Source: a virus. Taken from it: a stretch of DNA of 52,439 nucleotides. Where the stretch lies: positions 1-52,439 of IMG/VR virus record IMGVR_UViG_3300042691_025813; one strand, 5' to 3'. The translations under genes were made by a program, and so were the position numbers. The notes beneath the pieces are model-generated. The model had not been told where the DNA came from and did not search any database. It saw only the letters and a list, made by a program, of their open reading frames with translations. This document shows positions 1 through 52,439 of this stretch, one piece after another (the first letter of the stretch is position 1; each line of letters opens with the position of its first letter).

Positions 1-1066
1 CCGTGAGGTCGTTCCCGTTCACCCCGTCCACGACGACGGTGTTGCCGAGTCGGGGGTAAGCCCCGACCGAGAGCGTCGTAATGGGCGTGTCCACGACCCC
101 CGTGACCCGACCCTTGGTGTCGGTCGTCAGCACGGGGATGGAGGTGCTTGACCCGTAGGTGCCCGCCGCCCCGACCGCGACGAGCGTAGGGTTCGGATAA
201 GTCCCCGTGAGGTCCCCGCCTGCGGCCCCCGTGGGCGTTCGGGCGTCAGAAAGACGAGCGTCGTTCCCGGCGCACGCCTGCGTGGCCCCCGCGCCCAAGG
301 TCCGCATGGAAGGGGTGGCCGCGAGGCCGTCCTTGTTCGCGACCGCGACCTCGGCGTCCGTCACCGCGAGAGCCGCGATGGTCGGGTTCGGGTACGTCCC
401 CGTCAAGTCCCCGCCCGCCGCACCCGTAGGGGCGCGGGCATCGGAGAGGCGTGCGTCATCGCCCTCGCAGACCGTGTTGGCCGCCGATCCGTAGGTGACC
501 TCCTCCCACCCCGTATTGAGGGCGTTCCGCTTCAGGAACCCGTCGGCCACCGTGACGGGAAGGGGGTCGGTCTGCAAGCCGAGGACGCCTGGGTTCGGAT
601 ACAGCCCTCCCAAGTCCCCGCCCGCAGGGCCGACCGGGGGACCCCCACCAAAGACAATGGGCGCGTGCTCCCATTGGCTCGTCAGCGAGTTGTAGATAAG
701 AGAGTCGCCATTGCTCGGGCCACCCGCATTCTGAATGGCGAAGCCCTGAATACCAACGACGGTGATGTTTGGATATGTTCCGGTCAAGTCCCCCGAAGCC
801 GGAGGAAAAGTCACGCCTGAACCGTTCAGGGACAAAGAAGCCGTAAGGTATCCTGCGTCTATGAATTTCCGGATATTACCAGACTCAAAGGATAAGGCAA
901 CCGTATCCGAATAAGTCATCTGAATAGATGCCAGATAAGGGACGTAAACGGGACCCGAACGGTTGTAGGCTGTATGCCCATCCGTCGTCGGGTAAATGTC
1001 CGCGAGCAGGATCCCGGATGGGATAAGGCCCGTATGCGTTACAGTTATGTAAATGCCATACGGCAA
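1..1066 (-). CDS. Tail fibre protein, C-terminus beyond window
   Basis: The minus frame is open from a TTG at 1066 to the window edge, so the C-terminus is missing. Residues 1 to about 85 (from LPYGIYITV) are clearly paralogous to the N-terminus of the collar protein at 1894-2664: both share YGIY, DIYPxTDGHTA and SGPVYVP or AGPVYVP. This is probably a common docking domain for the baseplate or fibre base. Four copies of a GDLTGTYPNPT-type motif follow, near 765-795, 590-625, 380-415 and 190-225, a repeat common in phage tail fibres. The DNA is moderate in GC above about 700 and strongly GC-rich below it, which suggests the distal fibre was acquired by recombination. The TTG start is chosen because GGGGG lies just upstream and homology to the paralogue begins there. 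Confidence 0.8.
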   Translation of the reverse strand, partial: MPYGIYITVTHTGLIPSGILLADIYPTTDGHTAYNRSGPVYVPYLASIQMTYSDTVALSFESGNIRKFIDAGYLTASLSLNGSGVTFPPASGDLTGTYPNITVVGIQGFAIQNAGGPSNGDSLIYNSLTSQWEHAPIVFGGGPPVGPAGGDLGGLYPNPGVLGLQTDPLPVTVADGFLKRNALNTGWEEVTYGSAANTVCEGDDARLSDARAPTGAAGGDLTGTYPNPTIAALAVTDAEVAVANKDGLAATPSMRTLGAGATQACAGNDARLSDARTPTGAAGGDLTGTYPNPTLVAVGAAGTYGSSTSIPVLTTDTKGRVTGVVDTPITTLSVGAYPRLGNTVVVDGVNGNDLT

Positions 1067-1069
1067 GAC

Positions 1070-1091
1070 AGCCCCCAAGTCATAAGGGGCT
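1070..1091 (-). promoter_or_regulatory. Hairpin over the tail-fibre ribosome binding site
   Basis: On the minus strand AGCCCC and GGGGCT flank a 10-nt spacer, forming a hairpin that ends 3 nt before the TTG start at 1066. The G-run that would serve as the Shine-Dalgarno lies in the 3' arm, so translation may be controlled by folding. The collar gene has a similar arrangement. Confidence 0.4.
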
Positions 1092-1104
1092 AACGATAGC
1101 CTGA

Positions 1105-1363
1105 CTACCGCTTACCTTCCCTGACTTCCTCTAAGGGGAGGCGACCTTTCTTGAGATCGTAAGGGCTGACCTGAACCGTTACCCGGTCTCCAAGAACGGC
1201 TCGGATATGGTTCTGGCGCTCTTTCCATCTAAATGGGCGGTCACGTTTAGCCCGGACTCGGTCTTCACCAGAAAGAAGCCGGAAGAGAAAACTTCTTCTA
1301 CAACACCCTCTACGTCAATAAGATCATCCGCAGCCTGTTCAGGGAGAAGATGAGGTCACCCAT
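1105..1363 (-). pseudogene. Translation initiation factor IF-1 homologue, frame-disrupted
   Basis: Two overlapping minus frames together encode an almost complete IF-1-like OB fold. The first reads [27 protein letters not shown] and NVTAHL. The second reads [30 protein letters not shown], and ends at a TAG at 1105. E. coli IF-1 has the same order: EGTV, FRVELENG, AHISGKMRKN, GDKVTVELTPYDLSKGR. A -1 shift at about 1228-1234 (codons CAT TTA, then re-reading AGA) would join the halves. The first frame also lacks a normal start codon: a TGA precedes CCT-CAT-CTT, and only a second shift would link it to the ATG at 1363. One missing base at each of two homopolymers would explain both, so this is either gene decay or sequence error. 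IF-1 binds the 30S A site; phage-encoded initiation factors have been reported in huge phages. Confidence 0.7.
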
Positions 1364-1514
1364 GGTTTTGGCTGAGGACAGACTCAAACCCCCCTTCCGC
1401 TGCGCCTCGGAAACGGACCATTTCCAGAACCCGTCCGCTTCCCTTACTTTGTTGAAGTCAAGGGCCTTCGGCGGGAACCGAGCTTCCTTAGAAAGACCCG
1501 CGAGAATTGGTCAT
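1310..1514 (-). pseudogene. Small ORF continuing in frame after the upstream gene's TGA
   Basis: After the TGA at 1511-1513 the same frame stays open for 66 codons to a TAG at 1310-1312. It reads PILAGLSKEARFPPKAL, DFNKVREADGFWKW and SEAQRKGGLSLSSAKT, which looks like real protein. It has no good start of its own; the ATG at 1512-1514 is in another frame and stops after eight codons unless one base is removed from a GGG. SKE-stop-PILAGL resembles the recurrent tag (SKERSTILGML at the C-terminus of the 36584-37945 protein) with the arginine codon turned into a stop. It may be the C-terminal part of the preceding gene cut off by CGA to TGA, or a separate gene with an indel. Function unknown. 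Confidence 0.4.
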
Positions 1515-1882
1515 TCTTTGGATTTCCACATGTCTTTATCGTCTTTCTTCATAGACTTGACGACTTCCGCGTAAAAGTCAATAGGAAGGACTTGACCTTG
1601 ACCCATATCCCGTTCCATGTATTTCTTGAAGTCGTAGGGATTTCTAACTTCAAACTCGTGAAAGATTGTAACCGCAGAGTTTCTCCACTCTTGCAACCCC
1701 GCCGCATCCGTTAGGGCTGGGTGATTCCATCTCTTAAGTGTTCTTAAAAGATTCTTATCTGAAACGTAGGCTGCTACCGAAGAAAGTCCAGACAGGATGG
1801 CCCTCCTTTCCCCCGAACCCTTTGGGAGAGAAGAAGCAAGGCGGATCAGGGCGGAACGGTCAGAAGAAGTCAAGGTCTTCAT
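1511..1882 (-). CDS. Small protein with N-terminal RLASS tag
   Basis: A 123-aa product starts at the ATG at 1882, preceded by GAGG at 9-nt spacing; a TTG at 1897 is possible but would overlap the previous stop. Residues about 7-26 contain SALIRLASSLPKGSGERR, the short helical tag found at the ends of at least two other proteins in this window. The remainder is charged and helical (RTLKRWNHPALTDAAG, EFEVRNPYDFKKYMERDMG) and matches no family I recognise. It lies between the tail-collar gene and the broken IF-1-like gene, so it is probably a virion or virion-associated protein. The frame continues after the stop. Confidence 0.7.
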   Translation of the reverse strand: MKTLTSSDRSALIRLASSLPKGSGERRAILSGLSSVAAYVSDKNLLRTLKRWNHPALTDAAGLQEWRNSAVTIFHEFEVRNPYDFKKYMERDMGQGQVLPIDFYAEVVKSMKKDDKDMWKSKE

Positions 1883-1893
1883 TGGAATGATCC

Positions 1894-2664
1894 TCAAGTC
1901 TTGATGATAAAGTTTAGGGCGAGGAAAGGCTGCATGTTTGCGTGAGCCCCACCCCCACCCGTGCTGTTGATTGTAAGGGCGATAGGCGTCGTGTAAAGGT
2001 TCAGTTCGCCGTTTGTTGCGTCCAAACCCGCACCCGCCGTGTTCTGCCCGTCGGAGTAAGCCAGACCCGTCGCGGGGCTGGCGCCGGAACCCGCACCGCC
2101 GTTCGCGTTGTGGGTATGGGTGTGGCTCGGCATCTCCGCCGTAGTCAAAGTAACAGTTTCGGCACCGCCCGTAGAAGCAAGTGCGCGAGGTGTTAGCCCA
2201 ACCCCGTTTCCTGCACCAATGGGGGCACGGCCCCGGAGATCCGGAAGATTGAAAGTGGTCGTTCCGTTACCTGCGCCGTAAGTCACCCCGATAACGGCGA
2301 ACAGGTCCGCGTAAAGCGTTCGGCTTACAGCAGCGCCATCACAAAGAAGATATCCAAGAGGAGCCGCAGCGGCGGCAAACATTTGGACTGAGCCTGTCGG
2401 GACAAAAGGAACAACTTCTGTGCCCCCGTAAACCAGAGTCGTGATGTAACCTTGATCAACAAAGCCCCGGATAGTTCCGCTTTCGTGCGAAGCGGCAACT
2501 TCACCCGTGTAAGTAAGGATGATCTCCCCGTTGACCGGAACATAAACCGGGCCTGCCCTTCGGAAAGCGGTATGCCCGTCCGTGACCGGATAAATATCGT
2601 TTAGAAGAAGGGGGGAACCGTGAGTTCCCGTGCTTGTAACTTTGAGATAGATTCCGTAAGCCAT
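1894..2664 (-). CDS. Phage tail-collar domain protein
   Basis: A 256-aa protein. Residues 1-85 form the docking module shared with the fibre at 1-1066. From about residue 90 it has the tail-collar (Mdp-type) fold: GSVQMFAAAAAPLGYLLCDG, YADLFAVIGVTYGAGNGTTT, FNLPDLRGRAPIGAG, TTAEMPSHTHTH, and the C-terminal MQPFLALNFIIKT. The order CDG / FNLPDLRGR / MPSHTH / QP(F/Y)xxLNFI is diagnostic for this superfamily of short tail fibres and receptor-binding proteins. It is the last product before the sheath gene in transcription order and probably forms part of a receptor-recognition or baseplate structure. The ATG at 2664 directly follows an 18-bp hairpin. Confidence 0.92.
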   Translation of the reverse strand: MAYGIYLKVTSTGTHGSPLLLNDIYPVTDGHTAFRRAGPVYVPVNGEIILTYTGEVAASHESGTIRGFVDQGYITTLVYGGTEVVPFVPTGSVQMFAAAAAPLGYLLCDGAAVSRTLYADLFAVIGVTYGAGNGTTTFNLPDLRGRAPIGAGNGVGLTPRALASTGGAETVTLTTAEMPSHTHTHNANGGAGSGASPATGLAYSDGQNTAGAGLDATNGELNLYTTPIALTINSTGGGGAHANMQPFLALNFIIKT

Positions 2665-2714
2665 CAGGCTATCCCCGAGAGAAGAAGGATCTATTATCTC
2701 TCGGGGATAGCCTG
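2665..2714 (-). promoter_or_regulatory. Perfect 18-bp inverted repeat abutting the collar start codon
   Basis: CAGGCTATCCCCGAGAGA at 2665-2682 is perfectly repeated in inverted orientation at 2697-2714 with a 14-nt loop. On the minus strand the 3' arm ends immediately before the ATG at 2664, so the only purine-rich ribosome-binding candidate (GGGGA) is base-paired. No T-run follows, so it does not look like a classical intrinsic terminator. It could end sheath transcripts, protect the processed 5' end of collar mRNA, or control its translation. Confidence 0.65.
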
Positions 2715-2809
2715 AGTATTGTGCGGCTTAGATCATCTGAGGATCTTATTTTCTTGCGGGAATCGAGGGACGTTGTATTCGCCCCCGAAGAAACGCGGTT
2801 GCGTACCCG

Positions 2810-5800
2810 TCAAAGATTCGACCTCACATTGAAAGTAACGACGATGTACAACAAGGGGAAGACGGGCTGATAGTAAGCCTCGACCTCGGCCACGGTCGGA
2901 TCATCGTCCGAGACTTTCGCGGAAACTCCGGTGAAGCCAGCGATAATCTGGCCCGCTTGGAGCTTCTGAAGAACGCCCGAGAGAGTATTCTCGATTTGGC
3001 CCGTGATGCCCGGAAGGAACTTCGTCCCGATAAACTTGTCCAGGGCATTGCGGGCTTGCTTCTGAACCTCGTCGGCGATTTGGGTGACCGTCGGAAGCTT
3101 CGTGAGGATATTCGTCATATCCGTCGTGAGCCCTTGACGTACCCGAATCTGGTTCTGCTGTTGGAACAGGACCGTCACGCCGCGAGTAGCAACTTGATTC
3201 TGTTCCACGGGGTCCAGAACCCGAGCAATCCCGTCAAACCCAAATACCTGAGCATTAGTCCAAGGAGTCGCTACATCGATGCTCGGAGAAGCGCGGGTTC
3301 CGGCGAAAGCCGCCGCCATGTAAGTGCCATCGACGAGATAAGACTCAATCGTTCCGACCGCGTTGGTAAGGCTTAGCGTGTAGATGTCGGGGTACAACAT
3401 CCGAAGACGGGTACGGCCGATTGCTTGGGCCTCGTTTCCAACGTCCCTCGGTTCAGTCCCCGCAGAAACTCCGACGATCCCCGTTCTTTCCGCACGGTAA
3501 CGGATTGAAGACTGGATATCGCAGTGTTTCGCAAGGTACTGGAACAGGGAGAGAGAATCACCCCTTAGAGGAATGATGTAATCCGGGAAAGCGCCTCCAG
3601 GAAGAGGACCCTCAATATCGTCGATCGCCGCTTCATAAGCAGGAACCGAAGCTTGATCGTCCACCCCGTCCCCGTTGACATCAGTGTCTTTCGGGACCTG
3701 CTTGATCGCAACAAGGACGGCCCCGTTGATGATCGAGAGGTAAGAAGCCAGCGTTACCGGATTCTCAGGGGAGTTCGCCCCGTAGACGGCTTGGATCGTC
3801 GACATCTTTGTGTAAAGGGCGGGAGAGAAGTCTTGCTTCCGGTAGTCATAGGAGACGTAATACAAATCCCCTACGTTGGGTTCTGCTCCGGAGGGAGCGA
3901 AAGTAGAAACAATCGCGGTATCCCCGGTTGAAATCCCGAGAGTGTTGGAAACCAGAAGCTGAACACCCGGAAGAGTATTCACCGGAATGTTAGCATTCGT
4001 GGTTGCGTTCTTTCTCACTTTGAGAGTAAAGAACTGACCCGCCGGGTAAGAAGCCCCTCCAGTTCTGGGTAGAACCGTGAAAGTAAGTCCGGTCACCAAG
4101 TCACGGTAAGTCTGACCGACGTTTCCGTCTTGGCCGACCGCCGCGTTAAGAACGGACGTATTCGCGGTCCCGGAACCGTTGACCGGATCCGAAGAAGTCA
4201 CAAAGAAGCCTTCGATTGCATCTTCTCCGACTGCGCCGTCTCCGTCTTGAACTCCAAGTCCCCCGCCCGGAAGAAGCGCATTGTCAGAAGCCGCATCTTC
4301 GAAAGCGATCGAAGAAAGGGTTCCAGCACCCGCATTACCAAGGCTTTGAACAAAGAGGTAATCGGCCCCCGCAGAATCTTGGAGAGTCTTTGCGAGGGCG
4401 TCCAAAGAGAAGCTGGAATTGTTCATCAAGCCGGAAACAAGAACTTCCGGTTGAAGCAGAGTACGGAAAGCCGTTGATCCTTCTGAGAAGCCGAGAGGCC
4501 CGTTCGCGGATCCGTTTCCGATAACGATGCTGGAAGAAACTTCTACCGAAGATCCACGGAAACGGATTCCGGCTCCTTCTTGCAAGAGCAATCTTGCAGA
4601 AAGAACCGCCGCCGCCGAAGCCCCAAGACCCGCAGAAGCCATCGCTGCTGCGATTTGGTTCAGGATGGTATTTGCAGTTCCCGCCGGACCGAGAGGTACG
4701 TCCGCAGAACCCGCTGAAGGAATCACGGCCCCGGAAGAGTCTCTAAACTCAACCGTGACGGGAACCCCCTCAAAGGTAAACTTGAAGACGTTGTTCTGAG
4801 CAGTTGTTCCGCCCGCCGCAAAGAAAGTCACAATCGGTTGGCCTAAACCAGACTGGCCCCCAGAAAGACCGACTTCGCCGAAGAGAGTCGGCTCCATCAT
4901 AGTGGCGCGGATACCGGCCAAGCCTTCTGCATTCGGGGTGAGGCCGGAAAGGGAAGCCCCAGTTCCACCAAGAATCCTTAGCTGGCATTGGTCCAGGGTG
5001 CTTTGACCGTCCAGAGAACCCCCTTGACCCGGAAGGATCCGGTTTCTGAGGATCAAACGGTCATAAGCATGAACCCCGGTAGTCGGCCCGGTGAAAGTAA
5101 AGACCGAAGCGATCTTGTGGTTTACAATCTTGACTTGGCTTCCAAGGGCAGAACCTAAGTCAAGTCCGGCGAGGATCGCGAAGTTGTTTGCCGGAAGAAC
5201 GCCAGTGCTTACAAACTCAAGTACCGCTTCCTGATCGTCTTGGGGGTGACCCGCAAGCAAGAATACCAAACGACCCGAAGAATCCGCTTCTACGAAGATT
5301 TCAACTTCATCGTTTGTTCCAAACGCCGCAAGTACCGCAGTGTCAACAGCAGTCTGAACTGCCGCTGCCAAAGCGGAAACCGAAGTGTAGTTGGAAGCCG
5401 CGATAGAAGCGGTGATGGTCGTCGGGGCGGTGGAGTTACCCGAATAAACCATTCTCAGAGTTGCAAACCCTGATGAAAGATCGGTCGGGGCCAAGAACCG
5501 AGTCTTGGTCTTGATGTAAGGAAGGGCGTCCGGGTTGTAGGCGACGTAAGAATCTCCGATCGCAGGAACCCCGGAGAAGTTAGAATCCACCGTCGCGGTT
5601 CGGGTAGAACCCACGTAGCCGGAGATCACTCTCTTGTCACCTGCGGCTGCGCCGGAGATCACTTTGACGATCCAATTCTCGTAGTGACCCGAATTCTCGG
5701 AAGCCGTGATCGGGAACACGATCGTTGAGAGCGTTCCGAAAGTCGCGTCCGCGAACTCTCCGAAAGAAGCCCGATTGATTGCGTCCGCGAAATCTTGGAC

Positions 5801-8248
5801 GGTCTTACCGGAACCCGTGTTCAAGGAAGCTTGAACGAGAACCCCGTCAACTTGAAGATCAACCCCGTTATTCGCAGAAGTGATTTCAAAGCCGGTCCCG
5901 TAAACCGAGCCTCCGGTCAGAGTAGCACCAGAAACTACAATGTTCAAGTCACCCGAAACCAAGGTGATCGAGTTGCCAGCAGTTCCGGCGTCGGTCGCAG
6001 TGACGTAAACCTTTGCACCGATTGCTTGGGCGCTTACCCCGGAAACCGAAGAAACCGCCGAAGCCAAAGAAGAAGCCGTGGCCGCATCGTTTACGCCGAT
6101 GTTCCAATCCACGCCTTCTGTAAGAACGGAACCATCTACGGTAACCGTAGATCCACCTGCGGGAGCACCTTGGACTTCAAAGAACCCCGAAGCAGCAACC
6201 GCTTGATCATACGTGATTTCTTCGCCCGTCCAGTAAGCAAAGAAGCCCGTTCCATTCCCGGTTGGGTCTGAAAGATCAAACGTAGAAGCTCCAGCGTTAT
6301 CGATATTCAGAGCGAGGTTATCGCTCGCCCCGCTTACCAAGTAGTAGGGGCCTGAACCCGTGACTGCAAACTTGGCAAGAGTCGCATCCTGGGATGCGAA
6401 AGTTACCGTGACGTCTTCTTCCACCGCTCCGGAGAACTCCGAAGTATCAAAGGGGCTCTCAAAGCGAGAGTCCGGAGCTTTCTCAGAACCTGATGGGAAG
6501 TTTACGGTGACCGTCGACAATCCCGCGGACTTGGTACCCCAAGTCGGGGTGAGCAAGAAAGAACCCTGAGAATCTTGGATCGTGTAAGTTCCAACTCCGC
6601 TTGGACCCGGAGCCACAACGGTCAGGGTGTATTCTTGATCTTGGATCGTGTTATAGTAGAAAGTCGCCCAAACCTTGGCTCCGGTCGGAACCGGCGAAGC
6701 AAGGGTGATCGTGTTGGTATCCGACTCTACTTTGGTGACTTTCACCCGACCCCGGTCAAGGGCGTCCGAGATTGAATAGCCCCAGTAAGCAAAGATCAAA
6801 TCCGGGCGGTTTGTCGGAAGGTCCTGCCGACCATTTGCAACTTTGTTGAAAGTCTCAGTTCCGCCGGTGATCGGAGTGTTGCGACCATTTCCGGTAGTCG
6901 GCTGAAGGGGCAGAACAAACTGCTTGCGGCCTTCTACGGGAGGGTTGACCGAAGTGTCAACCACCGGCTCGCACAGAGCAAGGTATTGACGAACGTCTAC
7001 CAGAGTGTCTGAAACTTGGCTCTCTCCAAAGAAAGTTGCCCCGGAAGTGTGAACCCCGGATTCTACGAGAGAAGCCGTCCCCCAAAGGATATGATCATCC
7101 TTTAGAACGAAGTCCACCCCTTCGATGTAATCCGAACGGTCTGGGGTAATTCCGCAGAGGAAGATGTCCGTGATTCCACGGTGTTGCAGGTAATCAAAAG
7201 TGTTCTGCCAGGAGTTGAAATAATACTGGCAAGTAACCGAGGCTCCAACTTCCGGCGCAAAGGGAAGAGTAACGGCTCCGGTCTGCCCGTCCAAAGCTGT
7301 CGGGACCACTTGAACCCCGTTGACTTTGACCGTAACGTCCGCCGGATCCGTGGTCGTCAAACCTCCGTTAGACCCATCCACGATGGGCCTTTGGAAAGTA
7401 TAGAACACATTATTGCGGATTGTCTGAACCCCCTCTGTAAGTCCCAGAGTGGGATTCGCGGTGCCCGCAAGAATCTTGATGTTACGGTCCGAAGCAAGCT
7501 TCAAGACCGTCTGACCAAAGTTGTTTACAGCAGAAGAAGCAACAAGGGAAGTCCCTGTCGCCGCAGCGTTGATAAAAGCAGCGACTTGCGCCGCAGTCCA
7601 ACCCGCGAGAGGGGAAGAAGAGATCGTTACCGAAACGGTAGTCGCGTCATCTACGAGGAAAGAGAGTGAGTCGTTCTCCCCGGAGATAACCTCAAAGTTC
7701 TGCCCGACTGCCCCGTAAAGGACCGGAGCATCCGAACTGACTTGATCCGAAAGGTTGTCCGTGATAAGGGTATCGGTACGATTGAAGAAATAAGTGACCC
7801 GAACAACGTCGGTCGCAAGAGGCTTGGTAGAGAGCTGAAGGATTCCCTTTGTTCCATCAACCGTGAGAACGACGATCGGGCGACCGTTTACCGTCACATT
7901 GATAGAAGAAGCGTTTGTCGCAACGGTTCCAGTCCCATCTCCCGTAACAATCGGGAAGTTGCGAACTTGAAGCCGGTCGCGGGTTCCGTCAAAGTCCCCG
8001 AGCGTTACCGCACCTGACGCAGAAATCGAAACAACTGCGCGCCCGGATTCGTCTTCTTGGACGATTCTTTGGTCCACAGAAGTAGAAGAACCCCGGACCA
8101 CTTCCAAAGAATTCTGGCGCAGGATCTCAGAACCAACCCCAAGAAGAAGGGGGATTCTGACGTTAGACGCAACGCCTTGGACGGGATCCTCAAAGAGGGT
8201 TCTCGTGTAAACGCCGGGAGGAGCGTAGACGGAGCCTGGAAAAGCCAT
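2810..8248 (-). CDS. Contractile tail sheath protein, extra-long
   Basis: A 1812-aa protein. The N-terminus (MAFPGSVYAPPGVYTR, then IPLLLGVG) and last ~350 residues are classic sheath: SLSLFQYLAKHCD, RTRLRMLYPD, GVTVLFQQQNQIRVRQGLTT, ADEVQKQARNALDKFIGTKF, GITGQIENTLSGVLQKL and YYQPVFPLLYIVVTF. These C-terminal elements form the conserved core that polymerises around the tail tube and contracts on infection. Sheaths are usually about 350-700 aa. Here roughly 1000 extra residues between the two ends are Gly/Ser/Thr/Ala-rich, beta-type sequence with Ig- or fibre-like repeats, probably extra domains decorating the tail surface. It is the largest gene in the window and is preceded by a leader with alternative hairpins. 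No frameshift or internal stop is seen. Confidence 0.92.
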   Translation of the reverse strand: MAFPGSVYAPPGVYTRTLFEDPVQGVASNVRIPLLLGVGSEILRQNSLEVVRGSSTSVDQRIVQEDESGRAVVSISASGAVTLGDFDGTRDRLQVRNFPIVTGDGTGTVATNASSINVTVNGRPIVVLTVDGTKGILQLSTKPLATDVVRVTYFFNRTDTLITDNLSDQVSSDAPVLYGAVGQNFEVISGENDSLSFLVDDATTVSVTISSSPLAGWTAAQVAAFINAAATGTSLVASSAVNNFGQTVLKLASDRNIKILAGTANPTLGLTEGVQTIRNNVFYTFQRPIVDGSNGGLTTTDPADVTVKVNGVQVVPTALDGQTGAVTLPFAPEVGASVTCQYYFNSWQNTFDYLQHRGITDIFLCGITPDRSDYIEGVDFVLKDDHILWGTASLVESGVHTSGATFFGESQVSDTLVDVRQYLALCEPVVDTSVNPPVEGRKQFVLPLQPTTGNGRNTPITGGTETFNKVANGRQDLPTNRPDLIFAYWGYSISDALDRGRVKVTKVESDTNTITLASPVPTGAKVWATFYYNTIQDQEYTLTVVAPGPSGVGTYTIQDSQGSFLLTPTWGTKSAGLSTVTVNFPSGSEKAPDSRFESPFDTSEFSGAVEEDVTVTFASQDATLAKFAVTGSGPYYLVSGASDNLALNIDNAGASTFDLSDPTGNGTGFFAYWTGEEITYDQAVAASGFFEVQGAPAGGSTVTVDGSVLTEGVDWNIGVNDAATASSLASAVSSVSGVSAQAIGAKVYVTATDAGTAGNSITLVSGDLNIVVSGATLTGGSVYGTGFEITSANNGVDLQVDGVLVQASLNTGSGKTVQDFADAINRASFGEFADATFGTLSTIVFPITASENSGHYENWIVKVISGAAAGDKRVISGYVGSTRTATVDSNFSGVPAIGDSYVAYNPDALPYIKTKTRFLAPTDLSSGFATLRMVYSGNSTAPTTITASIAASNYTSVSALAAAVQTAVDTAVLAAFGTNDEVEIFVEADSSGRLVFLLAGHPQDDQEAVLEFVSTGVLPANNFAILAGLDLGSALGSQVKIVNHKIASVFTFTGPTTGVHAYDRLILRNRILPGQGGSLDGQSTLDQCQLRILGGTGASLSGLTPNAEGLAGIRATMMEPTLFGEVGLSGGQSGLGQPIVTFFAAGGTTAQNNVFKFTFEGVPVTVEFRDSSGAVIPSAGSADVPLGPAGTANTILNQIAAAMASAGLGASAAAVLSARLLLQEGAGIRFRGSSVEVSSSIVIGNGSANGPLGFSEGSTAFRTLLQPEVLVSGLMNNSSFSLDALAKTLQDSAGADYLFVQSLGNAGAGTLSSIAFEDAASDNALLPGGGLGVQDGDGAVGEDAIEGFFVTSSDPVNGSGTANTSVLNAAVGQDGNVGQTYRDLVTGLTFTVLPRTGGASYPAGQFFTLKVRKNATTNANIPVNTLPGVQLLVSNTLGISTGDTAIVSTFAPSGAEPNVGDLYYVSYDYRKQDFSPALYTKMSTIQAVYGANSPENPVTLASYLSIINGAVLVAIKQVPKDTDVNGDGVDDQASVPAYEAAIDDIEGPLPGGAFPDYIIPLRGDSLSLFQYLAKHCDIQSSIRYRAERTGIVGVSAGTEPRDVGNEAQAIGRTRLRMLYPDIYTLSLTNAVGTIESYLVDGTYMAAAFAGTRASPSIDVATPWTNAQVFGFDGIARVLDPVEQNQVATRGVTVLFQQQNQIRVRQGLTTDMTNILTKLPTVTQIADEVQKQARNALDKFIGTKFLPGITGQIENTLSGVLQKLQAGQIIAGFTGVSAKVSDDDPTVAEVEAYYQPVFPLLYIVVTFNVRSNL

Positions 8249-8266
8249 GAGGGTGCCCTATTTTTA

Positions 8267-8290
8267 CGAGGAAAACCTCGGTTGAGGTTT
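8267..8290 (-). promoter_or_regulatory. Alternative hairpins in the sheath leader
   Basis: Two hairpins share one arm and exclude each other: CGAGG-AAAA-CCTCG (8267-8280) and AAACCTC-GGTT-GAGGTTT (8273-8290). Both lie 20-40 nt upstream of the sheath ATG at 8248 on the minus strand. A mini-hairpin AGGG-CA-CCCT just before the ATG covers the presumed ribosome binding site. The rest of 8291-8371 holds no gene; it has a longer imperfect stem (8304-8341) and a run of nine G at 8363-8371. Confidence 0.35.
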
Positions 8291-8371
8291 CATCACAGAA
8301 TCTACCAAGGGTGAGATAACCCAACCCAGGTGCTACCTTTGGCTCTGTATAGGCTTCTAACCGGGGGGGGG

Positions 8372-8866
8372 TCAGACCTTCTTGTCTTTGTTTTTAGAGG
8401 CTTCCTTTTCTTCTTTGATCTTTTTCGAAAGGGCTTGATTTATCTCGGATGCGATTTTTCTGCCTTCATTTGCGCGAACTCTTTCTTCTTCCCGGATAAC
8501 CCTGTAGCCGCCCTCGGATGTAGGGACCAACTGATTCCGCTTTACGTCTAAGCCGTTCTCTCTTTCATGCCGGATGACTCTATCTTTTTCGGAGTTTCTC
8601 TTCTCAATAACGCCCCACTTCTTCTCGGCATCCCTTCCGATGGCTTTATCGTAGTTCCAATCGTCACTTGTTCCCGTGTTGGGGGGAGCCGCGCCCCTGA
8701 CTTGACTCTGGGGGTGTGCAAACTTGAAGCTTGCCGCCGAAACCAATTTTCTCATAGGGTCTTCGCATTCCGGGCAAGGAATAGAATCCTTTGCTATGGA
8801 GATGCGAGTCCAGAAATGTTCTTTCCTCAGACCGCAAGAATCGCATTGGTATTCATAGACTGGCAA
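8372..8866 (-). CDS. FmdB-type zinc-ribbon protein
   Basis: A 164-aa protein starting at a TTG at 8866 with a strong GGGAGG Shine-Dalgarno 8 nt upstream. Residues 1-45 form a single zinc ribbon of the FmdB / putative regulatory protein type: MPVYEYQCDSCG, CPECEDPMRKLVS, with ligands C8, C11, C31 and C34. After this comes a long, highly charged helical tail rich in Lys, Arg and Glu (ERENGLDVKRNQ, IKEEKEASKNKDKKV) that could bind nucleic acid or a virion partner. Phages of this type commonly carry such ribbons near structural genes, with no established function. A run of nine G directly follows the stop codon on the plus strand. Confidence 0.8.
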   Translation of the reverse strand: MPVYEYQCDSCGLRKEHFWTRISIAKDSIPCPECEDPMRKLVSAASFKFAHPQSQVRGAAPPNTGTSDDWNYDKAIGRDAEKKWGVIEKRNSEKDRVIRHERENGLDVKRNQLVPTSEGGYRVIREEERVRANEGRKIASEINQALSKKIKEEKEASKNKDKKV

Positions 8867-8903
8867 GTGAGAACCTCCCTGGTAGAAAATATACCGGAAG
8901 ATT

Positions 8904-11144
8904 TTATCCGGGTTCCGGAAGACCTTCTGGTTGGTCTACCCCCATTTCGTCCCAATGAACTTCAAGGGAGCCTTTGTCCCAAGAAGCATAATCGTGGCTT
9001 ACCATCCAAGCCAACCTCAGAGCAACGGTGACCGGAAGAATAGCATTCAAGAAATATTTTGAAGGAAGACCCGGAAACAAGAGGGACAGAATCAGACCGA
9101 TCCCTGCTTCTGGGAGACTCTTTAGAAGTTCCACAAACGTGTAGCCGCCGGAGAAGCCCCGAAGAATATCCGGGACGTCCCAAGAAATCTCGGTGACGTT
9201 CAACCAAATCACTGCGAAAAGAGCAGCCGAAACCGCTTTCCCTGCAAGCAGAGAAATAGGATGCTTTCTCACATAATCATCCAGAACTTCAGCGATACCA
9301 GTTACAGACTTCGCGACGGATTTTAGTGCGTTTGAAATCTTAGGGGGGAGGTAATCCCCCAACTTTAGAAGATAAGCGTTGAGGGCCGGCATCTTCCCTC
9401 TCGCCTCAAAGTAGATCTTGAAGAATGGAACTTTGTCTACGAGGTAATCCCCTGCTTTTTGTAAAGCATCTTTCCCTTTTTTGACGAAGTTCTGAATCTT
9501 GCTTGGGAGTTCTTTGAGCGCGCTGAGAAGAGAATCCGCTCTTACGCCGATCATATCCTTGAAATCCTCCCAGGCTTCTTTTTGGGAAGAGAAAACCTCC
9601 CAGAGGGCTTTGATCTTTTTCGCAACGTCAAAGGCTTGTTTTTGGGTGGAGATCTTAGACCCGTGGGAATCCAAGAATGAAAGAAGGACTTCTGAAGTGA
9701 GCTCTTTGTTGGACTTGGAAGCTGTTCGGCCTGCAAGGATTTTCCGAACTTCGTTCCTCAGAGTATGCTGGGAAGCAACACGTTTTTCAAAGGACCTCTG
9801 AAGCCTCTGTTCGACTTTCTTCCAATCCACGAGGTTATCGAACAGGGCTTCAAAATGCTTCGCTCGATCGTTCTGGTAATCCAAATAATAAGCGTGCTCC
9901 CACGCATCAATCGGTAGGAGAACTTCTCCTTCCCAAAGAACTCCATTTTCGTGGTTCATCACAGTGACGATCCTTAGACCGTCCGGGGTTGATACCAAAA
10001 CGCCCCAACCAGATCCCCGGACTTTAACGGCGCTCTCTTTCATCTGAGATCGGAAATCTTCCCAGGACCCGAAATCTTCTTCAATGGTTTTCTTGAGGTC
10101 CTGAGAAGGTTCTTCATACTCCGGGGTCAAAGACTCCCAATACAGAGTATGCAAGAAATGACCTCCCGCATTGAATTGCATCGCCGCGTTTAGGGCGGGG
10201 ATCCTCTCAAAGTCTTTTTCCTTTCGGGCTTTGGCGATTGCTTTCTCCGCTTCGTTGAGCCCGTCGACATAAGACTTGTGGTGCTTATCGTGATGGAACC
10301 TTAGAGTCTCCTCGGAGATATAAGGCTCAAGGGCGTCATAAGCATAAGGAAGTTTCGGAAGAGAGTGTTTTCCAACAGATGCAGTCCTAAGAATCTCCCC
10401 GGAAGAAACTTCAGGGCCAGTCACGAATTCTAAAATCTCTTGGAGCTCCTCGAGGGTTGGCTCCCGGTTGATTTCTGGGTGATCCCGATAAAGATTTCGG
10501 ACGTCATCCAAAGCCACTTGCATTACATCCGAAGGTTCATCCCCGATCAACCCGCCCCCTTCAGATTTCCACCAACCGGCTTTCTTCTTTCTCCAACCCC
10601 CGCCCTCATCTTTGTAGATCTTCAGGGCGTGCCCCACCGCATAAGCAGAAGGCCACTTTTTGTACCTGGACTTCGCTATATCTTTGGATTCTTCCCACAA
10701 GTCGGGGTCGGTCGGCTCGTTTTCCCCCGCAAAGATATCTCTGGACTCTTTGAAGGTTTTGGTATGCGTCGTGGATTTACCCTCACCCCTATCTTTCTTC
10801 TCCGCCCGCATCTTCTCTTTTGCGAGTTCTGCCCTTTCTTTCTTTGGGGTGTCCCAAGCTTTCTGCCTGGGCATGCATTTCAGAGGGTCTTTTCCACCCC
10901 CGGTTTCTTTCTTCCAGTTTGGATCTTCTGAAATCCCGCACGGCCCGATAATATCCCCCGGATAAACAGTCTCTTCTTTGACTGTGCCGTCCGCGAGTTC
11001 TTTCTTGATCTTTTTCTTTACGGGGGATATTGCGACCCAATCACCCCAAGTCGCGTCGCCCTTGCTCCCGCCGTGGCCGCTAAACCATTCGTCCAACCCG
11101 CCGTGGCCCACATCTTTCTTTGCCCTATTGCGCGCTGTTCTCAT
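8904..11144 (-). CDS. Fusion protein: small phage domain + Fe/Mn superoxide dismutase + membrane segments
   Basis: A 746-aa protein starting at the ATG at 11144 with AGGGGG upstream; TTG 11201 and ATG 11159 are weaker starts. Residues 15-180 hold GGLDEWFSG, WGDWVAISP, GDIIGPCG, CMPRQKAW and KKWPSAYAVGHALKIYK, resembling a small domain of giant-virus and phage proteins (I believe DUF5872). Residues about 260-451 are a complete Fe/Mn superoxide dismutase domain: LPKLPYAYDALEPYIS, FHHDKHHKSYVDGLN, GGHFLHTLYWESL, GSGWGVLV, IDAWEHAYYLDYQNDR. All four metal ligands are present (H284, H332, D413, H417), as is active-site Y292. Residues 470-625 are helical, and hydrophobic segments lie near 632-649, 671-693 and 698-714. 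SOD dismutates superoxide to O2 and H2O2. The fusion and membrane tail are unusual, and the product may be virion- or membrane-attached. Confidence 0.88.
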   Translation of the reverse strand: MRTARNRAKKDVGHGGLDEWFSGHGGSKGDATWGDWVAISPVKKKIKKELADGTVKEETVYPGDIIGPCGISEDPNWKKETGGGKDPLKCMPRQKAWDTPKKERAELAKEKMRAEKKDRGEGKSTTHTKTFKESRDIFAGENEPTDPDLWEESKDIAKSRYKKWPSAYAVGHALKIYKDEGGGWRKKKAGWWKSEGGGLIGDEPSDVMQVALDDVRNLYRDHPEINREPTLEELQEILEFVTGPEVSSGEILRTASVGKHSLPKLPYAYDALEPYISEETLRFHHDKHHKSYVDGLNEAEKAIAKARKEKDFERIPALNAAMQFNAGGHFLHTLYWESLTPEYEEPSQDLKKTIEEDFGSWEDFRSQMKESAVKVRGSGWGVLVSTPDGLRIVTVMNHENGVLWEGEVLLPIDAWEHAYYLDYQNDRAKHFEALFDNLVDWKKVEQRLQRSFEKRVASQHTLRNEVRKILAGRTASKSNKELTSEVLLSFLDSHGSKISTQKQAFDVAKKIKALWEVFSSQKEAWEDFKDMIGVRADSLLSALKELPSKIQNFVKKGKDALQKAGDYLVDKVPFFKIYFEARGKMPALNAYLLKLGDYLPPKISNALKSVAKSVTGIAEVLDDYVRKHPISLLAGKAVSAALFAVIWLNVTEISWDVPDILRGFSGGYTFVELLKSLPEAGIGLILSLLFPGLPSKYFLNAILPVTVALRLAWMVSHDYASWDKGSLEVHWDEMGVDQPEGLPEPG

Positions 11145-11219
11145 TTGTCGCCCCCTCATTCCCACGGCATTCCGGATAAGAGGGTCCGCCAAGATAAGCA
11201 AAACAACGCCAAAGTCTGA

Positions 11220-11765
11220 TCACCTGTTACGATAAGACTTCTTCTTCTCGACCCATAGGGAAGCAACAATAGCGGGTCTTGGGGCAATAACTCCTCCACC
11301 AAGGCCGAAATCTAACAGAGGCTTGAAAGATTCCCTCGTGTCCTCATAAAGCGATTCCATCCAATCTAAAGGGTGGACCCTATCCAGGTAATACTTGACC
11401 TCTGCCAGCAAGAGCTCTGCCTTCAAGAGAAGCCAACCTGCTTCTTTCAGGAGATAATCTTTGGAATCGTCTTTCCTGGAGAGGATTTCAAGTTCCTTCT
11501 TGGATTTCTCAAGGCCAGCAGTGGCCCAAGAAAGAAATCCAACGATCCCGATATCATCAGTACTGTAATTTCCCGAATTCTTTTTACGCGCCTCCGTCGC
11601 GAGGGGTTTGATCTTAGAAGCAAACCCCTCTACTTCCTTGAGAAGAACGCGGATCCGATTGCGAAACTTTTTCGGGAGGTCATCGGCTTTAAGGGCTTTC
11701 CGAAGATTGTTCACAGCGCCCTCGGCCCCCAACTCCGCAAGAAAAATATGTTTCGCGGAAGTCAT
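11220..11765 (-). CDS. Hypothetical helical protein
   Basis: A 181-aa protein (MTSAKHIFLAELG...) starting at the ATG at 11765, with AGAGGA 5-6 nt upstream, directly after the stop of the preceding gene. It is almost all alpha-helical and Lys/Glu/Leu-rich (AVNNLRKALKADDLPKKF, KEAGWLLLKAELLLAEVKYY), with a Gly-rich patch (DFGLGGGVIAPRP) near the C-terminus. I recognise no family. It is translationally linked to the 92-aa protein and the SNF2-type helicase upstream, and lies before the SOD fusion in the same transcript, which suggests a virion-associated or assembly role, but that is only context. Confidence 0.7.
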   Translation of the reverse strand: MTSAKHIFLAELGAEGAVNNLRKALKADDLPKKFRNRIRVLLKEVEGFASKIKPLATEARKKNSGNYSTDDIGIVGFLSWATAGLEKSKKELEILSRKDDSKDYLLKEAGWLLLKAELLLAEVKYYLDRVHPLDWMESLYEDTRESFKPLLDFGLGGGVIAPRPAIVASLWVEKKKSYRNR

Positions 11766-11766
11766 G

Positions 11767-12045
11767 TTAGTCCTCTGAAATCGGCATTGGAAGAAGGCCG
11801 CTCTCGAGGAGACCCCCATAAGAAAGATATTCCCCCGGAATTCCTTCTGGGGGATCTTCCCCTTCGGACTCAAACCTCTTAGCAAACATCAAAAGAATCT
11901 GAACTATGTCTCGGCCAGGAAACCCTTCTTCTTGAAGGGTTCTGACAAACACAAGCGTATTCGCGGCGATCGCTACGTCCCGGAGATCGTCCGAAGTCAG
12001 GGAAGAGATATACTCGGCCCATTCGGGAAGGCTGTTTGGTCTCAT
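11767..12045 (-). CDS. Hypothetical small protein
   Basis: A 92-aa acidic protein (MRPNSLPEWAEYISSLTSDD) whose ATG overlaps the stop of the SNF2-type helicase gene as ATGA, so the two are translationally coupled. It is predicted to be helical (LRDVAIAANTLVFVRTLQEE, DIVQILLMFAKRFESEG) with an acidic, Pro/Gly-rich tail. No motif is recognised. The coupling suggests it may act with the helicase. Confidence 0.7.
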   Translation of the reverse strand: MRPNSLPEWAEYISSLTSDDLRDVAIAANTLVFVRTLQEEGFPGRDIVQILLMFAKRFESEGEDPPEGIPGEYLSYGGLLESGLLPMPISED

Positions 12046-15000
12046 ACTTCAGTCTCCTGCTCTCCGAATTGTTGGGCGTAGGGAGAAAGAGCTCTCTCTA
12101 ACATACGCCGCTCTACTTTGTAGAGCATAGACCTCTGCTTCTTGATCTCAGTCCATTCTTCACCAAGGCGCTCGACTTGAGAGTCAAGGACTACTTGGTT
12201 GAAGAGATTTTCGTCGATACCCTGAACGACCTTACGGATCTCGTCCAGGGTCTGAGAAGCTCCCCTTCCAGCAAATGCCTCTTGGAAAGTGAGGTCGATC
12301 GTGTACTCGTCTACCGGCTTCTTGTTGCCGGAACGCCATGCGCGGGCGGTTCTTTGCTTCATAGTCTCGTTAGACCAACCGTCACGATCCAAGTGGATCA
12401 CGTGGCCGAAACTTTGAAGATTCTGCCCGACGGCATAAGATCCAGTCAAAACTGCAGTGTGGACCGGATAGCCCGTGATCTTTGTTCCAAGGCCCAGAAC
12501 TTTCCCAAGGACAAAAGATTTCCACTCTTCGGCTTTTACGGCTCTTCCGGTTTCAGGGTCAGTGTATTTCTTTGCTTTGAACGTCAGGTACTCACCCGTC
12601 GGGGTGCAGTAGATGATCGAATCCTTCAAGCCAAGGATATGACCCTTACCTGGAAACCTCTTCTGAAGATCCGAGAAAGTGTCTTCTGCGAGTTCTTTCG
12701 AATCCGAGAAAAGAAGAACCCGGTCATCCATCGAGATCTGAGAGATAATCTCTGCAGCCCTTTCAATCTTGGGGTTCGGAAGTCCCGGAATAACCCTGTT
12801 TGGAACATCCGAGAGCCGAGTAAGGTTTGAGAGGGGTCTCGTGATTCTACGGCTTGCCGCTTCAAAAGCAAGCTCCGGCCTCTCCCGGTAGACCGCGAGG
12901 AGATCCTTCAACCCCTTGATGACGGAATTCATTTCCGTACGATAAGCTTCTTCTAACTGAGGGGGCATCGTAACAGAAACTGTATCTTTGCGAAGCCTCT
13001 CAATCTTAGAGTCTTCTTCGGTGACGGAAGTCTTGTCCGCGAAAAACAAGTTCCTCTTGACCCAAACCCGGAAGTCTTTCGCGGCGTTTGGATCCCGCGT
13101 AACCGAAACCGGGCGACCGCCGACGTCCTGGGTGTAGAATCCAAGAAACTTGGCTTCTTGGGCCCTACCCTCCGGAGAATTCAGATCCAAGTTGTTCGCG
13201 ACCGAAGCCAGGGTAAAGACTTCTCTTGGAGCCTTTACCATCGGGGAAGCGGTGAGAAGAACCTTGTGCTTGGATTTGCAAGACACGGCCGCTTTGTATG
13301 CAGATTTCGACTTTGATCCAAGATGAAGATGCGCTTCGTCAAAGTAGACGGCGATGTAATCATCCCCATAAGTTGGGTCTTTCTTACGGAGGTTTGAAAA
13401 CCTCGCATAAGAAAGGATATCCACCCGCTTGGAGATCTCGTCCGCGACCGGCCGCTCAAGAAACTTGTAGAATTCACCCACCAAGTTTCCAAGGAGGTCT
13501 TTCTCACAGACATACAGGTAACGACCGTTGGTCCCTTCGGCTTTGCCCCGCATATCCAAGTTCATCATGGAAGCGATCGCGGTGACGGTTTTGCCCATCC
13601 CCGTATCCAAAGCGCAGATCCCACGATCCCCGTTTGCTTCCATCCAAGCAAGGGCGCGCATTGTATGCCGCCGGAGAGGAAGCCTCAAACCAAGCCTCTC
13701 CGAAGAGAATCTCTCTAAGTTCTCTGCATCAGCGGCACGCCCGGCTTTGGAAAGTTCCTCGAAATACTCGGAAAGAAACTTAGATGCGGCAGAAGACAGC
13801 GCCAAGCTTCCGACACGGTCTCTCACAATGTTGAAGTCTTTCGCTTCGAAAGTGTAACCAGACCTCCGGGTTCCAGGAACCGCTTGAATGGTCGGGACTG
13901 ATCCCGAAAGACGGGCCATTTCGTTGCGGATTCCCGTGAAAGAATGCTCCGCGCTTACTTGCAAGTAAAGCTTGCCGTTGAACAGAGTAACATAAGGTTC
14001 CCTTGTTCTACGGATGTTTAGGGTTCCATCGGCGTTCTTGGTGTCTCTACGGGTGATCTTTGTTCCCGTGTCATAATCCAGATAATAAGCGGAACCTTCG
14101 ATTTGCCGACCTGCCGCATTGACAAGACTTGGAATAGGGATTCCGCGATAACGACCCGCGACCACAACAGGAACCCCGCCGATGTCCGCTACACGATAGA
14201 TCTTCGTGAGGGCGGTTGATTTGTTGGGGTCGTCCGTCAAGGACATGTATTTCGGAGGGCTGTTTACTGCCGCCCTTTCGACTTCTTCGTCCGAGAAAGT
14301 CCGAATCCTCTCAATCGTCCGGGTTTGCCCAAGAGGGTTGATCGCTTTCTGTACGGATTTGTTTTTCGACTTGACTTTGACAATAAAGTCTTCGACGGAG
14401 AGAACTTCCCCGTCTAAGTCATAGACTGAGGTTTCTCCCGTTACCGGGTCCGTACCGATATTCATCGGGCGACCAAAGATTTCCCGGACGGAAGAAACTT
14501 TCCCCTCTTCAGAGATTCTCTTACGGATGGAAGCTCCAATCTTCCATTTCTGCTCCCGATCCATCTGAAGGCGCTCAAACAGTTCGGGATCTTCGCGCCG
14601 AACCTTTTCAACTTCTTCTTCTTTCCTGGAAGCTTTCTGAAGGCGAAGCCAACGGACCGGTGAAACTCCAGGAAGCCTGCGCGCAGTCAGAAAGACGTCT
14701 TTGTCCGCTGAAAGCGATTGGATCAAATCCGAATAGCTCTCAACCAGAGTTTTCCATAGCGGCAGAGGAAGATCTTGGCCGCTGTCCACCCTGCGAAGAA
14801 TCGGCAAGATTTCCTGGGTCTTCTGTTCCACCCGAATACGTGTATTCTCAGAAGTGATCCTTGAGTCCAAGACCCCAACCGCCCGAAGAAAGCGATTGTA
14901 GAATCCTCGATCACCGGGGATCAATCCCGCTTGTTCTGCATCAAAGACATCTTTGAGCTCACCGTACATCTCAAAGAACTCCGTGATGATCGGAGTCCTT

Positions 15001-15146
15001 CCGAAAGCGCGATAGATCTGAAGAAGGCTGACTTGAGCGATCGGAGTGAGGGCGTCAGGAACCCTTGGGTCGTAATCTTCTTCAGAAGCGACTTTAGAGT
15101 TCAACTCCGAAAGCCAAGAAGTAAGCGTGAGCTCGATGTTAGCCAC
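12042..15146 (-). CDS. SNF2/DEAD-like helicase with long N-terminal region
   Basis: A protein of about 1034 aa. A GTG at 15146 has GGAG 6 nt upstream and is preferred; a TTG at 15158 is the longer option. The C-terminal half is a superfamily 2 helicase: LPLRRHTMRALAWMEANGDR, Walker A ALDTGMGKTVTA (near residue 515), DEAH box YFDEAHLHLG (near 605), motif III LLTASPM, then DRVLLFSDSKELAED and motif V/VI TGSYAVGQNLQSFGHVIHLD and MKQRTARAWRSG. SNF2-type ATPases translocate on double-stranded DNA and remodel DNA-protein complexes. The first ~480 residues match nothing I recognise and include helical and beta-rich stretches. The gene lies among probable virion-associated genes rather than in the replication run, so the protein may be packaged or act early on host DNA. 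Confidence 0.85.
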   Translation of the reverse strand: MANIELTLTSWLSELNSKVASEEDYDPRVPDALTPIAQVSLLQIYRAFGRTPIITEFFEMYGELKDVFDAEQAGLIPGDRGFYNRFLRAVGVLDSRITSENTRIRVEQKTQEILPILRRVDSGQDLPLPLWKTLVESYSDLIQSLSADKDVFLTARRLPGVSPVRWLRLQKASRKEEEVEKVRREDPELFERLQMDREQKWKIGASIRKRISEEGKVSSVREIFGRPMNIGTDPVTGETSVYDLDGEVLSVEDFIVKVKSKNKSVQKAINPLGQTRTIERIRTFSDEEVERAAVNSPPKYMSLTDDPNKSTALTKIYRVADIGGVPVVVAGRYRGIPIPSLVNAAGRQIEGSAYYLDYDTGTKITRRDTKNADGTLNIRRTREPYVTLFNGKLYLQVSAEHSFTGIRNEMARLSGSVPTIQAVPGTRRSGYTFEAKDFNIVRDRVGSLALSSAASKFLSEYFEELSKAGRAADAENLERFSSERLGLRLPLRRHTMRALAWMEANGDRGICALDTGMGKTVTAIASMMNLDMRGKAEGTNGRYLYVCEKDLLGNLVGEFYKFLERPVADEISKRVDILSYARFSNLRKKDPTYGDDYIAVYFDEAHLHLGSKSKSAYKAAVSCKSKHKVLLTASPMVKAPREVFTLASVANNLDLNSPEGRAQEAKFLGFYTQDVGGRPVSVTRDPNAAKDFRVWVKRNLFFADKTSVTEEDSKIERLRKDTVSVTMPPQLEEAYRTEMNSVIKGLKDLLAVYRERPELAFEAASRRITRPLSNLTRLSDVPNRVIPGLPNPKIERAAEIISQISMDDRVLLFSDSKELAEDTFSDLQKRFPGKGHILGLKDSIIYCTPTGEYLTFKAKKYTDPETGRAVKAEEWKSFVLGKVLGLGTKITGYPVHTAVLTGSYAVGQNLQSFGHVIHLDRDGWSNETMKQRTARAWRSGNKKPVDEYTIDLTFQEAFAGRGASQTLDEIRKVVQGIDENLFNQVVLDSQVERLGEEWTEIKKQRSMLYKVERRMLERALSPYAQQFGEQETEV

Positions 15147-15161
15147 AAGATTCTCCAAATC

Positions 15162-15821
15162 TTATCGAGAAGAGACTTGCCTCAACCAAGACTTCATTCT
15201 GGAGTTGTTGATCTCCAGGGCCGAGAGCTTCGGCATCTTCTCTTCGTTCGCAGGAACGGCTTTTTCAGCTTTGGGGTCTACGGAATCTACCACGAGGCGA
15301 TTTAGCGTAGACACCGCTTTCCCCCCAGGACCCTTTTTGATCTCTTCCGGGGTCGGGGGGGCTTGCTTGGCGTCCGAGACTGTTTTTCTCTTTGAGAGGT
15401 CCAAGTTATCTTTGGATGCTGCTTCTGCGGCTATTTCTGGGGAGTTTGTAATCGCCCCGGTCTCCGCAAACTCGCGAACCTCACTGAACTGGGGGGCTTT
15501 GTAGAAAGCCCCTTCTGCGGAAGGAGCAACTTTCGGGGGGGCTTTCTGGGCTGTTCTGATCCCCTGTGGGTAAAACAACTCCAGAACAACCCACTCGTCC
15601 ATGTAATCTATCTCGGCACTTCCAGTAGGGAATTTCTGGAGGTAGAGAACCTTCAAGCGTTTTGCTTCTTGAAGGTCTTCCTTCCCGATTTTCTGTCTGC
15701 CGACATCTCCGTGTTCCCTCGTGATAAGAGAAACGGATTCCGAGTTGATAGAATCAACTCGAAACCAAGTATTTTCACTACGGAGGAAAGCAGAGATTTC
15801 GGTCGGAATACGCATGGTCAT
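15162..15821 (-). CDS. Hypothetical protein with disordered linker
   Basis: A 219-aa protein whose ATG at 15821 overlaps the stop of the Dps-like gene (ATGA). Residues 1-90 look like a compact mixed domain (ISAFLRSENTWFRVDSINSE, DEWVVLELFYPQG). The remainder is Ala/Pro/Lys/Glu-rich and probably disordered, ending in a short basic helix (EINNSRMKSWLRQVSSR). No family is recognised. Tight coupling to the Dps-like gene suggests co-production with it. Confidence 0.7.
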   Translation of the reverse strand: MTMRIPTEISAFLRSENTWFRVDSINSESVSLITREHGDVGRQKIGKEDLQEAKRLKVLYLQKFPTGSAEIDYMDEWVVLELFYPQGIRTAQKAPPKVAPSAEGAFYKAPQFSEVREFAETGAITNSPEIAAEAASKDNLDLSKRKTVSDAKQAPPTPEEIKKGPGGKAVSTLNRLVVDSVDPKAEKAVPANEEKMPKLSALEINNSRMKSWLRQVSSR

Positions 15822-16456
15822 GCAAGAACCTGCTGAAGAAGATAGATGTTGGTTTCATGCGCGCTCGCAGTCGCCATGATCCAATCATCAAACCCAAGGG
15901 TCAGGCCGCCGCAGGCTTTCAGCCGGTTGTAGCAATTCTTCAGGAGTTTCTGAAGATCTTGCTCTGCATAGAGTGCCCTCTGATGGGGGTCGGCTACTTT
16001 GCACCAATGCGAGCAGTACCCTTGAATCAGGGAAATCTGATTCGGGAGGAAAACGCTATCCCCGCCCGTGTACCCCACAAGCTTCTCGGCTGCGGAATCA
16101 ATCTCTTCTTCTACGCTCTCGTACAGGCGCTGGAAGAGAAGATGATTCCCGTAATAGTTCGGGCCTTTGGCTTGCCAGTGCAGGGTCTGGTAAAGCATGT
16201 ACTGCGCGCGAAGGGCGGCAAGGATATGCGACAAGCAGTTACGGACTTCGTCCAAGTTTTGGGTTTCTACATAAGCATTCTTTTTGTTCTTCAGCTCTTC
16301 CCGAACTTTGAGTACGGACTCCGGAGGATTCTCGTTCATTTCCGCAAACTCAGGATTATCCTGAAAGAACTTCTTCTTTTCCGCCTGGGACATAGGTCCG
16401 GCTTTGTGCTTTGCTGAGAGGCTGCGGGCAATTTCTGATGGGAGAAGAAAAGACAT
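15818..16456 (-). CDS. Dps-like ferritin-fold protein
   Basis: A 212-aa protein with a charged ~65-aa N-terminal extension, then a Dps/ferritin four-helix domain at about 68-205: CLSHILAALRAQYMLYQTLH, HWQAKGPNYYGNHLLFQRLY, SVEEEIDSAAEKLVGY. The Dps inter-subunit ferroxidase spacing is kept (H93-x11-H105-x14-D120-x3-E124, matching Listeria Dps H31, H43, D58, E62); the fifth ligand D47 is Q109. Dps proteins oxidise Fe(II) with H2O2 and store iron, protecting DNA from Fenton chemistry. A Cys/His patch (GYCSHWCKV) follows. It lies 4.7 kb upstream, in transcription direction, of the SOD fusion, and the two activities are complementary because SOD produces H2O2. Confidence 0.82.
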   Translation of the reverse strand: MSFLLPSEIARSLSAKHKAGPMSQAEKKKFFQDNPEFAEMNENPPESVLKVREELKNKKNAYVETQNLDEVRNCLSHILAALRAQYMLYQTLHWQAKGPNYYGNHLLFQRLYESVEEEIDSAAEKLVGYTGGDSVFLPNQISLIQGYCSHWCKVADPHQRALYAEQDLQKLLKNCYNRLKACGGLTLGFDDWIMATASAHETNIYLLQQVLA

Positions 16457-16519
16457 GAACAGACCCCGAGTGGTACGGTTCGTTCTTGGTGATAAACGAT
16501 CTACCGTGGACCCGAGGCC

Positions 16520-16735
16520 CTATAAAAATAGATCCCAACCCACTTTGCCCGAGATCGAAGAACCGGCTTGCACTTTGAAGCCCGTCACTGTTTTGTTTGT
16601 GACTCTCAGAGGAGAGAAAACCCCTGAAGACAATATCACGGTGTAATTTGCATTAGACAACGCCGGGGTCCAAGTGACCGTCTTCTCAGTCTCCCCGGAG
16701 AAAACAAGATTTCCACTTTTGAGAGAAGAAGCCAT
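16520..16735 (-). CDS. Small beta-sandwich protein, fibre-tip-like
   Basis: A 71-aa protein (MASSLKSGNLVFSGETEKTV) with AGGTG 6 nt before its ATG. It is paralogous to the last ~70 residues of the 50012-50782 protein: both have a TVTWTPALSNANY or SIVFSTPLANDSY strand, a VFSPLRV or VFAPFRV strand, a GFKVQAG or GFTVEAG turn, and end in WDLFL or FDIFV. The pattern resembles small tail-fibre tip or H-type-lectin-like beta domains. A free-standing copy could be a virion decoration or a soluble lectin-like protein. It is encoded between a Dps-like gene and an unknown gene. Confidence 0.75.
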   Translation of the reverse strand: MASSLKSGNLVFSGETEKTVTWTPALSNANYTVILSSGVFSPLRVTNKTVTGFKVQAGSSISGKVGWDLFL

Positions 16736-16743
16736 GAGATCAC

Positions 16744-17124
16744 CTATGTGACGCCGGAAGTTTCACAGCCTTTTGAAACAAGCCACTCATCGAGCTTCTG
16801 AAGAGATTCTCTGTCCCTGGATTTGAAAGTAACTTTATCCGGCTCAACCTTTACGCCGAGGTCCTTAATCGGGGGAACTTTATCCAGACGGGATTTCCCA
16901 TCCCGAAAGCTTTTGAGCAGGGCCGGGAGATTCTTGATCTGTTCCGACCCTATGTAAACCACAAGTCTATGTTCGGGTAAGGCTTCTCGCTCAAGCCAAG
17001 AACGAGCGACCTTTTTCGCCATCGAGACTTTCTTGTTGGGGGGCTCAGAAGTCAAAATTTCCTCGAACACCGGGAAAGATAGCGAACCTAACGGGTTAGC
17101 CAACTTGGTAGATAATCTCTTCAT
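16744..17124 (-). CDS. Hypothetical protein
   Basis: A 126-aa protein whose ATG at 17124 lies inside the 3' end of the sigma-like gene (29-nt overlap). No strong Shine-Dalgarno is seen, and an internal ATG at 17022 (MAKKVARSWLEREALP) is an alternative start. The central MAKKVARSWLERE segment is a basic amphipathic helix of a kind often found at domain edges in large-phage proteins. The rest (VVYIGSEQIKNLPALLKSF, DKVTFKSRDRESLQKLDEWL) is mixed alpha/beta. No family is recognised. Confidence 0.65.
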   Translation of the reverse strand: MKRLSTKLANPLGSLSFPVFEEILTSEPPNKKVSMAKKVARSWLEREALPEHRLVVYIGSEQIKNLPALLKSFRDGKSRLDKVPPIKDLGVKVEPDKVTFKSRDRESLQKLDEWLVSKGCETSGVT

Positions 17125-17701
17125 TCCAAGCCGCTCGGTTGCTGTGCTTCAACACATTGAAGTTGTCTCGAACTTTTTCAAAGACCCCAAAATACTTTGA
17201 GCACAAAGAGTCTTTCTCTATCAGGGGGAGAGTCCGGAAGAATCTATGCCTTACGAAACCTTGTGTGACTCCAATTTCCCGAGCGACATCGCTCTGACAA
17301 GTAGTGCGGATCATTCCCATCATGATTTGCACGTCGACAGGATCTTGCAAAGAAATCTTGAGATCTCTTTCGATATCCGCTATCGAGTAAGGCGACAAAT
17401 CCAACAAGAACTTGATTCTCGCGGTAGCTCTTCTCAAACGGTAACAAACCGTCGGCTGACTAACATTGAATATCTCAGCGATAGATGTCTGGCGAACCTT
17501 ACGGAAAAAGTAAAGGTCGATGAAGTCGGCTTCTCTTGGAGGAATCAAGTCCAAAATTTCCCGCACCCTCTCCAAATCGTCAAAGCTCTCTTCTTGGAGA
17601 TCGTCCCATACCGAGGGTTGCTCCGAGATAGAGTCCTCATTAGAGAAGATCTTCTCCATATCCATCGGGTCGTAGAGTAAGAAGCTCCCCCAGTTACTCA
17701 T
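17096..17701 (-). CDS. Sigma factor region 4-like double helix-turn-helix protein
   Basis: A 201-aa protein starting at the ATG at 17701, with GGAGG 8 nt upstream inside the end of the NusG-like gene. Residues 46-100 resemble sigma-70 region 4: ILDLIPPREADFIDLYFF, TSIAEIFNVSQPTVCYRLRR, ATARIKFLL. A second HTH lies at about 130-160 (TTCQSDVAREIGVTQGFVRH). There is no clear region 2, so it may be an anti-sigma-like or accessory specificity factor rather than a complete sigma. Coupling to the NusG-like gene and DnaX suggests a regulatory module controlling phage transcription during replication. Confidence 0.75.
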   Translation of the reverse strand: MSNWGSFLLYDPMDMEKIFSNEDSISEQPSVWDDLQEESFDDLERVREILDLIPPREADFIDLYFFRKVRQTSIAEIFNVSQPTVCYRLRRATARIKFLLDLSPYSIADIERDLKISLQDPVDVQIMMGMIRTTCQSDVAREIGVTQGFVRHRFFRTLPLIEKDSLCSKYFGVFEKVRDNFNVLKHSNRAAWNEEIIYQVG

Positions 17702-18254
17702 CTTGAAAGTCCTCCCCCAAAGGGCTGAGTACAAATTTTGGGAAAACCCGGATGGACTCCAAGGATCTCAATGAGATCCTAACGCAAACAGAATCCTCAT
17801 CCACGAGGAGAGCGACTCCTTCGACTCCCTCATAAGAACCTTTCAAGATTAGAACCCGGTCACCCTCGGCGATAGAACTCGAAGCCATTTGGTTGAGTTT
17901 GGCTTTGAGTTCTTCTAATTGCTTATTTGGAACCGTATGCAGAGAGAAGGTGTATCCGGACTTAGAATGCATAACGGATTTTAGATAAGGGGAATCTCGA
18001 ACTGCCAGAACATATTCTCGAGAATCCAAAGTATATTCTACAAAGCAGTACCCCTCCATGACGTTCATGAGGGTTTTCCTGCCGTCACTAACACAAACCC
18101 TGTATGGGATAAAGACCTGCTCGGGCTTGATTCCGAACAAGTCTAAAATATGCTTCTCGAGTTCCCCAGATACCGCTGTTTTCTCACCCAAATAAGTCAA
18201 CTCAAAGACCAACCAGGTCTTTTCGTCCCTCTCGTCTTTATTGGGAGCCCCCAC
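17694..18254 (-). CDS. NusG-like transcription elongation factor
   Basis: A 186-aa protein with NusG architecture. An NGN-like domain spans about 12-115: KTWLVFELTYLGEKTA, LFGIKPEQVFIPYRV, MNVMEGYCFVEYTL, YVLAVRDSPYLKSVM. A KOW domain follows at about 129-178: AEGDRVLILKGSYEGVEGVA, DSVCVRISLRS, IRVFPKFVLSPL. The domain order, the xGYxFVE strand and the G-D-x-V-x-x-x-x-G-x-(Y/F)-x-G KOW signature support the call. NusG/RfaH/Spt5 proteins clamp RNA polymerase and control pausing and termination; a phage paralogue would be expected to act as a processive antiterminator. It overlaps dnaX by 17 nt at its 5' end and the sigma-like gene by 8 nt at its 3' end. Confidence 0.82.
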   Translation of the reverse strand: MGAPNKDERDEKTWLVFELTYLGEKTAVSGELEKHILDLFGIKPEQVFIPYRVCVSDGRKTLMNVMEGYCFVEYTLDSREYVLAVRDSPYLKSVMHSKSGYTFSLHTVPNKQLEELKAKLNQMASSSIAEGDRVLILKGSYEGVEGVALLVDEDSVCVRISLRSLESIRVFPKFVLSPLGEDFQDE

Positions 18255-19638
18255 GGATCAAATTCCGTAGGTGATGACGTACGAGTTGCCGAAAGATTTC
18301 TGGGCCAAGGGCGTCATCCGAAAAAGTCTCCGCCGTCTTCTGGGTCGCCTTTGGCCCCGCCCCAATAGCGCGAGTATCTACCCAAACACCCCCAACTGTA
18401 GAACCTTGGTTCTTCTCTTTCTTGGGGGTGCCCTCTGAGGGGGGCGAAGGTATAACGAGATTACCCGCAGGATAAACTTTTTCCGGAGCCGGTAAAGGTG
18501 GAGGTAAGGTTTTTTCTTCTTTCGTTACCCCTGAAACTTCCAGTACAAACTTTGAGGCTTTGTCTGGGGGAGACTTCCCAATCAAAGCATAATGGGCCGC
18601 ACCTACATCCAAAGAAAGGGCTTGGCGAGTCGGGCGATAAGGGGGGCTGGCGAATCTTGAAGAAATCCCAAGAAGCTCTGACCCCCTTTCTGCGAGGGCA
18701 AGAACTTTCTCAGGATTCCACTTAGAAGTTGGCTTACCGACCCCGAGATGGGCGCGGTAAGCGACAAGAGCTGCTTCTGCGATCCTCTCATAAGCAGAAG
18801 AAGGAGAAACTTCCATCGCCATCTGGCTTGCAAGTTCCATCGCACCCTTTAAGTCCCGCCCGAGTAAATCTACCATCTGAAGGGCTCGGTCGTTCGCCCC
18901 CAACTGAAGATACTGAAAGACGGTTTGCCGCGTAACACGGCCAAGCATCGAGACCCCCTCCAAAGTCTTCAGGGCATCTCGGATATGGCACTCAGTAGCC
19001 TCCGCGATCGTAACCAGGGCTTCCAAGTCAAACTCGATTCCCTCTTGGGAACAAACCCAAGAAAGCCGGTTTGCAATCACTTCGGGCTGAACTGCCCGAA
19101 TAACGAAAGCGGGGGCACACCTTGAGAAGATCGTGCTGACCATTTTCTCAGGTTCAGTCGTACAGAAGATACAAACAAGTTTCTTATCTTGCGTACCTTC
19201 AACCGTATCTTCCATCGGCTTCAATAGCGCATCAAGGGCTTGCTTGGATAATCTGTGGGACTCGTCGAAAAGATAAATCCTCCGCTTACCCGAAAATGTA
19301 GAGTAAGTGACGTCCTCTACGATTTTAGCGAGGTCAGACTTACCCGACTTGGTCGCGGCATCAAGCTCCTCGAAGCATTCATGGGTTCCCCCGTCCAAGA
19401 AAACCCTACAAGAATGACACTCGTCGCAAGGAATACCTTCTTGGGGGTTGTAACACAAAAGGGCTCGGGCAAGGATACGACCCATAGTCGTCTTGCCCGA
19501 GCCGTGCTGACCGCAGAAGACGTAAGATTGATGGAACCCTCTCTTCTCTTTGATGAACTGCCTTAGAACTGCAGTTGCCGCCTCTTGCCCGAGAACATCA
19601 TCATATGCTCGGGGACGGTACTTTGTATCGAGGGCCAT
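18238..19638 (-). CDS. dnaX: DNA polymerase III gamma/tau-like clamp loader ATPase
   Basis: A 466-aa AAA+ protein of the DnaX family: TKYRPRAYDDVLGQEAATAV, Walker A GQHGSGKT (43-50), a zinc module with C62, C71, C74 and C77 (CYNPQEGIPCDECHSC), Walker B IYLFDESHRL, sensor-1 region VCIFCTTEPEKMVST, and the SRC arginine-finger motif at 172-174. Residues ~180-270 form the lid (VIANRLSWVCSQEGIEF). The C-terminal ~150 residues are Pro/Lys-rich and unlike bacterial tau. It loads the sliding clamp on primed DNA. Partners are encoded here: the beta-type clamp (22803-23963) and plus-strand delta-prime and delta genes (41276-42906). Confidence 0.93.
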   Translation of the reverse strand: MALDTKYRPRAYDDVLGQEAATAVLRQFIKEKRGFHQSYVFCGQHGSGKTTMGRILARALLCYNPQEGIPCDECHSCRVFLDGGTHECFEELDAATKSGKSDLAKIVEDVTYSTFSGKRRIYLFDESHRLSKQALDALLKPMEDTVEGTQDKKLVCIFCTTEPEKMVSTIFSRCAPAFVIRAVQPEVIANRLSWVCSQEGIEFDLEALVTIAEATECHIRDALKTLEGVSMLGRVTRQTVFQYLQLGANDRALQMVDLLGRDLKGAMELASQMAMEVSPSSAYERIAEAALVAYRAHLGVGKPTSKWNPEKVLALAERGSELLGISSRFASPPYRPTRQALSLDVGAAHYALIGKSPPDKASKFVLEVSGVTKEEKTLPPPLPAPEKVYPAGNLVIPSPPSEGTPKKEKNQGSTVGGVWVDTRAIGAGPKATQKTAETFSDDALGPEIFRQLVRHHLRNLIRGGSQ

Positions 19639-19650
19639 CTAACCACCGCC

Positions 19651-20097
19651 TCAGTCTTCGTCAGAATCCTGGTCCTTGTTCTCTTCCTCTTGCTTAGGTG
19701 AGAACATCGCCGCTTGACCGTAGATCTCTACATTCTCCGCGAAAGCGATCACATCAGGCTTCGCCATCGAGCACTTGATGTCACCAGAATTGGGATCTTC
19801 TTCCGCCCGGCACGAGAAGAGGTGATGGTTCAGAAGAATCTCCCTCTCCTTTGAAGTCATCTCGTTCTCCCACTTGTCCGCAGGGAGAACAATCATGAAC
19901 TTGTAACTGGTTCCTCCAAAGAGGTTCATCCAAGGGGATACCCGAGAAGCACTCCCCTGTACGACGGCTTTGTTACCCTTCTCCGTGAACACGACGATAA
20001 TCTCATCGACCACAAGAGCAAGGTCGGGGTGGTACTTCCCAACAAGCTCCCGCATCAGATCGTGAACTTCTTCGTTCGCCTTCCAAATCTCACCCAT
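19651..20097 (-). CDS. Phage metallopeptidase-like protein with degenerate active site
   Basis: A 148-aa protein with AGGAGG 6 nt before its ATG. It follows the layout of the small putative phage metallopeptidase family (PF18894-like, from memory): a core strand YKFMIVLPADKWENEMTSKE, helix REILLNHHLFSC, then KPDVIAFAENVEIYG and an acidic tail. Family members normally have an HExxH-type zinc motif, such as LLDHELCHC, at the position of LLNHHLFSC (88-96). Here the catalytic Glu and the second His are replaced (H-H-x-x-S), so it is probably catalytically dead or repurposed. It lies between the primase and dnaX genes, so a replication or regulatory role is possible. Confidence 0.6.
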   Translation of the reverse strand: MGEIWKANEEVHDLMRELVGKYHPDLALVVDEIIVVFTEKGNKAVVQGSASRVSPWMNLFGGTSYKFMIVLPADKWENEMTSKEREILLNHHLFSCRAEEDPNSGDIKCSMAKPDVIAFAENVEIYGQAAMFSPKQEEENKDQDSDED

Positions 20098-20129
20098 TTG
20101 AGCCTCCTACGCTAAGAAAGTTGATCCCA

Positions 20130-20867
20130 TCACAACCGGAAAGCTTTTGCGAGAGCTTGCTTTCCGCCTTTCTCCCAAATCTCCCCCGGGTCTTTCCCCC
20201 CAGAGTACCTAACGGCACGGGAACGAATCCCGACCCTCTGTAAACGCTCCGGGACGCCCGAATACCATTTACCTGTTTTCTCATCTCGATACCCTGTGAC
20301 TTGTTTCCTACCTGTTTCGTCTTCGTCATAAGCCACGTGAACCGTGGCTGCGGGGTCCAAGAATCTAATGAGAAAATCCATTTGGGGCTGAGTCAATCTT
20401 GCAGTCCCGCAAGCAAGGACAGAATCCCTCGGAGGGACTACATGCGCGAGTGCAAGATCAAACACCCCCTCAACCAACCAAACGTCACCCCCTCTCCAGA
20501 TCTTCTCCAAGATCGAAGGGCACATCCCAATAAAATTTGGGCTAAACTTGGCTTCAAGAACCCGGTAGTCTCGAACCGTCTTTTGTTCCTGATCCCAGGT
20601 ACGAAACTCGACCCCGAGGGCTTTGGCCCTCGGAGACCAATAAGGGACCGTAAGCCAACCCCTTCGGGATTTTCCTCGGGGGCCGTTTTTCTCCGCGAAA
20701 GTTGGGTCCGGGGATTCTGCTTGAGGGATAACCCATTCCCCTACCCTAAGTTCCTCCAGTAGGGATTTCTTCAAACCCCTACCAAGGGCGTACCCCCGAG
20801 CTTCTTCAGAAAGCTCTCCGGCTGAAACAAGTAGAGACTCATGGAGCCATTCCTGGCTGGGGCTCAT
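20130..20867 (-). CDS. DNA primase-like Toprim protein
   Basis: A 245-aa protein whose ATG overlaps the previous stop (ATGA). Central and C-terminal parts match the DnaG/gp4 primase core: LTVPYWSPRAKALGVEFRTW, FIGMCPS, the Toprim glutamate in WLVEGVFDLALA (around residue 133), SVLACGTARLTQPQMDFL, and the acidic YDEDETGRK (180-188). The C-terminal region includes KDPGEIWEKGGKQ, typical of Toprim primases (DPxE/D). The usual N-terminal zinc-binding domain and fused helicase are absent, so the zinc domain or replicative helicase must be encoded elsewhere or supplied by the host. It synthesises RNA primers or an equivalent. It forms a cluster with dnaX and the clamp gene. Confidence 0.87.
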   Translation of the reverse strand: MSPSQEWLHESLLVSAGELSEEARGYALGRGLKKSLLEELRVGEWVIPQAESPDPTFAEKNGPRGKSRRGWLTVPYWSPRAKALGVEFRTWDQEQKTVRDYRVLEAKFSPNFIGMCPSILEKIWRGGDVWLVEGVFDLALAHVVPPRDSVLACGTARLTQPQMDFLIRFLDPAATVHVAYDEDETGRKQVTGYRDEKTGKWYSGVPERLQRVGIRSRAVRYSGGKDPGEIWEKGGKQALAKAFRL

Positions 20868-21394
20868 TCTTCTTCCTGAACCACCAAGCCAACCCCGCGA
20901 GGAGCGTTGTGGATCACAAGAGCGTTACGGTCTTGCCCGAAATCAAACAGAGTCCCGACGAAAGATTTATCCTTTGGTAGAAGGACCGCCCATCTTGCAG
21001 GAACCCAAACCTCTTCTGAAGATGGAATCCCTTCTGGGAGGAGGTCCAAGTCAAACCCGTCACCGTAATAAACTTGAACGTCAACCAGGCCATAAAAAGC
21101 AAGATGCGCCAGAGTATCTTGAACCCCTTCTTTTGTTGCCGGATTTACAGACCCCCAAGAAAGCTCCCTGGATTTCTTAAAGATAGAAAGCATCGCTTCT
21201 CGAAAGAGAAACTCTTTGGGCGCTTTCGTGATCGCTGCTCGAATAAACCCCGAAGGAAACTTCTCATCTATCCAAATCTGACTTCGAGAAGAAGTCACAA
21301 GGAACGGCCCTTCTAAGTTCTCCGGGATAGGAACCTCTAAGAGAATCGGGGTCTTTTGGTGCGGCTTGACTAAGACTTGAACGGGGAAGCTCAT
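20864..21394 (-). CDS. Hypothetical protein in replication cluster
   Basis: A 176-aa protein starting MSFPVQVLVKPHQKTP at the ATG at 21394, which overlaps the previous stop (ATGA). It has beta strands at the N-terminus (TPILLEVPIPENLEGPFLVT), a helical middle (FLFREAMLSIFKKSRELSW, TLAHLAFYGLVDVQVYYG) and acidic loops, ending QEEE. No family is recognised. It is coupled on both sides to replication genes and may be a primase or helicase accessory factor, but the sequence itself does not show it. Confidence 0.7.
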   Translation of the reverse strand: MSFPVQVLVKPHQKTPILLEVPIPENLEGPFLVTSSRSQIWIDEKFPSGFIRAAITKAPKEFLFREAMLSIFKKSRELSWGSVNPATKEGVQDTLAHLAFYGLVDVQVYYGDGFDLDLLPEGIPSSEEVWVPARWAVLLPKDKSFVGTLFDFGQDRNALVIHNAPRGVGLVVQEEE

Positions 21395-22158
21395 CCAAAG
21401 AGCCTTTCCCATAGGGGGATCTTTTTGGAGATCTGTAAGTCCCCCCCGGCCTCAGGCTTGAGGGATCTGATTTCTCCCCGGAGTTCTTCCAGCGTCTTAA
21501 CCAACCCCAAGAAGCTTCTCTCTCGAGTATCCGACAACCCCCTGAGTTCCTGGATCTCCTCTCGGTACTTGAGGATCTCTTGATCCTTCTCCTGTATCCC
21601 CTCTCGGTACTTGAGGGCTTCAAGATTCTTTTCCTGGATTTCTCTCTCCAGAGAAGCGACCTTATTCTTTAAGGCGTCAAACCCTTCGAAAGTCTGACTG
21701 ATCCTAAGTGCGTCTTCTTCAGAATCTACCCAAACACGGGTGTTGGAGAAACTTCCCGCAAGGACGGATCCCGGAAAATAATCCTCCCTCCCTGCAGGGG
21801 GGATATCTTCTTCAAAGGACTCCCCGTCAAGTACCCAAAGAAGGGCGGCTACATCAGGATAGCGGATCGCGATGTCGGGGATGCTACGATTATCGAAGAA
21901 ATCTTGAAGTGATTTCTTCACGTCCTCTTTTCCGTGGGAGTGTTTGAAAACCTCACACTTTTGCGCCCGATCCCCCCGCAGGTCATCGCAAGCAAGCAGG
22001 TCCAACCGGCAAACCCCTCCGGAAGAATCTCCGATCCGGACTTGGACGTTGTTTGCACAGTTCTTCGGCTTTCTCTGAAGAAGAGATTCCAATTCCCGCT
22101 TGATGTGCCGGAAGCGGGCTTGCTTCATTTTCTGAAAGACTTGACCCGGAGTCCTCAT
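21391..22158 (-). CDS. Hypothetical protein with C-terminal coiled coil
   Basis: A 255-aa protein that immediately follows the Rad50 C-half gene (start 22158, previous stop 22159). The N-terminal ~140 residues contain basic helices and four cysteines (KNCANNVQ, GGVCRLDLLACDD, AQKCEVF). Residues ~165-215 form a strong coiled coil with a repeated register (ALKYREGIQEKDQEILKYRE). The tail is FG-containing (IPLWERLFG). No family is recognised. The context suggests involvement with the nuclease/SMC complex encoded upstream. Confidence 0.7.
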   Translation of the reverse strand: MRTPGQVFQKMKQARFRHIKRELESLLQRKPKNCANNVQVRIGDSSGGVCRLDLLACDDLRGDRAQKCEVFKHSHGKEDVKKSLQDFFDNRSIPDIAIRYPDVAALLWVLDGESFEEDIPPAGREDYFPGSVLAGSFSNTRVWVDSEEDALRISQTFEGFDALKNKVASLEREIQEKNLEALKYREGIQEKDQEILKYREEIQELRGLSDTRERSFLGLVKTLEELRGEIRSLKPEAGGDLQISKKIPLWERLFG

Positions 22159-22815
22159 CTAAGCACCCACGCGGATCTTCTTGAAGGTTGCGGCTCCGTC
22201 TTTCTTCTGGATCCGGTAAGCGTGCTTCGCCGCTTCTACGAGAACTGGGTTATGGCTAACAACAAGGATATCCACACCCAAACGGTCTGAAAGAAGAGCG
22301 AGAAATCTCCCAACCCGAGGAACGTACCTTTCGGCTACCGCACCAAGACTTTCGTCCATGAGCAGAAGAGGGCGGAGGCCCCTACGGGTAAGAACCACAA
22401 GTCTTAGGAGAACCGACTCCACGGTTGCAACGGAACCCCCGTAAGCGTCCGTTGCAAGACCTTCGGTTGTGGTTCCGTCGTCATCCCTTTGCACTGTGAT
22501 CAAGTCTACGGAGACTTTCCCTCTTTCCACGCTCACGTCTGAACGTACCGAAAGGTTCAAGTCGTCGAATACGGCTTGAAGCCCTTCGGTCAGAAGTTCT
22601 TGTGCGGTCTTTGCGTTATCGATGACTTCTTGGTCGATGAGGAGGCGAAAAAGATCCGCCACCTTTTCCAAGACAGAAATCTCACCCTCAAGATAAAGAA
22701 CGCGCTCCTCGCCTTCTTTCAATCTTTGTTGGGCAGAATCCCGGAGAGCCTCCGCCCGAGAAAGATCCGAGCGAAGGCTTTCCAAGTCATCGAGCAGGCT
22801 ATTCAGGTCCGCCAC
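22159..22815 (-). CDS. Rad50/SbcC-like ATPase, C-terminal half encoded separately
   Basis: A 218-aa protein. Residues 1-75 are coiled coil (SRAEALRDSAQQRLKEGEER). The remainder is the C-terminal lobe of an SMC/Rad50 ATPase: a signature-like ATDAYGGSVATVESVLLRLV (123-140), Walker B with D-loop LRPLLLMDESLGAVAE (147-162), and the His-switch ILVVSHNPVLVE (183-194). There is no Walker A, so it cannot be an ABC ATPase alone. The matching N-terminal half, with Walker A and zinc hook, is at 26221-27444. Between them lie the clamp, a small coiled-coil protein, an Fe-S nuclease and Mre11. The two halves probably assemble into one head. It overlaps the clamp gene by 13 nt. Confidence 0.83.
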   Translation of the reverse strand: MADLNSLLDDLESLRSDLSRAEALRDSAQQRLKEGEERVLYLEGEISVLEKVADLFRLLIDQEVIDNAKTAQELLTEGLQAVFDDLNLSVRSDVSVERGKVSVDLITVQRDDDGTTTEGLATDAYGGSVATVESVLLRLVVLTRRGLRPLLLMDESLGAVAERYVPRVGRFLALLSDRLGVDILVVSHNPVLVEAAKHAYRIQKKDGAATFKKIRVGA

Positions 22816-23963
22816 ACGAGCACCGAAGTGTACTTGTTGGGGGAAGCCCCGTCGTCCTCATGGCGGAAAGCGATGTAGCCCCCACGCCCATGCCGCTTGA
22901 TCGTGAAACTGAGTTGATCAAGACCAAACACCGTAGAAATCCCCTTGATGTAAGGGTAGTCCACAGTGAAAGCCGTGTCGAACTTCCCATTCTTATCAGT
23001 TACCTTTGCAAGAGTCAGGGGATAGATATCCGTCCCCCCCGCTTCACAAGGCATCGAGATAGAAACAGTCGAAGTCTTCTCGTCATAAGAGAAAGTGATT
23101 GACTCGTGGCCCTTCGGGGCGCCAGCAAGAAGAACCGAAACGGCTGACTCAAACTCTGCCCGGTCCAAATCCAACTGGGCGTCCCCAACAGCATCCTTGT
23201 CTACATTCAGAGTCGGGAACTTAGAGGTCGGACGGTTTACGCCGACATAAGACCCGTCCGCCCGCTCAAACAGAGCGAAAGCACCCCCGCCGTCTTCAAA
23301 GGCTCTCTCGGCCTCTTTGATCGTGACGTCGTTCTCTTGGGTATGCTTGTCGTTCAAGAAACGAACAACTGCCGGGACTTCCTTGCCCGGAATACGGATG
23401 CTCAGCTCAGGGAGAGCCGTGACCTCTACCGCCGAAAGGGCGCGGCGGTCCGTCGCCCAGAGAACGCCTTTGATAGCCTCAACCTGGCAGAGCTCAGGCT
23501 TCGCGGTGTCTTCGGCCGAGACAAACCCCTTGGAGAGACCAAGAGCATGTGCGAGGCTCTTAGGGGAGATCGATCCGACGTTCTTTGCGAGCTTGAGGAT
23601 ATTGTCCCAGAAAGGGAACTTGCTCGGATCGAGGGACCGAAGACGGGTCTTGCTCCTACCGGCTTGGGCGTGAACATCCCCGGAAGCGTCCGAAGAAAGA
23701 GAAACCACGCCATCAGGAACGGCGGCGACCCACTTGTCCATACGCCAGGCTTCTACCGTGAAAGCCTGGCCGTCTTCTCCGTCGACCGTAGCGACAAGAG
23801 GCGAACGCGCGAAAATACGCCCGTCGCAAGAGAGGACCTCTGCCTTGCCCTCTTGGATACGGAAGAGGTAATGCGAGGTGAGATCAGTTCCACCTGCCGC
23901 AGCAGCGATAGAAGCGACAGAGAGAGCAACTTCCAAATCCGACTTGGCGACTTCGATCTTCAT
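22803..23963 (-). CDS. dnaN: DNA polymerase III beta-like sliding clamp
   Basis: A 386-aa protein, close to the ~370 aa of bacterial DnaN, with three-domain clamp features: MKIEVAKSDLEVALSVA, ALGLSKGFVSAEDTAKPELC, VLWATDRRALSAVEVTAL, RPTSKFPTLNVDKDAVG, FTVDYPYIKGISTVFG and a C-terminal LSFTIKRHGRGGYIAFRHED. It encircles DNA and tethers the polymerase. The start overlaps the preceding coiled-coil gene as ATGA. With DnaX, delta and delta-prime in the same window, the phage encodes a bacterial-style clamp/clamp-loader set instead of the T4-like gp45/44/62. Confidence 0.88.
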   Translation of the reverse strand: MKIEVAKSDLEVALSVASIAAAAGGTDLTSHYLFRIQEGKAEVLSCDGRIFARSPLVATVDGEDGQAFTVEAWRMDKWVAAVPDGVVSLSSDASGDVHAQAGRSKTRLRSLDPSKFPFWDNILKLAKNVGSISPKSLAHALGLSKGFVSAEDTAKPELCQVEAIKGVLWATDRRALSAVEVTALPELSIRIPGKEVPAVVRFLNDKHTQENDVTIKEAERAFEDGGGAFALFERADGSYVGVNRPTSKFPTLNVDKDAVGDAQLDLDRAEFESAVSVLLAGAPKGHESITFSYDEKTSTVSISMPCEAGGTDIYPLTLAKVTDKNGKFDTAFTVDYPYIKGISTVFGLDQLSFTIKRHGRGGYIAFRHEDDGASPNKYTSVLVWRT

Positions 23964-24235
23964 CTGGTTTTCTCCAGGTAAGGGGCGATGGCTTCTTGAG
24001 CAGCTTTCACTTCCTGCTCGAGTTTCTCAACCGAAGATTGATAAGCACTCTCGAGCTTCTCAATCGTCTCTTCGAGGGAATCCGGGTCAAGATTCTTAGA
24101 TAGAATCTCTGCCCGAAGATCTTCCAGGGCTTTGGCGGCGGCTTCTTTCCGACCTTGAATTTTCTGAGCCTGGGAAGAGAGCCGGTCTCTTTCGGCAAGG
24201 GCTTGGTTTAGCCTCTCATCTAAGTCTTGTGCCAT
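23960..24235 (-). CDS. Small coiled-coil protein
   Basis: A 91-aa protein, nearly all coiled coil (LNQALAERDRLSSQAQKIQG, ETIEKLESAYQSSVEKLEQ) with one break around NLDPDS. It lies between the two halves of the Rad50-like ATPase and is coupled to the clamp gene by ATGA. The N-half carries a long coil and hook while the C-half has only a short coil, so this protein could supply part of the returning coil. That is inference; coiled-coil sequence alone does not assign function. Confidence 0.75.
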   Translation of the reverse strand: MAQDLDERLNQALAERDRLSSQAQKIQGRKEAAAKALEDLRAEILSKNLDPDSLEETIEKLESAYQSSVEKLEQEVKAAQEAIAPYLEKTR

Positions 24236-24276
24236 AGAAGATCCTTTTCAGAGGTTTACCGCTTTTCGATTCGGCG

Positions 24277-25239
24277 TTATTCGCCGACGCCCATATCTAC
24301 AAACCCGCCGGTTCTTGGAACTTCTGCGAAGTCTTCCGGCTTGGGCTTAGGTCCTCTTGGGCCCCTGGAGTTTGCTTCTCTTTGGGCTTGACGAGCTTCG
24401 CAAACGGAAAGGAAATCACAATACTCGCAAGTCTTAGGTGATGGCGTTGGGGCAAACTTCTTTTTCCGCATACCGTCGCGGGCTTCTTCGGCTCTTCGGG
24501 CAACTCCCCGAAGATCCTCATCCGTAAAAGGGATCCAATCAACTCCTTGTTCGATCTCAATAGAGTCTGACTCAGAATTGAGTTTCTCCATCCCGTAAGG
24601 AAACCTGTACCATACAAACCCAAGGCGATCCGGGGATTGGCGGTAAGCAAGTTTGAAGACCATCGCATACCAACGCAACTGGTCGGGGTCTACGCCCCCC
24701 ATCTTATGCTTGGAGTTTTTACCATCCAAAATGGTAATCCCTGTATCTTCTCTTCGGATAATGAAATCTGCAATTCCCCCAACGGAGAGCCACTTATTGA
24801 TCCACCCGATAAGACGAACTTCGGACTTCGCGTAAGTCCCAAGAAGCTTGTGGGCTTTCATGGTCTTTAGGTAACCGTGAACCCCGTCCCGGCACACTTG
24901 TACCATTTCTTCTTCAGACATCCCCGCTTCCCTGAAATCAATCCAGTTGCGAGGTTTCTGGGAATGAAGGATCCATTGTTTCTCTACTTCTTGTTGTAGT
25001 GTTTGGGGTAGATTCTTTGGATCCCGATAAAGCTCTTCGTTGTACATTTTCTCAAGAGTGGCTTGGATCACGGTCCCCATAAGTGCGTGATGTGCGGATT
25101 TCTTTACAGGAACAGTCTTTGATTTCCCTGGTCCGTTACCGAGGTCAATATCCCCCCAGCCGTAAGACCAAAGAAACTTCTGAGGGCAATCCTCATAGGT
25201 TGAAAGGGCTGACCAGTACAGGGTGCTGTTTTCGTTCAT
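24277..25239 (-). CDS. Fe-S cluster PD-(D/E)XK nuclease, RecB/Cas4-like
   Basis: A 320-aa protein. The N-terminal YWSALSTYEDCPQKFLWSY carries C18; GTVIQATLEKMY holds the core helix. The nuclease motif is GGIADFIIRRE (D158) followed by ITILDGKNSKHK (D172-x-K174), then DQLRWYAMVFKLAY. The C-terminal C271, C274 and C280 (TCEYCDFLSVCEAR) together with C18 form the typical 4Fe-4S staple of Cas4, AddB and PDDEXK_1 nucleases. These act as DNA end-processing exonucleases. The C-terminal 35 residues are Pro-rich. The gene precedes Mre11 and the clamp in a recombination cluster; there is no CRISPR array, so a recombination or end-resection role fits better than adaptation. Confidence 0.87.
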   Translation of the reverse strand: MNENSTLYWSALSTYEDCPQKFLWSYGWGDIDLGNGPGKSKTVPVKKSAHHALMGTVIQATLEKMYNEELYRDPKNLPQTLQQEVEKQWILHSQKPRNWIDFREAGMSEEEMVQVCRDGVHGYLKTMKAHKLLGTYAKSEVRLIGWINKWLSVGGIADFIIRREDTGITILDGKNSKHKMGGVDPDQLRWYAMVFKLAYRQSPDRLGFVWYRFPYGMEKLNSESDSIEIEQGVDWIPFTDEDLRGVARRAEEARDGMRKKKFAPTPSPKTCEYCDFLSVCEARQAQREANSRGPRGPKPKPEDFAEVPRTGGFVDMGVGE

Positions 25240-25261
25240 GCATGAGAATACCCGCCCTCAA

Positions 25262-26224
25262 CTAAACTTGCTCCAAGTAAGCGAGTGCTCTCTCCCGAAC
25301 ATCATCCGGAACTCCGGAAACCGAACCCAGGGCGTCTTGTAAAGTCACCCCTTCTGCTTTTGGTTGCAACCCCTCACGGATTTTGTTTACAAAGGCATCC
25401 ATCTCTACTTGTCTGCGAACTTGCCGGTTTCGGGCGTCTACGTCAAAGGCTTCTTCCGGGGGCTTGACCCGAAGCCTTCGTACATCTACGGAGACTCCTG
25501 ATTTGGTGCATTCCAAAACGGCGCAAGCGGGTCTTCTTTGAACTTCATCCTGAGAAAGGGACCCGCGGGTCAAAGCTCCGATGTTGATGAAAGTCTTTCC
25601 CCCAAGGATCTCAACCCCTTGGTCCATATGCCAGTGCCCAAAGCAGAACACGTCGGGGGCGGTTTCCAGAAGATCCCCGTAACGGAAGATATCTTCGCCC
25701 TCAAACATGCTCCCGCCTCCAAGGGAAGCCAGGACATGGGCGACACAGATCAGGACGTCTTCGTCCCCGCGCTTGATGCTCCGGAACTTATCCGGGTCAT
25801 ATTTGTTCCCGGGATAAGGAACCCCTACAACTCGAACCCGCACCCCATTTTCTTCAAAGAGGGCTTCATGCTCGTTGTAAAGCCTCTTGAACACCCCTGC
25901 GGCGTAAAGAACACCAAGAGGTTGCTGGGGCAAGAAAGCATAATCCCCATAAACGCAATCGTGGTTTCCAGGGGTGCAGTAAACCGGGCAAGGATAATCC
26001 GAATGGTGCTCGGCGGTTCTACGGACAATCTCGTGGGAGTTTCTTCCCGGTGCTTTGATATGGAAGAAATCACCTCCGTCCAAGATCGCGGCGGCTTTTA
26101 CTTCTCTGGCGATTTCCCGGACTTGGGAAAGTTTATCGAAAACAGTCTCAGCCCAGTCATCTTTCCTGGAACTCGGCCCTTTATCCGCCATATGTACGTC
26201 GGTTCGCCATACAAGCCGAATCAT
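25262..26224 (-). CDS. Mre11/SbcD-like nuclease (gp47-like)
   Basis: A protein of about 320 aa, starting at the ATG at 26224 that overlaps the stop of the Rad50 N-half (ATGA); an upstream start would overlap more deeply. It has calcineurin-like phosphoesterase motifs in order: LVWRTDVHMAD (motif I, Asp-x-His), AILDGGDFFH (II), VYCTPGNHDCVYGD (III, GNHD), ICVAHVLAS (IV) and CFGHWHMDQG (V). This is the nuclease partner of Rad50/SbcC (T4 gp47 with gp46), acting in end resection and recombination-dependent replication. Direct coupling to the Walker A half of Rad50 supports complex formation. Confidence 0.92.
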   Translation of the reverse strand: MIRLVWRTDVHMADKGPSSRKDDWAETVFDKLSQVREIAREVKAAAILDGGDFFHIKAPGRNSHEIVRRTAEHHSDYPCPVYCTPGNHDCVYGDYAFLPQQPLGVLYAAGVFKRLYNEHEALFEENGVRVRVVGVPYPGNKYDPDKFRSIKRGDEDVLICVAHVLASLGGGSMFEGEDIFRYGDLLETAPDVFCFGHWHMDQGVEILGGKTFINIGALTRGSLSQDEVQRRPACAVLECTKSGVSVDVRRLRVKPPEEAFDVDARNRQVRRQVEMDAFVNKIREGLQPKAEGVTLQDALGSVSGVPDDVRERALAYLEQV

Positions 26225-27444
26225 GAATGTCCCCCCGCACCATTCTGGTGTACGGTCTTGCAAGTCGGACAATAACCCCTCTCTCCGAGAAGAGATTGAA
26301 TCAGTATTTCGTTACGCTTATACCTTTGGGTTACGTTTTCTTCTTCCTCGTTGAGATCAACGATATTCTTCTCTAAGAGGTCTTTCCTTGACTTGAAGCT
26401 TCTAACAACGGTGAGGACCTTTGGGATCTTCTCGGCTTTGGCCGAGTCCGAGAACTGAGACTCTTGAAAATCTCCCAACCCGGATAAGTCCCCCTGGAGC
26501 TTCTTCATCTTCTGAAGTAGGTTTCGGGCTTCCAAGAGTTGGGATCTTAGAGAAGAGGCTTCGGAAGACCCCCACCGAGGAGGACTAAACCCCTCAAACC
26601 CGGCGCAAGAATCTTGCAAGTTTCTCATTCTCTCATGAAGAGATCTCAAACTTGAGATGTCCGCGCTGAACTTTCTGATGCCGGGGCTTTCTGGGGGAAT
26701 CTCTAAGGAGAAATCTTTAACCCCGCCCCAAATCTCCTTGCAAGAGGAGAGCCTGGTTTGCAGTATCTTTGCTTCTTGGAGGGAGTCTCGGGCTTTGAGA
26801 ACTTCCGACTTCTGGGAAGAAGCCTTTTCGACGAGAGACTTAGACCTATCCAAGCCTTTGAATCTTGCGACTTGATCCTGAAAGGATTTCAGGTCTTCCC
26901 GGCGGACCTTGAGTTCAGACGTAGAAGACCTCTTGTCTTTTTCAGATAAGCGAAGAGCGTCTGTTAAACGGCCAACCCTCTCTACGTCAGAAAGGGCTTC
27001 CGCTACAACGGCTCCAGTCTTGTTTACGAGAAATAGGGTTCCGTCAAACTGGTCCGCCACTTGGGGCCATACCGGAGTGTTTCCCGCAAGAATGCTCTTG
27101 ACTCCAAGTGCCTCAACTTCGGGGGGGACCCCCCTACCTACGCTTGAGATCTGATAACCATTGATGGTATACCGATTGATAGCGGCACCCTTCTTGTCAG
27201 GCTTCTCCCAACCCTTTTCCCAAAGTACGGTTGTGCCGTCATCGAATTCTAACTCTACGGATAAGTAGTTGGCCCCTTGACGCAAGTAAGATCCGGGGGC
27301 TGCGTTGGTAAACAACCCCCGGATCGCCCGCATGAGGGCCGTCTTGCCCGAATTGTTTGGACCACAGATCACAACAAAGCCGTCGATAATGATTTCGGCG
27401 TCTTCGATAGACTGAAAGTTCTTTACCCGAACTCGGACAGGCAC
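26221..27444 (-). CDS. Rad50/SbcC-like ATPase, N-terminal half with zinc hook
   Basis: A 407-aa protein starting at a GTG at 27444, with AAGGGGAG upstream. The N-lobe has VRVKNFQSIEDAEIIIDGF, Walker A GPNNSGKT (28-35), and a Q-loop-region strand (FDGTLFLVNKTGAVVAEAL). Residues ~165-385 form a long coiled coil (SSTSELKVRREDLKSFQDQV). The C-terminus carries a CxxC zinc-hook-like motif (GERGYCPTCKTVH), after which the protein ends without a return coil, signature or Walker B. Those appear in the separate gene at 22159-22815. In Rad50 the hook lies mid-protein, so this is a gene fission near the hook. Confidence 0.87.
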   Translation of the reverse strand: MPVRVRVKNFQSIEDAEIIIDGFVVICGPNNSGKTALMRAIRGLFTNAAPGSYLRQGANYLSVELEFDDGTTVLWEKGWEKPDKKGAAINRYTINGYQISSVGRGVPPEVEALGVKSILAGNTPVWPQVADQFDGTLFLVNKTGAVVAEALSDVERVGRLTDALRLSEKDKRSSTSELKVRREDLKSFQDQVARFKGLDRSKSLVEKASSQKSEVLKARDSLQEAKILQTRLSSCKEIWGGVKDFSLEIPPESPGIRKFSADISSLRSLHERMRNLQDSCAGFEGFSPPRWGSSEASSLRSQLLEARNLLQKMKKLQGDLSGLGDFQESQFSDSAKAEKIPKVLTVVRSFKSRKDLLEKNIVDLNEEEENVTQRYKRNEILIQSLLGERGYCPTCKTVHQNGAGGHS

Positions 27445-27463
27445 GATTTACTCCCCTTAGACA

Positions 27464-27472
27464 GATTACCTT
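27464..27472 (-). promoter_or_regulatory. Intergenic GGTAATCTG motif (copy 1)
   Basis: Minus-strand GGTAATCTG lies in the 36-nt gap between recA and the Rad50 N-half gene, 19 nt before the GTG start. Identical 9-mers occur between genes at 30237-30245 and 34606-34614. It could be a promoter element, processing site or extended ribosome binding region. Confidence 0.3.
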
Positions 27473-27480
27473 CGGAGAGG

Positions 27481-28749
27481 TCAATCCACTTCTTCGGAGA
27501 GATCCTTATCCTCTTCTTCTTCCTCCCCCATGGAAACGCCAGCGGCCTTCATCTTGGCCTCGAAGGGATCCACGACCCCCTCTTCATCGGTTTCGTCTAC
27601 AAACTTCGCCGCCGCGCCTTGTCCGAGAAGCGGCTTCACGCGAGAACGTAGAGCCTCATAAGCGTCGGGGTTTGAGAGGAGATAATCTCGAAGTTTCCCC
27701 GAGCCTTGCAACTTGAGAGGACCCTTCGGAGCATCATTCCAAGTGATCCAACCTGCCCCAGCTTTCTTGATAAGTCCGTGGGCGATCGCGATCTCCATCA
27801 TGGAACGGACGTTGTCAATCCCCTCACCCCAACGGATATAGAAGATTTCCTCATGCCCTTGAGAACGAGACATCTTGCACTTGATCGCGGTCACTTTGAT
27901 GATGCCGCCGATCACGCGCTCTTCCACTTTGTGGGTCAAATCGTTGAGCTCGTTCTGCTTCTCGTTCTGAACTCGGCGAAGCTCCAAGCGAACAGAAGAA
28001 TAGAACTTCCAAGCGTTGCCGCCTTGGGGCTGCGTCGTAGGTCCGTTGCCCATACCCCCGATCTTTGCCCGGATCTGAGAAATACCGATAACGGCGGTCC
28101 CAGTGCGAGCGATAACACGCTTCAAGTTTGGAAGTTCTTGCGACCAAACCGACTGAAGTTCTCCGATCTTTCCTTGTTCCGCAACGTCAAGGGCGTCCCT
28201 CTCCGCGAGACGGCGGGGGATCGCGGCACCAACCGAGTCGAACACGATGAGATCTACTCCAGCAGCGGCGTAAGTAGCCGCATACTTGATCCCGTCTTCC
28301 AGGGTTTCCGGCTGAAGAAGCTCAAACTTGTTGGGGTCCGTAATAGGGACCCCAAGAGCAGCCGCGTAGTCCGGAACGATATCGTTTTCCCAGTCTACAT
28401 AAAGGCAAGTTCCGCCGGCAGCGATGACCGAAGCGCAAGCCTGAAGAGCCAGAGTTGTTTTGCCGGCAGACTCATGGCCCCAAATCTGGGAAACACGACC
28501 GCGAGGAAATCCAGGGCAAGGGGGAACACCAAACTTATTCGGGGACCCTCCAATGAGGTAATCCACCACGTCACAACCCGAAGAAATATGCGGCAGGCTT
28601 TCTGCCAAAGAGTCTGCATCCAAAGAAACTCGGATATCGGTGAACTCCTTACCCTGCTTCTTGATAAGGTATTCCCGGGCTTGTGCGAGAGGGCTCAGCC
28701 CTCCCCCAAGGGCGGCAGAACCCGATTTGGTTTTTGCGGCAGGGGGCAT
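27481..28749 (-). CDS. recA: RecA/UvsX-type recombinase
   Basis: A 422-aa protein. The ATG at 28749 is preferred with AGGAG 5 nt upstream and overlaps the RuvC-like stop as TGATG. RecA core: GCDVVDYLIGG, Walker A WGHESAGKTTLALQA (around 92-99), LYVDWENDIVPDYAAALG, Walker B DLIVFDSVGAAIP, loop segments ALDVAEQGKIGELQS and ISQIRAKIGG, with GGNAWKFYSSVRLELRR. The C-terminus is strongly acidic (SMGEEEEEDKDLSEEVD), as in bacterial RecA where it tempers DNA binding. It catalyses strand exchange. The gene neighbourhood (RuvC, SSB-like, UvsY-like, Mre11/Rad50) defines a phage recombination-replication module. Confidence 0.94.
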   Translation of the reverse strand: MPPAAKTKSGSAALGGGLSPLAQAREYLIKKQGKEFTDIRVSLDADSLAESLPHISSGCDVVDYLIGGSPNKFGVPPCPGFPRGRVSQIWGHESAGKTTLALQACASVIAAGGTCLYVDWENDIVPDYAAALGVPITDPNKFELLQPETLEDGIKYAATYAAAGVDLIVFDSVGAAIPRRLAERDALDVAEQGKIGELQSVWSQELPNLKRVIARTGTAVIGISQIRAKIGGMGNGPTTQPQGGNAWKFYSSVRLELRRVQNEKQNELNDLTHKVEERVIGGIIKVTAIKCKMSRSQGHEEIFYIRWGEGIDNVRSMMEIAIAHGLIKKAGAGWITWNDAPKGPLKLQGSGKLRDYLLSNPDAYEALRSRVKPLLGQGAAAKFVDETDEEGVVDPFEAKMKAAGVSMGEEEEEDKDLSEEVD

Positions 28750-29399
28750 CACTTCTCCTTGTTAGACCAAAGAAAGAACCTGTCTTCTTCGCGGAAGACC
28801 ATGCCGGTCTTTACGGTTTTCCCGGCTTTCGCGCCTTTCGTGAAAGTGTGGACCTTCGCGAAATAATTCTTCTCAACGGGCGATAAGCCCGCTTCTAATA
28901 TCTCCCCCGAATAGAACCCCCAGAACCGGGAGGAAAGAACCCCTACAAGGTAAGCATCCGCCTCGTTGTGGTTCCATTTTGAAATCCCTGTGTCGGTTTT
29001 AGCGGCTTCTACCATGTCGGGCTTGTCCATCTTCCACCCTTTCGGGCGTGGGATCGTTTCTCTTGCCCGAGCTTTCACTTGTAGGGGGGTCCAGAAAACG
29101 GCATCCATCCCTTCAAGTTTCAAAGCCTCACAGGAATAGAGGAAAAGACCGTACATACCCTCCGAAAACAAATCATTGAAGATCGGGAACTCAATCCCGA
29201 CACGGTCAGGCTTCAATTTCTGAACGAGGCTTCTCAAACTTTCTCTTTGGGAGATATATCGGTCTACAAACTCCATGTCAGAAGGGGTAGAGAAGCGCCC
29301 CCGTGCGGGACACCTTGCGGGGTCTCCGACGGGGGCGCTTGTATCATGGAGTGCCCAACCAAAGTTTGTCAAGCTGGGGTCAAGTCCGAGCACTCTCAA
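28749..29399 (-). CDS. RuvC-like Holliday junction resolvase
   Basis: A 216-aa protein starting at a TTG at 29399 (GTG at 29393 possible). RNase H-fold motifs of RuvC are present: MRVLGLDPSLTNFGWA (D7), DRVGIEFPIFN (E70) and KWNHNEADAYLVG (D148 with preceding E/N). The middle LEGMDAVFWTPLQVKARARE matches the V-x-P-x-x-V-K strand/helix of RuvC. The last ~60 residues are an extra charged tail. It resolves Holliday or branched junctions, such as those in concatemers before packaging. It follows the SSB-like gene and is coupled to recA. Confidence 0.88.
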   Translation of the reverse strand: MRVLGLDPSLTNFGWALHDTSAPVGDPARCPARGRFSTPSDMEFVDRYISQRESLRSLVQKLKPDRVGIEFPIFNDLFSEGMYGLFLYSCEALKLEGMDAVFWTPLQVKARARETIPRPKGWKMDKPDMVEAAKTDTGISKWNHNEADAYLVGVLSSRFWGFYSGEILEAGLSPVEKNYFAKVHTFTKGAKAGKTVKTGMVFREEDRFFLWSNKEK

Positions 29400-29407
29400 G
29401 GGAACTC

Positions 29408-30187
29408 TCAGTCGTCGAGAACGTTTCCGAGGATGTCATCCACGTTCTTGGCCGAGTGGCTTCCCCCGGAAGAACCCGTCGGGGTTTCCACGGACTCACC
29501 GAGGGCTTCCTTGATCTGGTCGATCGTGAGATCGCGGGCCATCTCGCGGTGGATGTTCTCCGAGAGGGCGCGAACTTCGGCGAAGATCTTATCGACCACC
29601 GCTTTGTGTTCGGGCTTACCCGACTCCATCAACTTCGCAAGGAGGCTCTCACCCTCGGGGGTGAAAGTAACCTTCTGGTACTGGGACCCACCAATCGGGC
29701 ACTCCAAAGCCATGTCATGCTTCGTGAGGGGGAACCGCTTGTGGGACTTAGTGATGGTGTTGTACTTGTCCGTGGAGAAAATCCAAGGCTGTACAGTCCA
29801 ACCCTTCCCCGCCTTGTAAGAAGCGGCGTCGAGGTCCCCGTCCTTGGAAGTCGGCCAAACAACGAGGATCGTGGCGACATACTGACGAGGCTGGCCAAAC
29901 TGGGCGTAAGCCGGACCCTTGTAGAGGAAGTAACCGACCCCCTGCTTGTAAAGGCGCTCACAACCCGTGAACCGAATGCGGGCCTCCGTGTGAATCTTCC
30001 CGTCCGGGGTGATTGCGGCGCGGTCATCCCAGCCGACGACGTCCCCTTTGTCGTTCTTCTTCGGAAGCGAAACCCAAGCGAAAGAAACACGATAAGAACG
30101 CCCGTCTTCGACGGTGAACTTCTTGGTCTTCTTTCCGATCTTGTCGTCGTTCTCACCGATGGTGAAGTCGAGGAATCCGTCTGACAT
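29408..30187 (-). CDS. Probable single-stranded DNA-binding protein
   Basis: A 259-aa protein with GGGAG 6 nt before the ATG. The N-terminal two thirds are beta-rich with many aromatics (YRVSFAWVSLPKKN, RLYKQGVGYFLYKGPAY, QYVATILVVWP, KGWTVQPWIFSTDKYN), compatible with an OB-type ssDNA-binding core. Then come a helical region (ALSENIHREMARDLTIDQIK), a Ser/Gly linker and an acidic tip (NVDDILGNVLDD), the hallmark arrangement of SSB/gp32 proteins. The adjacent UvsY-like protein ends in a similar DAILGDD tip. No specific family is recognised by sequence, so the call rests on architecture and location beside RuvC, RecA and the putative mediator. Confidence 0.6.
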   Translation of the reverse strand: MSDGFLDFTIGENDDKIGKKTKKFTVEDGRSYRVSFAWVSLPKKNDKGDVVGWDDRAAITPDGKIHTEARIRFTGCERLYKQGVGYFLYKGPAYAQFGQPRQYVATILVVWPTSKDGDLDAASYKAGKGWTVQPWIFSTDKYNTITKSHKRFPLTKHDMALECPIGGSQYQKVTFTPEGESLLAKLMESGKPEHKAVVDKIFAEVRALSENIHREMARDLTIDQIKEALGESVETPTGSSGGSHSAKNVDDILGNVLDD

Positions 30188-30236
30188 GCTGTACTCCCAG
30201 AAACGGCGCGAGTGGTTGATTAGTTAGCGCCGAGAT

Positions 30237-30245
30237 CAGATTACC
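30237..30245 (-). promoter_or_regulatory. Intergenic GGTAATCTG motif (copy 2)
   Basis: Minus-strand GGTAATCTG lies in the 79-nt gap between the UvsY-like and SSB-like genes, about 50 nt before the SSB-like ATG. It is identical to copies at 27464 and 34606. Confidence 0.3.
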
Positions 30246-30266
30246 TTTCCAGAAAATCGAACCCCT

Positions 30267-31061
30267 CTAAATCTTGAAATCGTCGCCCAAAATGGCGTCG
30301 ATATCAACTTTGACCTTTTTCGGAGGTTCGGTATCCAAAACCTGGAGAAACGCATCAAGCTCTTCCTGGGAAGAACCGTTTGGCGGAAGGATCTCTGAAA
30401 GATCTTTCTTGGGCTCTTCCGCTTGGACCTCAGGTTCTTCTACCACGAGGTCTTCCCCCCCTACCGTAATCCCCGAGAAAATATTCTGGAGATCCCTCAG
30501 GGTTCGAGTATCCACTTTCGGTGTTTTGTTTAGGTCCGGGGCAGAAGTACCCGGAGGGGGCTTAGAACCCCATTTGCCACCAAGGGCGATTTCTTCCCTA
30601 CAAAGATTGATCTGGTCTTTGATGCGGGACTGAATGTCTTTCAGGTCCGCCCGCTTAGATTTGATCACCGTCATCATGGCGTCAAGGTCTTCTAAGACCG
30701 AAACCATCTGAGAAACCCTTTCGACGTCTTGCCGCAACTTGACCGAAGCAAGAGCATCCTGGGTCGCGAGGTTTCTACCCGCTCGAACTTCCGGGTCGTT
30801 CGCCATCAAATGCTTCTTGGACATCTCAAGGGCGGCGTTTGCTGCTCTATGCGCGGACTTGTATTTTTGGATGTACCCGGAAACTTGAAGGTACAGGGAC
30901 TCCATATCCGAAAGCATTCTACGAACTTCGGCGACTTTGAAGTTAAGCCGGCGTGGGCCAAACTCCAAAGGATTCTCATCAAGTTCGATTTCCATAGCCC
31001 CGAGGGCTTGAAAGATGTAGTCGACGACTTTTTGGTCGACTACCGGGAGGTCTGCGCCCAT
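30267..31061 (-). CDS. Helical protein, possible UvsY-like recombination mediator
   Basis: A 264-aa protein with GAGGG 7-8 nt before the ATG. Residues 1-165 are long amphipathic helices (VAEVRRMLSDMESLYLQVSG, KYKSAHRAANAALEMSKKHL). The segment VLEDLDAMMTVIKSKRADLK is reminiscent of the C-terminal helix of T4 UvsY (xxxALDAIKSRGFxIKxIQ). The C-terminal ~100 residues are Pro/Glu-rich with an acidic tip (DIDAILGDDFKI) like that of the neighbouring SSB candidate. UvsY loads the recombinase on SSB-coated ssDNA. Position next to SSB-like, RuvC and RecA fits, but the sequence match is faint. Confidence 0.5.
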   Translation of the reverse strand: MGADLPVVDQKVVDYIFQALGAMEIELDENPLEFGPRRLNFKVAEVRRMLSDMESLYLQVSGYIQKYKSAHRAANAALEMSKKHLMANDPEVRAGRNLATQDALASVKLRQDVERVSQMVSVLEDLDAMMTVIKSKRADLKDIQSRIKDQINLCREEIALGGKWGSKPPPGTSAPDLNKTPKVDTRTLRDLQNIFSGITVGGEDLVVEEPEVQAEEPKKDLSEILPPNGSSQEELDAFLQVLDTEPPKKVKVDIDAILGDDFKI

Positions 31062-31071
31062 ATTGGAACCC

Positions 31072-31758
31072 TCAAAGGATAGTGTAAACTTTCTTGAAGA
31101 TCTCTCGAGTCTGGATGATGTCCTGACGGAGATGTTCCCCTACGCCTGCGACGTCCCGCCGCAAATAAGCGTCTGCGACTTCTGGACCCATAACCCCCGT
31201 TTGCCTTTGGATACCGAGGACCTGGCAAACAGTGTCCATCTTTCCAACCCCCTTCAGCCCCCACTCATAAGCAGACTTGTCCGCCCCGGTGCGGGGAAAG
31301 ACTTTCATCAAGTCAATAACCTTTTGGTCCCATGGCTTGTCAGAAACTTTCCCAAAGCACTTAGCGAGGGCGGGCATGTTATGATGAAGCGCCCGGACTT
31401 GCAAGAAAGGGATATCAAACCCGGCTACGTTGTAGCCCACAAGCCAAGGAGTAGAGTAACTCTTCAGATAAGAAGTTAGACTTTGAAGAACTTCTTTCTC
31501 TGCAGCCGGAGAACCGTCCCCGGAGAAGATAATGGGTTCTTCGTTCCTAAAAGCGACCCCAGCCATCCAAACCCGGCCCATAGAAGGAAGCATGGCGGTG
31601 TTTTTCTGAATCGTACGAAACCTCTCTGCGAAATCCTCGGTAGATTCTCCGGGGTTCTGGGTGATTCCCTCGGAGAGGTTCTTCCAAATGGGATTGTCGT
31701 CTTCTGCGGGGAGAGTCTCGATATCCAAGAAGATAAAGTTGCTTGAAGAAGTATGCAT
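31072..31758 (-). CDS. DEDD 3'-5' exonuclease, PolB-exonuclease-like
   Basis: A 228-aa protein starting MHTSSSNFIFLDIETLP at the ATG at 31758, with GGAG 9 nt upstream. DEDD motifs: FLDIETLP (D12, E14), LVGYNVAGFDIPFLQVRAL (Exo II Asp), and a C-terminal acidic helix AYLRRDVAGVGEHLRQDIIQ with the final Asp. The layout matches the predicted 3'-5' exonuclease family related to the proofreading domain of family B polymerases. It is free-standing, so it may proofread in trans or trim recombination intermediates. It is adjacent to the RecD2-like helicase and the putative mediator. Confidence 0.82.
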   Translation of the reverse strand: MHTSSSNFIFLDIETLPAEDDNPIWKNLSEGITQNPGESTEDFAERFRTIQKNTAMLPSMGRVWMAGVAFRNEEPIIFSGDGSPAAEKEVLQSLTSYLKSYSTPWLVGYNVAGFDIPFLQVRALHHNMPALAKCFGKVSDKPWDQKVIDLMKVFPRTGADKSAYEWGLKGVGKMDTVCQVLGIQRQTGVMGPEVADAYLRRDVAGVGEHLRQDIIQTREIFKKVYTIL

Positions 31759-31806
31759 AGGGATTATCTCCAAAGAAACATTACGGTTCTTTGGTCTTCA
31801 AGGCCC

Positions 31807-34137
31807 CTAAGTCTTCCCGGCAAGAGACTTGATACGCAGACTCAAGAAAGAATTTCTTGAGCCTGCGTGGTTGTTCTCTACTGCTTTTTCGATCGCTCCA
31901 GTTACCCCGACAAGGAACACTTTCTTCTTGGCTCTCGTGATCGCTGTATAGAAAAGGTTTCTTTGGAGTTGGCGGCCGAAAGAGTTTAGGACGGGAAGAA
32001 TGATGACATCGTATTCTTGACCCTGAGACTTGTGTACGGTTTGCGCGTAAGCGAGCCTGAGAATCTTGGAGACTTCTTTGAAGGGGTATCGAACCAACCG
32101 GGGAGGAGAGTCAGAGCCTTCGAATATCTTGATTTCGATTTCTTTGGCTTTGTTGTCAATACGGGAGATCTTCCCGACGTCCCCGTTGTACACCCCCATA
32201 CCATAATCATTCTTCACGATCATGATACGGTCCCCTTCGCGAATGACCGTATTTCCCATCCTGTATTCTGTAACTCCGGACAGGGCCGGATTTAGTGCGA
32301 TCCTAAGCCTCTGGTTTAGCGAAGTAACCCCCGACTCACCGGCGTGCCTGGGAGAAAGAACTTGAAAGATAGACTTCTTCTCGTAGAGTTTCTCGGCAAC
32401 GCGGGTAATCACCTCGGCGGCTTCTTCTTCGGTATCTGCCCCCAATAAGATGAAATCTTTCCCGTCAATCTTGGGCGTTCTTCCAAGATGCACGTCATGC
32501 GCGGCCAGAACAATCCCCGAAGTTTCCTCTTGGCGGAAAATCTGGTCCAAATGGCTATGCGGGAAAATTCCTGCTTGAACCAGGTCCCGAAGAACATCCC
32601 CAGAACCGACCGAGGGAAGCTGATAAGGATCCCCTACAAAAACAATCCTACAAGTCTCAGAAGTAGAATTGAGGATCCGATAAAGCATATGAAGGTCAAG
32701 CATCGAAGACTCGTCTACGATGATGACTTCTGCCGGGTGAGGTCTTCCGGGGCCGTAAGACCAATCTGACCCGTGGTCTGCTTCTGACCGAGAAGATTTC
32801 TTGTTCGGGTCCTTGACGACTCCAAGGTAAGAAGATTCTTCTGCTTCCCCTGAAGAACCCTTCGCTCCAAAAGCCCGGTGAACCGTGTGGGATTCTTTCC
32901 CCGTCACAACAGACATCCTCTTTGCGGCGATCCCTGTTGGAGCCGTCAAGAGGATATTCAGACCCATGTCTTGAAGAACTGATACGACTGACATTAGCGT
33001 CGTCGTCTTTCCGGTTCCAGGAAGACCCGTCAAAAGGGATACCGGCGAGATAAGGGCTTGAACTGCTGCGGCTTGTTGTTGTTGGGTTAGGGAAATCTTC
33101 TTTCCCCGCGCCCACACTTGAAGGGCTTCTTGCGCTAACTCTTCTAAGGTGGCCCCCTTGTCAGATAATTCTCCAACGGAGGATCCAACTTTGGAGAGAG
33201 ACTTCCTAAGTAGAACTTCGTCTACTTTCTGGGTAGATCTCTTGTAAAGAATCTCTGCGCATTGCTTTTCGGCTTCAAAGTGCCACTTGTCATACACCGC
33301 CACGGTTCCGGGGCAGGCTTCTCGGTCTACTATGAAAATTCCCTTTTTGCGAAGGTCTGCGATGGCTTGCGCGACCGCTTGGGAAGAAGGTTCCGGGTTT
33401 GGGATCAAAGAAGAAACCCCAGAAACAATCTGAGAAGTCGTCGTAAAGACGTGCCCCTCAAACAGATTCTCTTGGGTCACAGAAAGCACTGCACCCCGAA
33501 CTCTTCCAGGATTATCTAAAGAAACACCAAGTTTTCTCGCGACCTCGTCCGCTTCTCGGAAAGAAATCCCGGGAACTTGTACGAGAACCCAAGGGTCCTC
33601 AGTAACGAGGTTCTGAAAGTCTTCCCCCAGGAGGGTCCAAACCCGCCCGATCACATTTTGGGGGATACCTGCTTCCGCCATAAAGTCGGCGGCATCCATG
33701 AGTGCCCTCAAAGACCTCCACTTCAGAAGAATATCTTCCAAAGCCGTAGCGTCTACTGCGAGGCCTTCAAAGGTTCCTTTATCCAGGGCCCCCTGAAGAG
33801 GGACCCCTCGAGAAACCCCCCAGATCTTTAGAGAAGATCTAACCGTAGGGCCGACTCCGTAAGACCCCAAAGCCGCAAGAACTTTGTCGTCAGTCCAAGT
33901 TGTAATCGAAACAGGAGATCTAACAACAGAAAGTTGCTTCCCAAATTTTGGATCTTCTTTCCAAGCACCCTCGAACGAGATCCAAGTCCCGACTTGAACA
34001 TCCTGCGCCGGAAAGTTTCCTTTGACAGAAACCGGAAAGTTTGTCAGGGCGTCGTCAAGCAACACCTTAAGAATCTTGAAATCACCGTTTTCATAAACGA
34101 CGCTGGATACAGTCCCAGAGAACGCCGGATTCGTCAT
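31807..34137 (-). CDS. RecD2-like DNA helicase
   Basis: A 776-aa protein whose ATG overlaps the preceding stop (ATGA). The N-terminal ~340 residues hold a small OB-like domain (GTVSSVVYENGDFKILKVLL) and helix-hairpin-helix repeats (LAALGSYGVGPTVRSSLKIW, LVQVPGISFREADEVARKLG), as in RecD2. The superfamily 1B core follows: Walker A LLTGLPGTGKTTTL (371-378), LTAPTGIAAKRM, VIIVDESSMLD, VFVGDPYQLPSVGSGDVLRD, LDQIFRQEETSG, a SH3-like barrel (NDYGMGVYNGDVGKI), and motifs V/VI (YAQTVHKSQGQEYD, NLFYTAITRAKKKVFLVG). RecD2 unwinds DNA 5' to 3'. It heads the recombination gene run. Confidence 0.92.
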   Translation of the reverse strand: MTNPAFSGTVSSVVYENGDFKILKVLLDDALTNFPVSVKGNFPAQDVQVGTWISFEGAWKEDPKFGKQLSVVRSPVSITTWTDDKVLAALGSYGVGPTVRSSLKIWGVSRGVPLQGALDKGTFEGLAVDATALEDILLKWRSLRALMDAADFMAEAGIPQNVIGRVWTLLGEDFQNLVTEDPWVLVQVPGISFREADEVARKLGVSLDNPGRVRGAVLSVTQENLFEGHVFTTTSQIVSGVSSLIPNPEPSSQAVAQAIADLRKKGIFIVDREACPGTVAVYDKWHFEAEKQCAEILYKRSTQKVDEVLLRKSLSKVGSSVGELSDKGATLEELAQEALQVWARGKKISLTQQQQAAAVQALISPVSLLTGLPGTGKTTTLMSVVSVLQDMGLNILLTAPTGIAAKRMSVVTGKESHTVHRAFGAKGSSGEAEESSYLGVVKDPNKKSSRSEADHGSDWSYGPGRPHPAEVIIVDESSMLDLHMLYRILNSTSETCRIVFVGDPYQLPSVGSGDVLRDLVQAGIFPHSHLDQIFRQEETSGIVLAAHDVHLGRTPKIDGKDFILLGADTEEEAAEVITRVAEKLYEKKSIFQVLSPRHAGESGVTSLNQRLRIALNPALSGVTEYRMGNTVIREGDRIMIVKNDYGMGVYNGDVGKISRIDNKAKEIEIKIFEGSDSPPRLVRYPFKEVSKILRLAYAQTVHKSQGQEYDVIILPVLNSFGRQLQRNLFYTAITRAKKKVFLVGVTGAIEKAVENNHAGSRNSFLSLRIKSLAGKT

Positions 34138-34601
34138 TTGTTGATCTCTTTCTTCAAAGAAGACAGAAGACGGGAGATACTCTCCAACTCCCCGAATAAA
34201 TCTTCTAAGGGCTCTTTTTGGGGCGGCGGGCTCTGAAGCAAGACGATTCTTCCATAATGGGAGTTCAAAAACCCTAAACCCAAAGGGAGACCCCCGAGAG
34301 AGAAGTTACCTTTATGGTCTTTCGACAAAACTCCTTCTCCGGCGAACGAGTACAAGAATTCCGGGTTCTCTATGTGGATCTGGCAAGACCCAGGCTGGAA
34401 GCAACATCCAAAGCCGGGTTCTTTCTTTGGAGGGTTAGAAGGGGTGTGGCATATAGAAACGCTCACCCGCTTTCCAAGAATATCCGTTAGGGGATCATCA
34501 AGGAAAACAACCCCCGGTTCTTTAGGGATTTGAACTCCCAGACCTCGGGAGGGATCCTCAATAAACAGGCCCTCATAGATTTCGACGGGGGATGAAAACA
34601 T
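34134..34601 (-). CDS. Hypothetical protein
   Basis: A 155-aa protein starting MFSSPVEIYEGLFIEDPS at the ATG at 34601, just after the terminator hairpin of the lysis cassette; no clear Shine-Dalgarno is visible. It is beta-rich and cysteine-containing (PGFGCCFQPGSCQIHIEN), with GLPLGLGFLNSHYGRIVLLQ and a C-terminal amphipathic helix (LFGELESISRLLSSLKKEIN). No family is recognised. It is coupled to the RecD2-like helicase by ATGA and is the first gene of the minus-strand replication run, so it may be an accessory protein. Confidence 0.65.
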   Translation of the reverse strand: MFSSPVEIYEGLFIEDPSRGLGVQIPKEPGVVFLDDPLTDILGKRVSVSICHTPSNPPKKEPGFGCCFQPGSCQIHIENPEFLYSFAGEGVLSKDHKGNFSLGGLPLGLGFLNSHYGRIVLLQSPPPQKEPLEDLFGELESISRLLSSLKKEINK

Positions 34602-34605
34602 AAGC

Positions 34606-34614
34606 CAGATTACC
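34606..34614 (-). promoter_or_regulatory. Intergenic GGTAATCTG motif (copy 3)
   Basis: Minus-strand GGTAATCTG lies 4 nt before the ATG at 34601 and directly after the lysis-cassette terminator hairpin, where a promoter for the replication operon would be expected. It is identical to copies at 27464 and 30237. Confidence 0.3.
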
Positions 34615-34618
34615 GTTT

Positions 34619-34643
34619 GATCTACCCCCCTTCGGGGTAGATC
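34619..34643 (-). terminator. Hairpin after the PAS/holin-like gene
   Basis: GATCTACCCC and GGGGTAGATC form a perfect 10-bp stem with a 5-nt loop, 1 nt after the TGA at 34645. No U-tract follows on either strand, so termination may be weak or the hairpin may protect a 3' end. It separates the lysis cassette from the replication run. Confidence 0.55.
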
Positions 34644-34644
34644 C

Positions 34645-35391
34645 TCAGTCTTGGATGCCGCTTCGGTTTCTTGGGTCAAACATGCTTGCCATGGCGCTTC
34701 CAAGAATCCCCGTCATTACAAGTAGGATGTCCTTTACCATCGTGAGTCCTTCCGGGCTTCCCCCCGTAGCCCATTGGGCTACGATAAGAGCCCCCATCAG
34801 AACAGCCAGCAAAAACGTCCCGATAAAAACTTGTCGAAGAAGATTCATCTGCCCCGACAATCTTTGCTGCTGAAGGAGTCTTTCTTCAGCTCCTTGCCGG
34901 GCTTTGTCCGCTTGGACTTTTAGGTTCTCGGCTTCTACACGTGCCTTCTCGGTCTCTTGCATAGCCCGGTCAGCCTCATCCAAAGCGGACTGAGTTTCCC
35001 TTTGGGCGGCAAGAAGAGCCCCGACTTCCCTGGCCCTTTCTTCTTCTCGAGCACGTGCTTCAGAGACGTTAGAAGTTCGGTCATAGAAAACAACAAGAAT
35101 ATACTTCTCGTCTTCGTCTTGGATGTCCGTTAGGTTTGCGGCCAGAGGGATCTTGACCCCGTCAAAGCGAACACCTTCGGAGTTCTGCCACCTGTCCTTT
35201 GATCCGGTTTCTATTTCTGGTGCAAGAGTTCTTAGGGGCGAACCAACCATCGGACTAACTTTTGGAAACCCAAACAACCCCGCACAAGGAAGATTCGCAT
35301 CCAGGACTTGGGCGTCTTCATCAAAGGAACAAACAGCCACCGGGATCTGCAATCTGGAAATCGTAAACCTGATCGAAGAAAGAGCGTCCAT
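34645..35391 (-). CDS. PAS-domain, coiled-coil, two-helix membrane protein; possible sensory holin
   Basis: A 248-aa protein starting MDALSSIRFTISRLQIP at the ATG at 35391, with GAGGA upstream. Residues 8-107 match a PAS fold: LQIPVAVCSFDEDAQVLDAN, AGLFGFPKVSPMVGSPLRTL, then VRFDGVKIPLAANLTDIQDE and YILVVFYDRTSNVSEAR, the usual PAS end leading into a linker helix. Residues 108-180 are a charged coiled coil (SALDEADRAMQETEKARVEA). Two hydrophobic helices follow at 188-207 (QVFIGTFLLAVLMGALIVAQ) and 219-236 (VKDILLVMTGILGSAMAS), then a short polar tail. The C-terminal pair resembles two-helix phage holins. It lies in the same cassette as the M15 endolysin. PAS domains sense redox, light, gas or ligands, so lysis could be gated by a signal. 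Domain call good; holin role inferred. Confidence 0.72.
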   Translation of the reverse strand: MDALSSIRFTISRLQIPVAVCSFDEDAQVLDANLPCAGLFGFPKVSPMVGSPLRTLAPEIETGSKDRWQNSEGVRFDGVKIPLAANLTDIQDEDEKYILVVFYDRTSNVSEARAREEERAREVGALLAAQRETQSALDEADRAMQETEKARVEAENLKVQADKARQGAEERLLQQQRLSGQMNLLRQVFIGTFLLAVLMGALIVAQWATGGSPEGLTMVKDILLVMTGILGSAMASMFDPRNRSGIQD

Positions 35392-35446
35392 ACCAGAAGT
35401 CCTCGCTTTCGAAAAGGGGGTCCGAGAGCCTTGAGAACTTGATCCG

Positions 35447-35701
35447 TTAGTCCGGATCCAAGATAAAATTCCAGCTCTTTCTTGTGAGTGCGCCAGATTT
35501 AGACTTGCGGATATCGGCTTCGGAAGACTTAACAAGAATCTTCAAGAAGTCCTCGTCGGCGTTTAGTTCGGCAAGGGCTTCTTGGACTTCATCCGACATC
35601 AAATCCCGATGCGCGAGAATCCTGCAAATAGATACGATCCCCCGAACCAACCCTATTGTGACTTCCCCGGAATAGTCGTTTTCTTTTGTGGTTTCCGACA
35701 T
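35447..35701 (-). CDS. Hypothetical small protein of the lysis cassette
   Basis: An 84-aa soluble protein (MSETTKENDYSGEVTIGLVR) with AGAGGA 8 nt before the ATG. It is helical (GIVSICRILAHRDLMSDEVQ, DFLKILVKSSEADIRKSKSG) with no signal peptide or transmembrane segment. It is encoded between the endolysin and the PAS membrane protein and may regulate one of them. No family is recognised. Confidence 0.65.
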   Translation of the reverse strand: MSETTKENDYSGEVTIGLVRGIVSICRILAHRDLMSDEVQEALAELNADEDFLKILVKSSEADIRKSKSGALTRKSWNFILDPD

Positions 35702-35758
35702 AACAGAGTCCTCTCTAAGAAGGAGCCCCTTTTGGAGGCCCCTGTCTTGTAGGAAAGA

Positions 35759-36562
35759 TTACTTTGCCGGAAGTGCAAGAATCTTCGGGTAAACAGAAAC
35801 TTCTTTGGCCGAAATGATTCGGCCAGCTTCTGAAGCATTCACCCCAAGGGCCGTAGCGAGAGCCCCGGAGGTTCTTGGGCCGATCACACCGTCGATCTTT
35901 CCGATATCAAATCCGGCCCGCTGAAGTAGTGCTTGAACAGTGTGCGCGAAAGTTTGGCAGTCTCCGCTGTGCCCTACCAGGATTGCCCCGCACTTGGCGG
36001 TTTCCTCATAACCAAGGCGCTTATGTACCCCAGAAAGTTCACCGTAGAAATCAAAGTGCCAAGATTCGCTTGCACTTTCGTCCGGGCTGCGGATCACGGG
36101 GGACCAACCGCAAGAAGTTGCGATGTCCCAGAACTTGTCAAGCTGCTTGTCCGAAGAAACACCGGGAAACTTCAAAGCCCCAACGTGAATATCGATCGCA
36201 CGGCCGGCGTTATGGAAAGACCTTCCAGGAAGAGCCACGAAAGCGGCTTTCATGGTCTTGGAGCTAAAGACCGGAGAAGAAGGAGAAGGCTTTCCGGCTC
36301 GAACCCAAGTGTCATATTTCTCGCGGGCTTTTTGTTGGACTTTGACGTCCCTGTGAAGCTCAGTCACCCTGAAATCTCCACCCGCCGCTTGGACTGCTTT
36401 GTGGAGATTCAAAAGGGCTTGGGCGGCTTCCGGAACAGCGATGCCCGCTTTGCCAAGTCGAGTCAAAGGAATCAACTCCGAACGAGGACCTCCGGTTCTA
36501 CCGGAACGGTCATAAGACGAAGCGATAACAGGATCGACTGCAACCAAAGAAATAACGGACAC
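35759..36562 (-). CDS. Endolysin: M15 peptidase with peptidoglycan-binding domain
   Basis: A 267-aa protein starting at a GTG at 36562 with GGAGG upstream. Residues ~45-185 form a VanY/M15 D,D-peptidase-type domain: VQAAGGDFRVTELHRDVKVQ, zinc motif GRSFHNAGRAIDIHV (H117, D124), and ESWHFDFYG (E166, H169), the classic HxxGxAxD ... ExWH set. Residues ~196-240 are a PG_binding_1-like repeat (FAHTVQALLQRAGFDIGKID, GVIGPRTSGALATALGV). It cleaves peptide cross-links of the host wall. There is no signal peptide, so release would depend on a holin; the PAS/two-helix membrane protein downstream is the candidate. Confidence 0.9.
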   Translation of the reverse strand: MSVISLVAVDPVIASSYDRSGRTGGPRSELIPLTRLGKAGIAVPEAAQALLNLHKAVQAAGGDFRVTELHRDVKVQQKAREKYDTWVRAGKPSPSSPVFSSKTMKAAFVALPGRSFHNAGRAIDIHVGALKFPGVSSDKQLDKFWDIATSCGWSPVIRSPDESASESWHFDFYGELSGVHKRLGYEETAKCGAILVGHSGDCQTFAHTVQALLQRAGFDIGKIDGVIGPRTSGALATALGVNASEAGRIISAKEVSVYPKILALPAK

Positions 36563-36583
36563 CGCTGACCTCCGGAGTGAGGG

Positions 36584-37945
36584 TTACCCTTTGAGCATAC
36601 CGAGGATCGTGGATCTTTCCTTCGAGCCTTTCGGAAGACTCGAAGCGAGCCGAACAAGAACTGCCCGGTTCTCGGAAGCAAACCGAGCCCAAGAAGGAAC
36701 TTTCTTCATGCTCCGCTCAAGCCTGGCGTTTTCTTCTTGCTGGACGGCCCTCCAACGAGGGTCATCCTTGGGGATCTCTTTCCAAGTCTTTGGTTGAGAC
36801 TGAGTCGGAGACTCAAACCCGCCGCCGCCGTAAGTCTTGGGGCGACGGCTGATTTCTTGACGCATTACTTGAAGGATGTCCCTGCTCTTGACGAGTTCTT
36901 TGACGGCTTCGTCGGACTTAATCGCCGAGAACATCGCCGGAAGAACAGCGTCTCGGAAAACCTTGGACATCACGACGTCCATGGACTTCCCGGTGTATTC
37001 TTGACCGGTCCTGGAAGCAACAAGCTTCGCGAGCTCTCTGCCTTGGACGCCGATCTTCAAACCGCCGCCATCCGAAGGGGAAGAAGGAGTCATCGTCAAG
37101 ATCGAAGGATTGTCCCTGACGATCTCCCAAACCATTTTCTGGTTCGGGGTTCTCAGACGAGAAAGAACCTGCTCACTAATGATGTCCAAAGTTGCATCGT
37201 AGCGAAGAACCGCTGAAGCCAGGTCTTCTGAGAAAACAGATTCATCCTGGGTCAGCATCTCAAGGATAGCTGCCGGGGAGTCCACCAAACCGACTTCCGA
37301 CCCGAAAGCCGGCTGGTCCAAAGAAACCGCTCCGATTTCTTCTTTTGAGGTTCCTCTGACGAGGTCTTTGGTCCGGTTTGCGACTTCTTTCTTGGCGACG
37401 GACTTCACGCCCTCCAAGGTGATCCCCGGAGTGGCTTTCTGGCCGAGCCAGTACATCATCCCCTTGCCCTGGCCATACTTCATCCAATTGCCCGTAACAG
37501 GAGAAATCCCGAAAGCAAGGGAGTTCACAACTGCATGGGCCGAAATCCCCCGGATAGACCCCGAAGGGCGCATCTGGTTGCTTGCGGCGTAAAGAAGACC
37601 GTTCCAAATCTGTTGGTCGTTCGCGGAAACAAACTTCAAAGCCTCTGCGGGAGACATCTGAAGATCCGTAACAAGCTTGCGGGCGATCGGGTTGGTCTCG
37701 TAGTCCCCGCTGGTGATCGCTTTGCGGGCTTCTCCAAGATGCAGCGCCGGCTTCCTTGTTAGGGTGTTGGGTTCATACCCCATAGCACCCTCAATATAAG
37801 AAAGTCTAAGAAACTGATCTTCTTGGGCTTGGGCCATCTTCGCCCAAGCCGTGAGTACCCGGAAAAGTGGGTTTGACTCAGATACGGAAGAAGCCAACCT
37901 GATCAGGCCGGCGTTGGACTTTCTTGCGGCGACAAGGCTTCGCAT
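36584..37945 (-). CDS. Virion-type protein with RLASS tag at both ends
   Basis: A 453-aa protein starting MRSLVAARKSNAGLIRLASS at the ATG at 37945, with GAGGGAG upstream. The N-terminal NAGLIRLASSV is a shortened version of the helical tag. The C-terminus ends in a full copy (LVRLASSLPKGSKERSTIL plus GMLKG). The middle is helical and mixed (TRKPALHLGEARKAITSGDY, ISAHAVVNSLAFGISPVTGN, SVFSEDLASAVLRYDATLDI) and includes a long unit about DNA- or protein-binding size, but no family is recognised. It is the first minus gene after the divergent region and is followed by the endolysin. Tags at the ends suggest targeting or packaging. Confidence 0.75.
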   Translation of the reverse strand: MRSLVAARKSNAGLIRLASSVSESNPLFRVLTAWAKMAQAQEDQFLRLSYIEGAMGYEPNTLTRKPALHLGEARKAITSGDYETNPIARKLVTDLQMSPAEALKFVSANDQQIWNGLLYAASNQMRPSGSIRGISAHAVVNSLAFGISPVTGNWMKYGQGKGMMYWLGQKATPGITLEGVKSVAKKEVANRTKDLVRGTSKEEIGAVSLDQPAFGSEVGLVDSPAAILEMLTQDESVFSEDLASAVLRYDATLDIISEQVLSRLRTPNQKMVWEIVRDNPSILTMTPSSPSDGGGLKIGVQGRELAKLVASRTGQEYTGKSMDVVMSKVFRDAVLPAMFSAIKSDEAVKELVKSRDILQVMRQEISRRPKTYGGGGFESPTQSQPKTWKEIPKDDPRWRAVQQEENARLERSMKKVPSWARFASENRAVLVRLASSLPKGSKERSTILGMLKG

Positions 37946-38302
37946 AAGATCTCCCTCGGGATAGAACTTACACGAGGATGGAAGATAACCGAAGTATTGG
38001 AAGAGAGTGAGGTCCAACAGGTTTCCCTCCGAGAACTTTCGCCGTAATGGTCAGGGGCCAAGGCGAAGGAAGAGAAAACTTCCTTGGAAAACTGGAACCT
38101 CCTCGGAGAGGCCTCAAAACCTCTCAGAAACATTCAAAATACAGTGAAAAACGCATCGTTTTGACTCGTCTTCGCAAGAGACGGGTTACCCTACGTTAGT
38201 CCTTGGCTTGACTCCGCTCTTTAGAGCTTCGTCCCCCGCCTTTGGACTTCAACAAACCATTCTCGCCGAACTCTCTTGAGAGTCAGGCAAACGAGAGCAA
38301 AA
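37946..38302. promoter_or_regulatory. Divergent intergenic region with hairpins
   Basis: This gap of about 357 nt separates minus-strand genes (up to 37945) from plus-strand genes (from 38303), so promoters for both directions are expected here. I see several small inverted repeats: GAGAGG/CCTCTC near 38115-38135, CGTCT/AGACG near 38165-38181, GCTCT/AGAGC near 38217-38228, ACTCTC/GAGAGT near 38270-38283. TTGACT occurs near 38160, but no convincing -10 box is paired with it. No credible gene is seen inside. Confidence 0.5.
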
Positions 38303-39478
38303 ATGCGCCGTCAGCTTTCTCAGCACGAGTCCGAGCAGATCGCTTCTTCTCTCAGCGTGGACCCCAACGAAAACGGGGTCGGGGCGCTTCAAGAAGCTCT
38401 CACCAAGATCTCCGAGATCTACCCGGTCTTCACGATCCGGGATTTCACTTCTGTTTGGAATCTCCGTCACCCCGACTTCAAGATGGACAAGAATCTCCAA
38501 AAGAGCTTCGGGTCCATGCTGCGCTTGGAAGGAAACCGAAAAGGTTTCTGGGTTCTGTCTTCTTCTACTGGGGATATCCTCCCTGCCAAGAAAGAAGAAG
38601 TTTCCTCCCCCAAGGAGAACCTCACCCTGCCTTGGATGCAGAAAGCCATCAAAGAAGGGATGCACCTGAAGATCTCCGCTAACATCAAAACAAAGTTCCC
38701 CCAGGAAACTTTTGAGGACATCACCTCGGAAGTGTGTCAGTTGATGCTCATCTGGGGGAAAGAAGCTCGGTGTGACGCTTACTTGAAAGCCGGTAAGCCC
38801 CCAACGGTTGCGATCCTCTCGGTTTGGGCTGAGCAGAAAATCCGTCAGCGTACTTACAAAGACGCCATGGATGCCCTCAACCGAGAATTCAAAGGCCTCC
38901 GGACCCAAACCGAGATCCGTAAGCGGAGGGAGAAGAACCTCGAAGATCTCATCCTCGAACAGGGGACAAAGATCGACCCGAACCTTCCGAAAACGATCTG
39001 GGTCATCCAAGAAGACGAAACCGCCGAAGCGGTCATTGTTGCCCCCGAGCCCGAAGAAGAGGAATCCCCTCAAGAAGAGAAATTCCAGATGATCCGGAAC
39101 TTTATCCGGGTTCGCCGTAAGAAGTCCTCGGATCGCTTCGTTAGGATCTACGACCATATCAAGTCCGGGACTCCCCGGAAAGAAGTCGCCCTTCTGGAAG
39201 GTTGCTCCGAACTCACGGTTTCTCAACTCACCCAGAAAGTTCGGGAAGACCTTCGGGAAGCCCCGAAACTTCTTCAGATCGCTATCCGGCTCCTCAAGAA
39301 AATTTCTGAAGAGCCCTACTCGACTTTTGAGGAGATTCAAGAAGAAAATACTTCTCTTGAGTCCGAGAAGATCGAAGAAGCCCTTCAGGTTCTCATGCTC
39401 GGAAACCTGATCTCCGAAACCCGAGGCCGGTCTTTCTTTCCGACCGAAGCCGGGATCTCTTTCGGGGAACAGCTCTAA
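38303..39478 (+). CDS. ECF/sigma-70-like RNA polymerase sigma factor
   Basis: A protein of about 391 aa, starting at the ATG at 38303 (TTG at 38276 would add nine residues). Residues ~118-200 resemble sigma region 2: LKISANIKTKFPQETFEDIT, SEVCQLMLIWGKEARCDAYL, KPPTVAILSVWAEQKIRQRT. Residues ~262-320 resemble region 4 with an HTH: MIRNFIRVRRKKSSDRFVRI, SGTPRKEVALLEGCSELTVS, QLTQKVREDLRE. An acidic linker (EPEEEESPQEEK) separates them. A C-terminal ~65-aa winged-helix-like segment follows. It would redirect host RNA polymerase to phage promoters. It starts the plus-strand unit opposite the minus-strand late genes. Confidence 0.72.
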   Translation: MRRQLSQHESEQIASSLSVDPNENGVGALQEALTKISEIYPVFTIRDFTSVWNLRHPDFKMDKNLQKSFGSMLRLEGNRKGFWVLSSSTGDILPAKKEEVSSPKENLTLPWMQKAIKEGMHLKISANIKTKFPQETFEDITSEVCQLMLIWGKEARCDAYLKAGKPPTVAILSVWAEQKIRQRTYKDAMDALNREFKGLRTQTEIRKRREKNLEDLILEQGTKIDPNLPKTIWVIQEDETAEAVIVAPEPEEEESPQEEKFQMIRNFIRVRRKKSSDRFVRIYDHIKSGTPRKEVALLEGCSELTVSQLTQKVREDLREAPKLLQIAIRLLKKISEEPYSTFEEIQEENTSLESEKIEEALQVLMLGNLISETRGRSFFPTEAGISFGEQL

Positions 39479-39489
39479 CATCCCCCCAA

Positions 39490-39518
39490 GGGGAGAAAGA
39501 TCAAAAAGCTTTCTCCCC
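39490..39518 (+). terminator. Hairpin after the sigma-like gene
   Basis: GGGGAGAAAG and CTTTCTCCCC form a 10-bp stem with a 9-nt A-rich loop, 12 nt after the stop of the sigma-like gene. There is no clear U-tract, so it may be a weak terminator or the first element of the structured non-coding region that follows. Confidence 0.5.
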
Positions 39519-40388
39519 CTACCGGGATATTCGCCCGAAGGGTATAGCGGGATCGGGTCTCATTCGGGTTTCCCTCCCCCAAAAGGGAAAGAACCCCGAA
39601 TGAGCGTCCTGGGTCAGAGGGAGGGAACCGGAACCCCCAGTTCTGGAACCTGTACTCTCGGGATGTCAGGATCGGGGTGACCCGAGTGGCAAGGAACTCC
39701 ACCGCCCAAACTCTTCTCTCTTCCACAAGGGAGGAGAAGAGAAAACGGGAACTTCTAAGGTGTGGCTCTCAAAGATTCTCTATCAAGCCCTCTTTCGGGA
39801 CGAGATTTCTTGAGACCTCAGGTTTCAGCTCAAGGGGGTTCTTCTTGTCCCCCTCTCCTCTTCTGGGAAGAACAGAAAAGGACTTAGGAGTCAGAAACCC
39901 CAACCTCTCGATTCCTTCCCTCTGGGGAAACTTTCTCTGAACTTCGAGACTCTCTTCTAAAGAGAGTTCCTCTAAAGAATAGAGAATAGGTTTTAGGGAA
40001 GAAGAAAATCGAGTATCACAAGGTTGACCGAGAATTCAAAACCAACAAGAAGTTTAGCTGTCACCGGAATCCTAAAAACCTTCAATCGAAAAACAGGAAA
40101 AATCGAAACCCTGATCTTCAAAACCTCAATCCCTAAAACCTCAATCCCTAAAATCTCGAGCCCTAAAACCTCAAACTCCAAAATCAGAAACCCAAGAAAG
40201 AAAACCCTCACAGAGATGAACCTGAAAGAGATTAGATAAAGAAGATATTCAGAACGCGGAAGCCTTGACCCCTAAAATCAAACTTCCTGAGGTCCTCCGA
40301 GAAGGAGAACCAAGGATAAGTGCAGGATAAAAATAGATCCGGGTTATCCGGTTATCAAAACGGCTTCTTGTTTTCTTCTAAGAGAACT
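39519..40388 (+). other. Hairpin-rich 0.87-kb region without a convincing gene
   Basis: No open frame here looks coding. Instead there are many inverted repeats: a compound stem CTCATTCGGG/CCCGAATGAG with an inner TTTCCC/GGGAAA (39560-39604), CTCGGG/CCCGAG near 39657-39686, a pyrimidine/purine stem near 39713-39742, and ACTCTCTT/AAGAGAGT at 39949-39967. A 15-bp tandem repeat occupies 40116-40190. It could be a long structured RNA, a control region for the downstream clamp-loader genes, or replication-associated DNA. The end (40389-40395) is the AAGGAGG ribosome binding site of the next gene. Confidence 0.45.
40116..40190. repeat. Five 15-bp tandem repeats
   Basis: Five imperfect copies of a unit like CCCTAAAACCTCAAT lie head to tail, starting at 40116, 40131, 40146, 40161 and 40176. 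The second copy is a full match to the consensus; the others differ at 2-6 positions. The 15-nt period keeps any reading frame open, so short repetitive peptides appear on both strands, but no gene is convincing. Direct repeats of this size occur in phage origins and protein-binding arrays. Confidence 0.7.
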
Positions 40389-40399
40389 AAGGAGGCTTG

Positions 40400-40918
40400 A
40401 TGTCAAGGTTTGATTTCCGGGGAGGAATCTCACCGATCAAAACCGCCGAAGAACTTTCGGTGATTATCCCCCTTGTGGTTTTGTTTATAATCGGGGGTTC
40501 GGCTCAAGCGAGGTTCCCGAATTCAGATAGATCCTCACCTTCACCTTGGGTGGCGGTGGTGATCGTTCGGGTGGGGGAGAACCCTCCCCCAAGAGGATTT
40601 CCCCTTTACATCCATTGGACTCAATGGGAGAGGCTTGTAGTTCCTCTACTCAAAGAAGCTCAAACTTCTACTTGGAGAGGTTCTCTCCCTACTTTCGGGG
40701 AGATTCTCTATCTCCTGAACAATATAGTCGGGCCTTGCGGGGAGATCATTCTCCCGAAGGGGGAACCTTTTGGTTCTTCTCCGGGGTCCCATGAAAGTAT
40801 CGGGAGGCTTTATGGTTGTGACCCTTCGGACTTGGATCGGGTTGGGGGAAAAACCTTAGAGTATCTCCATAACCTTCGGGAAAGAACTCTCTCCAGAGCC
40901 AAAGAACTCGGCTATTAG
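40400..40918 (+). CDS. Hypothetical protein, possible membrane anchor
   Basis: A 172-aa protein with a perfect AAGGAGG 4 nt before the ATG at 40400. Residues ~18-37 are strongly hydrophobic (EELSVIIPLVVLFIIGGSAQ), either a transmembrane/signal segment or a buried strand. The rest contains PPPRGFPLYIHWTQWERLVV, PTFGEILYLLNNIVGPCGEI and a charged C-terminal helix. No family is recognised. The stop TAG is the first three bases of a 9-bp tandem repeat. It follows the non-coding region and precedes clamp-loader genes. Confidence 0.7.
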   Translation: MSRFDFRGGISPIKTAEELSVIIPLVVLFIIGGSAQARFPNSDRSSPSPWVAVVIVRVGENPPPRGFPLYIHWTQWERLVVPLLKEAQTSTWRGSLPTFGEILYLLNNIVGPCGEIILPKGEPFGSSPGSHESIGRLYGCDPSDLDRVGGKTLEYLHNLRERTLSRAKELGY

Positions 40919-40942
40919 TTCTTGTAGTTCTTGTAGTTCTTG
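40916..40942 (+). repeat. Three perfect 9-bp tandem repeats over a stop codon
   Basis: TAGTTCTTG is repeated three times without change. The first TAG is the stop codon of the gene ending at 40918, and the repeat length preserves frame, so each copy offers the same in-frame TAG. This looks like slippage or a back-up stop array. Confidence 0.85.
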
Positions 40943-41000
40943 TTGGAGAATCCCTCCCAGAAGAGGTATACTCTCTAAGTATCCCTGAGAGGTATTTCCC

Positions 41001-41255
41001 ATGGCTTACTCCAAAGAAGAACTTGAGATGTTCGGGATTTCCCCTCCAACCAAAGATCTTCAAGAGAAGCCCCAAAAGAAGAAACCTTCCCCCAAAGTAG
41101 AAGAAGGACCTGAAGTTTGGTTTTCTTGCCGGGCGAAAGAAGGGTGCCCCGGGAAGCAAGCAAGGCTTCTCCTAAAAGTAAAGAATCCGGGGGGAGGAGC
41201 CCTTGTTAGATATCGGTGCCTTACTTGCTTGAGGATGTTTTCGATCGCGACCTGA
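41001..41255 (+). CDS. Small zinc-ribbon protein
   Basis: An 84-aa protein with GAGAGG upstream of its ATG. It begins MAYSKEELEMFGISPPTKDL, followed by a Lys/Pro linker. Then comes a zinc ribbon with C43, C49, C73 and C76 (WFSCRAKEGCPG ... RYRCLTCLRMFSI). The RYRCLTC knuckle is typical of small phage zinc-ribbon proteins. It may bind nucleic acid or a replication protein. It precedes the delta-prime gene by 20 nt. Confidence 0.75.
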   Translation: MAYSKEELEMFGISPPTKDLQEKPQKKKPSPKVEEGPEVWFSCRAKEGCPGKQARLLLKVKNPGGGALVRYRCLTCLRMFSIAT

Positions 41256-41275
41256 AAGAACCGTAAGACCCCCTT

Positions 41276-41905
41276 ATGAAGACTCCCCCTCTTTTTCATG
41301 GCCCGGAAGCCCGAGACCGAGCCGTCCAGAAAGTTCTTCTTGAAGGAAGACTTGTTTGCGACCCCGTAGGCGACAAAGGACTTCGGGTAGAAGATTCCCG
41401 AAGGGTCGTAGAGATCTCCCTGAATCCTGGGGTTGGGGACAAACCCCCATATGTTGTTATCGGACCCCTTGATGCCGCAACCCCGGAAGCTTCAGACGCT
41501 CTCTTAAAGACCTTAGAAGAAGTCGAGAACACCCCACTTCGGATTGTTTTGTGGGCGGATTATCTTGGAGAAGTAATCCCGACGATTAGATCCAGGACCC
41601 ACGCGGTTTGGTGCCCCCCAGGCAAAACTTGGTTGGACCCCTTGGCTTGGAAAGAAGATCAAGCAAAAGCACTTCTGAAAGCCTGGCGGGGAGAAGACTG
41701 GGTCAAAGTGATTGGGATTCTCTCCGAAGAGGGGAAAGACTGGCAAGATTGTATCCGTGCCTTTTGCGGAATCCTTCCAGGGTTTCTCAAAGAGGGAGAA
41801 GAGGAGAAGCTCTTGGAGCTTTGGGGATCCCTTCGAGAAATCTTAGACGGTAAAGGATCTTATCTTGTTGCGGTGGATGCTATGCTCCCGCAAGACTTGG
41901 AGTAA
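41276..41905 (+). CDS. Clamp-loader delta-prime subunit-like (HolB)
   Basis: A 209-aa protein with a DnaX/HolB-type AAA+ core lacking Walker A, as in delta-prime. The diagnostic segment is PPYVVIGPLDAATPEASDAL, LKTLEEVENTPLRIVLWADY and VIPTIRSRTHAVWCPP, which matches the bacterial (N/A)-x-LLKTLEEP...IPTIRSR(C/T) region of delta-prime and tau. The C-terminal ~90 residues are helical (QAKALLKAWRGEDWVKVIGI), corresponding to the collar domain. It works with DnaX and delta to open the clamp. It lies 5 nt upstream of the delta-like gene. Confidence 0.83.
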   Translation: MKTPPLFHGPEARDRAVQKVLLEGRLVCDPVGDKGLRVEDSRRVVEISLNPGVGDKPPYVVIGPLDAATPEASDALLKTLEEVENTPLRIVLWADYLGEVIPTIRSRTHAVWCPPGKTWLDPLAWKEDQAKALLKAWRGEDWVKVIGILSEEGKDWQDCIRAFCGILPGFLKEGEEEKLLELWGSLREILDGKGSYLVAVDAMLPQDLE

Positions 41906-41910
41906 TCCTC

Positions 41911-42906
41911 TTGTCGAGAATGTCTTGGAGAAATCCTCCCCCCTGTGTCGTTATCGGGGGAGATGAAGACCTCCTAAGAAAGCGAGAGATCCACAAAGCC
42001 GTTCAGGTTACCATACAATCTGGACGCCCGGTGATTTGGGCGAGCAAAGACTCTGAAGTCGTAGATGCCCTGACATCGGCTTCTACTTTCGGGGATTCCG
42101 CGCTGATTGTCTGCCCCCTACAAGAAATCTCAAGGGAAACCCTCTTAGACGTGAAGCAGAATCAGCCTCCCTTGACGGGGTTGTTGTTGATACACGAGGA
42201 AGAGTTAGACGAGAAGAAGTTTCCCGCTTTGGAAGAAGTCCATGGGGGGTACAGGATCTCCCATGTAAAGCCGACTTCCAAAAAGGGCTTGAAGTCTCTT
42301 GCAGTAAGATTCTCCCGGAAAGAAGCGGAAGACCTGCTGGGGGACAAAGAGAGCCTCCCCGAGAAGCTCGCGGAAGCCCTTGTAGAAGCCGCAGGGGTAG
42401 ATCTTGGAGTTCTTGCTTTTGAGGTTCAAAAAGCCGCAGCCCTTGCAAGGTTTGAGAACAAAAAGCACATAGAAGCAGATCATATCAAGAAACTCTTGCG
42501 TGCATCTTCTGAGATCGATTTGACTCCGCTTAGGGAAGCCCTGAAAATAAGGGACCCAAAGAAGATTCTTTCTTCTTTGGAGAAAATCCATCGGGCTTCG
42601 GGCGGAGATCCGGTCATGCTTCTTCTTAGAAGTAAAGGCGGGCCGGCGGATCTCGCGGTGACTTGGCTTAGGGCATCTATTTTCTTAAAGCGGGGAGGGA
42701 GTTCCGGGGACATCGCACAAAGATTGGGAGTACCGGATTGGTCGGTTCCGGATATTCTTGCGGCTTTGAAAAACTGGAAGACCCAAGAACTTCGGAGTCT
42801 TGTTGGAGAACTTGCTCTTGTAGACCGAGGAGTTCTCCTTGGGACCCCGAGCCCTTGGGTCGCTTTGCAGAGCAGATTGCTTCTTGCGGCCACCCAAAGA
42901 AGTTAG
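41911..42906 (+). CDS. Clamp-loader delta subunit-like (HolA)
   Basis: A 331-aa protein starting at a TTG at 41911 with GGAG 8 nt upstream (an ATG at 41920 has poor spacing). It follows HolA architecture: N-terminal PPCVVIGGDEDLLRKREI, ASTFGDSALIVCPLQEIS (like the delta LFSERRLVLL strand), GLLLIHEEELDEKKFPALEE, then a lid (SRKEAEDLLGDKESLPEKLA) and a collar (LREALKIRDPKKILSSLEKI, VMLLLRSKG, RLLLAATQRS). Delta opens the sliding clamp ring. The stop overlaps the convergent minus gene by 4 nt. Confidence 0.8.
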   Translation: MSRMSWRNPPPCVVIGGDEDLLRKREIHKAVQVTIQSGRPVIWASKDSEVVDALTSASTFGDSALIVCPLQEISRETLLDVKQNQPPLTGLLLIHEEELDEKKFPALEEVHGGYRISHVKPTSKKGLKSLAVRFSRKEAEDLLGDKESLPEKLAEALVEAAGVDLGVLAFEVQKAAALARFENKKHIEADHIKKLLRASSEIDLTPLREALKIRDPKKILSSLEKIHRASGGDPVMLLLRSKGGPADLAVTWLRASIFLKRGGSSGDIAQRLGVPDWSVPDILAALKNWKTQELRSLVGELALVDRGVLLGTPSPWVALQSRLLLAATQRS

Positions 42907-43409
42907 TGATCCAAAGGAAGCAGGTTCGAAAGAAACCCGCCATAGCTTCCATGGATCAATTTCACTTGATTGAACTTCTCACCCCCAAAAGCACCGCAGA
43001 AAGTCATGCGCTTTGTGGGGGAGACAAACACGGCCATTAGAAACCAAGGATATTCCCCGGCATCGATAACCTCCGGGGGGATTCCCAAGATTTGCTTTCG
43101 GGGTTCTCCCGCATAATCCCCGCTTGGAGTTTTCGGTACAGGAAGTCCCGGAAGAACTGCCAGATAAGCATAAGCCGTTGGGTCATCTTCCAGGATCTTC
43201 TTAGCAGATTCTGGGTTGTCCGGGGAGAACTCTTGGGGCAAAGTTGGGAGGCAAGGAACTTCCCCGTCTTTGCTAAAGACAAAAATAGAAGCAAAGATCG
43301 GCCGGACTTTGGCTTCCCTTTGTTCTACGAGATCTTCTACCAGAAACTTGCTCCAAGCCAGAGCGATATCGTCTGGGTCACTCAGATTTTCCAGGTTCGC
43401 TTTGGCCAT
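42903..43409 (-). CDS. Hypothetical protein
   Basis: A 168-aa protein (MAKANLENLSDPDDIALAWS) whose ATG lies within the end of the preceding minus gene (32-nt overlap), so translation is probably coupled. It has an N-terminal helical part and a mixed beta region with aromatics (PRKQILGIPPEVIDAGEYPW, MTFCGAFGGEKFNQVKLIHG). No family is recognised. Its 3' end overlaps the convergent delta gene by 4 nt with no terminator between them. Confidence 0.7.
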   Translation of the reverse strand: MAKANLENLSDPDDIALAWSKFLVEDLVEQREAKVRPIFASIFVFSKDGEVPCLPTLPQEFSPDNPESAKKILEDDPTAYAYLAVLPGLPVPKTPSGDYAGEPRKQILGIPPEVIDAGEYPWFLMAVFVSPTKRMTFCGAFGGEKFNQVKLIHGSYGGFLSNLLPLDH

Positions 43410-43746
43410 TGTGCTTGCTCCAGAGTTTCTTCAGGATCACAGCCGCAGACTTTACAGAAGTAGAAGCCACCGAGGGGCTCATTTTCTGAATCATCGCAGA
43501 GACGGTTTTGGACGGGAAAGGAAACTTAGGGTTCTGTTCTGCAAGGATACAGATCCCAAAGATCTCGACCATCAGATTGTATTCCGAAGGAGTGAGGATC
43601 ACGGTTTCTTCACCGGACAAAGAGTAAATCTTTCCCGTCTCGGTGTCGAAAATCGCTTTCTCTCCCTCGTAGCCTTCAGAAATAGCATTGACTGCCCCTT
43701 CTAAGGTTTTCTTGGGTCTCTTTTTCCCGCCGATGTAAGCAAACAT
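43378..43746 (-). CDS. Hypothetical protein
   Basis: A 122-aa protein (MFAYIGGKKRPKKTLEGAVN). It has a basic N-terminus, a beta hairpin (EKAIFDTETGKIYSLSGEE), then helices (LTPSEYNLMVEIFGICILAE, SVKSAAVILKKLWSKHNG). No family is recognised. It lies directly downstream of the terminator of the coiled-coil virion gene and so probably has its own promoter in the gap of about 20 nt or relies on read-through. Confidence 0.7.
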   Translation of the reverse strand: MFAYIGGKKRPKKTLEGAVNAISEGYEGEKAIFDTETGKIYSLSGEETVILTPSEYNLMVEIFGICILAEQNPKFPFPSKTVSAMIQKMSPSVASTSVKSAAVILKKLWSKHNGQSEPGKSE

Positions 43747-43760
43747 GGTTCCCCCCTAAA

Positions 43761-43793
43761 GAAAAGGGCCTCGGCGGATTTCCGCCGAGGCCC
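43761..43793 (-). terminator. Strong intrinsic terminator for the coiled-coil virion gene
   Basis: On the minus strand a 13-bp GC-rich stem (GGGCCTCGGCGGA / TCCGCCGAGGCCC, 43766-43793) is followed by TTTTCTTT. It lies 38 nt after the stop at 43831. This is the best Rho-independent terminator in the window. Confidence 0.88.
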
Positions 43794-43830
43794 CCAGACT
43801 TTACCCCGTTACCAGAGCAAAGCCTGTTGA

Positions 43831-45648
43831 TCAGAACGCGCCGCCGCCGAAGCTGGCCTGGATCGGCGAACGAACCGTCATGAAGCGGCTGGTGGTGAAG
43901 GTCTGCTTGACGGCGAGAGGATCGCTGTCAAAGCACATGAACTGCACCTCAACCGTGCGGTTGTAGTACGCGGTGATCTCGGCCCACGCCTCGAACTGGC
44001 CGGTGCCCGTGCGGGACATCTTCTTCCAGGAGGTGAGGCCGACGGCGTCGGTGTTTCCGAGGGCGGAACCTGCCGTGGGGGCATCGTACAGCGTGGGGCT
44101 GACGGCGCCAGCACCCATCGCCTGAACGATGATGAGCGCCTGACCCTCGGCTGCACCGTTGGTTCCGACCACGTCCGGGTCCTCGAGCGAACCGGTCTCG
44201 CCATCCTGGATGGTGAGGCCGAGCTTGAGGCGGAACGAGGAAGCCGCCGAGTAAACCTCGGAGGGAACCGACGGAACGAGACGGGCGTTGACCGACACCT
44301 GGAGGGTGTCGACAACGGCCTTGATCGCCGCGATGTCGGCCGAGAAAGTAGCACCAACCGGAGCGCCGAGCTTGGTCTGGATGTCCGTGGTGGCAGTCTC
44401 GATGTCGTTCGCCTTGGCTTTGATCGCCGCAAGACCCGTGGTCGCGTCGGTCAGCTCTTCGTGCGCCTCACGGAGCAGGTAGCCGGCCGTGCCAGCCGTG
44501 GTGTAGGTCGACAGGTTGTCGTCCCACACATCGGTGCCAGCCAGGTTGTCGTAGATCTTCTTCAGACCTTCGGCAACGCTGACGGGGGTGCCGGCGATGG
44601 CGCCACCCGCGAACACCGCGCTGACGTCGCCGATTTCGGTCGCGAGACCGTCCACGACGCCGTCAATGGTGTCCACCTTGGTTTCGATGCTGTCCACGAC
44701 GGTGTCGATCGTGTCCACCTTGGTTTCGATGCTGTCTACGACGCCGTCGATGGTGTCCAGCTTGGCTTCGTTCGCATCGATCTCGGCCTTCAGGGCCGCG
44801 AGGCCCGTGGTGCCGTCAGCAAGCGCGGAGGCGATGCCGTCGACTACGGTGTCAACCGTGTCAACCTTCGACTCGATGTTGCCGAGGTCGGTGTCAACGC
44901 TGTCGAGACGGGTCTCGAGCGCGGAGAGGCCGTAAGTCGCATCCTCGATAGCAGCCTTGATCGAGTCGACGTTGCCGTCAACGGTGGCGACATCGGCGCT
45001 CAGAGCGGCGATCTTGCCGAACACCGTGGCCGAAGCCGAAGTGTCAGCAGCCAGACCGATCAGGTCCTCAGCGGCCTCGGAGGCAGCCACGGTACGGTCG
45101 AGCAGCAGGTCAAGACGACCGCCGTTCGCCCAGTCACCCTGGAGCTCGTTGGTGTCGGCGAGGATCGCGGTCACGTCAGTCTGAAGCGCACCAACCTCGT
45201 TGTCGATGGTGGTGAGGGCGCTGTCGATCGCCGAAGTCTCGGTGTCGATCAGAGTCTTCAGAGCGGAAAGGCCGTAGGTGCCGTCGGCAAGCTCGGCAGC
45301 AATACCATCAACCACGGTGTCCACAGTCGCCACGTCCGAGAGGACCTGGGCGATGTGGTTGGCCGGAGCGTAAGCCCACATCGGGATACGGACCGACTCG
45401 TTGCCGGAAGTCACAACACCGTAGTACACGCGGTCAGCGGTCATGTTGGCCGAGAGGACCTTGAGGGCGTAAAGACCGCCACCCATGTCATCCACGGAAA
45501 CGCCAGCATTGAGGGCGGTGTCGGCGCCAGAGGCGTCGTTGGCCTCGTAGATGGTCGCGGTGGGGTTGAGCCCAGCTGCGCTCATCTGGAAGGGGAAGTA
45601 AGCGTTCTTCCCTGACGGGACGATACGCTCAAACGTCATGGTAGCCAT
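43831..45648 (-). CDS. GC-rich trimeric coiled-coil virion protein, fibre or whisker-like
   Basis: A 605-aa protein with GAGG 7 nt before its ATG. The N-terminal ~100 residues are an Ala/Gly-rich beta domain (GKNAYFPFQMSAAGLNPTAT). Residues ~100-440 hold heptad-type repeats built on VDTIDGVVDSIETK, VDTVVDGIASALADGTTGL and AALSADVATVDGNVDS, typical of a trimeric coiled-coil shaft. The C-terminal ~140 residues form a beta-rich tip (ASSFRLKLGLTIQDGETGSL, YYNRTVEVQFMCFDSDPLAV). Codon use is GC-rich, unlike neighbours, which may reflect high expression or transfer. It stands alone with its own terminator and structured leader. Likely a fibre, whisker or head-fibre protein. Confidence 0.75.
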   Translation of the reverse strand: MATMTFERIVPSGKNAYFPFQMSAAGLNPTATIYEANDASGADTALNAGVSVDDMGGGLYALKVLSANMTADRVYYGVVTSGNESVRIPMWAYAPANHIAQVLSDVATVDTVVDGIAAELADGTYGLSALKTLIDTETSAIDSALTTIDNEVGALQTDVTAILADTNELQGDWANGGRLDLLLDRTVAASEAAEDLIGLAADTSASATVFGKIAALSADVATVDGNVDSIKAAIEDATYGLSALETRLDSVDTDLGNIESKVDTVDTVVDGIASALADGTTGLAALKAEIDANEAKLDTIDGVVDSIETKVDTIDTVVDSIETKVDTIDGVVDGLATEIGDVSAVFAGGAIAGTPVSVAEGLKKIYDNLAGTDVWDDNLSTYTTAGTAGYLLREAHEELTDATTGLAAIKAKANDIETATTDIQTKLGAPVGATFSADIAAIKAVVDTLQVSVNARLVPSVPSEVYSAASSFRLKLGLTIQDGETGSLEDPDVVGTNGAAEGQALIIVQAMGAGAVSPTLYDAPTAGSALGNTDAVGLTSWKKMSRTGTGQFEAWAEITAYYNRTVEVQFMCFDSDPLAVKQTFTTSRFMTVRSPIQASFGGGAF

Positions 45649-45655
45649 GAGTAAA

Positions 45656-45741
45656 CCTCAGCGAGTTGGATTGAGAACTTCTCGCGCCCTGTTTTGGGTC
45701 GCACCAAGTGATCGTTACTCGGTAGTCTCATCTCGCTGAGG
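45656..45741 (-). promoter_or_regulatory. Leader stem sequestering the virion-gene ribosome binding site
   Basis: CCTCAGCGAG (45656-45665) is repeated in inverted form at 45732-45741. On the mRNA (minus strand) the 3' arm CTCGCTGAGG contains the GAGG Shine-Dalgarno, 7 nt before the ATG at 45648. The arms are 66 nt apart. This suggests control of translation or protection of the 5' end. No clear promoter is seen in 45742-45783. Confidence 0.55.
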
Positions 45742-45783
45742 TCTTTGCCTTCAGCTTTTGGAGGACTTCTTCGTTAGCCCTCG

Positions 45784-45819
45784 CTACAATAGGGGGTCAG
45801 TATAGCCCCCCTATTGTAG
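45784..45819 (-). terminator. Hairpin after the DUF5659-like gene
   Basis: A 13-bp perfect stem CTACAATAGGGGG / CCCCCTATTGTAG with a 10-nt loop, 5 nt after the stop at 45824. On the minus strand no U-tract follows; on the plus strand AAAATT follows. It isolates the GC-rich virion gene from the upstream operon. Confidence 0.65.
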
Positions 45820-45823
45820 AAAA

Positions 45824-46078
45824 TTATCGCTCAAAGCGAAGATGCCCCTTTAGATTCTGGTAAGCGTTGAAGAACCTACACTCAGGACTGGTAGGCCACT
45901 CAACCTCCAACCTGGAAAGTTCTTCAAAGGGGATCTCAAAGTCCCAACTTACTTTGCGCCCTTTTCGGTGAATCTGGGCGATCTTTTTGCCCTTACCAAT
46001 CAAATAAGAAGCAAAAGCCATATCCTCCACGTTGAAAATTAGAAGGGGCTCAACTTGGATTGTGTTTTCAAGAATCAT
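45824..46078 (-). CDS. DUF5659-like small protein
   Basis: An 84-aa protein (MILENTIQVEPLLIFNVEDM) whose ATG overlaps the nuclease stop (ATGA). The layout ASYLIGKGKKIAQIHRKGRK, VSWDFEIPFEELSRLEVEWP, CRFFNAYQNLKGHL resembles the small DUF5659 proteins (x-x-A-x-Y-L-x-x-x-G ... F-x-F ... Y-x-x-L). Function unknown. It is last in a short operon with nuclease, Nudix and RNR genes. Confidence 0.6.
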   Translation of the reverse strand: MILENTIQVEPLLIFNVEDMAFASYLIGKGKKIAQIHRKGRKVSWDFEIPFEELSRLEVEWPTSPECRFFNAYQNLKGHLRFER

Positions 46079-46455
46079 GTCATCTCCCAGCTGGGTTTGG
46101 CTCCCCCATCATAGGGAAGAGCGAGAGATTCGCTTAGGAGAAGATCGTTCACGCAAACCCCTTCTTGTGTCCAAATCTTCACAAGAAGACGCCCATACTT
46201 GTCAGGTTTCTCGACTGATTGTAAGGTCACAGATTTCCCGAGAACGAGTTCTCGAACTCGATCTCTTGCTTTTTGGGCGGAAACCTTCTCCTCTGCAATC
46301 TTGGAGTTGACCTCTGGAGTGTCAATCCCAAAAAGCCTGCAAGAGCACTTTCGAAAAATAGACATCCCCAAATCGAGTTCTGCCGTTAGGGTATCTCCGT
46401 CATAGACAGAGATGACCTTCGCAGGATAAACGAAAAGAGTGGGCGTAGAGGTCAC
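46075..46455 (-). CDS. Staphylococcal-nuclease-like (SNase) endonuclease
   Basis: A 126-aa protein starting at a GTG at 46455 with GGAGGGG 5 nt upstream (a TTG at 46494 is a weaker start). SNase motifs are complete: AKVISVYDGDTLTAELDLG (D21), CRLFGIDTPEVN (R40, D45, T46, E48), ARDRVRELVLGKSVTL and EKPDKYGRLLVKIW (R89), matching nuclease residues D21, R35, D40, T41, E43 and R87. No signal peptide is present, so it acts inside the cell, for example on host DNA or RNA, or is packaged. It is in the same operon as Nudix and class II RNR genes, which suggests nucleotide salvage. Confidence 0.88.
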   Translation of the reverse strand: MTSTPTLFVYPAKVISVYDGDTLTAELDLGMSIFRKCSCRLFGIDTPEVNSKIAEEKVSAQKARDRVRELVLGKSVTLQSVEKPDKYGRLLVKIWTQEGVCVNDLLLSESLALPYDGGAKPSWEMT

Positions 46456-46508
46456 GAAACCCCTCCAAACACCCTCTCTCGGGTAAAGCCTCAATATTGT
46501 TCCGGCCT

Positions 46509-46829
46509 TCAGCCTTTGCCTTTGGATCGAATAAGGGTTTCCTCGGAAACCGAGGGTAGAAACCTACTAATGGTTTCTTGTACTTGAGAGTAGACAACAC
46601 GGTTCAAAACCTCGGGTTTAATATTTTCTATTTTGTCCCCCATAGACAACTTAGACAGAAGCATTAGGTAGCTCTCAGATCTAAGAGCTTCTACCAGGAG
46701 CACATGGTTGGCTTGAATCAAGCCCCCGGAAGGAAGATCTTCTCCCCCGATAATCTTCCTGGAGGATCTAACTTCCCCGGTCTCTTTGACTTCTACTTCA
46801 ATGGTGATCGAGAATTTTGTCGTGCTCAT
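46509..46829 (-). CDS. Hypothetical protein
   Basis: A 106-aa protein (MSTTKFSITIEVEVKETGEV) coupled to the Nudix gene by ATGA. It has an N-terminal beta strand pair, then helices (GGLIQANHVLLVEALRSESY, PEVLNRVVYSQVQETISRFL). No family is recognised. Its position between Nudix and SNase genes is the only clue to function. Confidence 0.65.
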   Translation of the reverse strand: MSTTKFSITIEVEVKETGEVRSSRKIIGGEDLPSGGLIQANHVLLVEALRSESYLMLLSKLSMGDKIENIKPEVLNRVVYSQVQETISRFLPSVSEETLIRSKGKG

Positions 46830-47227
46830 AGAGGTTCAGTTACCGGGAGATAATGTAGAAACAAGAGGTTCTCTCGGACCCCGTGATGAAGGTTTCCAAA
46901 CTGAAGAGCTTCTTTCGGGAAAACCCAAGCGGTATCCAAGACTTCTTTCTTTGCCGGATAAATCTCCCTCATCTGTTCTTGGCATAAAGCCACCCATAAC
47001 GTATGCCTTTTACCAAAGGCTGTAGAACCCGTTAGGGCCGTCACAAGGTCAAAGGGGGGCGGGGCTACCCCGACTTCTTCTCTGAACTCTCTAAGGGCTC
47101 CCTGGAGGCTCTTTTCTTCTTTTTCAAGAGAGCCTCCCGGGAAAGCCCATGTAAAGTCGTGGCGGAGGATCATAAAGACCCTCCCCCGACAAAGAAGCGC
47201 GAGACTTGCGGCACCCTTAGATTTCAC
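46826..47227 (-). CDS. Nudix hydrolase
   Basis: A protein of about 133 aa; a GTG at 47227 is chosen because GGAG lies just upstream and the overlap with RNR is only 11 nt (longer starts at 47236 and 47284 are possible). It begins with the Nudix strand GAASLALLCRGRVFMILRHD and has FTWAFPGGSLEKEEKSLQGA, LREFREEVG: a full Nudix box G-x5-E-x7-RE-x2-EE-x-G at about residues 32-53. VALCQEQMREIYPAKKE follows. Nudix enzymes hydrolyse nucleoside diphosphate derivatives, such as oxidised dNTPs, (d)NTPs or ADP-ribose. Location after RNR suggests dNTP pool control. Confidence 0.88.
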   Translation of the reverse strand: MKSKGAASLALLCRGRVFMILRHDFTWAFPGGSLEKEEKSLQGALREFREEVGVAPPPFDLVTALTGSTAFGKRHTLWVALCQEQMREIYPAKKEVLDTAWVFPKEALQFGNLHHGVRENLLFLHYLPVTEPL

Positions 47228-49343
47228 AGACTCCACCGACGCATGCCAAGTTCTGCGCCCCTTCCCCTTCGTCCATCTTCTCATAAAGGGACAGCGCAGA
47301 ATAATCTACCCTCGGGAAGTCCCGGAGGCGGGATTCATATTCTGCTTGATCAATCTCTTCATAAGGAGCCAGAGCATACTTGAAATCAGAGTGGGGGAGG
47401 AAACTCAAACCCGTGATCTGATCAAAGTGATCCCAAACCCACTGCCCAACTTCTTGCCACTCATTGTCGCGAACGTAAATCGTCGCGCTTTGGTTGTGGC
47501 CTCTCTTGGAGCACCAAGTCTGCATCACTTGGAGATACCTCTCAAGTTGCTGGAGTGCGGTTTCATCATTCCGGGTCATTGCCCCTTCGGGTGCAGCGAC
47601 GGGGAATTCCACGACCCAAGTCGGACACTCTTCGTCCGGGGCGTTGCGCCACTTTGTTTCCTTGTGGACCGGAGCTCCTGAATCCCGAACAAGATGGAAG
47701 AGGGGATCTTTCGCGGAGATTCTTACCCGGCGAACATAGTAGGGGGAATACCGAGGATGGAATCCGGAAGAACAATCCACGGCTTGAGAAGAATTCCCTG
47801 AAGGCTTTCCGCAAGTGATCGCGGCGGGCATCGGGATATTCAACCAAGCAGCAGCTTCGGCAGCGGTCTCCAGAGCTACTTGATTGAAATAAGACATTGC
47901 TTCTGCGTCCCCCGAGAGATTCGGGTTGTCGCAATGCCCGGTGATGTCAACCCCCAAAAGGCGGTCCTCATCGCAGTGCTTCTTCCAAGCAGGCCTCAAG
48001 TAAGGGAAGAAAGTAAAAGTGCTCTGGATCGCCCCGATCCAAGTTGCGGTTCTAACTTTCTCGGCAAAGCTCTCCCTCGTATCCTCGGCCCGCATTACCG
48101 CCGCGGAGAGATTGCAAAACTGCCCGCCGCCGCCCTCACCGGTCCAAGGGTCTTGGGACTTCGAGTACCGAAGAAGAATCTCTCCGCAAGGGTTAGACCT
48201 GCAATCCCCTCTGCGCTCTTTCTGCTTAGAGAGGGGGAACATAAAGAAACCGCGCTCTCCGGAGCCCGAATTCTTAAGGGCTTCCCACTCCGCCCAGAAG
48301 ACTTCTTGCGGGGGGCGAGCAGAACCTTTTTCGGGATCGACTCCCCAGAAGCCAGACACATTCGCCATAAACCTACAAGCAGGAAATCCGATATAAGCAT
48401 CCGGATGCTTCTGAAGATATTCTTCTTCGGTCATTCCGTGCGCAGAAAGAAGATGCCCGCCTCGACCCTCATCTGAAAGATGGTTGTCCCAACCGTGTCC
48501 GCATTCCAAGCAAGTCGGGAATTTCTTTACGAAGCGCATCCTCTCAGATGCCGGATCCGAGAAACAAATGAGCGCGGCGCGGCGAACTCCTCCAGCCATG
48601 ACGATTTCTCCGACCATGCAAGCAATGTCGGAGGCTTCGATGTCATAGAGTTTTCTCCCAGAGGCTTTATCCAAGAGTTTCTGTGAGAAATCCAGGAGCC
48701 TTCTTAGGGGTTCAGGGCCGGAAGCTCTGCCCCCTTTGGTGTTGCATCGAGCGCCGGCTTCTCTGATTTTGGAATAATCAAAATCAACGGTGTGCCCTTT
48801 CCACATCAGGGTCAACCCGTCAAAGAAAGCATTCGCCCAACCTTCTGTAGAGTCCTCGATCACATAAGGGATCCTCTCCCCGCTACGGGGGGAAACCTCG
48901 GGTAGATTCTCTACAAACTGTGACTCAACCGAATATCCAACCCCGGTCCCCATCATCAGAATGTAAAGAAGCTCCGAGAAACTTCTCAGAGAATCAAGGG
49001 GCACAAAAGAACAGTTGTAAATCATAGTGTTGTCCCGCTCTGCTGCGGGACCCGCGCTCCAAAGCGCACGCATCGAAGGGAGAACCCCCATTTGAAGCAT
49101 CGACTTCTGGATGCTTGAAAGAATCTCCAGGGGGATGTTCCTATGTTTGGAGATAAATCCAACGTATCTGGCAACGGCCTCTGGGTAATCTTCTCTTCTC
49201 CCCTCGGAATCCATCCAACGTAGATAAGATCTTGTGGTCACGAACTGCGAAAGTGCGTTTGGAAACTTGAAGTATGATTGCTCGACGAGGTCGGGGTTGG
49301 GGAGGCTCGAGACAAAAGTCCCTTCTTGCTGGAGCATACGCAT
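47217..49343 (-). CDS. nrdJ: Class II (cobalamin-dependent) ribonucleotide reductase
   Basis: A 708-aa protein with AGAGG before the ATG at 49343. It matches the monomeric RTPR-type class II enzyme: IYNCSFVPLDSLRSFSELLY (C111), GTGVGYSVESQFVENLP, GARCNTKGGRASGPEPLRRL, SNPCGEILL (C386 and E388), GGQFCNLSAAV (C410), and the C-terminal redox pair CVGGVCEI (C701, C706). It makes dNTPs from NTPs with adenosylcobalamin, independent of oxygen. Residues ~276-318 carry a C2H2 zinc-finger-like insert (C278, C281, H297, H302: TCLECGHGWDNHL, HLLSAHGMTEEEYLQKHPD) that resembles MucR/Ros fingers and is not typical of the family. A structured RNA lies in its leader. Confidence 0.92.
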   Translation of the reverse strand: MRMLQQEGTFVSSLPNPDLVEQSYFKFPNALSQFVTTRSYLRWMDSEGRREDYPEAVARYVGFISKHRNIPLEILSSIQKSMLQMGVLPSMRALWSAGPAAERDNTMIYNCSFVPLDSLRSFSELLYILMMGTGVGYSVESQFVENLPEVSPRSGERIPYVIEDSTEGWANAFFDGLTLMWKGHTVDFDYSKIREAGARCNTKGGRASGPEPLRRLLDFSQKLLDKASGRKLYDIEASDIACMVGEIVMAGGVRRAALICFSDPASERMRFVKKFPTCLECGHGWDNHLSDEGRGGHLLSAHGMTEEEYLQKHPDAYIGFPACRFMANVSGFWGVDPEKGSARPPQEVFWAEWEALKNSGSGERGFFMFPLSKQKERRGDCRSNPCGEILLRYSKSQDPWTGEGGGGQFCNLSAAVMRAEDTRESFAEKVRTATWIGAIQSTFTFFPYLRPAWKKHCDEDRLLGVDITGHCDNPNLSGDAEAMSYFNQVALETAAEAAAWLNIPMPAAITCGKPSGNSSQAVDCSSGFHPRYSPYYVRRVRISAKDPLFHLVRDSGAPVHKETKWRNAPDEECPTWVVEFPVAAPEGAMTRNDETALQQLERYLQVMQTWCSKRGHNQSATIYVRDNEWQEVGQWVWDHFDQITGLSFLPHSDFKYALAPYEEIDQAEYESRLRDFPRVDYSALSLYEKMDEGEGAQNLACVGGVCEI

Positions 49344-49371
49344 TTCCTCTTTTGGAGAAACTAAAAGGGAC

Positions 49372-49441
49372 GGTTCGCGTGAGCGCCGGAACCCGTTCCC
49401 GATACATGTGGCCCGGTATATGCGCCCTACCGTTGCGAACC
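49372..49441 (-). promoter_or_regulatory. Structured leader RNA upstream of nrdJ, candidate riboswitch
   Basis: On the minus strand an outer 7-bp stem GGTTCGC/GCGAACC (49435-49441 with 49372-49378) encloses a 6-bp stem GGGCGC/GCGCTC (49422-49427 with 49381-49386), a short ATAC/GTAT stem (49402-49421) over a GGGCCAC loop, and CGGGAAC-GG-GTTCCG (49387-49401). This gives a compact junction 28 nt before the ATG. GCCAC and CGGGAA occur in cobalamin riboswitch cores, but the overall shape does not match the classical form I know. A named nrdJ-associated RNA motif is another possibility. Sensing of B12 or nucleotides is inference. Confidence 0.5.
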
Positions 49442-49592
49442 TCTGCGGCCTAACGCTTTCTATCTATATTTTAGCCCCCTGAAAAGCAGGTTCTAAACTT
49501 TGTTTTTAGGGGTCCTAAGATATCCGCATCGAGCGGTAGAGAGGCTATCCTTTAGATGCAGTAGGTTTGGTCTTCACAAGGTTTATGCGGTT
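49442..49592. promoter_or_regulatory. Divergent promoter region between nrdJ and plus-strand virion genes
   Basis: This stretch has no gene. It is AT-richer than its surroundings, with TATCTATATTTTA at 49461-49473 (a possible -10 box for either strand) and a GCATC/GATGC inverted repeat near 49527-49559. Promoters for nrdJ (minus) and for the gene at 49593 (plus) must lie here, but I cannot place -35 boxes with confidence. Confidence 0.4.
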
Positions 49593-50012
49593 ATGTCTAC
49601 GACCACAACTTTGAATGCCGAAAAAGGGAAGCCATACTTCTTGGCTTTCTTTTTCGCACCCAACTTGTCGGTAGAAGTCACCGCTGAGGTTCAAAGGGTA
49701 GAGAACGGAGCGAAGTCATCCAAGACTCTTCCTCACAATCCAACCCTCAGTACAAATGAGACTTGGGTTTATTCGGACTACCACACCTTTACGAACGTGG
49801 GTTGGCACATCGTTCATTACCGGGCCAATAAATCTTCTGATGGGGAGATCGTGGGGTCGGACATCCGAAGAATCCTGGTGAGAGACCCTGAAACCGAAAA
49901 CGCCCCGACTGAGTTAAAGCGGGAAATCCAAGAAGGAAAGAAAGTTACTTCTTTCGATACGATCTGGATGAACAACCGTGGGACTTTGGCGTTCAAAACG
50001 AGGACAAGATAA
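49593..50012 (+). CDS. Hypothetical virion-type beta protein
   Basis: A 139-aa protein starting MSTTTTLNAEKGKPYFLAFF at the ATG at 49593; AAGG lies about 11 nt upstream. It is beta-rich (NLSVEVTAEVQRVENGAKSS, FTNVGWHIVHYRANKSSDGE), with a helical C-terminal part (APTELKREIQEGKKVTSFDT). No family is recognised. Its stop overlaps the next ATG by 1 nt, so both are made together; the partner is a fibre-like protein, suggesting both belong to the particle. Confidence 0.7.
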   Translation: MSTTTTLNAEKGKPYFLAFFFAPNLSVEVTAEVQRVENGAKSSKTLPHNPTLSTNETWVYSDYHTFTNVGWHIVHYRANKSSDGEIVGSDIRRILVRDPETENAPTELKREIQEGKKVTSFDTIWMNNRGTLAFKTRTR

Positions 50013-50782
50013 TGTCGTTCAAAGTTGTAGGGTCCAACACAGAATCTACCCTGAATATTGAGTTCACCGATTCTGGCGGGGCTTCTTTTTCTGTCAATGC
50101 GGACTCAACCCCGACGCTCACGATTTCTTTTGCCGGGGCGGTTATCCAAACAATCACAAACGCTACCAATCTGGCAATTGGAACTTATGTAGCAAACTGG
50201 GTCCCAGCTGAAGCCGGGCAATATGATCTAACTTGGACTTTCACCGTATCTGGTGCCCCTTACACTGTAGATGATGTTGTTTTCGCACTTCAGCCTTCTT
50301 CTTTGGCTTCTACTTCCGGAGGATTCGTTACAGTCGGGACGACAACGAATCCATTTTCTGCAAACCTTATTCAAGGGGAGTTTACATACAGAAGCGGAAA
50401 CCCGCCCAACACTTACCAGTTCACGATCGTCTATGATTTCTCGGGTCAGATTTCAGTTCGACAGATCGAGAACCAATACGGGCAAATCGTGAGTCCTTAT
50501 GCAAAGATTCCAAAGTCTGTTTCGGACGATATCTCTTCAGCAATGCGGCAAGTAGAAAATATTCTGGGCTTGACTTCTGCCCTTAACGGAACGATTTCCT
50601 TCAACTCCGAGAACACCAAGTCTATTGTATTCTCGACTCCGCTTGCAAATGACAGTTATCGAGTTCAAATCACCTCGGACGTATTTGCCCCTTTCCGGGT
50701 TTCAGTGAAGTCCAAGATGGGGTTCACGGTAGAAGCGGGGGCGAAAATCACTGGAAACTTAGACTTCGATATCTTCGTTTGA
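50012..50782 (+). CDS. Fibre-like virion protein with C-terminal beta tip
   Basis: A 256-aa protein. Residues ~1-100 form an Ig-like or BppU-like strand pattern (MSFKVVGSNTESTLNIEFTD, NLAIGTYVANWVPAEAGQYD). A middle linker follows (FTYRSGNPPNTYQFTIVYDF), then a helix (SVSDDISSAMRQVENILGLT). The last ~70 residues are a small beta domain (SENTKSIVFSTPLANDSYRV, VFAPFRVSVKSKMGFTVEAG, ending FDIFV) paralogous to the free-standing protein at 16520-16735. The layout suggests a short fibre or decoration protein. A strong hairpin follows the stop. Confidence 0.72.
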   Translation: MSFKVVGSNTESTLNIEFTDSGGASFSVNADSTPTLTISFAGAVIQTITNATNLAIGTYVANWVPAEAGQYDLTWTFTVSGAPYTVDDVVFALQPSSLASTSGGFVTVGTTTNPFSANLIQGEFTYRSGNPPNTYQFTIVYDFSGQISVRQIENQYGQIVSPYAKIPKSVSDDISSAMRQVENILGLTSALNGTISFNSENTKSIVFSTPLANDSYRVQITSDVFAPFRVSVKSKMGFTVEAGAKITGNLDFDIFV

Positions 50783-50796
50783 GGCTCTCTAAAAGA

Positions 50797-50830
50797 AATC
50801 GAGCCTGGGATTCTTCTCCCAGGCTCGATT
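50797..50830. terminator. Bidirectional terminator between convergent genes
   Basis: AATCGAGCCTGGGA and its inverse form a perfect 14-bp stem with a TTCTTC loop between the plus gene ending at 50782 and the minus gene ending at 50846. On the minus strand GATTTCTTTT gives a U-rich tail; on the plus strand the tail is weaker. Confidence 0.85.
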
Positions 50831-50845
50831 CGTTATGTTTGAATT

Positions 50846-51772
50846 TTAGTTCTTGAATCCCGAAAGGATGGCCCTACGCTCAGGGGACCCAACCGGAAGA
50901 ACTGAAGCGAGTCTCAAAAGGGCTTTCTTCTCGGCGAAAGGGACCTTCCAGTTGACTTGGCCTTTGCTGAGCAGGTCTGCGGCTTCGGGCACTTCATTCG
51001 GCTCAATAACCGGCATCTCTTTGCGGTCAGGGGCCCAATTCGGAACCTTTTTGCTCATCTTCTTGACGTTCTCGGACATCTTCTTGATGCCTTCTTCTAC
51101 GGAACCTCCGAGCTTCTCAAGGGCTTTCTTGACTTCATCCGCCGAGAACTGACCTGAGCCTTTTACGGTCATTTCTTTGAGGGTCTTGGAGATATTCTCC
51201 GGCGTGTATTCTGCGATGCTGCCCTTACCCGGGTTTCCTTGCATCCTCCCGAAAGCGCCTTTCGTGATGATGTTCAAGACTTTGATCAACTCTTCTCCGG
51301 GGAGGTCTGCTTTGTACCCTCCCACAGAAGTTTTTGGTCCTCCCGCCAGGATCGCTGCCGACCAACGGTGATGCCCGTCCAGAATATGATTGTCTTTGGA
51401 AATGATCGCTCCAAGATCACCCCCAAGCGGCATCTTCCCAAGAAGCATCGCAAGGGCCATACCCAAAGACTTGTCCAGGACCATCGAAGTCTGTGACGGC
51501 TTCAACCCTCCTGCAGCAATATTGGCTTTGCTCACGGGAATAACATCGTCTTGTGCGTTTCCGTCCCCGAGGCCGGATTCAACCAAGAACTTTGCAATCT
51601 GAGGATCTACCCCGGAAAGCGTCTTTGCTTTGTCGATGTCTTTCTCGGTGACTTTGACGTCTGCTCTCCGGGAAAGTCCCAGGAGGTTCTTTTTCTCAGG
51701 GGAACCCTCGGGAAGAAGAGAAGCAAGCCGGATGAGAGAAGACCTATCTTGAGCGGTCATGGCGCGAGGCAT
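50846..51772 (-). CDS. ParB/sulfiredoxin-like domain protein with RLASS tags at both ends
   Basis: A 308-aa protein starting MPRAMTAQDRSSLIRLAS at the ATG at 51772, with AGGAG 8-9 nt upstream (a GTG at 51802 overlaps the previous stop but is less likely). Residues 8-30 are one tag copy (SSLIRLASLLPEGSPEKKNL) and the last ~25 are another (ALLRLASVLPVGSPERRAIL). The middle has a ParB/Srx-fold motif: DDVIPVSKANIAAGGLKPSQ and KDNHILDGHHRWSAAILAGG, where the D-G-H-H-R core is shared by ParB-like nucleases/CTPases and related folds. Helices with repeated VKKMSxxVKK follow. It is probably a virion-associated protein; enzymatic activity is unknown. Confidence 0.78.
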   Translation of the reverse strand: MPRAMTAQDRSSLIRLASLLPEGSPEKKNLLGLSRRADVKVTEKDIDKAKTLSGVDPQIAKFLVESGLGDGNAQDDVIPVSKANIAAGGLKPSQTSMVLDKSLGMALAMLLGKMPLGGDLGAIISKDNHILDGHHRWSAAILAGGPKTSVGGYKADLPGEELIKVLNIITKGAFGRMQGNPGKGSIAEYTPENISKTLKEMTVKGSGQFSADEVKKALEKLGGSVEEGIKKMSENVKKMSKKVPNWAPDRKEMPVIEPNEVPEAADLLSKGQVNWKVPFAEKKALLRLASVLPVGSPERRAILSGFKN

Positions 51773-51798
51773 AAAATAACTCCTGGAAATCTTCGGGG

Positions 51799-52439
51799 TC
51801 ACTTGGCGGCCAGGCTGTTTCCAAAAAGGCCGAGTTGGGCGGCATCATTCTCCCAGCCCTTCGGCCTCTTGCCGAGAATCCCAATGTAAAGCAGCTTCCC
51901 GTCTGTGGGATTCATTGTAACGGGATAGTCTCTTTGAGCGGTTGCCATCCCGAAATACATGCTTCCTTCTTTGTTGTAAGCGAAAGTGACGATCGGCCCC
52001 GTGTAATACACTCGGCTGCGGTTTTCGCCCTTTTGCTCACCCATTTCAATGTACTTCTCGATCATTTCTAAGTTGCGAGCACCGGGAGAAGTCTGACTTG
52101 ACTTCAGGTACACCGCTTCAAAGATTGTCCCTTTCGCGGCTCCTTGCGCATAGTCCGTCCGAGGAGTCCAACGGTACAAGCCGGTTCCTTTCCCGGAAGT
52201 TAGACCGTCAAAGTATTGCTTGTCTCCCGAAAGTTCAGTGCTGGGCTTATCACTATCCCCTTTGTAAAGGGCTACGACCAAACCGTCAGAAGTCGAACTT
52301 TCGATCGTTCCTACACGATTGTGGTAAGCCTCACAAGCATCCACGTTTACCGGGTTGGTGTTTCTGGTCTTATCAATCAAGACCGTCTCACCCACCATAA
52401 GGGGTCCCTTTTTAGGTGGAGTCTTATCTGCAGGAGCTT
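51799..52439 (-). CDS. Hypothetical protein, N-terminus beyond window
   Basis: The frame is open to the right edge. An ATG at 52398 (MVGETVLIDKTRN) is possible, but upstream codons continue in frame as APADKTPPKKGPL, a typical Pro/Lys linker, and no strong Shine-Dalgarno precedes the ATG, so the gene probably extends further. The C-terminal ~200 residues are mixed and beta-rich (TIESSTSDGLVVALYKGDSD, SRVYYTGPIVTFAYNKEGSM, GKLLYIGILGKRPKGWENDA). No family is recognised. It is coupled to the ParB-like tagged protein and is probably a structural or virion-associated protein. Confidence 0.6.
   Translation of the reverse strand, partial: APADKTPPKKGPLMVGETVLIDKTRNTNPVNVDACEAYHNRVGTIESSTSDGLVVALYKGDSDKPSTELSGDKQYFDGLTSGKGTGLYRWTPRTDYAQGAAKGTIFEAVYLKSSQTSPGARNLEMIEKYIEMGEQKGENRSRVYYTGPIVTFAYNKEGSMYFGMATAQRDYPVTMNPTDGKLLYIGILGKRPKGWENDAAQLGLFGNSLAAK

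Follow-up and report, generated by a model that had tools for sequence, protein, structure and literature searches.

A near-core Dps-like gene and a mosaic superoxide dismutase fusion in one gene cluster of an uncultured huge phage

Known phage proteins and the gene cluster

Both Dps and superoxide dismutases (SODs) have been described in phages. Gratiaviridae and other gut phages encode Dps together with Mn-catalase, and Dps is one of several accessory enzymes in those phages (PMC8008677). The Pseudomonas phages PA5oct and MIJ3 encode a SOD, and phage SODs are annotated already in public records. (Some Fe/Mn SODs in INPHARED "phage" records look like host contamination.) The GenBank record for the SOD of PA5oct carries an ESI-MS/MS note, but the same note is attached to non-structural proteins (for instance, ribonucleotide reductase) and is therefore no proof that the protein is located in the virion.

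Another relevant group is the polyvalent proteins, which are multi-enzyme proteins that phages package (PMC5512222). Neither SOD nor ferritin is mentioned in the survey of polyvalent proteins (PMC5512222) or in another that covered 224 jumbo phages (PMC7824862). In the literature that we searched, which was mostly outside of subscription journals, we found no description of a near-core Dps in a clade of huge phages or of a SOD domain in a polyvalent-type protein.

We analyzed a virus record of 52,439 bases from IMG/VR, and we use "the window" for this whole stretch of DNA. The window encodes a tail sheath, a clamp, a clamp loader, UvsX-like and RuvC-like proteins, and ribonucleotide reductase, so the window represents a fragment of the genome of a large contractile-tailed phage. 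On the minus strand, from 16456 down to 2810, it encodes the Dps-like protein, a 219-aa protein, an SNF2 ATPase, two small proteins, the SOD fusion, an FmdB-like protein, and the tail sheath. These features, the modules of the SOD fusion, and the gene upstream of the Dps-like gene are as follows:

2810..8248, minus strand: tail sheath protein of a contractile-tailed phage, 1812 aa
8372..8866, minus strand: FmdB-like zinc-ribbon protein, which recurrently adjoins the sheath gene
8904..11201, minus strand: SOD fusion protein, 765 aa (from TTG at 11201) or 746 aa (from ATG at 11144, likelier)
8907..9770, minus strand: C-module of the SOD fusion, with three hydrophobic stretches
9804..10370, minus strand: Fe/Mn superoxide dismutase domain (H303, H351, D432, and H436; also His417)
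10581..10715, minus strand: DUF5872-like "WPSAYA" ("SAYA") module of the SOD fusion
10737..11126, minus strand: N-module of the SOD fusion (GGLDEWFSGHGG..ATWGDW..GDIIGPC..PLKCMPRQKA)
11220..11885, minus strand: protein of at most 221 aa that belongs to no family; its start is uncertain and it overlaps the 92-aa gene
11767..12045, minus strand: small protein of 92 aa that belongs to no family
12042..15158, minus strand: SWI2/SNF2-type ATPase/helicase, 1038 aa
15162..15821, minus strand: 219-aa protein with no assigned function; in L002 and its relatives, its C-terminal half is joined to the Dps domain
15818..16456, minus strand: Dps-like (ferritin-superfamily) protein, 212 aa, with the Dps domain at about residues 66–212
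17096..17734, minus strand: sigma-factor-like protein, upstream of Dps and conserved in the syntenic group

Most of the adjoining genes in the cluster overlap or are separated by a few bases, and our scans (which are weak evidence) identified no obvious promoter or terminator that would split the cluster. This arrangement makes co-transcription plausible. We read these as probably late or structural genes of an uncultured huge contractile-tailed phage. The explanation that we favor, and consider fairly likely, is that a near-core Dps cage with an iron site shields the phage's DNA, and that a separately acquired SOD has become part of a mosaic, polyvalent-type protein, with both encoded in a late cluster.

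The Dps-like protein and its metal site

The 212-aa protein matches Ferritin from Pfam (1.3e-6), PHROG 3636 "DNA binding protein" (4e-11), and the Dps models of NCBIfam. Its structure as predicted by AlphaFold has the Dps fold with a BC helix (pLDDT 94.6), and the best matches of this model in the PDB are all crystal structures of Dps (TM ~0.8). The protein shares the four-helix bundle, the BC-crossover helix, and the HW...H...D...E spacing of the ferroxidase site with DpsA of Thermosynechococcus (2vxx), Dps4 of Nostoc (5hjh), and Listeria Dps (1qgh). In contrast to these proteins, to which it is 13–21% identical, it has glutamine at the fifth ligand and a phage-type tag at its N terminus: the first 60 residues are a recurrent phage tag (PEFAEMNENPPESV). 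Judging from the sequence and the model, this is a genuine Dps relative, and it is expected to form a Dps-type cage, presumably a dodecamer.

We found 162 relatives of the Dps-like protein in IMG/VR, so the assignment is not due to chance. A pattern-based scan of 84,980 genomes of bacteria and archaea identified just two relatives, one of which is on a contig that also encodes a phage terminase and portal, so this branch of the Dps proteins is apparently phage-specific.

As a control sample, we defined the clade of huge phages by its portal protein and considered its 44 records with a length of at least 55 kb. Of these, 37 have a Dps-like gene, in exactly one copy each, so in this uncultured clade the gene is nearly core. 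In the window's syntenic group, it lies between the sigma-like gene and the sheath gene, and in three other phages (L035, L036, and L212) it adjoins the terminase and portal genes.

This distribution bears on whether the Dps-like protein and the SOD are products of auxiliary metabolic genes, which would act in the host's cytoplasm during infection to raise its tolerance of oxidative stress and would not be cargo of the virion. Such a role was proposed for the Dps and Mn-catalase that gut phages encode (PMC8008677); these phages likewise combine a phage Dps with an enzyme that handles peroxide, but they belong to another group and have catalase instead of SOD. In addition, several huge phages have stand-alone SODs without the fusion modules. 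Against this reading, Dps in the window's clade is nearly core and not patchy, and several phages have it together with head genes; also, the window's SOD sits between phage modules instead of being free. We consider it somewhat unlikely that both are auxiliary metabolic genes.

The first-pass annotation reported that the Dps-like protein keeps four of the five ferroxidase residues at the spacing found in Dps, and this is exact: the four are H93, H105, D120, and E124, with Q109 in the Asp/Glu position. We take position 109 to be the remaining Asp/Glu of the canonical ferroxidase site of Dps. Among 64 distinct Dps-like sequences, H93, W94, H105, D120, and E124 are invariant, while position 109 is glutamate in 28, glutamine in 22, aspartate in 8, alanine in 3, and another residue in 3 (E/D in 36/64). 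Because position 109 varies across the family, the missing fifth ligand reflects family-wide variation and not decay in this phage. Given Q109 and this variability, catalysis could be slow or lost. Nevertheless, the conserved residues and the model predict an inter-subunit site, built from two histidines, one aspartate, and one glutamate, at which iron is very probably bound.

If the ferroxidase activity was lost, then the cage might be structural, and might serve to bind and condense DNA or be a component of the virion. This would fit with the 28 of 64 sequences that lack Asp/Glu at the fifth position, with the location of the gene in some phages, next to those for terminase and portal, and with the very basic N-terminal extensions (34% K/R) that are joined to the Dps domain in some relatives, although the window's protein has no such strongly basic tail. 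A purely structural role would not require that two histidines, an aspartate, and a glutamate be invariant across 64 diverse sequences, so we think this is unlikely.

The fold and the invariant ligands point instead to the iron-binding cage that we favor. The Dps-like protein is probably a late protein, and a cage with Fe(II) bound between its subunits would keep Fe(II) away from the phage's DNA during late replication, during packaging, or in the virion. This would reduce Fenton damage.

The SOD fusion and its modules

The first-pass annotation's identification of both proteins is borne out, and for the SOD fusion, both the coordinates (8904–11201) and the content are correct. Residues 278–466 of the 765-aa ORF form a complete Fe/Mn SOD: Sod_Fe_N (Pfam, 7e-30) at 278–358 is followed by Sod_Fe_C (4e-31) at 365–466, both at full length, and all four metal ligands (H303, H351, D432, and H436) are present. 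The nearest solved structures are Fe/Mn SODs (E = 5e-50). The TTG start codon at 11201 is doubtful, and the ATG at 11144, which is preceded by GGGGGCGACAA, is likelier. The intact domains and ligands suggest that this is a genuine superoxide-destroying enzyme domain.

The C-terminal water-coordinating position is His417, which places the window's SOD with the C-terminal-His enzymes (SodFM3/4) in a published classification (PMC10172142). It shares the four ligands, the HxxxHH motif, and the C-terminal histidine (NHEN) with these SodFM enzymes, but it has a proline two residues before the aspartate ligand, and it is embedded in a mosaic protein of 746–765 aa. Its nearest relatives (50% identity) are stand-alone phage genes in G034, G054, and G132, and their grouping with the window's SOD is supported (90/83). 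The SOD of PA5oct and MIJ3 is also an Fe/Mn SOD from a jumbo phage, but it is a stand-alone protein of 182 aa from a different branch of SODs and is just 26% identical.

A scan with the entire SOD fusion gave no usable relatives. In an IMG/VR scan for SOD, the matches listed are mainly other phage SODs, many of them inside longer fusion proteins; these are only the matches listed and do not yield a rate. We also considered whether [KR]xAS motifs flanking the SOD domain might be cleavage sites, but with 3 motifs against 0.6 expected (p = 0.03), this was too weak.

The SOD domain is preceded by the N-module and the DUF5872-like module and is followed by the C-module with its three hydrophobic stretches. 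Unrelated phage proteins of 504 aa contain a part that is 55% identical to the window's N-module, which has 27 relatives in IMG/VR. In 17 of the 26 loci that were scored, a Dps-like gene is within 6 kb and on the same strand, and in several loci the neighboring genes overlap by 4 or 11 bases. (Once near-identical loci are collapsed, about nine independent groups remain by our count.) In three sequence groups (found in L192, L193, L195, and L204), the DUF5872-like module precedes a Dps domain in one fusion protein, and four other phages (L092–L094 and L148) encode it next to SOD; in L094, the genes are arranged as ferritin, DUF5872-like protein, SOD. The C-module is a stand-alone gene in other huge phages. 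In G034 and G132, it is directly upstream of SOD, so the fusion in the window joins genes that are neighbors elsewhere. The predicted structure of the C-module (pLDDT 57.6) was too poor for a structure search.

The N-module is joined to SOD in the window and to PAP2, GNAT-like, or PolyA-polymerase (PolyA_pol) head domains in other phages, which looks like the pattern of the polyvalent proteins. Those are likewise long proteins in which unrelated enzyme domains are combined with phage modules that recur (PMC5512222), and the N-module's relatives carry GNAT-like, PAP2, and nucleotidyltransferase-type domains. Polyvalent proteins are packaged in the capsid and delivered with the DNA; the window's fusion may be as well, and both the fusion and the Dps-like protein would be late and are probably virion-associated. 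A more specific proposal is that the particles of this clade carry iron- and superoxide-handling enzymes by means of the shared N-module and DUF5872-like module, which would protect the DNA, inside the capsid or upon entry, from Fenton damage; we consider this doubtful.

In the explanation that we favor, the SOD was acquired separately, as an accessory domain within a mosaic of N-module, DUF5872-like module, SOD, and membrane-like C-module. The other modules would determine where the fusion removes superoxide, perhaps in the particle or at a membrane.

Co-occurrence of SOD and Dps in huge phages

The SOD fusion and the Dps-like protein had been proposed to form a redox chain encoded by one gene cluster. 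In the window, the genes are indeed in a tight cluster on the same strand, but the chain is not conserved. Among the 44 portal-defined records, 6 contain SODs, from several lineages; this count is a lower bound because many of the records are fragments. Co-occurrence in related large phages had been suggested as a check, and the two genes proved to be independent: 5 records have both, 32 have Dps only, 1 has SOD only, and 6 have neither (Fisher p = 1). Nor is the spacing between SOD and Dps closer than expected by chance (combined p = 0.16 across the nine genomes that contain both, including the window). Where both occur, they are mostly 17–130 kb apart. Among 77 Dps-bearing records that we searched for SOD, we found it in five, at 2 kb from Dps in one and at roughly 17–110 kb in four. 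In L031 and L094, by contrast, SOD lies within one to three genes of a ferritin-like gene.

The window's syntenic relatives keep the Dps-like gene, and sometimes the SNF2 gene, without SOD. For instance, L002 (63 kb) largely retains the window's gene order from clamp to sheath, with the Dps-like and SNF2 genes in place, but the SOD fusion is absent and other proteins occupy its position. About 20 other relatives also have Dps without SOD, and we found no SOD anywhere in the records of L002 and the other syntenic relatives. The SODs of this clade fall in several separate branches. With Dps in 37 and SOD in 6 of the 44 records, independently of each other, we conclude that Dps is near-core and that SOD is an accessory gene that was acquired repeatedly.

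As described in the first-pass annotation, an SNF2-type helicase and small proteins lie between the SOD fusion and the Dps-like gene. The suggested co-occurrence of the helicase with these genes did not extend far beyond the window: SNF2 is found with Dps in just six records (the window, L002, L016, L018, L019, and L025). Thus, Dps and SNF2 do not form a conserved unit across the clade, and we likewise reject a conserved trio of SNF2, SOD, and Dps. A scan with an alignment of the SNF2 protein gave no usable relatives. We also considered a role for this protein in anti-phage defense, but its matches look like generic helicase similarity.

A dedicated redox shield, namely a two-component phage system under selection in which SOD makes H2O2 and Dps uses it to oxidize Fe(II), is very unlikely: the shared cluster in the window, the nearby genes in L031 and L094, the N-module's proximity to Dps, and the DUF5872-like module that is common to SOD and Dps proteins all favor it, but the two genes occur independently and with unremarkable spacing, and no SOD was found in the closest syntenic records. 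A phage Dps with an H2O2-handling enzyme, Mn-catalase, was known earlier from gut phages (PMC8008677). We find no support for the SOD–Dps chain as a conserved system. The two proteins may share the same chemistry in phages that have both, but selection has not maintained the pair.

It is the near-core status of Dps, and not its pairing with SOD, that makes this locus of interest. With the SOD fusion, the domains known from mosaic phage proteins would come to include an antioxidant one. A near-core Dps with a strictly conserved metal site suggests that it is not only an occasional accessory for host stress, and that iron and oxidative DNA damage may be a general problem for very large phage genomes.

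SOD and Dps-like domains in other phages

In L094, a 159-kb phage that is unrelated to the window, three genes in succession (8585-10618) encode a ferritin (PF00210 match, 5e-17), a DUF5872-like protein, and SOD. In the aquatic IMG/VR phages L097-L170, SOD is often part of a larger protein (500-900 aa): in L109 and L156, it is followed by an uncharacterised C-terminal region; in L114 and L135, a HEWxHEH zincin-like region precedes it. Several of these aquatic phage proteins have LxE-type motifs immediately N-terminal to SOD, which recall T4 prohead cleavage sites.

The C-module (the C-terminal part of the window's SOD fusion) has family members of ~280 aa, hydrophobic in part, in the huge phages L178, L180, L181, L183, and L184.

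Two phage Dps domains have very basic N-terminal extensions (Lys/Arg ~34%), which are protamine-like:
L207, 7544-8590
L197, 6827-7954

Recurrent tags, terminase, and tail sheath

Many unrelated proteins of the window and L002 (its syntenic relative) phages share the tag RSxLIRLASSLPxGSxERxAIL; a second recurring tag is PEFAEMNENPPESVxKxREEM. Recurrent-tag loci:
Window, 1511-1897
Window, 36584-38017
Window, 50846-51802
L002, 14602-15129
L002, 16480-17148

The window's tail sheath protein (2810-8248) is unusually long (1812 aa), and its sheath similarity is confined to the C-terminal part. The terminase large subunits encoded in two phage records are ~1,090 aa long, and an intein-like insertion appears to interrupt each of them:
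L212, 3508-6795
L035, 11802-15074

Follow-up and report, generated by a model that had tools for sequence, protein, structure and literature searches.

The window, by which we mean the whole stretch of DNA analysed, is an entire IMG/VR virus record of 52,439 bases and may itself be only part of a larger genome. Since the last 350 residues of a 1812-aa protein (2810-8248), the N-terminal part of which is unusually long, match tail sheath, the virus is taken to be a contractile-tailed phage. A 605-aa protein (43831-45648) resembles the SbcC-like family phrog_77 through its coil only. The genes of interest are on the minus strand, in the order RecD-like, RuvC-like, RecA, the N-terminal half of a putative Rad50 (N half), Mre11, a PD-(D/E)XK nuclease, a small coiled-coil protein (cc), a sliding clamp and the C-terminal half of the putative Rad50 (C half), after which come a coiled-coil protein, a primase-like gene and clamp-loader genes; some of these names were assigned by reading the sequence.

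Directly upstream of the N half (26221-27444, 407 aa; Pfam AAA_15, 8.7e-14) is a RecA/UvsX recombinase (27481-28752; Pfam RecA, 2.5e-42; phrog_97, 1.7e-48). The Mre11/SbcD nuclease (25262-26224) matches Metallophos (1.8e-12) and the NCBIfam models Mre11_Sulfo (9.3e-7) and SbcD (3.7e-6). Its longest open reading frame, 25262-26272, begins from a TTG at 26272; an ATG at 26224, which overlaps the stop codon of the N half as ATGA, is on sequence grounds more likely to be the start. The next gene encodes the PD-(D/E)XK nuclease (24277-25239; PDDEXK_1, 1.7e-20; PADLOC Cas4-like, 8.3e-9), with a CxxCxxxxxC near its C-terminus that would suit an Fe-S enzyme of the Cas4/AddB-like type. The gene for cc (23960-24235, 91 aa), a member of a conserved family, shares an ATGA overlap with that of the DNA polymerase sliding clamp (22803-23963; phrog_947, 3.4e-20), the end of which contains the start of the C half gene (22159-22815, 218 aa). 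The first-pass annotation had put Mre11, nuclease, coiled-coil and clamp genes between the two halves, and both halves and all four genes are present as it described, with the start of Mre11 corrected.

The two halves

The N half carries a Walker A motif (GPNNSGKT, residues 28-35), a Q-loop glutamine (Q132) and a CPTC (392-395). Its coil is made up of five helices, and the CPTC, which forms half of a zinc hook, is followed by 12 residues and the stop; reading of motifs along the 407 residues gave no Walker B. In profile searches of the PDB it matches 1f2t_A and 1ii8_A, and the hook structures 1l8d and 6zff only as far as the CxxC. The AlphaFold (AF2) model has a pLDDT of 82 and a low pTM of 0.39, and its fold matches Rad50 (1f2u_C) with a Z of 11.1 over 131 residues. 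This score is comparable to those of matches with other SMC, RecF and Rad50 heads, which is the normal level expected for an N lobe. Against the NCBIfam Rad50 models the N half of the window covers the start to approximately position 443, and the C pieces of its relatives match at approximately 664-894.

Residues G28, G33, K34 and Q132 are invariant in 41 aligned N pieces, all 41 of which also keep the hook cysteines. The CxxC lies 4-17 residues before the end of the chain in 49 of 50 distinct N pieces, the exception being that of Microbacterium phage Magritte. The motifs and their conservation in relatives thus bear out the initial description of this product as having a Walker A, a coil and a terminal CxxC with no Walker B. 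From head to hook the coil ranges from ~165 to ~280 residues among the loci, with most lengths falling into classes of ~165, 208 and 252 residues, in steps of ~43 (a few loci are mis-parsed). Two N genes (L063:2394-4640 and L081:1752-3782) have ~300 extra residues exactly within the Walker A, giving open reading frames of 676-748 aa; by eye these insertions look like inteins.

The C half has an 81-residue N-terminal helix followed by a signature-like AYGGS (GG at 126-127), a Walker B (LLLMDES, with D154 and E155) and an H-switch histidine (H188), and no Walker A was found on reading the motifs of its 218 residues. It matches the Rad50 C chains 3qkr_B, 1ii8_B and 1f2t_B in the PDB profile search, and phrog_15167 (ATPase) over nearly its full length (residues 1-210 against 1-207 of 211; 3.2e-19). 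The AF2 model is of high quality (pLDDT 94.8, pTM 0.79) and is matched best overall by Rad50, through the C-half chain of the Pyrococcus protein (1f2u_B, Z 14.0 over 144 residues). Complete C pieces are 206-233 aa long, typically about 210 aa, with an N-terminal helix of constant length. Amongst 47 of them D154 and E155 are present in all and H188 in 45.

The serine of the canonical LSGG signature is absent. With the register set by alignment to the LSGGQ of the PDB profile match, its position is occupied by phenylalanine in 27 of 47 C pieces, tyrosine in 14, cysteine and arginine in two each and asparagine and isoleucine in one each, the GG being kept; in the Bacilli-type loci it is arginine in 30 out of 30. 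At the position of the D-loop aspartate there is likewise variation (22 Asp, 12 Ala, 12 Ser, 1 Asn; n = 47). This product had been described at first as having a signature-like motif, a Walker B and D-loop and a His-switch without a Walker A. The Walker B, the H-switch, the GG and the missing Walker A all stand, but the signature-like motif is without its canonical serine, a point that is new here, and the D-loop aspartate is variable. In Pyrococcus Rad50 the mutation S793R makes the protein deficient in ATP binding and in ATP-dependent dimerisation (PMC7247530), and with the serine replaced the ATP sandwich must therefore differ or be weaker. The split head may engage ATP differently, and how a sandwich works without the serine becomes a question in itself.

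Recurrence in phages and Bacilli

The order RecA-N-Mre11-PDDEXK-cc-clamp-C is retained in ~50 IMG/VR contigs, and the split recurs in ~57 non-redundant loci, at identities down to 20-35%, with the position of the break, the length of the tail and the order of the genes in between unchanged. Mre11 is encoded close by in the window and in most loci. In every locus seen, N and C are separate. No full-length Rad50/SbcC came up when the window and 14 relatives, whose records may be fragments, were searched with the SbcC-like family phrog_77; a full-length Rad50 elsewhere in the genome had been named at the outset as the observation that would speak against a split protein, and a search for the same split in related phages, suggested at the same time, found it in related and distant ones alike.

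The more distant phages differ in how the genes are arranged. In Bacillus phage vB_BboS-125 the N half is gp32, which ends ICPLCEQTHKGGGC, a cc-like protein is gp34 and the C half is gp35; a Mre11-like gene of this phage (L026:9184-10164) is unannotated in its record. Microcystis phage Mvi-JY20 has overlapping genes in the order N-Mre11-cc-C, with cc directly before C and no clamp gene there. Acidobacteria phage Tunturi_5 has N directly followed by a 97-aa coiled coil, and C ~107 kb away. In Microbacterium phage Magritte (L023/L024) N is without the zinc hook and C is at the opposite end of the genome (gp2, 'exonuclease'). An alignment search with cc gave no match in Magritte, Tunturi_5 or Mvi-JY20, yet cc-like open reading frames were found by eye in the latter two. 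Viral structure models, when searched, likewise include phages that encode both a short N-like and a short C-like protein, among them Siphoviridae sp. ctYh54 (359 and 219 aa).

Two features of individual loci may be recorded here. Four relatives of the window (L007, L010, L011 and L016) have insertions of ~2-6 kb on one or the other side of Mre11, separating it from N or from the PD-(D/E)XK gene, and in L083 and L085 the Mre11 open reading frames are of 744 and 775 aa and may hold inteins.

The set is also found in bacteria, which the first-pass annotation did not foresee. The C piece (phrog_15167) occurs in 40 of 299 sampled Bacilli genomes, N is present in each of the 38 of these that were checked, and N, cc and C stand together in all 30 Bacilli loci shown, usually as overlapping genes. 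In these loci N-cc-C follows Mre11, and cc is directly before C with no clamp gene there. In two of them (L119 and L120, of genomes G159 and G309) the order is recA-recX-Mre11-N-cc-C-RNase Y-ymdB. These neighbours, with recA, recX and Mre11 preceding the split set and RNase Y following it, mark the site as chromosomal. This site between recA and rny was verified in two inspected loci; a third locus was elsewhere.

Canonical SbcC, the presence of which was judged with two different queries, is absent from 36 of 38 Bacilli with the trio (found in 2) as against 6 of 20 without it (found in 14), an anticorrelation with a Fisher p of 3.5e-7, though the genomes are not independent and the statistic ignores phylogeny. 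Four Bacilli genomes (Sutcliffiella, two Paenibacillus and Brevibacillus) have an arrangement like that of phage vB_BboS-125, and all four keep the canonical SbcC. Because the genomes are not independent, the anticorrelation supports a substitution of the split complex for SbcCD in these Bacilli but does not prove it.

A probable Rad50 built from separate polypeptides

The window very probably encodes a DNA-end-processing complex of the Mre11-Rad50 type in which the Rad50 is built from separate polypeptides. The folds, the PDB profiles and the conservation all agree with the original proposal that a homologue of Rad50/SbcC has been divided at its zinc hook, and the fold, conservation and genomic evidence together suggest that the two halves form one head. 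In the mechanism that we propose, the N half, with its Walker A/Q-loop lobe, and the C half would assemble non-covalently into one ABC ATPase head, and two such heads would dimerise around ATP. The tips of two N halves, each with a free C-terminal half of the hook, would jointly coordinate one zinc ion with their CxxC motifs. The neighbouring Mre11 would dock at the head and, by cutting or resecting, prepare DNA ends for the RecA encoded next to it, so that the complex would have both ATPase and nuclease activity, and cc would be bound along the coil as a third dedicated subunit. We strongly infer that the split complex works like Rad50. It is not a standard member of the family, being neither a single chain nor in possession of the signature serine.

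The place of cc can be considered from its distribution and its size. It accompanies N and C in nearly all loci, is 75-97 aa long (about 90) and, judging helices from the sequence, consists of two helices flanking a conserved (L)DPDxL loop; searches of the PDB and Pfam gave generic coil matches only. Its position varies with lineage, being near C in the window clade, beside N in Tunturi_5 and between N and C in Bacilli, and as it adjoins C, N or both, its constant partners are N and C. In no case was cc seen fused naturally to N or to C, the long C open reading frames being upstream choices of start.

It had been suggested that this 91-aa protein could be part of the return coil that the split leaves missing. 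The antiparallel coil of an ordinary Rad50 would then be restored by the three pieces, with cc leading from the hook to the C half. It is a coiled coil, its gene is never far from that of N or C and in Bacilli overlaps the two, and two units of ~43-45 aa within it would fit the ~43-aa steps of the N coil. However, cc and the C helix are constant in length while the N coil varies, with no correlation in length (Spearman 0.18, p 0.31), which disfavours a length-matched return strand; the whole coil is also beyond the pairing of one cc, so that several copies would be needed. That a small coiled-coil protein goes with the two halves is supported; the return coil as first put forward is not supported and is unlikely, a place for cc as part of the shaft, partial or in multiple copies, being possible. 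It is just as doubtful that cc is a regulator or adaptor outside the shaft, such as a connector between Rad50-Mre11 and either the clamp or RecA. Its gene does lie between the nuclease and clamp genes in the window clade, but in the Bacilli and Mvi-JY20 it is directly before C with no clamp gene and in Tunturi_5 directly after N. Most likely, cc is a third dedicated subunit bound along the coil.

The N half also matches OLD, GajA and AriA profiles, mostly through the P-loop, and with the degenerate signature of C this might indicate two separate ATPase-like proteins, an OLD/AriA-like N and a degenerate lobe C, with different jobs and never forming one head. This is very improbable, as each half by itself lacks part of the ATP site, the motifs are complementary and conserved, N and C occur together in 38 of 38 Bacilli genomes, and N carries the zinc hook of Rad50. 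In OLD, GajA and AriA a single chain contains the entire ATPase, joined in OLD and GajA by a TOPRIM nuclease, whereas N ends at its hook without a Walker B, and OLD-type proteins are not known to have a Rad50 zinc hook. PADLOC gave only P-loop and coil matches for the N half, so a role in defence is without support. That the split is an artefact or a recent breakage of one gene, as the extra genes between the halves might suggest, has next to no probability given the same break in ~57 non-redundant loci and contiguous N-cc-C genes elsewhere, and a frameshift or recent insertion as its cause is ruled out by conservation.

It seems rather more probable than otherwise that a natural three-subunit Rad50 (N, cc and C) with free C-terminal hooks and a serine-less signature constitutes a distinct and widespread branch of Mre11-Rad50, serving phages and, at the recA locus of a group of Bacilli, having taken the place of SbcCD in chromosomal end processing. 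In the usual view of Rad50, head, rod and hook are coupled by one uninterrupted coil, and a split Rad50 with an added third subunit would be an experiment of nature on whether the chain must run on covalently past the hook for signalling, tethering and control of the nuclease. The complex is also the likely end-processing enzyme of those Bacilli that seemingly have no SbcC.

Comparison with known systems

The literature searched, which covered few subscription papers, gave no description of a split Rad50/SbcC and no account of PHROG 16465, 18563 and 15167 as the pieces of one. A review of jumbo phages calls SbcC practically universal, and no mention of a split was found in it. These three PHROG families, annotated as exonuclease, unknown and ATPase, are N, cc and C in the lineage of the Bacillus phage and the Bacilli; the library keeps them as separate, unlinked families, and these orphan phage families can now be annotated together. 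An altered gene architecture for Mre11-Rad50 is also known from Mimivirus, where R555 is an Mre11/Rad50 fusion protein (PMC3175470), the opposite change to the split of Rad50 here.

Like Rad50/SbcC, the window-type system has an N lobe with Walker A and Q-loop, a C lobe with Walker B and H-switch, a coil with a CxxC hook and an Mre11/SbcD partner. Unlike Rad50/SbcC, it is made up of two or three polypeptides, its chain stops just past the hook with no covalent return coil, F, Y or R stands in place of the signature serine, and there is an additional coiled-coil subunit of 75-97 aa. A parallel for the proposed head comes from the Pyrococcus Rad50 structures (PDB 1f2t, 1f2u, 1ii8 and 3qkr), in which an N-half and a C-half chain, solved together, form the head. 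These two-chain proteins are laboratory constructs rather than natural genes, and they show that a head can be assembled from halves that are not parts of one chain.

Follow-up and report, generated by a model that had tools for sequence, protein, structure and literature searches.

The time at which a phage lyses its host is normally set by the assembly of the holin itself and, in T4, also by separate antiholins. The holin gp11 of mycobacteriophage D29 has two transmembrane (TM) segments in an N-in/C-in arrangement, and its coiled coil affects oligomerisation and lysis timing (reviewed in PMC9671378). XhlA and SPP1 gp24.1 are one-TM components that work with a separate two-TM holin, XhlB or gp26 (PMC6316719). 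In T4 holin T, an extra-membrane domain receives regulatory input that delays lysis, the antiholins being RI and RIII (PMC11413866). The vibriophage VP882 protein VqmA is a soluble, DNA-binding receptor that acts through transcription of qtip and influences lysis (PMC8284805).

The DNA analysed here, referred to as the window, is a stretch of 52,439 nt (positions 1 to 52,439 of IMG/VR record IMGVR_UViG_3300042691_025813). An original prediction placed in it a gene for a PAS domain, a coiled coil and two membrane helices, in one cassette with an M15 endolysin, and read the product as a sensory holin. An open reading frame coding for a single protein with a PAS domain, a coiled coil and a membrane segment was found at exactly that position (34645-35391) and is called P0001. 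The features of the locus were as follows.

34645..35391, minus strand: P0001, PAS / coiled-coil / predicted two-TM membrane protein, 248 aa (profile searches, AlphaFold2, hydropathy)
35071..35349, minus strand: very probable PAS domain, P0001 residues 15-107 (four Pfam PAS models, AlphaFold2 element order, Foldseek)
34768..35070, minus strand: continuous helix, P0001 residues 108-208, comprising the coiled coil (about 109-186) and, joined to it without a break, TM1 (about 187-207) (AlphaFold2, heptad test, hydropathy)
34681..34746, minus strand: second, marginal membrane helix (TM2), P0001 residues 216-237 (AlphaFold2 helix 213-237, hydropathy)
34618..34643, minus strand: RNA hairpin, 10 bp, perfect and GC-rich, with no U-run, immediately 3' of the P0001 stop codon (folding energy)
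35447..35701, minus strand: soluble orphan of 84 aa between the endolysin and P0001
35759..36562, minus strand: M15 (VanY-type) endolysin with a C-terminal peptidoglycan-binding repeat, GTG start (Pfam VanY)
36584..38017, minus strand: upstream flank, conserved phage protein of 477 aa (35% identical homolog in jumbo relative G016)
34134..about 34598, minus strand: downstream flank, conserved small gene, start codon approximate (homologs beside RecD in G016, G008 and G015)
31807..34137, minus strand: RecD2-like helicase
31072..31773, minus strand: exonuclease

Along the minus strand the genes are ordered 477-aa protein, M15 endolysin, 84-aa orphan, P0001, small conserved gene, RecD2-like helicase and exonuclease. 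P0001 starts with an ATG at 35391, 5' of which lies the ribosome site GAGGACT; a site of this type is common to P0001 and the 84-aa gene upstream of it, and GGAGGT precedes the GTG of the endolysin. The hairpin after the P0001 stop codon has a dG of -23.4 kcal/mol (z -3.4 versus shuffles). P0001 and the endolysin thus share a cassette, as predicted, but are not immediate neighbours, the 84-aa gene lying between them. This orphan gave no confident Pfam or PHROG match and no relative in viral contigs. No homologs of P0001 were found when the whole protein and its parts were searched against phages, plasmids, viral contigs, genome contigs and related jumbo-phage records, and no relatives occurred among the 6,140 ORFs of the retrieved loci. 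A candidate relative in L023 (E 0.01-0.1) and weak PAS-like matches in plasmids were at chance level and were discarded.

Residues 1-118 of P0001 matched four PAS models in Pfam (PAS_8, E 0.0011; PAS_9, E 0.0036; PAS, E 0.0036; PAS_4, E 0.009) and no non-PAS family up to E = 10. PAS_9 was aligned nearly end to end (residues 18-106 on profile positions 2-102). Ten decoys, consisting of the reversed P0001 sequence and nine composition-preserving shuffles, gave no Pfam match up to E = 10, and in a search of the whole window PAS_9 matched at the P0001 locus only (E 3.5e-4). Since all four matches fall below the curated gathering cut-offs, residues 15-107 are best described as a divergent member of the PAS family, an assignment that we regard as very probably correct. 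Full-length, single-sequence AlphaFold2 prediction was uninformative for residues 1-109. Prediction of residues 1-118 together with one phage PAS relative (from G034; 17% identity, with equal motif spacing) gave a low-confidence model (pLDDT 49, pTM 0.43) whose elements follow PAS order: helix 3-13, strands 19-24 and 29-32, helices 34-39 and 53-61, strands 74-81, 83-92 and 95-104, then a helix. Comparison of this model with the PDB by Foldseek gave 688 matches at E up to 10 (best E 4.7e-4), and the best 50 of the 688 were all PAS/LOV proteins or PAS-containing assemblies. The VIA-align matches were mostly PAS, with Z at most 6.4.

Another small alpha/beta fold for residues 15-107 would agree with the sub-threshold profile scores, with the low confidence of the AlphaFold2 models and with the VIA-align comparison, in which roadblock/profilin-like domains scored comparably and every Z was below 8. 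It is nevertheless highly improbable in view of the four PAS models matched to the exclusion of other families, the blank decoys, the almost full-length PAS_9 alignment and the uniform composition of the best 50 Foldseek matches. The segment also ends as PAS domains usually do where they join their linker, in a DxT-type motif that leads into a helix, which speaks against a non-PAS fold. The PAS fold expected for residues 8-107 is in this way very probable from the Pfam matches, the decoys, and the low-confidence model and its Foldseek matches together.

The remainder of P0001 was predicted by AlphaFold2 as an unbroken helix from residue 108 to residue 208 (pLDDT mostly > 85, and > 90 for much of the helix). 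The a/d hydrophobic periodicity of residues 109-186 exceeded that of 99.7% of shuffles (p = 0.003), with a core made up mostly of Ala. Hydropathy (Kyte-Doolittle) is strong for TM1, at 2.35 over residues 187-206. It is marginal for TM2, which peaks at 1.56 (216-234) and has a K-D pair near its start; membrane insertion of TM2 is putative. The expected combination of coiled coil and two membrane helices thus held for the continuous helix, the heptad pattern and TM1, but only marginally for TM2. Basic residues precede TM1 (R177, R186) and follow TM2 (R241, R243); from these, and from the lack of a signal peptide, an N-in/C-in topology would be the simplest.

The endolysin matched VanY with an E of 6.6e-9, above the Pfam cut-off. 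Its M15 motifs, SxHxxGxAxD and ExWH, are intact (S115-H117-G120-A122-D124 and E166-W168-H169), and H117, D124, E166 and H169 are invariant across its relatives. No hydrophobic segment or signal peptide was found at its N-terminus, so that the original description of an M15 endolysin lacking its own export signal was confirmed. With its catalytic residues intact and no export signal, the enzyme depends on a membrane partner. Apart from P0001, none of the plausible coding ORFs beside it has a TM segment and no credible membrane gene lies in its vicinity, and no rival holin candidate was seen next to the endolysin. The reading that we tentatively prefer, at somewhat less than an even chance, is that P0001 is a membrane protein of the lysis module, either a holin or an obligate holin partner, class-II-like and with an added cytoplasmic PAS head. 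The word holin itself is a guess from position and topology, and its chances are also slightly short of even. P0001 matched no holin family in Pfam, NCBIfam or PHROG, and its 185-aa cytoplasmic head, far larger than in ordinary holins, speaks against a holin. The sensory-holin reading of the original prediction accordingly keeps its architecture beside a signal-less endolysin, but is backed neither by a holin-family match nor by the proposed signal.

Relatives of the endolysin were found in viral contigs (n=36). The nearest, L002 and L106 (72-76% identical), are followed by soluble genes, and neither PAS nor a convincing membrane gene was found among their neighbours. These closest relatives, without P0001, are in keeping with an alternative that we consider unlikely though a serious contender, namely that P0001 has no part in lysis and is merely a neighbour of the endolysin; it would be a membrane adaptor or sensor, tail-anchored and with a PAS head, that might serve to take over the host, to dock replication or assembly at the membrane, or to control superinfection. 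The 84-aa orphan that separates the two genes and the DNA-metabolism genes downstream (RecD2-like helicase, exonuclease) point the same way. Against such a role stand the endolysin's need for a membrane partner, with no other nearby, and the TM proteins, some of them coiled-coil, that directly adjoin several of the 36 relatives. Among these neighbours, the protein in L060 has a coiled coil and a TM segment (PHROG holin, E 0.0026) and that in L059 matched a PHROG Rz-like spanin (E 0.0019). Uncharacterised, holin-like proteins with three TM segments lie upstream of related M15 endolysins (L053:93-530, L059:4732-5670 and L005:1531-2280), the one in L053 having no PHROG match. The C-terminus of P0001 could not be matched to the holin-like genes beside related endolysins; a visual resemblance to the 3-TM proteins (a KD where the last helix begins) gave no hhalign alignment and was not taken as evidence. 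A search for another endolysin in the jumbo relatives found no VanY domain; PG_binding_1 proteins occur there.

The arrangement of the locus in G016 also bears on a non-lysis role. In that jumbo relative the two flanks have homologs (L037:3543-4667 and 3043-3522) that lie only 20 bp from each other, with no cassette between them, and the endolysin, the 84-aa gene and P0001 therefore form a discrete block that is gained or lost together. Three genes in one block between flanks that touch in G016 argue against such a role and in favour of P0001 as a lysis-module protein. The genes upstream of RecD in G008, G012 and G015 were considered as lysis genes and rejected, being unlike lysis proteins by eye.

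The window also carries genes for a sliding clamp, a clamp loader, a UvsX-like recombinase and ribonucleotide reductase, besides the helicase and exonuclease. Records with the 1812-aa protein of the window reach 288-297 kb; the window is therefore probably a fragment amounting to under a fifth of a large phage genome, about 80% of which is unseen and may include the gene for the true holin. A further reading, which we judge rather improbable, makes P0001 an accessory or antiholin-like partner that binds and times a holin encoded outside the window, rather than the hole-maker, in the manner of PBSX XhlA or of RI and RIII acting on T4 holin T. Such a role would suit the large unseen part of the genome, the marginal TM2 and the coiled coil followed by a C-terminal membrane segment, which recalls the layout of XhlA and SPP1 gp24.1 (PMC6316719), and T4 is an established case of regulation through separate antiholins (PMC11413866). 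It is disfavoured by the lack of any match of P0001 to XhlA (PF10779) up to E = 10, by the helix that is predicted for TM2, and by the cassette, in which no second holin is visible. A lysis-module protein, as holin or as obligate partner, remains our preferred reading.

One of the two nearest endolysin relatives (L106, 76% identical) lies on a contig in a metagenome-assembled genome labelled Actinomycetota (WB5_3A_088). Contig C225 of the same bin (G048; L109, L110) encodes a protein 56-61% identical to the 1812-aa protein, so that phage contigs of this group have been binned there. A 5.4-kb contig from another dataset (L006) was 100% identical to residues 617-1812 of the 1812-aa protein, and the phage population thus recurs. 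The window also encodes a sigma-70 region-4 protein, possibly a late sigma factor (17096-17734, minus strand). Several unrelated proteins of the jumbo-phage group carry, terminally or internally, a short motif like LTSSDRSxLIRLASSLPKGSxERRxIL, which has the look of a mobile tag for targeting or processing; it occurs in the window at 1511-1897 (N-terminus) and 36584-38017 (C-terminus), and elsewhere in L002, L037:11571-11885, L038:7186-8622 and L042:6218-8551.

A redox or gas signal had been proposed for the PAS domain, with the superoxide dismutase (SOD)/Dps cluster as support. P0001 contains no histidine, and hence no axial histidine of the kind used by haem PAS domains of the FixL/DOS type, which are thereby excluded. 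Of its two cysteines, C21 is in strand A and C36 in helix C, and the LOV motif GxNCRFLQ is absent. Judging from the residues present, neither haem bound by histidine nor a LOV flavin is a likely cofactor. The F helix usually lines the cofactor pocket of PAS domains. In the P0001 model only 12 residues separate the predicted E helix (53-61) from the G strand (74), and the alignment to PAS_9 pairs 89 residues with 101 profile positions, a shortfall of 12, from which the F-helix region is shortened as modelled. The proposed signal thus found no support in the domain. Nor was it helped by the oxidative-stress genes of the window, which lie outside the cassette, 18-26 kb away:

8904..11201, minus strand: protein of 765 aa with an Fe/Mn superoxide dismutase domain
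15818..16456, minus strand: ferritin-like protein

A redox link between P0001 and these genes was rejected, given their distance and the missing haem and LOV residues. The domain may respond to other ligands, to a redox change at C21 and C36 or to a partner protein, or may have no sensory role; it could be a ligand binder or just a clamp for dimerisation and timing. The SOD domain occupies residues 278-466, in the middle of the 765-aa protein, and in G016 a separate ORF (L037:12003-12959) is homologous to its C-terminal part (461-756).

PAS genes were also sought in other phages. G034, whose endolysin belongs to the same family, has a PAS-only gene (L095:1396-1761) directly followed by a gene for a coiled coil with a C-terminal TM segment (L095:1776-2192). 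This pair hints that the parts fused in P0001 belong together, as a lead and not a proof, being one case met after searching for PAS domains. It lies 43 kb from the endolysin of that phage, so that such a set can exist without linkage to lysis, as a non-lysis role for P0001 would have it. No further relatives were found, and PAS_9 detected no PAS genes in related jumbo phages; a sub-threshold match in G012 (E 0.0056), in a 148-aa frame that overlaps a larger ORF, was set aside as spurious. A phage PAS-PAS protein whose C-terminal half resembles GGDEF was seen in G047 (L093:982-2382) and also in G046; the G047 protein, encoded among phage genes, has a GGEEF motif by eye and is a possible diguanylate cyclase.

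If P0001 acts in lysis, the PAS heads would dimerise and the state of the dimer would be transmitted along the continuous helix (108-208) into TM1, and this would set the time at which the TM hairpins gather to open the membrane or depolarise it; the signal-less M15 endolysin would then escape and cut the peptidoglycan. Of this scheme, computation supports the anatomy (the PAS-type head, the continuous helix, TM1, the endolysin and the discrete block of three genes), while TM2 insertion, topology, dimerisation, hole formation and regulation by the PAS head are inferred. A more specific version, which we hold to be distinctly unlikely, makes P0001 a holin with a built-in cytoplasmic sensor that sets lysis time post-translationally and without a separate antiholin, ligand or partner binding at the PAS head being relayed through the 100-residue helix to the membrane hairpin. 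Were this so, a PAS head on a holin would let the chemistry of the infected cell, or a phage partner protein, set the time of lysis, and the gene would by itself make a simple system in which to test how a phage senses the moment for lysis. So far this unusual architecture belongs to a single orphan gene. Judged by title, the literature searched held nothing on PAS-holin fusions, and a search for PAS domains in jumbo phages gave nothing related; the domain layout of P0001 was not described there, in line with the original remark that sensory holins of this design were not known.

Among described systems, the EAG/hERG channels share with P0001 an N-terminal cytoplasmic PAS domain that controls a membrane part in the same polypeptide, and their PAS structures were among the VIA-align matches; they are eukaryotic voltage-gated K+ channels, comparable in domain layout only. 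VqmA of VP882 is likewise a phage-encoded PAS protein, and PDB 7dwm was among the VIA-align matches (Z 5.3, tied with many), but VqmA is soluble and DNA-binding, whereas P0001 is membrane-anchored and has no DNA-binding domain. PBSX XhlA, which has coiled-coil character, and SPP1 gp24.1 resemble P0001 in their C-terminal membrane segment and their place in a lysis cassette; they differ in their size of about 90 aa, in having one TM segment and no PAS domain, and in needing a second, two-TM holin. T4 holin T takes regulatory input via an extra-membrane domain, as is proposed for P0001; it has one TM segment and a periplasmic domain, its input comes from separate antiholins and its fold is unrelated. 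The class II holin gp11 of D29, with two TM segments, a cytoplasmic coiled coil and a gene that adjoins the endolysin, has the layout predicted for P0001, but its coiled coil is C-terminal, it has no globular sensor domain, and P0001 matches no holin family. Timing through the coiled coil of D29 gp11 and regulation through the extra-membrane domain of T4 holin T together make a mechanism running from PAS head to membrane plausible for P0001 by analogy.
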